Origin: a virus
Virus record (IMG/VR): IMGVR_UViG_3300035670_005765
Span: 1 to 31,731 of that record
DNA length: 31,731 bases
Direction: 5' to 3' (one strand)
Shown here: positions 1-31,731 of the stretch, one piece after another
Layout of the letters: each line of letters starts with the position of its first letter
Position numbering within the stretch: position 1 is the first letter of the stretch
The notes under the pieces: generated by a model
Database searches by the model: none
Told to the model about the DNA's origin: nothing
What the model saw: only the letters and a program-made list of their open reading frames with translations
Translations under genes and position numbers: made by a program

Positions 1-431
1 CGATAACGCCCTTTAGCTTTACGAGTCTCATCGTCTTTATTGCCTACTTGACCGGCATCAGCATAAGAGTTATTATCTAGCTCAGGTGCATTAAGCTCCA
101 CAGTAATCTGGAAGCGTGGAGAGCGGTTTAAGCGCATCTCTCTAGTCATGCTATCTAAACCAAAAGTCTGTTGGATAAAACGAACATCGATACAGCCCCG
201 TTCTAATACCCAACCAAACTGGAACTCACCGTCAAGGAGACGAGGAATACGTTGATTAAATTCCATGTAAGGTTCGGTAGAGTTCCGAACAGTAAATTGA
301 AAAGAGGTGAAGCTACCAGCTAATACCTGTTTACCTGATACTTGGTCTTGGACATATACATCTACGTCAAACCCAGACATAGGGTCCAGTATAGCGTTAT
401 TAATAGCAGCACGAGCAAGTACTTTAGCCAT
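1..431 (-). CDS. Probable tail tube protein, C-terminally cut by the window edge
   Basis: An open frame runs without a stop from an ATG at 431 down to base 1, giving 143 residues that begin MAKVLARAAINNAILDP. The protein is not recognised by a specific motif. It has the mixed polar and beta-like texture of tail tube proteins, for example the stretches SFTSFQFTVRN and SPRFQITVEL. It follows the tail sheath gene directly on the same strand, which is the usual place for the tube gene of contractile-tailed phages, so the product name rests mainly on position. An imperfect hairpin lies between the sheath stop and this start. There is only a weak GGA upstream of the ATG. That this is a gene is nearly certain; the tube assignment is moderate, and another small tail protein is possible. 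Confidence 0.6.
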   Translation of the reverse strand, partial: MAKVLARAAINNAILDPMSGFDVDVYVQDQVSGKQVLAGSFTSFQFTVRNSTEPYMEFNQRIPRLLDGEFQFGWVLERGCIDVRFIQQTFGLDSMTREMRLNRSPRFQITVELNAPELDNNSYADAGQVGNKDDETRKAKGRY

Positions 432-470
432 AATATTAATTTCCGTGTGGTCTGTAGACTACCTAGTCAA

Positions 471-499
471 AAGGTAGAGGATTACTTATCCCCTACCTT
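471..499 (-). terminator. Imperfect stem-loop between sheath and tube genes
   Basis: Bases 471-480 and 490-499 form a 10-bp inverted repeat with one mismatch and a 9-nt loop. Read on the minus strand, the stem is followed by only four T residues. It lies 20 bases after the sheath stop and 40 bases before the next start. It could be a weak intrinsic terminator that lowers or separates tube transcription, or an mRNA-stabilising hairpin. The short T tract makes termination uncertain. Confidence 0.4.
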
Positions 500-518
500 C
501 AAGCTAGACCTATTTAAG

Positions 519-3500
519 TTAGAACTCTTCGATAGACTGCCCAGGTTGTGCATTCAAGGAGATGTTAGCCCGTAGGTCTAATACATCAGTAACCTTGATG
601 TAATCGGCAGGGAAGGATGGAGTCCCCTGAATAAGGATGTTAACAACTCCGCGGATTAAATCCGCTTCGGTATTATTACGTTCGTCACAAATGGTGGGAA
701 CATAACGCATCAACCACTCATCTCGCATAAACTGCGCTAATAGAGCGTCACATGCAGTAGCTATACGTCCCCATAGTTGCGGTGTAGCAGGTAAGGACTT
801 ATAGGGCAGCAGTGCTTTATAGATAGCGTCACGTACTTGGTCCCAAGTATGTACGACGGATACATAACGAAGTGCCGGTTGATTAGAGGTTGTTAAACCA
901 TTAAGGAACTTGTAGGCACCGATAGTATCATCACGGTAGATTACTTCAGCATTAGCCCGAGTGTAAGCTTCTAAGACTTGAGGGTTAGAAGGAATATTGG
1001 AATAGGTAATCCCAACAGGAACCCGGTCGCCATAGACAGAAGCAGGAGATACATGGGGTGGGCGGGAAGCACCTAAACCGATATAAGCACCTACAGATGC
1101 GGCTTGTTGATAGTTAATACGATTAGGAGTTGTACCTTGGACTACACCCGCGATTTGGATAAACCGGGGGGAATCTGCCTGAGCACGTAAGGTAATAGCC
1201 TGCCGGGGAGAAGAGTTGGGTCCAAGTTGTACAACAACACGACGATATCCGCCCAAAGTGGGATTAGACCCGTCTACAATCTCTTTAGCGTAATCAAAGA
1301 CTTCTTTGTAGTCACGGTCATCATAGTTAATACCAACAATGCCAATCCAGGTTACATCCATAGACTGAATTTGGCGTAAAGCATTAAGATAACCGTTAAT
1401 CCGTGCGCGAACAGCAGAAGGAGGGTCGCTGTCTAAGAACTCTGCTCCTTTTAACAAAGGAACGTCTTTAACAACAGAAGCACCTTGAGCATTTACACGG
1501 GTAAACCCAGAGTTATAAACAGGGTCAATGGTCTCTAACGCAGGAGCCACACGTAAAGGTAAAGACTGATAAATCGTCTTAGGTAAAGAACTCTTAGTGG
1601 TACTAGGTACAAACTCTAAAGTCGGGATAAAGTAAGCACGGATCAAGTTAGACTCGCGAGTATCCAAGTAAAGACCAGTATTAACATCAACGTTATTGTT
1701 AGATAAATAGAACGTCTCAGTTTTACTAGTACCAATAGATACATTCGGGTCAGTGTCTTCTACTTGTAAGTAGAACTTAGCAGTATCTTCGTGTACCTCA
1801 TCTGGCAAAATAGTAACCTTAAGGTTATTACCATAGAAGCCAGGGCTTAATGCTTGTACCCGTAATAGCGGGGTCCCATCTAGAGCATAGAAGTCGCGGA
1901 AGGCATACTGAGCGCTATTGCGACCACCAATAAAGCTATAATTCTGGTCATCACCGTAGTTAGCGGTAGAGAATAACTCTTCTTCATCAATACGCATCAA
2001 CAAGTCACGAGTCTGTGCCTGAGATACAAAGTAAAGAGTCTCACCAGGAGTAGCAAGTTCCAAGAAACTCGCCGTAGGATCTTCTGTAGGTACCTCGACA
2101 GAAATACTCTTAGCTACTGCGTTAAAAGATAAAACAGGATACTCCTTACCATTAAAGAGCAGCGAGTAATCAGTAGGGTTAAGAGTAAGAACGTTAGGGA
2201 TAGACTCCACTACGATTACACCCAAAGTATTGCTGCTATAAACAGCAGTGGGACCAGCTACATGACGGATAAGGTTCCAATAGATACGGTTACCCTCAAC
2301 ACCGCGGAAGGAAGGTATACCAGTGAAGCTGTAAGGCGTTTTACTAAAGTCCGTCTTAATATCGCTGAACATTGAAGACATAGCCGGACTATCATAAATA
2401 GCGTTTTCTAAATCCCGGAGGATATAGTTAGCTTGAGTATTAGCCGGATAAGCCTCGTCAGACCCAACAACGCCACCTGCAGTAACCTTTGCTTTCATGA
2501 AAGGTACCGTCCACCGCATATTAGATGTAATATACAGCTTGGGGTCACCTTCTTGACCAAAGATATGCTTTAGACCAAAGGACTCTTTACCTAACTTGGC
2601 TGCACCAGTTATCGTATTAGGGCTGGTCTGATAGAAAAACTCTAACGGCACCCCACCACTACCCTCAGCCAATACAAAGTAGGAATCATACTGAGAACCA
2701 GGCAAGCGGAAGTATGTCCGGCCAGTATCAACTGCTGTCATAGAAGCAGTAGAATCTACGGGTTGAAAAGCGTAGCCTATAATGGCTTGAGTCTTAGATG
2801 CAAAGTGAACTTTAACACTAAGTGTAGTAGCAGTAGTAACATCAGAAGTAACTAAAGCGTAAGACTTAACCTTAGATACTAGACGGACATCACCTTCGAT
2901 TTTTACAGTGATGGTACCAGCAGTGGCATTATAAGGAGTAGTTACAGCTGCTACTTCGTAATTAGTCTCTAAGTCATTAGAGAAAGTCAGCTTAGTGCCA
3001 GCATTAATAGTAGAAGCGAGTAATCCACCAAAGGTAACCAAAGTATCTAAACCGCTAAGCGCAACTCCAGTTACTACGGGAGCAAAAGATACAGGCATGT
3101 CAACTTCAGCAGAGCCGCTAATCGTTTTATCAAAGGTTAGAGTTAACGAGTTAGAGGCAAAAGACGCAGTATTAATCTCAAACGCCTGTCCACCAAAGAG
3201 GGCAACGGAATTAGCTAAAATACTTAACTGGTCAGTCGTAGGAGTAAAGGCTAAATTATTCTTAAGTAGTCCATTAACCTTAAGTGCCTTGGTTTCTGTT
3301 ACCGCCTCTACTTTACCAGCGATGGTCGTGTCAGGAGTAAAGGAACCTTTAACTAAAACACCCATTAAGCCAGTGGGCTCATCAATAATAAAGGGTTTAG
3401 ATACAATAACTAACCCGTTCGGGTGAGCATACGTAGAGGATTTTAGAGCAAAACCTGCTTCAAGGTACTGTTCTACATAAGCATTAGCACCTTCGGTGTA

Positions 3501-4118
3501 ACTTACAATCTGATACTCGTCGTTAGCAGTATTATGAACAGTAACCGATAAGCTCTGCGAAGTATCTTCGTAAACAACAGGCTCAATGGAAGAACCGCTC
3601 TTAACATCTACGAGGGCAAAGTTATAACGAGCGCGTCCATTAAAGGTTGGATGAGTTACTAACCCTTGCTCTGTAGAGATAGAGGAGTAAGTAATGTTAT
3701 TAAAGATAGGACTGCCGATGTAGTCAATAGTTAAAGCTAAACCCGTAGTGCGGTTGAAGCTATCAAGTACTGGAGTGTTAGCTACATTAGACTCATACCC
3801 AGTACGAGGAACAATATTAGAGTTATCGCCAGCTACCTGGAAAAACATAGTAGAAGGCTCAGTACCAGGCACTACCCGAGCAATAGTCGCGTTAGAGGCT
3901 CCATGAAATAGGGCTTGTTGTAAGGCAATAGAACCGCTGCTTTTATCTTCACCATAAAGAGCAGCCAGGACAGAAACCTGATTAGACTTTGTAGGGGTAC
4001 TGGGTCCGCGATTAAAGTCACCTACAATAGCATAACCATCCCGCCAGGGTGGAGTTACAGGAGTAGGTCCGATAATCTTCGAGTTAAAAGAAATATTCGG
4101 ATAAGTATAGTCAGTCAT
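519..4118 (-). CDS. Contractile tail sheath protein, unusually long
   Basis: This protein polymerises around the tail tube and contracts during DNA injection. The N terminus resembles the sheath start domain: a segment with DGYAIVGDFNRGPSTPT, then a switch to LAALYGEDKSSGSIALQQAL and SNATIARVV at about residues 25-85. The last 330 or so residues have the conserved sheath C-terminal fold. This part includes a KEIVDGSNPTLGGYRRVVVQ region, then VSVVHTWDQVRDAIYKALLP and LWGRIATACDALLAQFMRDE, ending in VTDVLDLRANI. At 1199 residues it is roughly twice the usual sheath length. The extra length lies in the middle (roughly residues 100-850) and is rich in Thr, Val, Ala and Ser, suggesting inserted beta domains on the outer surface. 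No good ribosome binding site is visible. It is preceded by a 116-base gap and followed by the probable tube gene. Confidence 0.85.
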   Translation of the reverse strand: MTDYTYPNISFNSKIIGPTPVTPPWRDGYAIVGDFNRGPSTPTKSNQVSVLAALYGEDKSSGSIALQQALFHGASNATIARVVPGTEPSTMFFQVAGDNSNIVPRTGYESNVANTPVLDSFNRTTGLALTIDYIGSPIFNNITYSSISTEQGLVTHPTFNGRARYNFALVDVKSGSSIEPVVYEDTSQSLSVTVHNTANDEYQIVSYTEGANAYVEQYLEAGFALKSSTYAHPNGLVIVSKPFIIDEPTGLMGVLVKGSFTPDTTIAGKVEAVTETKALKVNGLLKNNLAFTPTTDQLSILANSVALFGGQAFEINTASFASNSLTLTFDKTISGSAEVDMPVSFAPVVTGVALSGLDTLVTFGGLLASTINAGTKLTFSNDLETNYEVAAVTTPYNATAGTITVKIEGDVRLVSKVKSYALVTSDVTTATTLSVKVHFASKTQAIIGYAFQPVDSTASMTAVDTGRTYFRLPGSQYDSYFVLAEGSGGVPLEFFYQTSPNTITGAAKLGKESFGLKHIFGQEGDPKLYITSNMRWTVPFMKAKVTAGGVVGSDEAYPANTQANYILRDLENAIYDSPAMSSMFSDIKTDFSKTPYSFTGIPSFRGVEGNRIYWNLIRHVAGPTAVYSSNTLGVIVVESIPNVLTLNPTDYSLLFNGKEYPVLSFNAVAKSISVEVPTEDPTASFLELATPGETLYFVSQAQTRDLLMRIDEEELFSTANYGDDQNYSFIGGRNSAQYAFRDFYALDGTPLLRVQALSPGFYGNNLKVTILPDEVHEDTAKFYLQVEDTDPNVSIGTSKTETFYLSNNNVDVNTGLYLDTRESNLIRAYFIPTLEFVPSTTKSSLPKTIYQSLPLRVAPALETIDPVYNSGFTRVNAQGASVVKDVPLLKGAEFLDSDPPSAVRARINGYLNALRQIQSMDVTWIGIVGINYDDRDYKEVFDYAKEIVDGSNPTLGGYRRVVVQLGPNSSPRQAITLRAQADSPRFIQIAGVVQGTTPNRINYQQAASVGAYIGLGASRPPHVSPASVYGDRVPVGITYSNIPSNPQVLEAYTRANAEVIYRDDTIGAYKFLNGLTTSNQPALRYVSVVHTWDQVRDAIYKALLPYKSLPATPQLWGRIATACDALLAQFMRDEWLMRYVPTICDERNNTEADLIRGVVNILIQGTPSFPADYIKVTDVLDLRANISLNAQPGQSIEEF

Positions 4119-4144
4119 ACTCTTATGTACAAGGTATAGAAAAC

Positions 4145-4160
4145 AGAGCAGCGAAGCTCT
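4145..4160 (-). terminator. Short hairpin with T run in the sheath leader
   Basis: On the minus strand AGAGC and GCTCT form a 5-bp stem around a 6-nt loop, followed by GTTTTCT. It lies 27 bases before the sheath start, inside the 116-base gap after the 282-residue gene. It may be a weak terminator or attenuator, but the stem is short enough to occur by chance. I see no convincing promoter in the rest of 4119-4234. Confidence 0.25.
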
Positions 4161-4234
4161 TATTCGATAAACAGCTACTCTATAATTAGGTCACTTTTGC
4201 AAAGAACATAAATAGAGCTAAGATAAACCACGGT

Positions 4235-5083
4235 TCACTCCTGCAAAAAGACTATCTGCTCGCCAGTCTCTTCGTTAGGCGCAGTAGCTGCAGAAATCTT
4301 AAACTCTGGCTGCGGAAAATTAAAGTCAGAGCCTCTAGGTGGCTCATACATCTTGTAAGTAAGTACTAAATAAGCTGTATGAAACACTAAGTTAGAGAAA
4401 TCATTACCTTCCCAGTTAGGAGTTTCATAATTAACAGATAGGATAGTAGGGTCTCTAATGGCGAAAGGGCGGAGCTCAGGTAAATCTCTTATAACGCCGC
4501 GGATAATAGACATCCAGTCTCTTAGAATCTCTTCACCGGGTAAGATATTAACCTTTAACTTCTCCTCCTGGATAAAGTGCCTCTCAGGCTCTCTTTGATA
4601 TTCATGTGGTGTTAACGCGTCTAATTTTTCGTTAGGGGCGGACTCTTCATATTGAAGGTAGCGACCGTAAGGTAAAATCTTTGTTATCTCGTTAAGGTAG
4701 GAAGAACGCTTAGATTCTATTATTGCTGGAGCGTTATAGGAAGGCTCTCGGTAATATAGTTGAACAACTAATTTTATCTCTGCCTCGTTAAGATACTGAT
4801 AGTTGTCGCAAGGTCTACCTAAATGACTGTCTTTATACGTGATAGCCTCCCCCAACCCCATACTTCCACTAGGTAAATAAACAGCTAGGGTAAGTCCATC
4901 TTCTATATACTCTGTACCGGCAAATGTTCTAACACTAACTAAAGGTATTTTCCTAACAGTATTTCGGTCCCCTTCAATAAAAGGAAAATATACGCTGCTG
5001 TTAGTTACATCTCTATGTGTTGCAATAGCATTAGCTAAAGCCCTTACAACTTGCCGTTCAGTAGGATAAATAAAGTTCCTCAT
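4235..5083 (-). CDS. Unrecognised protein in the neck / tail-terminator position
   Basis: The product has 282 residues and no motif I can name. It is soluble-looking, rich in Tyr, Glu and Pro, with no signal peptide or membrane segment. In contractile-tailed phages the gene just before the sheath often encodes a neck or tail-terminator protein that caps the tail tube and sheath, and this gene has that position. That role is inference from gene order only. The start lies 5 bases after the stop of the preceding gene, with no Shine-Dalgarno sequence, so translation is probably coupled to that gene. The C terminus (from about residue 255) looks disordered. Confidence 0.75.
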   Translation of the reverse strand: MRNFIYPTERQVVRALANAIATHRDVTNSSVYFPFIEGDRNTVRKIPLVSVRTFAGTEYIEDGLTLAVYLPSGSMGLGEAITYKDSHLGRPCDNYQYLNEAEIKLVVQLYYREPSYNAPAIIESKRSSYLNEITKILPYGRYLQYEESAPNEKLDALTPHEYQREPERHFIQEEKLKVNILPGEEILRDWMSIIRGVIRDLPELRPFAIRDPTILSVNYETPNWEGNDFSNLVFHTAYLVLTYKMYEPPRGSDFNFPQPEFKISAATAPNEETGEQIVFLQE

Positions 5084-5088
5084 GATAG

Positions 5089-6825
5089 TTACAAGGTGTA
5101 TTGCTGTACAGTACGGTCTTCATCTAGGATGTCTTGCCAAGGTTGGAAAGGTTTCCGAGCAATGACTTTTACTTCCTCTAGCGGGGCGTCTAAGTCTACT
5201 ATTGAACCTAAAGCGCCCGGGTTGCGTACCTGTACACGTACAGAACGAGGTTTATCACTAAAGTCTGTACGGGGGGCCTTTAAGTCACCAGTAGCTACTT
5301 CAATACCTTCCGGTATAACTAGTAAATCCAAGATAATATAACCAATAGACTTAGAAAAACCCCAAGCAACCAATTCTAATGCTGACATGGGACGTAAAGC
5401 ATCAGTAGAATCGTTGCGTATTACACATCCTGCTGCCTTGGTCTTTAAGTTAATCCTCGCTAACCCGTTCATTAACTGCACGGCTATCTGTGAATACCTA
5501 GAGTTATCTAACTCTACTTGGTTAGCTATAGAGTCGTAATCGTACAACCTAACGAAATCTTCTTCTATTTCCTCTTGCTCTTGGTCTAAGTACGATAAGT
5601 TAGGCTGCCAAGGCTGTATTCGGTAATGTAGCTTCGAGCTATGCACGGGTAAAGGTACACTTGGGTCTACTATGAGCTCACCGGTAGTTTCCTCAGGTAT
5701 CAACCGATATGTGTCCTTATTCCGAAAGTAAAGTACAGTAGGTACATAATCGTCAGGAGGGCTAGACGTTGTAGCTCTAGACGAGGTAACTATAACAATA
5801 GAGCCGTTAACAGGATAGTCCCTAATACCCTCTAAGGTTATACCCCACTTAAAGGGAGTAAGTCCGTATACGGAAGTAGTGGGGTCATTCTGTGTACCAC
5901 CTATTAAAAGGTTAGCCTTAGGTTCGTTAGCTATAGGTCTAGTCTGTATTCTTACATTAATAGAGTGGGCAATTATACCAGCAATATTATAGCGGGGGTA
6001 AAAAGATAGAGTATGGTAGTTAAGTCCAAGATGTTCCACAGCACCGAGTTCAGCAACAGCTAGTAGGGAAGCTTCCTTATCTAAGCTTGTATATTGATTA
6101 ATTGCGTCTGCCAAGTCCGATACTAGGTGCCAAGTAGATATATCCCCGGTATATTCTTGGATAGTCATCCACTCTAAAGTAAAATGAGGGGAGTACCACT
6201 CAAGACTAATCAGCTGTCCGTCAGGGATAGTAAAGTCTAGGGGTTCAAAGTAAAAAGCAACAGGAGCATCTTCGTCCCGTTTTGCTAAGTCACCAGATGT
6301 TTCTTTAGTAAGGAGATAAGTCTCTACAATAAGAGCTAAGTCTTCTAAAGCATTTTTCCTTACTTGGTCAGCATATTCTCGCTGTACCTCAGGTAACCTA
6401 GCCAATAAGATAGCTGCTGTAAGAGCTGCGCTAACTCTACGAATACCGTCACTAAAAAGACCACTATTAAGATAAGTAGAAGGTGTACCCTCAACACGTG
6501 AGGGGTCATTAAACATGATAGTCTGTATAGCTTCTACACCACGGAAAAGACTGTCATTGGTGTTCCTATCTTTAGCTGCGGCTAAACGAGCAGCAATCTG
6601 CGGGTCTGCTTGTCTTGTAATTATCTTAAAGATATCCGCAGTAGTAGTCCTAGTTAACAAAACAGAATACTCCCGGACCATCTCAGCCATTTGAGCAAGG
6701 TCGGGAGCAAGCTGTTCTAATTCTTCTTCAGTTAACGAGTCTAGAACCTCTAACCCAATAGATGGAGTTACACCACTGGGCTGCGGATAACTAAATCGGT
6801 TCTGGAACGAATAGCTAACCGCCAT
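5089..6825 (-). CDS. Unrecognised 578-residue virion protein in the connector region
   Basis: The protein is not recognised. The first 180 or so residues look helical, with SLTEEELEQLAPDLAQMAEM near residue 30 and an Ala/Leu-rich segment around AALTAAILLARLPEVQREYA. The rest looks beta-rich with many aromatic residues. It sits between the capsid genes and the sheath in a tightly packed minus-strand series, so a head-to-tail connector, neck or tail-completion role is plausible but unproven. An AGGTAGGT sequence just upstream overlaps the stop of the preceding gene and could serve as a ribosome binding site. There is no signal peptide and no truncation. It could also be a baseplate or sheath-associated component. 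Confidence 0.75.
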   Translation of the reverse strand: MAVSYSFQNRFSYPQPSGVTPSIGLEVLDSLTEEELEQLAPDLAQMAEMVREYSVLLTRTTTADIFKIITRQADPQIAARLAAAKDRNTNDSLFRGVEAIQTIMFNDPSRVEGTPSTYLNSGLFSDGIRRVSAALTAAILLARLPEVQREYADQVRKNALEDLALIVETYLLTKETSGDLAKRDEDAPVAFYFEPLDFTIPDGQLISLEWYSPHFTLEWMTIQEYTGDISTWHLVSDLADAINQYTSLDKEASLLAVAELGAVEHLGLNYHTLSFYPRYNIAGIIAHSINVRIQTRPIANEPKANLLIGGTQNDPTTSVYGLTPFKWGITLEGIRDYPVNGSIVIVTSSRATTSSPPDDYVPTVLYFRNKDTYRLIPEETTGELIVDPSVPLPVHSSKLHYRIQPWQPNLSYLDQEQEEIEEDFVRLYDYDSIANQVELDNSRYSQIAVQLMNGLARINLKTKAAGCVIRNDSTDALRPMSALELVAWGFSKSIGYIILDLLVIPEGIEVATGDLKAPRTDFSDKPRSVRVQVRNPGALGSIVDLDAPLEEVKVIARKPFQPWQDILDEDRTVQQYTL

Positions 6826-6835
6826 ATATACCTAC

Positions 6836-7441
6836 CTAAACTAAATCAGTGTTTTCGAGGATACGTTCACATTCCTTTTGAATAACGTCGTAGCTAGGGT
6901 AAAGCTCTTGGATTTTCTTAACTAGCTCGTAGTCGTACTCACCTTTCTCTTCCATATCGGCAAGAACAGCCTTAACTTTAGACCAATGTGCCTTAGGGTC
7001 TAAGTCAAAAGAAGATTCTTCAGTACTTTCCTCTAAAGACTGTACAGGTTCTACAACAGGTTCTACAACAGGTTCTGGAGAGACTAACTGTTCGTCTTTG
7101 GGTTCTTCTTTAGTAACAGGTTTGGACTCCTGATAGTAAATAGGGTCCGGAGTTGTACCTGGAGCATACGGTGTAGCCCACTCGGTATGCTTGGTAATCG
7201 GGGTAAGTTTTTTAGTAGGTTTAACCACAGCGGTGACGTTTAACTGATGGATAGATACAGCCTTACCTTCTGGCTCAGAGGCAATTAAGGCGAAGTTATG
7301 CTTAGAAACTCCATCCAAGATTGCTTTAGCCTCGTGGTCTGGAAGGAGTAAAGTCTTACCCACTTCGTCATTACCAAACTGATATTGGCGTCCAGAGACA
7401 ACCACACGACCAGGAGCTTTAACTAAAATTCTCTTAGGCAT
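6836..7441 (-). CDS. Unrecognised 201-residue protein with an acidic repeat linker
   Basis: The N-terminal 60 or so residues (MPKRILVKAPGRVVVSGRQY onward) look like a small beta domain with the phrase LLLPDHEAKAILDG. Next comes a low-complexity Pro/Glu/Val/Ser linker with the repeated unit PVVE near residues 123-135. A short helical C-terminal domain follows, with AHWSKVKAVLADMEEKGEYD. The layout, a small domain, a flexible acidic linker and a helical tail, is common in small head-completion proteins, but I recognise no family. It lies between the Ala-rich virion-like gene and the 578-residue gene on the same strand. No Shine-Dalgarno sequence precedes the ATG. Confidence 0.7.
   Translation of the reverse strand: MPKRILVKAPGRVVVSGRQYQFGNDEVGKTLLLPDHEAKAILDGVSKHNFALIASEPEGKAVSIHQLNVTAVVKPTKKLTPITKHTEWATPYAPGTTPDPIYYQESKPVTKEEPKDEQLVSPEPVVEPVVEPVQSLEESTEESSFDLDPKAHWSKVKAVLADMEEKGEYDYELVKKIQELYPSYDVIQKECERILENTDLV
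7044..7076. repeat. 12-bp tandem repeat inside a coding linker
   Basis: The unit ACAGGTTCTACA occurs as two perfect copies (7044-7055 and 7056-7067) plus nine bases of a third (7068-7076). It encodes the repeated Val-Val-Glu-Pro linker of the 201-residue protein on the minus strand. The 12-bp unit keeps the frame, so copy-number change would lengthen or shorten the linker without disrupting the gene. Confidence 0.9.
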
Positions 7442-7481
7442 AGTTAGGAGATAAACAAAGTGGGTACTACTAGTAAACTAC

Positions 7482-8534
7482 TTAAGGAAGCAGAGGTACT
7501 TGGTTAACATCATACAGGTTACTCTTCACACGGTCGAGTAAGTAGATGTTAGCGGGAGTCTGGGGAGCTAAGAGTAACTCATAAGTCCCAGAGGTGGCGG
7601 CGGCTGCACCCAAGGTGATAGAAGTACCACTTACAGCGCTAACATCAGCTGCGGTAGCAGCACCAGCAAACAATGCTGTACCATCGATAGACTGTAATTC
7701 TACAGCTAGAGCACCGATGCTACCAGCCGCTGCAATCATATCAGCCAAGATAGAAGCAGTAGCATCACTAACAGCGGCAGTAGTAGACGCGTTAGTAAGA
7801 GTAACTTCAATAGAGAGGGGAAGCACGTAGTAATAGAGAGACAGATGCCCAACTTCTAAAGAAGCAGTATCCCGCAACAATGCCTTCGAGTTAGACATAG
7901 TGTAAGGGGGATATACAGGCTCGATATAGACCCGTTTTTCTAGAGCATCAACGGTAAAGTTAGTAGCACTAACAGCAGCTAACGCCTCGTTACCCCAAGA
8001 GCGGTTTTTACCCGGTTGAGCAGGGAGAGCAGGGGCCTTAAACGTGGGGTCAAACTTAAGCCACTCGGAACCGTCATACTCAAAGAAGGCTCGGGCACTC
8101 AAGTAATCACCAAAGTTAATACACTCGGCATACTGCGCGCCAGAGGATACTGCGGCACCATTAAGGTAAGTAGTAGGCGCAGATTCACCTAAAGGAACAG
8201 GTTGTAGTAGACGGGTGGGATTCAAATAGATATAAAAATCATTAACACCGTTAATAACGGGTTGAGTTGAACCGGGGTCTACAACAACAGAGGCGTTGGA
8301 GGCCAAGACAGCCAGTTGACCATCAAGATAAGCCCTACCAGAGGCAACTGTGACAGTTTGATCCACAGGAGCAGCGGTAGGAGCAGCAGCACCAGGACGA
8401 GTCCAAGAAGGCAGAAAACCAGACTCAATTGAAGTATATTGTGCATAGTAAGATAAACCGCCAGCGCGACCAGAGGGCCAATGCTGCCATAGAAAGCGAT
8501 ATCCAGGAGTGCCTTTTAAAGGAATTGTTGTCAT
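7482..8534 (-). CDS. Ala/Ser/Thr-rich virion protein next to the capsid gene
   Basis: The product has 350 residues and follows the major capsid gene in the same direction after a 74-base gap that holds a strong hairpin. The sequence is unusually rich in Ala, Ser, Thr and Val, especially at about residues 245-325, which looks like stacked short beta strands. There is no signal peptide, membrane segment or known enzymatic motif. Position and composition suggest a capsid decoration, head fibre or head-completion protein, but I recognise no named family. The ATG has no clear Shine-Dalgarno sequence. A tail fibre-like role is an alternative. Confidence 0.7.
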   Translation of the reverse strand: MTTIPLKGTPGYRFLWQHWPSGRAGGLSYYAQYTSIESGFLPSWTRPGAAAPTAAPVDQTVTVASGRAYLDGQLAVLASNASVVVDPGSTQPVINGVNDFYIYLNPTRLLQPVPLGESAPTTYLNGAAVSSGAQYAECINFGDYLSARAFFEYDGSEWLKFDPTFKAPALPAQPGKNRSWGNEALAAVSATNFTVDALEKRVYIEPVYPPYTMSNSKALLRDTASLEVGHLSLYYYVLPLSIEVTLTNASTTAAVSDATASILADMIAAAGSIGALAVELQSIDGTALFAGAATAADVSAVSGTSITLGAAAATSGTYELLLAPQTPANIYLLDRVKSNLYDVNQVPLLP

Positions 8535-8572
8535 TGTAGTTAGAGGCTAATAATCGGTGGATTCAAGGTAGC

Positions 8573-8600
8573 TCGTGGTTAACCGGGAGGCCAACCACGA
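8573..8600 (-). other. Perfect 8-bp stem-loop after the capsid gene
   Basis: TCGTGGTT (8573-8580) and AACCACGA (8593-8600) form a perfect 8-bp inverted repeat with a 12-nt loop, beginning 9 bases after the capsid stop codon. On the minus strand it is not followed by a T run, so it is more likely to protect or process the 3' end of the capsid message, or to terminate weakly, than to be a strong intrinsic terminator. Confidence 0.5.
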
Positions 8601-8608
8601 ACAAAGAA

Positions 8609-9910
8609 TTAGAAAGTACCGTAAGCAAGATCCGCTTGCAGGATTTGAGAGGTCCGTACATCGTCGGGCTCACACACATCCAAAATAGAGATCCACTCTG
8701 GATATACAGCAAAGGGCATAAAGGCATCCCCTAACTGCATAACACGTCCCGGAGGCGCAGGGGGTTCTTGGTCACCAGACATGCGCATATAAACACCAGG
8801 AGAACCGTCGGGAGATTCACCAACACAGTGCTGGGTCATACCCAAACGCGCACTACTATCATTCATGTGGGTAGCAGCAACAATAGCTACTTTATGGGCA
8901 GGCCACCAGTGCTTAATCTGATTATCTACCGGGTCACGGTATAAACCATTTACTACACGGATTTTCAGACCGCCAATGGTGTACAGGTCACCGCCAGGAC
9001 CTAAGGTAACAAAAGTGCTAGGAGGCATATTACCAGCACCAGATACAAACTCAGCAGTAGAGTTGGTCCGGTCTAAGAACATAGCCGCGGGGACACCCAT
9101 ATAAGCCTTAACGAGGTTGTTCTCTTGAAGAACAGTCATTAAGTCGGAAGCAATAATAAGTTCCGTATACTGGTTCTTATTACGGTTAAACAGGTACTGC
9201 TTAACCATCCGGATAGTATAAGCCAAGTCGGCTTTCTCATCCGTCCAAGGAACGCCAAAACGCTCGTCGGTAGAACGGAACAGTAGAGCTTCCGGACGAC
9301 CTTTATCGTTAGCCATAGGCTGGTTAGCTGCATAGCCATTAACGAAGTCGCCGGTAGTTACATCAGCATTAAACCCTTTATAAGAGAAGTAGTTCTCGGC
9401 AGGGATATTAGTGCTTACATCTACAGTGTAGTTAGTCCGGGGGTCCGTATAAGAAATACCACCTTGTAAAATCTTGGCACGGAATAGGTCAACAGTACGT
9501 TTATGGCGGTTAACCAGTTTTTGTACTCGGCGTTCAACAATTTGTTGAGGGCTCCATTGTTGGTTAACAGTACCCGGCTGGCGTAACTGGTTAATCAAAG
9601 CTTGTTCAATGAAGTCTTCTTCACGAACAGCTACCGGGGTTACGCGGAATTGCCGCATTCTGTCGTCTTCGATGAACCCACCACCAGGAACACCAAACCG
9701 GACAATAGGCATAATGCCAAGACCTTCGATAACCTGCTCGATCACAATGGTCCGCTCAGGAATCATAGTGTCAGGGAACAAGTCGTCGAATTGACCGGTT
9801 TCTACAATATCAAAACCACGCGCTAGGAGCGTTAACTGGAGACTACCAAGAGAGTGTAAATCACCTGTGTAGCCGTATTCAGTAATTTCGGGATGAAACT
9901 CTTGAGGCAT
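8609..9910 (-). CDS. Major capsid protein, lambda gpE-like
   Basis: This is probably the shell-forming head protein. The 433-residue length is normal for HK97-fold capsid proteins. Features typical of the gpE-like branch are an N-terminal region with IPERTIVIEQ and IMPIVRFG, a basic helical segment (VERRVQKLVNRHKRTVDLFR) at about residues 125-145, and near residues 305-350 the pattern of a Gly-rich loop. That loop runs DLYTIGGLKIRVVNG then WWPAHKVAIVA and corresponds to the conserved gpE C-terminal motif. It lies directly after the protease/scaffold gene, the standard capsid module order. The start is preceded by an A run rather than a Shine-Dalgarno sequence. An HK97-type capsid protein of another family is the only real alternative. 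Confidence 0.85.
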   Translation of the reverse strand: MPQEFHPEITEYGYTGDLHSLGSLQLTLLARGFDIVETGQFDDLFPDTMIPERTIVIEQVIEGLGIMPIVRFGVPGGGFIEDDRMRQFRVTPVAVREEDFIEQALINQLRQPGTVNQQWSPQQIVERRVQKLVNRHKRTVDLFRAKILQGGISYTDPRTNYTVDVSTNIPAENYFSYKGFNADVTTGDFVNGYAANQPMANDKGRPEALLFRSTDERFGVPWTDEKADLAYTIRMVKQYLFNRNKNQYTELIIASDLMTVLQENNLVKAYMGVPAAMFLDRTNSTAEFVSGAGNMPPSTFVTLGPGGDLYTIGGLKIRVVNGLYRDPVDNQIKHWWPAHKVAIVAATHMNDSSARLGMTQHCVGESPDGSPGVYMRMSGDQEPPAPPGRVMQLGDAFMPFAVYPEWISILDVCEPDDVRTSQILQADLAYGTF

Positions 9911-9954
9911 TTTTTTAAACGATAGTTAATGAATAGGTAAGTCGGTTACAACGA

Positions 9955-11187
9955 CTAAACAGGAAGATTAAACTCTAGACCTGCTTCTTCAGCTTGCTTT
10001 TTCAAGCGAGTCAAAGTCTTAGCATAAGGGTTAACCGAGGTATCCCCAGCAGTCCGACCTGCTCCAGCATCTACATGAGAACCATTAACGTTAGAGAACT
10101 TATGGGTCTCAGAAGTGGAAAGTTGCTCTAATAACGCCCACATGGTTTCTTCTGCATCAGCAGACATACCTTCTTTCATGCGCGTGCTGTACAGCTCCTT
10201 AGTCTCTGCAGAGATATTGAGCTTAGATAACCGAGTTAACTTCTCGGTTAACGCTTGTTGACGAAACGTTTCAGTGTGGGCAGCTAACGTAGTCTCCAAG
10301 TTGGAAAACTTCTGCACAAGGTCGGCATACTTCCGGTCACGGTCGGCAAGTTCTTGACGTAGAACTAAATTTTCGTCTTTAAGAGCCTGAACAGTAGAAT
10401 CAACCTCTGCAATATTGGAGACAACAGTTGTCTGAGGTGGGTTGCTAAACTGCTCTTTGGTGCTGGTTTCTTGATTTACTTGAGCATCGGTAGAGCTAGC
10501 CATATTAGCCGCGTCTCCCGTCACTGCAGATGTGGGCGTAGACATAACGCAAGTTTCACTGGATAAATTAGTGGTATTAGAAGCACTAGCTAGTTCTTCT
10601 TCTCTATACATAGTCGATTGTTCAGAAAATACAAAACGGAGACTGTCTGCTGGATTGCTATAACGCTCTAGTTCGACAACTTCTACTCTAGGTAACTTAG
10701 TAAAAAACGGCTCGTTTGTTAAGGCATGTCTCTCTAAAACTGTGCCTACTTTCTCCCCGGTCTCTCGATTAGTACAATTCCTAGCTAACTCAGGACTAGC
10801 GTAACGGTACTTACCTTTCCGTACATCTTCTTTAACCGCATCATCTACGGGGTCATATAACCCAAACAAGTTATCCCCTTCTTGGATGATATCCTCTAAA
10901 AAGGCAACGGCAGCTTCACCTCCTACACTAAATAAGTTAGTGGCATGTCCTAAGTACAAAGGGGGCTCATAACCAAGCACACCAGACTTCCAGTTATTTG
11001 TAATCTGGTCAAAGTCCTCTTGGTCTTCTACTACCTCACCGTATACAGGGTGCTGCCAAGTACCAATACGAGAGATAGGGACCTTAATATACTCTTTACC
11101 TTTATACTCACCAACACTAGCTGGGGTAGAGAACACCTCGATACCGGTACTCTCTAAGTTCTCTTGTTGTGCACTCTCAGTAGTCAT
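9955..11187 (-). CDS. Prohead protease with C-terminal scaffold, Mu gpI-like
   Basis: The first 165 or so residues match the Mu gpI-type capsid protease pattern. A GTWQHPVYGEVVEDQEDFDQ segment at 42-61 is followed by a conserved His in YLGHATN (His81), GEAAVAFLEDI, the active-site-like motif YRYASPEL with Ser131, and the closing HALTNEPFF. These proteases mature the procapsid by cutting scaffold and capsid proteins. From about residue 175 the protein becomes a disordered linker and a coiled coil (about 264-320), typical of a scaffold, so it is a protease-scaffold fusion as in Mu I/Z. The motif [R/Q/K]-[Y/F]-S-N occurs four times (175, 246, 293, 363), always in the scaffold half. A strong AGGAGG site at 11199-11204, inside the end of the upstream gene, supports the start. 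Confidence 0.85.
   Translation of the reverse strand: MTTESAQQENLESTGIEVFSTPASVGEYKGKEYIKVPISRIGTWQHPVYGEVVEDQEDFDQITNNWKSGVLGYEPPLYLGHATNLFSVGGEAAVAFLEDIIQEGDNLFGLYDPVDDAVKEDVRKGKYRYASPELARNCTNRETGEKVGTVLERHALTNEPFFTKLPRVEVVELERYSNPADSLRFVFSEQSTMYREEELASASNTTNLSSETCVMSTPTSAVTGDAANMASSTDAQVNQETSTKEQFSNPPQTTVVSNIAEVDSTVQALKDENLVLRQELADRDRKYADLVQKFSNLETTLAAHTETFRQQALTEKLTRLSKLNISAETKELYSTRMKEGMSADAEETMWALLEQLSTSETHKFSNVNGSHVDAGAGRTAGDTSVNPYAKTLTRLKKQAEEAGLEFNLPV
10501..10503 (-). promoter_or_regulatory. Candidate internal start for a separate scaffold product
   Basis: In Mu the scaffold is also made separately from an in-frame start inside the protease gene. Here Met229 (ATG read from 10503 down) is in frame and has a GGGAG sequence about 13 bases upstream. 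Translation from it would give a protein of 182 residues holding the whole coiled coil. Met215 and Met193 are other in-frame candidates with no visible ribosome binding site. This is inference. Confidence 0.25.
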
Positions 11188-11190
11188 GCT

Positions 11191-11949
11191 TTAGTTATCC
11201 TCCTGTGGGTTTACAAAGGCTCCTTCTAAACTACCGTGTTTATCTTCGTAGAATCGACGATACTTCAGGCGTAAGAAGGCATCAGCATAGTCAGAACGGT
11301 TGCTAAATCGGTTAACCACCTTGTCTAGCGCAAGACTGGCTAATTCCCCATCAGCAAACGTAGATAACACGACCTCATAGTCTGCAACTACTTTGTCTAA
11401 TGGCGATAACTCAAGCTCGTCATGATTAACTTCTTGCACTGTCTCTACTAACTGGTTACTATACTTCTCTGTGTCCGACCCCAACATCTTAAAGTCATCA
11501 CAGGTATAGTTATAAGTAACTGGGAAATTATGCTTAGTACATGTAAAGTTAGCCACTGACTGATAATTGCAGTTACAACAAGCCTGAGCAGCTTTATATC
11601 CAGGAGGTACATCACCTACTACACCATGAGCAAACTTCTCTATGGACTTAACAGGCTCCTCCTTGATATCCGTTGTCTCTTCTTTTACCTCAGGGCTAGA
11701 CTCCTCAGCTATCGTATCTACGGCAGAATCAACCTCTACTTGCTTGTCGTCCACCGATACATTACTGTATTTCTGTGCGGGGGCAGGAGACTTCACGTTT
11801 GAGTAACTGCGGGCTTGTACCGGCAGCGGCGTAGAACCAGAACTCTTAGCATCAGAATACGCGTATGACGCGGAAAGCGTCGCTAAGTCCTGCTTTACAG
11901 GCTTTGCCGGTTGAGCACTAAAATCTCGTAAGAACGTAATATCAGACAT
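11191..11949 (-). CDS. Cys-rich protein upstream of the protease, possible scaffold partner
   Basis: The product has 252 residues. The first 110 or so are disordered and rich in Ser, Pro, Lys and Glu. A compact cysteine cluster follows: Cys124/Cys125, Cys127, Cys137 and Cys150, ending in the phrase CDDF. This arrangement is typical of a small zinc- or metal-binding knuckle and recurs in various phage head-assembly proteins. The C-terminal 90 residues look helical. The motif [S/K/R]-[Y/F]-S-N occurs at residues 48, 60, 162 and 214 and is shared with the neighbouring protease/scaffold, so this may be a processed or scaffold-associated protein. Its 3' end carries the ribosome binding site of the protease gene and the two genes are 3 bases apart. 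The function is not known. Confidence 0.7.
   Translation of the reverse strand: MSDITFLRDFSAQPAKPVKQDLATLSASYAYSDAKSSGSTPLPVQARSYSNVKSPAPAQKYSNVSVDDKQVEVDSAVDTIAEESSPEVKEETTDIKEEPVKSIEKFAHGVVGDVPPGYKAAQACCNCNYQSVANFTCTKHNFPVTYNYTCDDFKMLGSDTEKYSNQLVETVQEVNHDELELSPLDKVVADYEVVLSTFADGELASLALDKVVNRFSNRSDYADAFLRLKYRRFYEDKHGSLEGAFVNPQEDN
11199..11204 (-). promoter_or_regulatory. Strong Shine-Dalgarno site for the protease/scaffold gene
   Basis: The minus strand reads AGGAGG followed by 11 bases and the ATG at 11187. The site lies within the last codons of the upstream Cys-rich gene, so the two are translationally linked. It stands out because most other genes here have no recognisable Shine-Dalgarno sequence. 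Confidence 0.75.
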
Positions 11950-12032
11950 CTTCTAATTACAGAAAGCTAATTAAAAAGCAAATTACTGGCATAAACACCT
12001 ATCGTTATCATACAGGTATCTTACGATTAACT
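11950..12032. promoter_or_regulatory. Divergent intergenic region, probable promoters
   Basis: This 83-base AT-rich gap separates the minus-strand Cys-rich gene from the plus-strand SWIM gene, so at least the plus gene needs its own promoter here. On the plus strand, TATCAT at 12006-12011 matches the sigma-70 -10 box at five of six positions, 17 bases after a poor -35 candidate, TTACTG at 11983-11988. On the minus strand, TATGAT is also a near -10 box. Phage-specific promoters cannot be excluded. Confidence 0.35.
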
Positions 12033-12668
12033 ATGAAAGATGTAGCTTACCTACTAGCAACCTTAGACCAACTTCGCTATACAGTTGAGATAATTGATGC
12101 ACAAAGTTGCGAATTTAACGGGGATATCTGGATAAAATACACTGTCCGTAATAAGACTAAACACCACAATACAGAAGAATATACACGGCAGTTTAATGCT
12201 AAAGACCTAGCTTCTACTCTAAACTACGATTGGTCTAATATTAAACCCAGAATAAATACATTTGTTAAATTACTAGACTTAAAGATAATACTAGGTGAAG
12301 ATATAGACTACTGCTGCTTTTTAAACTGGAAGCAAACCATTGAGGCTGAAGTAAGGTACGCAGAGATACAAGGGGACAAAGTAAAGTACCGGCAGCGCAG
12401 TACCACTAACCTCATACCAATAAAGTACAATCTAGATAAGGTATTGGCAGCGGAAGGTATTTTAGACGGACTCACAATACTAGACTATGCGGGGTCGCAT
12501 TATACAGTGGTAACGCCAGCTAAAAAGGAGCACTTAACGACTGGGGTTTACTGTAGTTGCAGGGAGTTTATATCCAATAAACGGTGTAGCCACAGTAAAT
12601 TAGTTAGCCTTCTACCGGAACACCGTAGATTATTAATGGAGTATAACCTGCTGCAAGTTAAGTTCTAA
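12033..12668 (+). CDS. SWIM zinc-finger protein of unknown function
   Basis: The product has 211 residues. Near the C terminus is the SWIM-type zinc-binding pattern CxCx8CxH: Cys174, Cys176, Cys185 and His187. SWIM fingers bind DNA or proteins in recombination, transposition and chromatin factors; which of these applies here is unknown. The first 150 or so residues show no motif I recognise and have a mixed alpha/beta texture with many Lys, Tyr and Asn residues. The gene stands alone on the plus strand inside the minus-strand virion gene series. Its stop interlocks with the portal stop, both being read from the four bases CTAA at 12665-12668. It looks like an inserted cargo gene rather than a structural one. 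Confidence 0.75.
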   Translation: MKDVAYLLATLDQLRYTVEIIDAQSCEFNGDIWIKYTVRNKTKHHNTEEYTRQFNAKDLASTLNYDWSNIKPRINTFVKLLDLKIILGEDIDYCCFLNWKQTIEAEVRYAEIQGDKVKYRQRSTTNLIPIKYNLDKVLAAEGILDGLTILDYAGSHYTVVTPAKKEHLTTGVYCSCREFISNKRCSHSKLVSLLPEHRRLLMEYNLLQVKF

Positions 12669-14179
12669 CCACCAGTCTTCATATTCTTTTTAGTATCACT
12701 ACCACTAGAGGAGTCTTTAGCCGGCTTACGGTCCTTCTGCTGGGGTTTACTACTACCTGTAGGGCGCCCAGCGGTAGGTTTCTTGACTGCTTCGTTAGGT
12801 ACAGTAGGGGCTAGGGGAGCAATAAGGACATCGTCAATAAACTGCCGGTCCGAATCTTCCATCTCTCGACTACTAAGACCACCAATCTGCCGAACCATAG
12901 CCCAATCCATGGAGTTAAGAGGGTTAAGGTAGCCCTTATCAGTTAAACCTGTTACTACTTGCATAGTAGCTACACGATCTTCTGGGCGGTCACTAAACTG
13001 ATGAGCAAAGCTTGGAGGAACCTTAGCCGAAGCCTTACTAAAATTCCACTGCTGTGTGGTCATTAAACACTTCTGGATTAAATGGTTCATTAAGACCTTA
13101 CGTTCGTTATATACAGTCTTAAAGTAGACCTCCATACGCCGTTCCCGTGCAGCCTCTAAAGAGTTAGTGTCTTGAATAAGGAAATAAGGGACTATATGTC
13201 GGACAGACTCAGCGTCTACATAACGTAAGGTCTGTAAAAAAGTATCTCCAAAATTATCACCTAAAGCTATGCTGCCTATCTCGGGTTTATACTCTGAACC
13301 TGGCGTAGTCTGCGGTAAGATCATTGCCCTAATATCACCGTCATTAGACTCCAACTGCTCCTGTATAAACTCCAGAGTAGTCTTCGGTCTCTGGTCACCA
13401 GTAGTTGGGTCTACTACAATCTCGTCAGTCATACTATGAGAAGGTGTTCGGACCCACATAGCACGAGTACCTAAACGGTCCATAGCACTCAACATCATTT
13501 CCACCATGACCTCTTTGAGTCTAGACCACTTATAAGCAGGAGCAACTAAAGAATGCCCATAGTAGTTACCGTACTCAGAGTCTGCAGCCATATAGATATG
13601 TTTCCATAACTTAAGCTGGCGCTCTCCAGCAGGTTCTATGGGAGTATGCTGATAAATACCAGAGCGATGGTAACCGTCAAAAGTCTCGTTACCCTCGGTT
13701 AACATCCCCTTTTTATCAGGGTAAATAGTAATAGTAGTAGGATGGTAAGTAACAATATCCTTGATAGTAAGAGCGCCGAAGTTAAGATTATAAAGGACTT
13801 CAGAAACACAGAATCCGGCCCAGTCTTTAGTAAACTGTAGCTCCCTTAATATCTGCTCCCAGCTTTTACCACTCTCGTCTTCGAGTCTAGATAGATTATT
13901 ACGGTGAAACTCCTGAATCTCTTTATCAGGATGTACAGGAAGCCCAATAGAGCCTACTATAGCATCCACCCGAGTATTAATAGCAGACTGTATTGTTAGG
14001 TCTTGCCTAACCATTTTCTCGTAGACGCGCATCTTAGCCCGCAGAGGACGTTGATAAGCGAGTAGTTGATTGAAAGTCCCTTGCTGCTTGAGTTTGTCTC
14101 TTACACTCCGTCGGTCTGCATACCGAACATTACCGGGAGTGAATGGGACAACCACTGAATTGCTGTTAGTTCTAGGCAT
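12665..14179 (-). CDS. Portal protein, Mu gp29 / DUF935-like
   Basis: This is probably the dodecameric portal through which DNA is packaged and ejected. The 504-residue length is normal. Family-type features are an N-terminal arginine-rich region, the paired segments DLTIQSAINTRVDAIVG (about 60-76) and GFCVSEVLYN (122-131), YGHSLVAPAYKWSRLKE (207-223) at the start of the long stem helix region, and a disordered Lys/Ser/Thr/Gly tail. It begins the minus-strand head series, upstream of the protease/scaffold and capsid genes, which is the expected place. No terminase is visible in the window. The start is divergent from the plus-strand series, with 95 bases between them. The Mu-type portal assignment is by pattern and not by alignment. 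Confidence 0.8.
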   Translation of the reverse strand: MPRTNSNSVVVPFTPGNVRYADRRSVRDKLKQQGTFNQLLAYQRPLRAKMRVYEKMVRQDLTIQSAINTRVDAIVGSIGLPVHPDKEIQEFHRNNLSRLEDESGKSWEQILRELQFTKDWAGFCVSEVLYNLNFGALTIKDIVTYHPTTITIYPDKKGMLTEGNETFDGYHRSGIYQHTPIEPAGERQLKLWKHIYMAADSEYGNYYGHSLVAPAYKWSRLKEVMVEMMLSAMDRLGTRAMWVRTPSHSMTDEIVVDPTTGDQRPKTTLEFIQEQLESNDGDIRAMILPQTTPGSEYKPEIGSIALGDNFGDTFLQTLRYVDAESVRHIVPYFLIQDTNSLEAARERRMEVYFKTVYNERKVLMNHLIQKCLMTTQQWNFSKASAKVPPSFAHQFSDRPEDRVATMQVVTGLTDKGYLNPLNSMDWAMVRQIGGLSSREMEDSDRQFIDDVLIAPLAPTVPNEAVKKPTAGRPTGSSKPQQKDRKPAKDSSSGSDTKKNMKTGG

Positions 14180-14274
14180 AATAAGGCGATACCGGTAACA
14201 TCACTAACATAGCTTAATGAGACTAACCTAGAAAATAGATGATTTACCAACCAATAAAAAACCTGAAATAGTTT
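14180..14274. promoter_or_regulatory. Divergent leader between head and tail series
   Basis: This 95-base region lies between the starts of the minus-strand portal gene and the plus-strand chaperone gene, so promoters for both arms probably lie here or are shared with regulation from it. It contains an 8-bp palindrome TACCGGTA at 14190-14197, close to the portal start, which could be an operator or chance. I find no convincing -35/-10 pair on either strand, so a phage-encoded or diverged sigma specificity is possible. Confidence 0.4.
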
Positions 14275-15075
14275 ATGTCTTCACTTCCGGAAACTATCAC
14301 TATTGAGTCCTGCGATTTACCCTCTGGTAAAGTCAACGTGACCTTAAAGTGCCCACGCTACGGCGACCTACGGAAAGCTCGTAAACTATATCCTAACGAG
14401 ACGGACAACCGCGGACGACGCAAGTCTCCTGGATATGCAACAGAAGAGCTCCTTATCTGCCAGCAGTTAGTAGATGTAACTGATAATGACGGAATTAGCT
14501 TGCTAGATAAACATAAAGCTAAAGACATCATTGACCGGCTTACTATCTTTTCTATCCCCGACCGTCAAGCTCTAATGACTATCTTCCTGGAAATCTTCTG
14601 GGTAGGTGCAGAACAAGCTAAAGCCGCCCGAGACTTAGCTAAGGAGTTTATGGTAACCGCTGCGTTCAACTTCCATATTAGTAAAGAACAAATGCCTATG
14701 GGAGAGTTTAACCTTTCCTATAACGCACCTAACACAGGCACTCAGATGGCAGCAGACCGTCGTTATCAAGGCGTGCAAGAACAAGGATGCACCTTAGAAG
14801 AATTCCTCTTTGCTATGTGCTTACATAGCACCAACGATGATGTAGTGGAACCCTCTAAAGATGTTATATCAGTACTTGACAGTTGGACTATTGCTGATGT
14901 GCAGTTCGCTAACCTGGTGTTTATTAACCAGTTTACTTTAGACGACTCTGAGGAAGAGAAAGCTAAAGAAGCGGGGAAGCGCTACTTGGAAAAACTTGGT
15001 ATCAAAAAAGCAGAACCTTCTGGAGCGCTGAAGCGCCCGACGAAGTCTACTCAAGAAGCTACCAAACCCTTGTAG
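14275..15075 (+). CDS. Probable tail assembly chaperone, upstream frame product
   Basis: The product has 266 residues. It begins MSSLPETITIESCDLPSGKV, a start reminiscent of tail assembly chaperone and baseplate hub assembly proteins that open with a short beta segment and a PSG phrase. The rest is mostly helical and ends in a charged tail. The functional call comes mainly from context: it is a pair of small genes directly upstream of the tape-measure-position gene, with a likely -1 frameshift joining the two frames near residue 245. In lambda and many other phages such a pair (gpG/gpGT type) coats the tape measure during tail assembly. The last 21 residues would be made only when no shift occurs. 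No clear Shine-Dalgarno sequence precedes the ATG. Confidence 0.6.
   Translation: MSSLPETITIESCDLPSGKVNVTLKCPRYGDLRKARKLYPNETDNRGRRKSPGYATEELLICQQLVDVTDNDGISLLDKHKAKDIIDRLTIFSIPDRQALMTIFLEIFWVGAEQAKAARDLAKEFMVTAAFNFHISKEQMPMGEFNLSYNAPNTGTQMAADRRYQGVQEQGCTLEEFLFAMCLHSTNDDVVEPSKDVISVLDSWTIADVQFANLVFINQFTLDDSEEEKAKEAGKRYLEKLGIKKAEPSGALKRPTKSTQEATKPL
15004..15038 (+). promoter_or_regulatory. Candidate programmed -1 ribosomal frameshift site
   Basis: Six A residues (15004-15009) are read as two Lys codons in the upstream frame. After 12 bases a GC-rich hairpin follows: GG (22-23) and GCGC (25-28) pair with GCGC (33-36) and CC (37-38), with a bulged A and a TGAA loop. A one-base backward slip moves into the frame of the next gene, which has no stop between 14967 and its own stop at 15542. 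A P-site tRNA-Lys on the second AAA can re-pair perfectly after the slip. The site is not a perfect X XXY YYZ heptamer in phase, and the 12-base spacer is slightly long. Confidence 0.5.
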
Positions 15076-15095
15076 AGAATAACTACTATCTAGCT

Positions 15096-15542
15096 ATGTG
15101 CCCAGGGTTTGCTAAGGTAGACCCTCTCTATGAAATAGCTGGACGCGCTTACAATATCCCTACTGGTTACGAAATCATTAGATGGGATATAACTAACGAA
15201 GAGCTAGAAAACCTAGTTCTAACTAGAGATACAGTATTTCAAGATGCCGCAAAGGTTATCTCCAAAAAATACAACATCAAAACCTGGGTGGGTATCAATC
15301 AGCTAGTTAACGTTAGTCTTAGTGAATGGTTAGGTCTTACCGAAGACCCCTTTATACGACACTATGGTTACCCAGATATCGTTATGCGCGCCGTAGCTAT
15401 GGAAGTAGAGGATTTAAGCAATGAGCTAGATAAAAAGCGCAAAGACCAAGAACTAAGAATGAAAGAGCTGGTGCAGAAGCCTGCCTTAGATGCTTTATCA
15501 GCTAGCGCACCTAATAGCGCCCTCAGTAAAGTATTCCGCTAA
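15096..15542 (+). CDS. Second frame of the tail assembly chaperone (probable GT-type extension)
   Basis: From its first ATG this frame gives 148 residues, but that ATG has no Shine-Dalgarno sequence and the frame is open back to 14967. The extra upstream stretch (frame from 15009) reads SRTFWSAEAPDEVYSRSYQ and continues smoothly into MCPGFAKVDPLYEIAG, so it looks like real coding sequence. I therefore favour expression as a -1 frameshift extension of the 14275 gene; the fusion would be about 422 residues. Independent initiation at 15096 is the alternative. The C-terminal half is helical with a basic-acidic stretch LSNELDKKRKDQELRMKELV. It is likely to bridge the tape measure to tail tube subunits during assembly. 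Confidence 0.6.
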   Translation: MCPGFAKVDPLYEIAGRAYNIPTGYEIIRWDITNEELENLVLTRDTVFQDAAKVISKKYNIKTWVGINQLVNVSLSEWLGLTEDPFIRHYGYPDIVMRAVAMEVEDLSNELDKKRKDQELRMKELVQKPALDALSASAPNSALSKVFR

Positions 15543-15580
15543 AGGCACTACTCAATCTACAACACAGACAACACTACTCT

Positions 15581-15604
15581 GGAAGTAGCATCTTCGCTAC
15601 TTCC
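15581..15604 (+). terminator. Perfect 9-bp hairpin with T run, abutting the giant gene start
   Basis: GGAAGTAGC (15581-15589) and GCTACTTCC (15596-15604) form a perfect 9-bp stem with a 6-nt loop, followed immediately by TTTTGT and then the ATG of the giant gene at 15611. In form it is an intrinsic terminator or attenuator placed after the chaperone pair. Because only six bases separate stem and start codon, it should also obstruct ribosome access, and the leader's only GGAAG is buried in the stem. It therefore probably sets the ratio of chaperone to giant protein. Confidence 0.7.
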
Positions 15605-15610
15605 TTTTGT

Positions 15611-18600
15611 ATGGCTGATTCAGTAGTTACCAATCAATCCCAACTAATAGCCTTACTAGCTGACAGTAAGCTAGTAACTCACGTTAGTAAGGAAATTACA
15701 AAAACCTACTTCACTACAGAAATAACGTTAGCTAGAGCTATACAAGATGCGTTAAGCTCTGAAGGACATACAGTTGACCTAGGGTTAATCAAAGACTTTA
15801 TTGGAAATAGACACCTATTATTAACACACTTACCAGAAGTAGCTCAGCAGTGGGAAAGATTAAATAAGACTAAGGGTGAAAAAACTAAGGTAGAAGACGT
15901 TAGCCCGGACATTCTAGAGAGTAACCCCACAGAAGACTTTCTAGGTGATATAAGACTAAATGCTGCAGACCCCTTCCGGGCTATGCGGTCTTTTGCAGAT
16001 AAATTCTCCAGAGCGGAGATAAATCAATTTGGAGGTAGTTTTAGGTTAAACGCAGCCAGAACTACTGAAAGTTATAGAGCTCTAGGGGAATACTACACCG
16101 GCAGACTGGAAAAAACTATAAACAACACTAGCCAAACTTTTAAAAGTCTGGAGTCTAGAGCCAGTGTATATGGTGAAGTGTCTGGCTATTACAGCCGAGC
16201 TACAGAGTTAGACTACTTCTCTATGTTCACGCAGGGAGAACGGGGTAAACAAGGATTTAAAGGCTCTTTCTTCCAACTACAAGAGGTGAGCACGCTGTCT
16301 GCTCTGTATAACAGAGAAGGTAAAACTGAAGTAGCCACCCAAGTATTAACCGCTGCCGACTACAACGATGAACGGATTGATAGTCCTGTAAATAGTATTA
16401 GACAAATGGCAGCAAAACAGATAAAGAAAAAAATAGATATTCTGGCGGCTAACACTATCAGCCAAAATCTAGCTTACCGCTATAAGGATAAAACAAACCT
16501 TGAGGTCTCTGGAGTAACTATGGCAGAAGGGAGCATCCACGCGAAGATTGGATACTTCTACGATAAAGGTGAAGACGACGTTACTGGTTTTCTAGTAAGT
16601 ACACAGAACATTACTCCAACACTGAGTAAGACGACTACTGTGGAAGACATGTTACTAATCAATAGACCTAATCAAAGAGAGGGTGAAGGCGACGACACCT
16701 ATAACATGCGCCTAGCTAGCTATAACAAACTTGCTAAACAGGTAAAGGCAGCTAGCGATGCTATGTTAAGCCTGATGTCCACTAAAGAGGGTAACCTATA
16801 CGACCAGTTTAATAGGTCAAAACAGTTTATCACTGAGTTTACAGAGCGTATTGGAGACCAACTACAGCGAGGAGTAAGGGAAACAGAAGGTGGTGTCTTT
16901 GCTAACCATGAGATACTACCAGCCTTAAAAGGTATTATAAAAAGTGCAGCAGAGAGTGAAACTAAACACGTAACAATGTCAATGCAGTATCTAGAAAAGG
17001 CACTGCTAGAGAGAAACGTCCTAGGTGAGGATACTTTTAAAGACCTAGAAACATTAGCTAAAGATAATAGACTACGTATAGGTGTTAGTGCTGGGAGCAT
17101 AGGGGATACGCAGGGATTATACTACATGCTAAGTACCCTAGACAGAATGGAAGACGGCGAAAGTAAAGACTTTATAAAGAGTCTTATCAAAAACGACTCG
17201 TTTACCATACTACCAACCCAGCTACAACACAGTAAGTCACTGGCGGTCTTTGATAGGGAAAAAGACTCAGATAGGTTCAACTTAATTGAGTACTTTTTAG
17301 GGTCAGCTAACATAAGTAAAGCTGGTATGGCAGATATTGGCGGCACTACTACAAACATTGAAGTATCAATGTTAGTTAAAGGTGACTACCTAGACTTACT
17401 GTCTAATGAAGATAAAGAAGGAATAACAAGTAACTATCTATATGGTATAGGTAGAAACTTTAGTGAGGGGTCAAGAACCCAAGGGATGCTTATAGAGCGG
17501 CGCGGAGACGCTAAACAAGTAAATAATGCAATAAGTATGCTAAATGCACTTGGAGCTCTAGACAGACAAGACCCAAATAACAAAGATAAAACAGGAAGAT
17601 TATCCTTCTCAAGAAGATATATCCTGGATAAAGACGCAGAAGCTGGATATAGATTAACGGGGATAGACGTTACTATCGGAGATGAGTCTAAAGGAGAAAG
17701 AACCTATAGTCTGGGTTTTACTGTGGGCACAGAAAGGAAATTTGTAAGAAACCAAGATGGAATAGGTAAAGTACAGGAAGTCCCAGTTCTGTATATAAAC
17801 AAGACCCAAAGAATACTAGGTGGACTAATCTACAAGAATGAAGCACCTAGAACATTACACTTCCAGCAGTTTAACCTAGAAACTGGAAAAGTCAAAACTA
17901 AAGAACTTAAACAAGGAGAATCTTATCTAGCTAACGCTATTGATATACTAGGCGGACTTGTTAGTACTATGGATAGTTCTATGAAGTACGACGCTAACGT
18001 CAGGTCACTTGTTAGTACTTATAAGAATATAGACCAAAAAGACATTCGCTACGGTATAGACCGTATGTTAGCCGAGACTATACAGGTCGCATTTACTTCA
18101 CTAAACAATAAAAAGCTCAATGTAAACGGTCTAGATTTGATAGACACAATCGGCGCTCTGAGAAGACTAAGTGATAAAGATGCTAAACAGGTATTGGTTA
18201 AAGTAAGTCGCATACTAAACGTAAGTAACACCGAAGGTATACATGGTAAACAAGCAGAATCTATTCGCGGACAGGAAATAGATAAGATTATACGGAACAT
18301 CTACAGTGGTCTAAGCTCTGATAGAGGTACAGAACATTTAACTACAGACATTACAGAGCAGTTCTATGGACTGATTAGAAGCTCCTTGGGATTAGCTAAC
18401 CTAGATGAGCCTAAAGCTAATCAGTTTACACAGATGTTCAGTGACCTTGCTATAACTGCACTCAAACATAGCGAGGTGGGATATAGAACTTACATTAAAG
18501 AAATAGAAGAAGGCAGAGGACAAATCTACCACCGCATGGTAGATGCATTCCAGCAACCACATACACAGAACTATTCACAAGGTCAAGCGCTACATGCTTT

Positions 18601-21600
18601 ACCTGTATACGGACTAACTAACGTAGTAGACAATAGGTTAGCGGCGTTTATACAAGAGAAGACCGGATTAATACTTAATCCATACTCTTTAATGCATGGT
18701 GAGACATTAGGGACCATGAAAGACTCCCAAGGAAATATTATCCAAGGTGAGTATCTACGAGGTATCCAGAAAGGTGCTGGACGCGCGGAGACAGAACAAT
18801 ACTATGAAGCCTATGGAGGTCTACAAAAGATAGAGGGTGGAGCCCCAGTAGTGCATGACGCTTTTGGGCTAGCTCAAAGTATGCCTACCCTACAAGCTGT
18901 TACACGAAAAGAGTTTAGAAAGCGAACTCTAGATATGCTTAGAGCGTTAGGTACGGCGGAAGCAGATAACATAGCCTCACTGCTAACCTCCACAACGTTC
19001 GATAAAGTAAACAGCGAGGGTAAAAGTGGAGAGGATATAGAAAACCAGATTCTCTATTATTTCCCGTACGCTAAAACCGAACAGATTAGTCAACGGATGG
19101 GAAACCTTACCTCTACCCGACCGATGTTCGACGCGTCTAATTCCTTTATAAAGTATGCTCTTAGCTTCGGAGCATACGGTAGGTATAATCAGTTTAAAGA
19201 AGACCGCACTAAGATAATTGACGGTGCTTTACCTGGCTCTTTACCCGTACAACAGTTTGAGGCTCTACAACAAGAGAAAAAGGCTAGAGGAGAAGACGTT
19301 AGTTATCTAGAGATAGCTAAGGAGTGGTCAATGCAAGACGAGGGCCTCGGCAAAGGCTTCCTAGGTAGCGAACGCCCTAGACTTATCAGCATCATTATGG
19401 GTGCTACACAACTGTCCGACTACGGTATCTATAACCCCGAATATAACAAGGGTGATGAATCCCAAGGATTATACGAACAAGGGATGAAGTACCTCAAACC
19501 TCACCGTGTACAGGTAAATGGTACTTTGAGCAGTACTAGGACCAGTCCTATAGATTTAGCAAGGAAGGTGCAGGAAGTACTTAAACCAGGTACCATCTTC
19601 ATAGCTAGAGACAGAGCTGTTGAGAGTAAAGACCTGCTTAACAAGTTTGCAGAGGATATACAAGTCTTACTTAAAAGTCAGTTTGCTACTGCAGCAAATG
19701 CAGATACGTCAGATTGGAAGATAGATTATACAGACTTAACAGAAGAGGGACTAATAGCTAAAGCTAAAGGACTAAGGGACCTATTAGAGAATAAAAGTGA
19801 TATTACAGACTCTGACTTGTTTAGAGCCGTAACCGAGACGCTAAATGTTTTCAAGAAGTATCACAAGTCTGTAAGTATAGGTTACGAGAACAATCTAGGT
19901 AATAAAAAGATTAACTTCAAGATTCGTAAAGGGGTATATAGCCCAACGGACTTTAGCGAGAAAAGCGGAGTGTATACCCCGGCAGATCCTAGCCAAGAGA
20001 TAAGAGGATTAAATAACACACTTGTAAGTATTGGGGATGTAGAGCCTGGAGATGCTCAATTTACCCTACGGGCATTTAGCTTCTTCGACGGGAACAGTGA
20101 GTATAAAGTAGGTCCTATGAAAATAGCAATACCTGCACATAGCGCCAGAGAGTTAAACGCCTACTCGGTATTAGGACATGTAGCCCTAAACTCTAACGCT
20201 AACAACACGTTCCTACTCGATGTGGAAACTTATACCGTCGAAGACTTCATGTCTGGTATGCGGGCAGGTACAATTCTACCTAAAGGACCTTTTAGAGGAG
20301 GTCGTAAAGAGCTCTTCGAGACTTTAGCTAATATATACGAAGGCGTTCCGACTAACCTTCTTCCTTCACATATGCAGCGGAAGAATATAAGCGGAGAAAC
20401 CCAGAGAATATCCGCAGAAGATATTTTTGCTTATGTGTCTTCTAGTCAAATTAAAGGTTTTAACTTTGAGTTAGGCTTAGGACTACTATCCGGAGGAGAA
20501 AAGGGTAGCGGAGCTTTACTGAAAAGAATGAGAAGTGGTACTGAGATAGCTCAATCCCTCGCTTTGATGTTTATAGATGCTAAGGGTAGTACTATAGGAG
20601 GAGACAACAATAAACGACTGTTGCTAAGTAGACTGGCTTCGAGTCTAGAGAAAAGTGGAGACCAACAACAGTTCGCTACAGCCTTAAAGATAAGAGCTGG
20701 TAACCAACCCATCTCTGATAAATTTACTAGTTTTAGTGCTACACCCGGTATCTCAGGTTTATCTATCTTTAGTGGTCTAGCTAGCCTCGTATCTATAGAT
20801 AAAGAAGAAAGTCTAGAGTCTGCGCTGCTAAAAACTGTAATTGAAGCGTTAGGTAACGAAGAAGCTGCAAAAGAACTAGGTAACCGCAGCAGTAACCTAC
20901 TTGAGTATTTATTCAAAGCAGAGAACAAACTCTATATAACGGACGAGGGTAGCGATAAATTTACATTCAAGGATACCTTTGAGACTAAACCAATAGGACT
21001 ATTAGCTTTCCTAGCTAAAGCAAGTTCTGATATATACGCGGATATAAAACTAGACGACGATAAAAATAGTCGGTATAACATCGGAGGACTAGGCGAAGCT
21101 GTAATGGATAGCCGTAATATCTTTGAAGATACGAGTCTGCTAGATAATACAGAGGATAAATTGAGTGGTGTATTAAGGATACTTAGCAGAGTAACAGGAG
21201 ACAGCTCCATAGGAGGGCAATACCAACTAGGGCATAGACGGAGAGCTCTATACACAGAACTAATAAAACTACAGCAGGCTACTAAGGGCAATCTAGATAA
21301 AGCATTTACAGTTCATAACATGCTGTCTAGTGCAAACCTAGATATGTACACTAACGACTTTATTAAACTTCTTCAGTCAGAAGTGCCCGAAGATAGAATG
21401 TTAGCCCTGGAAGACTTAGCTAACACAGACTCGGTAGCTAGGAAAGTAGCGTACATGAAGAGTAATGACGCTAATATCCGCCTAGTGACAGAAGAATACT
21501 CCCATGGCTCAAGTATCTACGAGTTAGCTACTGTTAACTATACGGAGAAGATAAGTAAAAGACTAGGTAAGCCTATAACACAGAGAGAAGCATTAAGTCT

Positions 21601-24600
21601 ATTAGAAAAGACTGAGAACAATGCTGAATTCTTTACTTTCCGCGCGGCATTAGCCGAAGAACTACAAAAACTAAACGCGCAGGTGGGAGAGCCTAACGAG
21701 GTTCTCAATAAACTCATGCAAACTAGTAATAACCTCTTCGGGATAGAAGGTGGACTGAGCGAGAGCGATATTAGAGACTACATGTCGATATTAAATAACG
21801 GAGACCCCCTATCCCAAGCTAAGAAAAAAGGGACTAGCGGCTATTACTCTGCATTAGAAGCTTACGCTGGCTTAGCCGGTCCGGTATTAGAGAATGCACA
21901 ACGTACCATGGCTAGAGCCTTCGGGATTATCCTACCAGACCAGATTAAAATCCAAGAGATATTAAAACGAGCTCATGCTGGACAAACTCTAACAGATAGC
22001 GAAGTGCGTCTACTAAAAGAGACAGAGTTCTCTCTTGGTAGTATACGTGATGCTATACAACAACAAAGAGCTGTCCTAATGCCGGCAGAGTTTGCTATGA
22101 GTAAAATAGCTACACCAACCGGGAGTAAGAACGTAACAGCGTTAGAAGGACACTTAGCCAGGTCAATGACTAAACGACAGTTAGACCTATATACCTATAG
22201 CCCTAATGAGTATACCGATGTTAGCTCTGTACAAGAAGCTCTATTTGTTCTTGCCCGCATCTATGAGGGAACACTAACTACAGACAAACAAATTACGTCA
22301 AAGTATCAGTTAAAACTGCATAACTTAGGATTCGGTGCTATAGCCCCTCTATTAGACACAAGTGGTGAAAGCAGAAAGACAGTTAACAAGATAAATAAAG
22401 TAAAAGCACTACATAAAACAGAAGCCAGCGTAGTTGACTTCCTAGTTAACTACAACTCCATGTTCCGCAAGTCTCTACCAGGAGAAGATGTAAACATCGA
22501 TGCTGGTGTAGAGTTGCTATATAAACTTACAGAAGGAGACGAAACTACGGTAAAAGAGCACATGGAGAAGGTTAACCAAATAACCTTAGGGGAAGTAAGC
22601 TCAGCTAGTATGTCTTTCGAAGAGCAGATACAGCGCCGCACATACCTGCTGGCAGAGTATATCTATGACCAACGGGGAGGACATAAAGTACTAGAGAGAA
22701 AAGTAGACGAGCAGCTAGGTAAATTTACGAACTTGGCTTCTACAAAAAGCGTAAAATCAGAACAATACATAGAAGAGCTAAAAGCAAAAACAGAAAGAAC
22801 ACCAGAAGAAGAAAGAATCCTACGGTTATGGGATACTTATCTAAAAACTAATAACTATGAGGAGATAGTAAAAGAAGAAAAGAGTATAATGATGCGCCAA
22901 GGAAGAGAGACGGAAATAGAACGTCTAAGCAGCCTTGGAGGCTTACGTAAGAAGATAGAGCACGTCCAAAGCACTAATGAAGGCAATGCTTACCTAGAGG
23001 CTATGAAAAGTCTCTACACAGTAGCTACAGAGCAGGCAAAGTATAGCCCAAATTCCAAAATAAGAAGCGAGGCAGAAAGACAAAAAACTCTACTTAAACA
23101 GTCTAGGTTTATCGCATTACCTAACTACAGCCTAGTAAGTAGTGATTTTGAAGGGAACCTAGTCTTAAAACACCGCTCTACTAGCTCGGGACAAGTCGGA
23201 ATGTCTACGGGCGTTATCCTAGGTTTAGACGTCTTGGAAAAGATGTCTCTACTATTTCAGACTGACAGCCACCCAGCCTTAAAGGCACAACATCAATTAA
23301 TTAAGCAACTATCAAAGACACAGAAGATTATAGACAGGGTCGAGAAAGAGATGCTGTCCACGGGTAAAGTTACAGTAACTCAAGAAGAATACCAAGAACT
23401 ACAAACACTAGAAGACTTAATGGCTGCGTCTAAGCTAACTACGCTGGACATAATGCAAAACAAGAATAGTATCAGGCAATCCACGGCTAACCGCCTTAAC
23501 ATGATGGGGGCCTCGTATATTGCAGTCAACTCCTTACTAGTAGGTCAAGATGAAGTAGCCTTAGGCTCTAGAGCAGAACGGCACTCTGGGTCTGAAACTA
23601 CAGGAGGCACTCTACGCTTTACAGGTTCTGCACGCCCCAGCTATAAAGAACTTGAAGAGTTAATGTATGACCCCAGTGGATTTAAGTTCCTCAGCATAGC
23701 TCAGAAACAAGTAGCCAATATACAAGAAAAGGCCGCCACTTTAGTAGAAAATGACCCTACTAGAATTAGACTCGAAGCTAAAGCACAAGCCTGGAATACT
23801 ATCTTAGACAGCAATAGACAAAGTAGGCTGACCACCATAAACAACAGAATAGAAGAGCTAAACGCAGAAAAAGAAAGTTTACAAGCCAAAATAGACGAAG
23901 CAAAAGCTAATAACGGCGGAGCAGAGACTCTACAGATTAGAAACTGGATGGAGAACATCTCTGATATAGAAACTGACTCTAAGAACTTAACTGTCGCACA
24001 AGAACTAGCTGCAAAAAGCGAAAACTTAGTGTGGAAGCATAGCAATACTTTATCTTGGGACCAATACAAGATAATGAGTGGCATGCGGGATAAAATAGAA
24101 AAAACACGGCTATGGGCAGAGAGTAACACCGCCAAAAATCCAGGCTTAGATAGACTAGCCGATTTATCCAACCGTCTACTAAACAACGAAGAGTCCTTCG
24201 ATAGACAAACCTATTTAGAGTGGCAAGCCGAAGTTAAACGGGTATCTAACCTAAAAGGACATCAAGGCAATGCCTTAAACGCGCATGGATTAACTCAAGC
24301 AGACTCAAAATCCGAGTTAAATAAAATTAAAAAGCGGGCTAAGTCTAACCTTAAAAGTTGGCAAAATGACTTAACCTATCTACAACAACTACAAGCAAAA
24401 CAACCCAACGCTAAAATAAAAGGCAAAACTATACAGAGTATCATTAACAATAAACTGTCTAATCCGGTATTAACCCCCTACATAATGGGGGAAGATAACG
24501 ATGCTATACGGGCTAAAGCAACCAGTATAATAGCCTGGATGAATAAGGCAGAGCAGAACTTAAATATATTAACTACAGAGCAACAGGATATCTTTAGACA

Positions 24601-27600
24601 AGCTAGAACTTCTATGTATACCGCTGCGAGCTCTCTCCTTAATGCTGGTAACCCCAGTGGTAGTGAAGCTTACGTAGAGTTAGATGTGTACAGAAGATTT
24701 AATATAGAACTATCTAGCTTCCAAAGTAAAATAAAAAGCTTCACTATTGACTATAAGGAGTTAGTAGATGATGGCATGTATAAGAAGTTCAACGCTATAG
24801 AAAAAACACTCCGAATGGGTGTATTAGAGCTATCTCCTGTAAATAGATTAAAAAGAATAGAAATAGACGCTAAAATGCTAAAAAGTTATGAAGCAGATAT
24901 AATTAAGTACCAAACTAAAAGAGATAAACTAGAAAAGAATAAAGACATCATTAAGGCTACCAATCTAAGGGAGGAGAATATTAGCCTGCAAAGAAACCTA
25001 AAACAACAAGAAACTGAGCTACGTAAACTAAACGATAAAATACTAAGTATTAAACCAGGTACGGAAGAGTTTACGGCAATACTTTTAGAGCAGGTCCAGT
25101 TAGACACAAAGATAGCTGAGACAAGAAACAAACTAAAAACCACCCAAGTAGCGTTAGGCAAAGTTCTACAAAAAGATATTAATGGAAAAACAGTAGAACA
25201 CCGCCTACTACTGTTGGAGGGTGGAATAAACAAAACTGGAGAGTATATATCTAGCTATAATGAACAGATTAGTAATCTTAGCCAAAAACGAGATGCCTTA
25301 AAGAGCAAGTTCGAGTCGATAGAAAAGCTAAACCAGTGGGTAAGTAGACTACAAGACTTAGCAAAAGCCTATGGAAACAAGGACTATAAAAACATAAATA
25401 GCAGCTATGTAATACAGAAGCTAGAGTCCTCTGGTGTACGGATGGACCTATTTGAGTTAGAGATAATAACAGGAAGCCGAGTATTAAGTAAAGATAAGAG
25501 AGACATACTTGCTGAAGTAGACAGAAAAGCATTACAAGCAGGTATGCAAATAGGTCGTTCTGGCGCTCTTTATGGTTCTTTTGATAGTAGTAGGGGTGGA
25601 GCAGCCGGGATAACAGGTGTAAATCCAATAACCGCCGACGAGATGTATAACTCCCGTATACGTGAGACAGGTTCGTTATTCGGTACGGATACTAACTCTT
25701 CTGCGACTTTAATGATGATTAGCGCCTTCGGTTTCCAGTATGTTGGACTGGGAGACTTCGACGGTGACTCCTACCAAGCAGCATTAACCAGTGTTACCAA
25801 GATTAGAGGTAACATAGCTAGACTTACCGAAGAAGAACGTGACTTACAAAGAACTATAGCCGGACTGAAAAAGGCTAAAAGCACCGCTATAAATAAAGAA
25901 GAAAAAACTAAACTTAACCGCGAGATACATACATATCAAGCACGATTAAAAACAAAATCCGAGGAGAAAGCGGAAGCAGAGAAGAAGTTAAATACTGTAC
26001 GGCAACAAAGCAGGGAGTCCACCGTAAATAGTATGGACGAGGCTAGAAAAGGTATACGTGCTTATACCATGGACTACCTTGCTTTACCTGGATACCTATT
26101 CGGCAGTAACGAAGATGGTGACAAGTTTGCATTTAAAGACTCAGACTTAGCAGGTCTAGTTAAGCAGTTCCGAGACACATTAGGGGGATTATATGACCGT
26201 AGCGGAGATACAGATAATGTAGTGGGTGGCTTTGCGTATATTAGACAAGCTAAAGAAGGAGAAGATAAACTGGCTAATACTAACTTTACAGTTGACAAAG
26301 AAGCTTTAATAGCAGAGAAAGGCCAAGTTGAAGCAGCACGCCTTGTTGATGCTATAGGTACTTGGCATAGCCGCTATGTAGAACACAAGGCTGAAGATAT
26401 AAAGCTAGAAGAACTTAGTTTAGAAGAATATCAGAAACAGATGGTAAGGTGGGTTCCCCAGGTAGAGTCTGTATACATGACTATATCTACTGCGGGTAAG
26501 ATTCTAAAAAATTCTAGCGGTAGCCAGATTAGCAGCACTGACCTACACTCTATCCAGAGTTTAATGGGACAGACCGGTGGCGGATTACTTGGTAAAGTAT
26601 ATAACACCATCGTACCTAGTGTTACAGGACGTATTGGTGACCATCTTATGAATCGTCTTATGAGCGACGAAGTTTCACAAGACGCGCTCACTAACGCTGT
26701 AGACGCTCAGCTAAGAGCAAAGCCTAGCGCTAACCAGAAAACTGCATCTAGTAAAGACTATACCTATACAACAGAAGTTAACGAAGTATTAAAGAACATC
26801 AAAAAGAGAACTACTGGAAGTACACCCTGGGCAAGTGTCCAGAAAAAAGGTGAAAAAGATGCGTCTACTGCTTACCGCTTCTTACTTGGAATCCAGCAGT
26901 TTTTACGGGACGCAGCACTGAAGCCTAAAGAGGGAGCCGGATTAGTAGCAGCCACAGGAAACTTTAAACTCAGTGACCAGGCTAAAAAGTTAATAGCTGA
27001 TAAAGGTATCAAGGGTCTCACTGTAGAATCCCTATCTAAGTTAAAGGGTTACGATAGCATACTTGCTTTGGAAAATGTAGCCCGCGAACATAAAAATGGC
27101 AGAGATTTTCTAGAGATAGTCTCTCAAGACTTCCTAGGTAGTGCTGCTAACACTGTCCTTACAGACTTATATGGTGAAAATGAGTCTAAACCAGTAGATG
27201 AGAGCATGACAGCATTTGCTATGCTCCGATTAATAACAGACTACGCCGGAGGTAACTCTAAAAACATGGCGGAAATGTTCGACGCAGATAAATACCTCTA
27301 CGCACCAGCATTACTACAAGCACATGAACGATTAAGCGAAGGTAAAACAAACCACACAAGAGAAGATACCGTTAAACAAGTAATAACTTCTTTACTAGGA
27401 AAGTTCCAGTCAAACTTTATAGTCAGCTCTGTAATGGAAGGCGGTAAGGGTATTACTATCGACCAAACTGAAAAAACACTATTAGCACACAAAATAGAGT
27501 TAAAAGTAAAAGACGGCGTCTACAGCCTTGATACTGAGTCCGAAAAGGCTACAAAAGGTGGAAAGCAAAATATCACAAATCAGGTACAAGAGGACTTAAA

Positions 27601-29800
27601 CGCGTATAACCAAGTTGAAAATAAAAACCTAACAATAGGAGAATGGGTAAAACTAGACCAAGGTAAAGAAAAACTTTATGAGTATACCAAAGAGGTTAAC
27701 ACTGTTCAGGGTAAGTTAATCACCCACTTAGAGAAGACTGTAGAAGAAGTTAATAAAGACATAAAAGCAGGAAAGATAACCAGCCAGGAAGCCAACAAGC
27801 GTATAACCGAGACCACCTTCAAGACGATTGTAGAACATACAACAGGAGAACAAGGCGAAGCTCTAATAGAACAACTAAGCAAACTACGTGAGTTCAATAA
27901 GACCGTAGCAGAAATCAAAGAGTTTGGAGATACTAGTGAGACTAGAAGTCATCTTTTTGAGGCGTTACACGCTGCTAATGTTGGAGCACAACAAGCCTTA
28001 TTAGAAGATGCGGCGGTTACTGGTATCTTTAGTAAAGAGCTGCAAGCCTCTACTTATGCAACAGATACAGGTAAGCTGACTAACGAAAATCTATACCGCG
28101 CTTTTAGCACAGGCATCCTTGCTGTTACTGACGCTGTTCAAAAACAGGTAGATAACGGGAGTATTTCTGAGAGTGAAGCCAAAGGTGTATTTAGTTATCT
28201 AGCTATGGGGGGCATGTTACCTGAAGCCATACAGAAGAGCTATGAAGAACAAGAAGCCGAAATAAGAAAGCGGTTTGGTAATAATGAAGAAAGAGCAGAC
28301 GAAGCCATAGGGAAGTTTAGGGTGAGCTTCTTAAAAACCTTAGCTGCTAGTAATGGAGAAACACCTAGCATACTAGAGACTATTGCACAAAATAGCGGTT
28401 ATGTCGCGGCTACAGCTAATTGGAGAAGTATAGCTGAACAGAGTAACGCAATGTTAGATAACGCAGATAATCTCACTGCGGAAGAACAAAAACAATATCT
28501 AGACTTAGCTAAAACATCTATCTCTAAACTTGAAGAGATAGAACAACAACAACTAGCAGCAAGTGGTAAATTAAGTTCTACACAACCATCTGTAGAACTA
28601 CCTAAGTTACCTGATACAACTACTTCACAACTACCGGGAGAAGCTCCTAGTCTACCTAACCCCACACAAACTCCAGAAGAAGTAAATAAAGTTGTAACTC
28701 CACCGAGTTTAGACATGGGAGGCACACCAAGCCCTGAACAGGTATCTGTGCCTACTTCTACACCTGATATTGCTGGTATAGGTAAGACCACCGCTAAACC
28801 AGTGTCTACTGCCGGTGCTCCAAATAACCCTGCGTTTATGGACGCAGAAGGAAACAGTATACAATCCTCACAAATGTGGAATGATGTAGAAACTGCACAA
28901 GTAGCCATACATAACTTGGGAAGGAAAGTGCAAAACAGATGGGAAGTAGAAGAAGCAGTAGCAAATAGGAAAAAACGAGATTCCACGTTAAGAAGGACGT
29001 TTAGTATCGCCGAAGGACTAAGTATCCTAGCTGTCCCTACAATCTTTGCCGCTATACAAGGTGACATACCTCTAGGTGAACAGATACAAGGACTTGCTTC
29101 CGGCACAGCACAGTCTTTACTAACCATGGGGAGTTTTAAAGAATCCACGATAAACTCTATGGCTAAAGGAGATATTGCTGGACTAGAAAGAATGCAAAAA
29201 GCAGCGGCTAAGTTAGAGCACGCTCGTATGAGAGACTACTTTAGATACTACGATTCTCCTACAGAAGCATTAGCTCGTAGCTTCGGCAATGAGTTAATGA
29301 TTCGAGGTATGGGCGCTATAGGTAACGAATTAGGTACTCTATTCGATATAACTAGAGGCATAGACCCACTACTAGCTAGTGAAACCGGAGCGGGTAGACT
29401 TATTACCGAAGTAGCTGCCGGTATGATAGGTAAAGTCGTTAGTGGAGCTTTGACCGGCGCACCTGTAGGTAACTACTCTTCTACACAGACTGATATAACC
29501 CAAGCCATTATGGAAAACGCAGCTAAATCTGTACAAACTATCCAAAACTATATAATGGATAATTTGTCTAATATAGCTAGCGATATGGATGATGACTTTA
29601 ACCTGTGGGTAGGTCAAGAAGAAGAAAATAGCACTACTGTAGCCTTAGACAACCGTAGTTCCGGGGATAACTTTAATCCAGAAACTAAAGTCGCTCTTGA
29701 CGCAACAGAGTTCGTACAAGTAGTCCAGATTGGAGAAGAGAGCGTAAGTCTAGCCCAAGAGCTTGGACTTATTAACTACGACGCTGAACCTTATGTATAA
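15611..29800 (+). CDS. Giant 4729-residue tape-measure-position protein with PLD motifs and a DFDGD motif
   Basis: A single intact frame. It occupies the tape-measure position, after the chaperone pair and before baseplate-position genes, so it is probably a tail protein ejected into the host. About residues 190-640 form a two-HKD phospholipase D-type domain: HAK (His310, Lys312) with Asp318 and STQN (330-333), then HSK (His540, Lys542) with Asp548, GSAN (564-567) and NIE (Glu584). The next 2000 residues are mostly helical and unassigned. Coiled coils lie at about 2730-2775, 3075-3150 and 3400-3470. GDFDGDSY sits at 3381-3388 (Asp3382, 3384 and 3386) and resembles the catalytic metal motif of double-psi barrel RNA polymerases. 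A Pro/Thr/Ser-rich linker (about 4320-4410) precedes a C-terminal part with a hydrophobic stretch at about 4464-4485. The start is the first Met in frame and has no Shine-Dalgarno sequence. A polyvalent injected protein is an alternative to a true tape measure. Confidence 0.75.
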   Translation: MADSVVTNQSQLIALLADSKLVTHVSKEITKTYFTTEITLARAIQDALSSEGHTVDLGLIKDFIGNRHLLLTHLPEVAQQWERLNKTKGEKTKVEDVSPDILESNPTEDFLGDIRLNAADPFRAMRSFADKFSRAEINQFGGSFRLNAARTTESYRALGEYYTGRLEKTINNTSQTFKSLESRASVYGEVSGYYSRATELDYFSMFTQGERGKQGFKGSFFQLQEVSTLSALYNREGKTEVATQVLTAADYNDERIDSPVNSIRQMAAKQIKKKIDILAANTISQNLAYRYKDKTNLEVSGVTMAEGSIHAKIGYFYDKGEDDVTGFLVSTQNITPTLSKTTTVEDMLLINRPNQREGEGDDTYNMRLASYNKLAKQVKAASDAMLSLMSTKEGNLYDQFNRSKQFITEFTERIGDQLQRGVRETEGGVFANHEILPALKGIIKSAAESETKHVTMSMQYLEKALLERNVLGEDTFKDLETLAKDNRLRIGVSAGSIGDTQGLYYMLSTLDRMEDGESKDFIKSLIKNDSFTILPTQLQHSKSLAVFDREKDSDRFNLIEYFLGSANISKAGMADIGGTTTNIEVSMLVKGDYLDLLSNEDKEGITSNYLYGIGRNFSEGSRTQGMLIERRGDAKQVNNAISMLNALGALDRQDPNNKDKTGRLSFSRRYILDKDAEAGYRLTGIDVTIGDESKGERTYSLGFTVGTERKFVRNQDGIGKVQEVPVLYINKTQRILGGLIYKNEAPRTLHFQQFNLETGKVKTKELKQGESYLANAIDILGGLVSTMDSSMKYDANVRSLVSTYKNIDQKDIRYGIDRMLAETIQVAFTSLNNKKLNVNGLDLIDTIGALRRLSDKDAKQVLVKVSRILNVSNTEGIHGKQAESIRGQEIDKIIRNIYSGLSSDRGTEHLTTDITEQFYGLIRSSLGLANLDEPKANQFTQMFSDLAITALKHSEVGYRTYIKEIEEGRGQIYHRMVDAFQQPHTQNYSQGQALHALPVYGLTNVVDNRLAAFIQEKTGLILNPYSLMHGETLGTMKDSQGNIIQGEYLRGIQKGAGRAETEQYYEAYGGLQKIEGGAPVVHDAFGLAQSMPTLQAVTRKEFRKRTLDMLRALGTAEADNIASLLTSTTFDKVNSEGKSGEDIENQILYYFPYAKTEQISQRMGNLTSTRPMFDASNSFIKYALSFGAYGRYNQFKEDRTKIIDGALPGSLPVQQFEALQQEKKARGEDVSYLEIAKEWSMQDEGLGKGFLGSERPRLISIIMGATQLSDYGIYNPEYNKGDESQGLYEQGMKYLKPHRVQVNGTLSSTRTSPIDLARKVQEVLKPGTIFIARDRAVESKDLLNKFAEDIQVLLKSQFATAANADTSDWKIDYTDLTEEGLIAKAKGLRDLLENKSDITDSDLFRAVTETLNVFKKYHKSVSIGYENNLGNKKINFKIRKGVYSPTDFSEKSGVYTPADPSQEIRGLNNTLVSIGDVEPGDAQFTLRAFSFFDGNSEYKVGPMKIAIPAHSARELNAYSVLGHVALNSNANNTFLLDVETYTVEDFMSGMRAGTILPKGPFRGGRKELFETLANIYEGVPTNLLPSHMQRKNISGETQRISAEDIFAYVSSSQIKGFNFELGLGLLSGGEKGSGALLKRMRSGTEIAQSLALMFIDAKGSTIGGDNNKRLLLSRLASSLEKSGDQQQFATALKIRAGNQPISDKFTSFSATPGISGLSIFSGLASLVSIDKEESLESALLKTVIEALGNEEAAKELGNRSSNLLEYLFKAENKLYITDEGSDKFTFKDTFETKPIGLLAFLAKASSDIYADIKLDDDKNSRYNIGGLGEAVMDSRNIFEDTSLLDNTEDKLSGVLRILSRVTGDSSIGGQYQLGHRRRALYTELIKLQQATKGNLDKAFTVHNMLSSANLDMYTNDFIKLLQSEVPEDRMLALEDLANTDSVARKVAYMKSNDANIRLVTEEYSHGSSIYELATVNYTEKISKRLGKPITQREALSLLEKTENNAEFFTFRAALAEELQKLNAQVGEPNEVLNKLMQTSNNLFGIEGGLSESDIRDYMSILNNGDPLSQAKKKGTSGYYSALEAYAGLAGPVLENAQRTMARAFGIILPDQIKIQEILKRAHAGQTLTDSEVRLLKETEFSLGSIRDAIQQQRAVLMPAEFAMSKIATPTGSKNVTALEGHLARSMTKRQLDLYTYSPNEYTDVSSVQEALFVLARIYEGTLTTDKQITSKYQLKLHNLGFGAIAPLLDTSGESRKTVNKINKVKALHKTEASVVDFLVNYNSMFRKSLPGEDVNIDAGVELLYKLTEGDETTVKEHMEKVNQITLGEVSSASMSFEEQIQRRTYLLAEYIYDQRGGHKVLERKVDEQLGKFTNLASTKSVKSEQYIEELKAKTERTPEEERILRLWDTYLKTNNYEEIVKEEKSIMMRQGRETEIERLSSLGGLRKKIEHVQSTNEGNAYLEAMKSLYTVATEQAKYSPNSKIRSEAERQKTLLKQSRFIALPNYSLVSSDFEGNLVLKHRSTSSGQVGMSTGVILGLDVLEKMSLLFQTDSHPALKAQHQLIKQLSKTQKIIDRVEKEMLSTGKVTVTQEEYQELQTLEDLMAASKLTTLDIMQNKNSIRQSTANRLNMMGASYIAVNSLLVGQDEVALGSRAERHSGSETTGGTLRFTGSARPSYKELEELMYDPSGFKFLSIAQKQVANIQEKAATLVENDPTRIRLEAKAQAWNTILDSNRQSRLTTINNRIEELNAEKESLQAKIDEAKANNGGAETLQIRNWMENISDIETDSKNLTVAQELAAKSENLVWKHSNTLSWDQYKIMSGMRDKIEKTRLWAESNTAKNPGLDRLADLSNRLLNNEESFDRQTYLEWQAEVKRVSNLKGHQGNALNAHGLTQADSKSELNKIKKRAKSNLKSWQNDLTYLQQLQAKQPNAKIKGKTIQSIINNKLSNPVLTPYIMGEDNDAIRAKATSIIAWMNKAEQNLNILTTEQQDIFRQARTSMYTAASSLLNAGNPSGSEAYVELDVYRRFNIELSSFQSKIKSFTIDYKELVDDGMYKKFNAIEKTLRMGVLELSPVNRLKRIEIDAKMLKSYEADIIKYQTKRDKLEKNKDIIKATNLREENISLQRNLKQQETELRKLNDKILSIKPGTEEFTAILLEQVQLDTKIAETRNKLKTTQVALGKVLQKDINGKTVEHRLLLLEGGINKTGEYISSYNEQISNLSQKRDALKSKFESIEKLNQWVSRLQDLAKAYGNKDYKNINSSYVIQKLESSGVRMDLFELEIITGSRVLSKDKRDILAEVDRKALQAGMQIGRSGALYGSFDSSRGGAAGITGVNPITADEMYNSRIRETGSLFGTDTNSSATLMMISAFGFQYVGLGDFDGDSYQAALTSVTKIRGNIARLTEEERDLQRTIAGLKKAKSTAINKEEKTKLNREIHTYQARLKTKSEEKAEAEKKLNTVRQQSRESTVNSMDEARKGIRAYTMDYLALPGYLFGSNEDGDKFAFKDSDLAGLVKQFRDTLGGLYDRSGDTDNVVGGFAYIRQAKEGEDKLANTNFTVDKEALIAEKGQVEAARLVDAIGTWHSRYVEHKAEDIKLEELSLEEYQKQMVRWVPQVESVYMTISTAGKILKNSSGSQISSTDLHSIQSLMGQTGGGLLGKVYNTIVPSVTGRIGDHLMNRLMSDEVSQDALTNAVDAQLRAKPSANQKTASSKDYTYTTEVNEVLKNIKKRTTGSTPWASVQKKGEKDASTAYRFLLGIQQFLRDAALKPKEGAGLVAATGNFKLSDQAKKLIADKGIKGLTVESLSKLKGYDSILALENVAREHKNGRDFLEIVSQDFLGSAANTVLTDLYGENESKPVDESMTAFAMLRLITDYAGGNSKNMAEMFDADKYLYAPALLQAHERLSEGKTNHTREDTVKQVITSLLGKFQSNFIVSSVMEGGKGITIDQTEKTLLAHKIELKVKDGVYSLDTESEKATKGGKQNITNQVQEDLNAYNQVENKNLTIGEWVKLDQGKEKLYEYTKEVNTVQGKLITHLEKTVEEVNKDIKAGKITSQEANKRITETTFKTIVEHTTGEQGEALIEQLSKLREFNKTVAEIKEFGDTSETRSHLFEALHAANVGAQQALLEDAAVTGIFSKELQASTYATDTGKLTNENLYRAFSTGILAVTDAVQKQVDNGSISESEAKGVFSYLAMGGMLPEAIQKSYEEQEAEIRKRFGNNEERADEAIGKFRVSFLKTLAASNGETPSILETIAQNSGYVAATANWRSIAEQSNAMLDNADNLTAEEQKQYLDLAKTSISKLEEIEQQQLAASGKLSSTQPSVELPKLPDTTTSQLPGEAPSLPNPTQTPEEVNKVVTPPSLDMGGTPSPEQVSVPTSTPDIAGIGKTTAKPVSTAGAPNNPAFMDAEGNSIQSSQMWNDVETAQVAIHNLGRKVQNRWEVEEAVANRKKRDSTLRRTFSIAEGLSILAVPTIFAAIQGDIPLGEQIQGLASGTAQSLLTMGSFKESTINSMAKGDIAGLERMQKAAAKLEHARMRDYFRYYDSPTEALARSFGNELMIRGMGAIGNELGTLFDITRGIDPLLASETGAGRLITEVAAGMIGKVVSGALTGAPVGNYSSTQTDITQAIMENAAKSVQTIQNYIMDNLSNIASDMDDDFNLWVGQEEENSTTVALDNRSSGDNFNPETKVALDATEFVQVVQIGEESVSLAQELGLINYDAEPYV

Positions 29801-29803
29801 ATT

Positions 29804-30418
29804 ATGCTAGATAATACCCAAACCTACTTGACTAGTATGATAGAGCCTTATTTCTATCAGGAGTGGACACACCACGACATCTATACGTTATGCAATAAAC
29901 CTTATAAGATAATGTTCGGCTTTGGTAATGTATCTCCATGGCAGTTAGATATACTAGCTGACCCTGTTCAACCTTTTAATACCAAACAGCCCGAACTATT
30001 CGGCTACATAGAAGCACAACCAATCCCGGTACTACTTATACCAGAAGAAGAAGCGGACAATTATACAGCAACATTTAAAGTTAAAGGAAATTATTATCTT
30101 GCTATAGAACCTAAGGAAAATATCATAGAGACTAACGGGTGTAATACAGTCCTGTTTAAGGGTACTCTAGACCACGATAAAGTTAATGCCGTCGCTAGCC
30201 CTAATAGCTATCGCTCTGTTGGTGTATATATAAACAGTGAGTTAAGTACAAACAACATGGAGCTCCTAGAAGAACTCTTTATAAAACAGACCGCTCCGTT
30301 TATAGATAAAAGTCAAGCACGAGGAGACTTACTATATCTACGACACCTCGATACGCCAGCATATATCACTCCTAGATTAGTAGAAGAAGTTATAGAAGTA
30401 GTTACATTCGGTAATTAG
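29804..30418 (+). CDS. Unrecognised 204-residue protein after the giant gene
   Basis: No family is recognised. The protein is soluble-looking and acidic with many Tyr, Pro and Asn residues, and has no signal peptide or membrane segment. It starts three bases after the stop of the giant gene and has no Shine-Dalgarno sequence, so it is probably translated by coupling to it. Genes directly after the tape measure in contractile-tailed phages usually encode hub, tail-end or baseplate proteins, and a role there is a positional guess. Confidence 0.7.
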   Translation: MLDNTQTYLTSMIEPYFYQEWTHHDIYTLCNKPYKIMFGFGNVSPWQLDILADPVQPFNTKQPELFGYIEAQPIPVLLIPEEEADNYTATFKVKGNYYLAIEPKENIIETNGCNTVLFKGTLDHDKVNAVASPNSYRSVGVYINSELSTNNMELLEELFIKQTAPFIDKSQARGDLLYLRHLDTPAYITPRLVEEVIEVVTFGN

Positions 30419-30425
30419 AAGACTA

Positions 30426-31451
30426 ATGGCTAACACTAATGCTCCACAGAAGACTATAAACGCCACCACTAATAGTGGTGTAGATAACTCTAACGCGGCA
30501 GTATTAGCTACAGTTACTGTTCCAGAACCGGCGCCAATATACCAAGACGATGATGATTATACTGAGTTTACCGGGGATTATGATAGACGGGTATACCGCG
30601 ATAACCAGAAAGATATATTTACCGTAGAGTTTACAGACCTTAAAGGGAAAAAGGGAACATTCCACTTTGATTTACTGCCCGCTATAGAAAATCGCGGTGG
30701 TGGTAATACCCGCTCGGGTGATGTCCCAGAAGCTAAAGCAGGTATCCTACGAATGCTGGAGACTAGACATAAAAATATAGTAGTCCCAGGTGCTACACCA
30801 GTTGTTCAAAGTATAGGTATTAAAAGCGCTCTAGTTAATCTCGTTGGCTGCTTCACTGGAGAAGAAGGTAACTCCGCAACCTCTAAGACAAAACGTGATG
30901 TCCTTATTCTGGAAAACGGTGACCAAACACCAACTTCTGAAAATGCTTATGTTAAAGCAACCGCTTTCCATAATGAGGTAGTCCTTCCTATGACACCCGT
31001 TACTGTTACTGTTCAGGCATCTAAAGGCTCAGACGGTGTAATAAAAATGGTGTACACAGGCGTCATTATTAAATTTAAAGACTTCGCTGTACGTAGTAAT
31101 AGAAACTACTACACCATTGACTTACTCGTTACTTCCTACGCCGCTCACCAAGTTAGCACCGTAGCTCCTAAGTCTGATGTAGATAAAGCATTAGAAAACG
31201 CTAGCGATGAAGATAAAGCCGCTATTAAAGCAGCACAAGATAAAGTTAATGCAGATACGAAAAAACTTGAAGAGGCTCGTGAAACACACGCCGCAGCTCC
31301 TACTGCTAAAACAGATGATGGTAATCCAGTCGATACTAGTGCCGCCGCTCAAGCAGTTAAAGATGCTAACGATGCACTAGCTGTATCTAAAAGCGAACTT
31401 GATGCCGCTGTTAAAAAAGCTAACGAAAATAAAAAACCTAAATCTTTTTAA
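30426..31451 (+). CDS. Probable baseplate or tail hub protein with coiled-coil tail
   Basis: The product has 341 residues. Residues about 60-245 look like a beta-rich domain; the stretch KSALVNLVGCFTGEEGN, later VTVTVQASKG and then RSNRNYYTIDLLVTSY recalls tail-end adaptor or hub proteins of myoviruses, although I cannot name a family. The first 40 residues are a disordered Asn/Thr/Pro-rich leader. The last 95 are a Lys/Ala/Asp-rich helical or coiled-coil tail with phrases such as DEDKAAIKAAQDKV and AAAQAVKDANDALA. It follows the 204-residue gene after seven bases, with AGAAG about 5 bases before the ATG as a weak ribosome binding site. The role is inferred from position and texture. Confidence 0.7.
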   Translation: MANTNAPQKTINATTNSGVDNSNAAVLATVTVPEPAPIYQDDDDYTEFTGDYDRRVYRDNQKDIFTVEFTDLKGKKGTFHFDLLPAIENRGGGNTRSGDVPEAKAGILRMLETRHKNIVVPGATPVVQSIGIKSALVNLVGCFTGEEGNSATSKTKRDVLILENGDQTPTSENAYVKATAFHNEVVLPMTPVTVTVQASKGSDGVIKMVYTGVIIKFKDFAVRSNRNYYTIDLLVTSYAAHQVSTVAPKSDVDKALENASDEDKAAIKAAQDKVNADTKKLEEARETHAAAPTAKTDDGNPVDTSAAAQAVKDANDALAVSKSELDAAVKKANENKKPKSF

Positions 31452-31466
31452 AAAACTACACTACCC

Positions 31467-31731
31467 ATGACTACTAACTTTATTAAAGCCGTAGATAACA
31501 TATACTGGCCTATGGGTGGCTACAATACCATGGTGACAGTGATACCTGAATCAGAGTTGGCAGACGCTGTAACTTTTAATGGACCTACATGGTACGCCTC
31601 ATCCCTCTATACAGAAAACGGACCTTACTACTTATTCGACTTAAATGAGGTGGGTTATACCTCTGGTCAACTATATAGAGTGTATAACGACAAGTTTAGA
31701 TTTCAATACGCCGCGCGCGCTTATAAAGATA
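31467..31731 (+). CDS. Probable tail or baseplate protein, cut by the right edge
   Basis: An open frame starts at the ATG at 31467 (MTTNFIKAVDNIYWPMGGYN) and stays open for 88 codons to the end of the window. It is rich in Tyr, Asn, Gly and Trp, like many tail and baseplate proteins, but has no motif I recognise. It follows the previous gene after 15 bases on the same strand. It is long enough, in series and of similar composition to its neighbours, so it is very probably real; the function is unknown. Confidence 0.65.
   Translation, partial: MTTNFIKAVDNIYWPMGGYNTMVTVIPESELADAVTFNGPTWYASSLYTENGPYYLFDLNEVGYTSGQLYRVYNDKFRFQYAARAYKD

Follow-up and report, generated by a model that had tools for sequence, protein, structure and literature searches.

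Polyvalent proteins are injected multi-enzyme phage proteins. They are mentioned in a section of PMC7824862. In phage P23-45, gp96 is a 5,002-aa tape measure protein with a fused virion RNA polymerase, which was recognized from a lone DFDGD motif (PMC10770324). Phages of the Ma-LMM01 type, which kill bloom-forming Microcystis, have been described as dependent on transcription by the host. In Ma-LMM01, promoters of the host sigma70-like type precede early, middle, and late genes alike, with no motif specific to the phage (PMC5780444), and MaMV-DH01 is described as having no RNA polymerase (PMC9927357). Our literature search found no paper on the giant proteins analyzed here. Within that search the family is undescribed until now, the tables of a survey of viral two-barrel polymerases (PMC10770324), which might list it, being set aside.

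The window (the whole stretch of DNA analyzed, a 31.7-kb virus record that is apparently a fragment) contains a single + strand frame that is open from an ATG at 15611 to a stop codon at 29798-29800. It encodes 4,729 aa with no internal stop, which agrees with the uninterrupted 14.2-kb frame noted in an earlier sequence-only reading of this DNA. The other features named in that reading also were recovered: two HKD motifs near the N terminus (residues 310 and 540), a lone DFDGD that occurs once, and, from the protein sequence, coiled coils, a Pro-rich linker (residues ~4305 to 4405), and a hydrophobic C-terminal stretch. Coiled-coil-like sequence rich in Ala, Glu, Lys, Leu, Gln, and Arg spans residues ~2690 to 3290 and appears again after residue 3390; in the alignment the insertion at ~2690 to 3290 is much shorter in several relatives. 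When the whole protein and the family profiles were compared with Pfam, PHROG, and PDB sequences, coiled coils were the only result. A match to sCache_2 (E = 6.5e-4, 32 residues), which lay below the cut-off, was taken as chance.

The window protein is not unique but is a member of a family of about 20 distinct giant proteins, which range from 3.3 to more than 5 kaa and have no annotation beyond hypothetical (e.g., Ma-LMM01 gp080 and the protein of Microcoleus phage My-WqHQDG). No match was obtained by tblastn of both halves of the window protein against phage records or by scanning viral contigs with its own segments. The relatives were reached through the Ma-LMM01 orthologue gp080, followed by profile searches of viral contigs; by blastp, the window protein and gp080 match in the C-terminal third (E = 2e-4). 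Members left out of the profiles matched them at 1e-92 to 1e-42 in the DFDGD region and at 1e-51 to 1e-14 in the R1551/K1558 region. A scan of bacterial genomes for the family found none. In one relative, a lone in-frame TGA (L027:6623-6625) separates the PLD half of the giant gene from its DxDGD half. The family alignment runs on in the open frames on either side of it, and a split gene, a sequencing error, or recoding is possible.

A window-type major head protein was found in 17 of 17 carrier records tested and a window-type portal protein in 15 of 15, and the carriers are classed on sequence as phages of one capsid lineage, which is Ma-LMM01-like. L041 and L032, with head proteins 78 and 75% identical to that of the window, are the closest carriers. 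Among named phages, the nearest are Ma-LMM01 and MaMV of Microcystis and My-WqHQDG of Microcoleus, at ~30% identity in the major head protein. Where both genes were seen, no more than a few kilobases separate the giant gene from the portal gene. In the window, Ma-LMM01, L014, L015, L025, and L044 the two are divergent; in L002, L010, L011, and L029 they are co-directional. A small gp081-family gene often lies between them. The window's gp081-family protein consists of two copies of the gp081 domain of 120 aa, which also is doubled in L029 and is single in most relatives. In the window, the giant gene adjoins the portal gene and points away from the head-tail operon, with the sheath gene and the cut gene at the opposite end (Table 1). 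The window sheath protein is unusually long (1,199 aa versus 774 in Ma-LMM01), and known sheaths match its C-terminal part only. Between the portal and protease genes, on the opposite strand, is a 211-aa gene (12033-12668, +) whose Cys/His pattern (CSCREFISNKRCSHS) is similar to a zinc motif of the SWIM type; L029 has a relative in the same place.

Ma-LMM01 encodes a second giant hypothetical protein, gp120 (117618-126314; L045:20619-29315), of 2,898 aa with several hydrophobic segments. Relatives of gp120, the longest with an open frame of 5,486 aa, were found in 7 of 15 carriers. Hydrophobic segments are many in Ma-LMM01 gp120 itself and few in the sampled parts of its relatives. From these sequences, gp120 is a possible tape measure or a possible second ejected protein.

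Table 1. Features of the window (residue numbers refer to the giant protein)
Feature	Position	Strand	Basis or remark
Cut gene	1-431	-	Matches gene after sheath in Ma-LMM01
Tail sheath protein	519..4118	-	PHROG 30392
Major head protein	8609..9910	-	PHROG; found in 17/17 carriers
Head-protease-like protein	9955-11187	-	Same strand as sheath, head, and portal genes
Portal protein	12665..14179	-	PHROG 113; found in 15/15 carriers
Doubled gp081-family protein, conserved neighbor of giant gene	14275..15075	+	Locus comparison
Small conserved neighbor gene	15096..15542	+	Relative in L029
Giant gene	15611..29800	+	Open frame, 4,729 aa
PLD-superfamily region, residues ~190-640	16178..17530	+	Conserved in 13 members; PLDc_2 in relatives
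First HKD half-site, H310-x-K312, D318, N333, E345	16538..16645	+	H, K, N, E invariant
Second HKD half-site, H540-x-K542, S565-x-N567, E584	17228..17362	+	Asp not conserved
KxxQxxQRxxN block, residues 1155-1171	19073..19123	+	Invariant in 14/14 members
R1551/K1558/K1615 block, candidate beta-type barrel	20261..20455	+	Invariant; no rpoB match
Segment, residues 2612-2650	23444..23560	+	hhalign to GKRVDYSGRSV strand of rpoC; weak alone
Long coiled-coil-like insertion, borders approximate	23678..25480	+	Composition and alignment
R3316 segment, RSGALYG in window, RSxPxG in most relatives	25556..25576	+	R in 15/15
DFDGD, residues 3382-3386	25754..25768	+	Invariant D-x-D-G-D
Conserved GQTGGGLLGKVYN block, residues 3651-3665	26561..26605	+	Family alignment
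Conserved QQFLRDAALKPK block, residues 3762-3773	26894..26929	+	Family alignment
Pro-rich linker, borders approximate	28523..28825	+	Sequence composition
Hydrophobic stretch, residues 4464-4482	29000..29056	+	KD 1.83

The best supported enzyme of the giant family, and a well supported one as judged from residue conservation, is a PLD-superfamily enzyme. The two HKD motifs read HAKIGYFYD...STQN (residue 310) and HSKSLAVFD...GSANIS (residue 540). Residues H310, K312, N333, E345, H540, K542, S565, and N567 show no variation among the 13 to 14 members that cover them, and the D318 position is occupied by Asp in 10, Glu in 2, and Asn in 1 of 13 members. By its half-sites the domain belongs to the PLD superfamily: H, K, and N are invariant in both, and the Asp is kept in the first only. 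Because the HKD motifs, like DxDGD, are conserved across family members, they are not chance occurrences. Pfam PLDc_2 was matched at or above the cut-off in L010 (31.4) and L029 (27.1) and more weakly in other relatives; the window's own copy alone gave no significant PLDc_2 match. The family-conserved site and the PLDc_2 matches in relatives lend support to the claim, made from the window alone, that this large multi-domain protein carries at least one enzyme. As to substrate, the domain may be a nuclease. In L066, which has no first HKD half-site, a block resembling a DEDD/RNase-H-like exonuclease (FFDIETSG...HNVREFD) is present at L066:7160-7750 (residues ~1473 to 1670 of the giant), with a Pfam RNase_H_2 match below the cut-off (E = 0.01). 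This pattern would fit the replacement of one nuclease by another.

The DFDGD motif occurs once in the window protein, compared with ~0.014 occurrences expected from the protein's own composition. Its three Asp residues are invariant in all members of the family, and the flanks vary (LGDFDGD, NDFDGD, and LDYDGD). In all members DxDGD conforms, as a motif only, to the metal-binding DxDxD of two-barrel RNA polymerases. The residue that follows is never Gly, and the next one is hydrophobic; the residues after the motif are QM in rpoC, TL in gp96, RM in TSP4, and KM in gp66 of the crAss-like phage phi14:2. Since the following residue is never Gly, a calcium loop (EF-hand, dockerin, or FG-GAP) was rejected. 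Some 60 residues upstream of DxDGD, most members have RSxPxG, which has counterparts in gp96 (FRNPVMG) and gp66 (YRIPNQG) and is degenerate, with no Pro, in the window's clade.

The family profile was scanned against the rpoC profile in 72 segments, of which only those around residue 3380 stood out (26.7 to 27.3; next, 18.6). In the best segments against gp96, RSxPxG was aligned to gp96 residues 717 to 748 and DFDGD to DFDGD, collinearly. Segment 2612-2650 falls in polymerase order relative to DFDGD by hhalign against rpoC, and a GGGLLGKVYN block lies at a distance similar to that of the bridge helix/trigger loop. The hhalign P value for the polymerase comparison was ~0.003. In column-shuffle controls only DFDGD was not exceeded (0 of 100); RSxPxG alone (30/150) and the upstream strand alone (17/150) were not significant on score. 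What speaks for these two is order and register, which is suggestive, their joint weight being no clean probability because several segments were inspected.

No significant sequence similarity to a known two-barrel RNA polymerase was found. Pfam RNA_pol_Rpb1_2 (PF00623) matched none of 17 carriers, and the phi14:2 gp66 core did not match the family profile. Profile comparison revealed no beta-type (second) barrel, and the R1551/K1558/K1615 block had no match to rpoB or gp96. For a polymerase of the N4 virion type, the T7-like polymerase family PF00940 gave no match, nor did it in control genomes. AlphaFold2 gave a poor model of L029 residues 1240 to 2439 (pLDDT 45) and a low-confidence model of L066 residues 1835 to 2170 (pLDDT 59.7; 26 to 45 in the barrel part), and Foldseek found no matches to these two models. 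The sequence-only reading had placed a second enzyme around DFDGD. Such an enzyme is plausible and can now be named as a beta'-like barrel, but with poor models and an empty Foldseek search it is unproven. In order and register, the flanks of DxDGD appear to agree with the beta'-type barrel found in two-barrel RNA polymerases, including the P23-45 polymerase that is fused to a tape measure. An RNA polymerase is the leading reading of this region, with roughly even odds of being correct.

We propose, with a probability of about 0.5, that the giant is a structural-cluster protein that is packaged, ejected with the DNA, and equipped with a PLD enzyme and a beta'-like barrel RNA polymerase. It would be packaged in the particle of a Ma-LMM01-like phage and then ejected into the cell alongside the DNA. 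Early in infection, its PLD-superfamily domain, at the N terminus, would serve as a phosphodiesterase or nuclease. The middle part, with DxDGD, would form a beta'-like double-psi barrel, and the two-barrel RNA polymerase to which this barrel belongs would copy a portion of the entering genome into RNA, as P23-45 gp96 and crAss-like gp66 do. What was observed is the family itself, conservation of its PLD site, a DxDGD that never varies and whose flanks are in polymerase-like order, and a constant neighborhood of head genes; polymerase fold and activity, presence in the virion, ejection, and the PLD substrate are what we infer. The neighboring genes are all that may point to the virion and to ejection. 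The host-type promoters in all expression classes of Ma-LMM01 (PMC5780444) count against an early polymerase role. The statement on MaMV-DH01 (PMC9927357) weighs less, because the annotation behind it would miss the giant family.

The same promoters, together with the low polymerase scores, the predicted structures that gave no barrel, and the solid PLD site, would suit an ejected or internal-head protein with a PLD-type enzyme and no polymerase, in which DFDGD belongs to an unrelated fold as a loop that binds metal or has a structural role. Like polyvalent proteins, it would act against the nucleic acid of the host or shield the entering genome. We regard this as doubtful, though a serious competitor: DxDGD is invariant and followed by a non-Gly residue, which does not fit an EF-hand, dockerin, or FG-GAP loop, and RSxPxG and the upstream strand recur in polymerase order and register across independent comparisons. 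A protein made in the infected cell that acts on host or phage nucleic acid and is not packaged would agree with transcription apart from the head operon, from which the giant gene is divergent. Portal and head genes are its constant neighbors in all carriers, and a size this extreme, together with coiled coils, is typical of proteins in the particle, so this alternative seems very improbable.

The giant gene had been assigned to the tape-measure position, as part of a fused tail protein. A tape-measure gene is expected behind those for sheath, tube, and chaperones; the giant gene instead lies beside the portal gene and is divergent from the sheath gene, so the assignment does not hold. An enzyme-carrying tape measure that sets tail length, and with which the enzymes enter the cell, has a precedent in the 5,002-aa gp96 of P23-45 (PMC10770324). 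The large size and coiled coils of the giant would agree with it, and by size and position the small gp081-family neighbor could be a tail chaperone. However, gp081 matches no chaperone family and was rejected as one, hydrophobic segments in the giant are few, and 7 of 15 carriers have another giant, related to Ma-LMM01 gp120. Like the gene's position, this second giant leaves the tail part of the claim unsupported, and a tape measure is unlikely.

Returning to the packaged polymerase and PLD enzyme, the broader claim would be that the family forms a hitherto unrecognized lineage of two-barrel RNA polymerases in phages, linked within one ejected chain to a PLD-type nuclease (RNase-H/DEDD-like in one relative), in all Ma-LMM01-like phages examined; we hold this tentatively, at slightly less than even odds. 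If the largest head-region protein is an injected polymerase and nuclease, current views of the start of infection need revision, and the two-barrel polymerases would include a further, distant lineage that has a new partner domain. The giant gene is present in cultured isolates, and the claim is therefore open to direct test.

Among described systems, Ma-LMM01 gp080 (YP_851094.1; 3,562 aa) and My-WqHQDG WOL31285.1, a gene cut by the record end, are of the same family, have the same place by the portal gene, and share the conserved DxDGD region; gp080 also has the PLD half-sites but is without the window protein's long coiled-coil insertion. With the PLD superfamily (PLDc_2, PF13091) the giants have in common the two HxK...GSxN...E half-sites, from which they differ in the second half-site without a conserved Asp and in the fusion of the domain into a giant phage protein. 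P23-45 gp96 has no significant sequence similarity to the family but resembles it in its ~5 kaa, lone DFDGD, upstream R-x-P-x-x-G, and coiled coils. Unlike the giant, gp96 has its polymerase N-terminally, within ~800 residues, has metallopeptidase and membrane domains and no PLD domain, and is encoded by a siphovirus tail gene. phi14:2 gp66 is a large single-chain virion enzyme, as the giant would be if its place in the virion is correctly assigned, with DxDxD and an upstream RIPNQG; it differs in having DFDID rather than DFDGD, in giving no profile match to the family, and in that no PLD domain was seen. The likeness to polyvalent proteins is one of description only: both are very large and multi-domain and carry enzymatic domains, and a domain swap is suggested in the giant relative L066.
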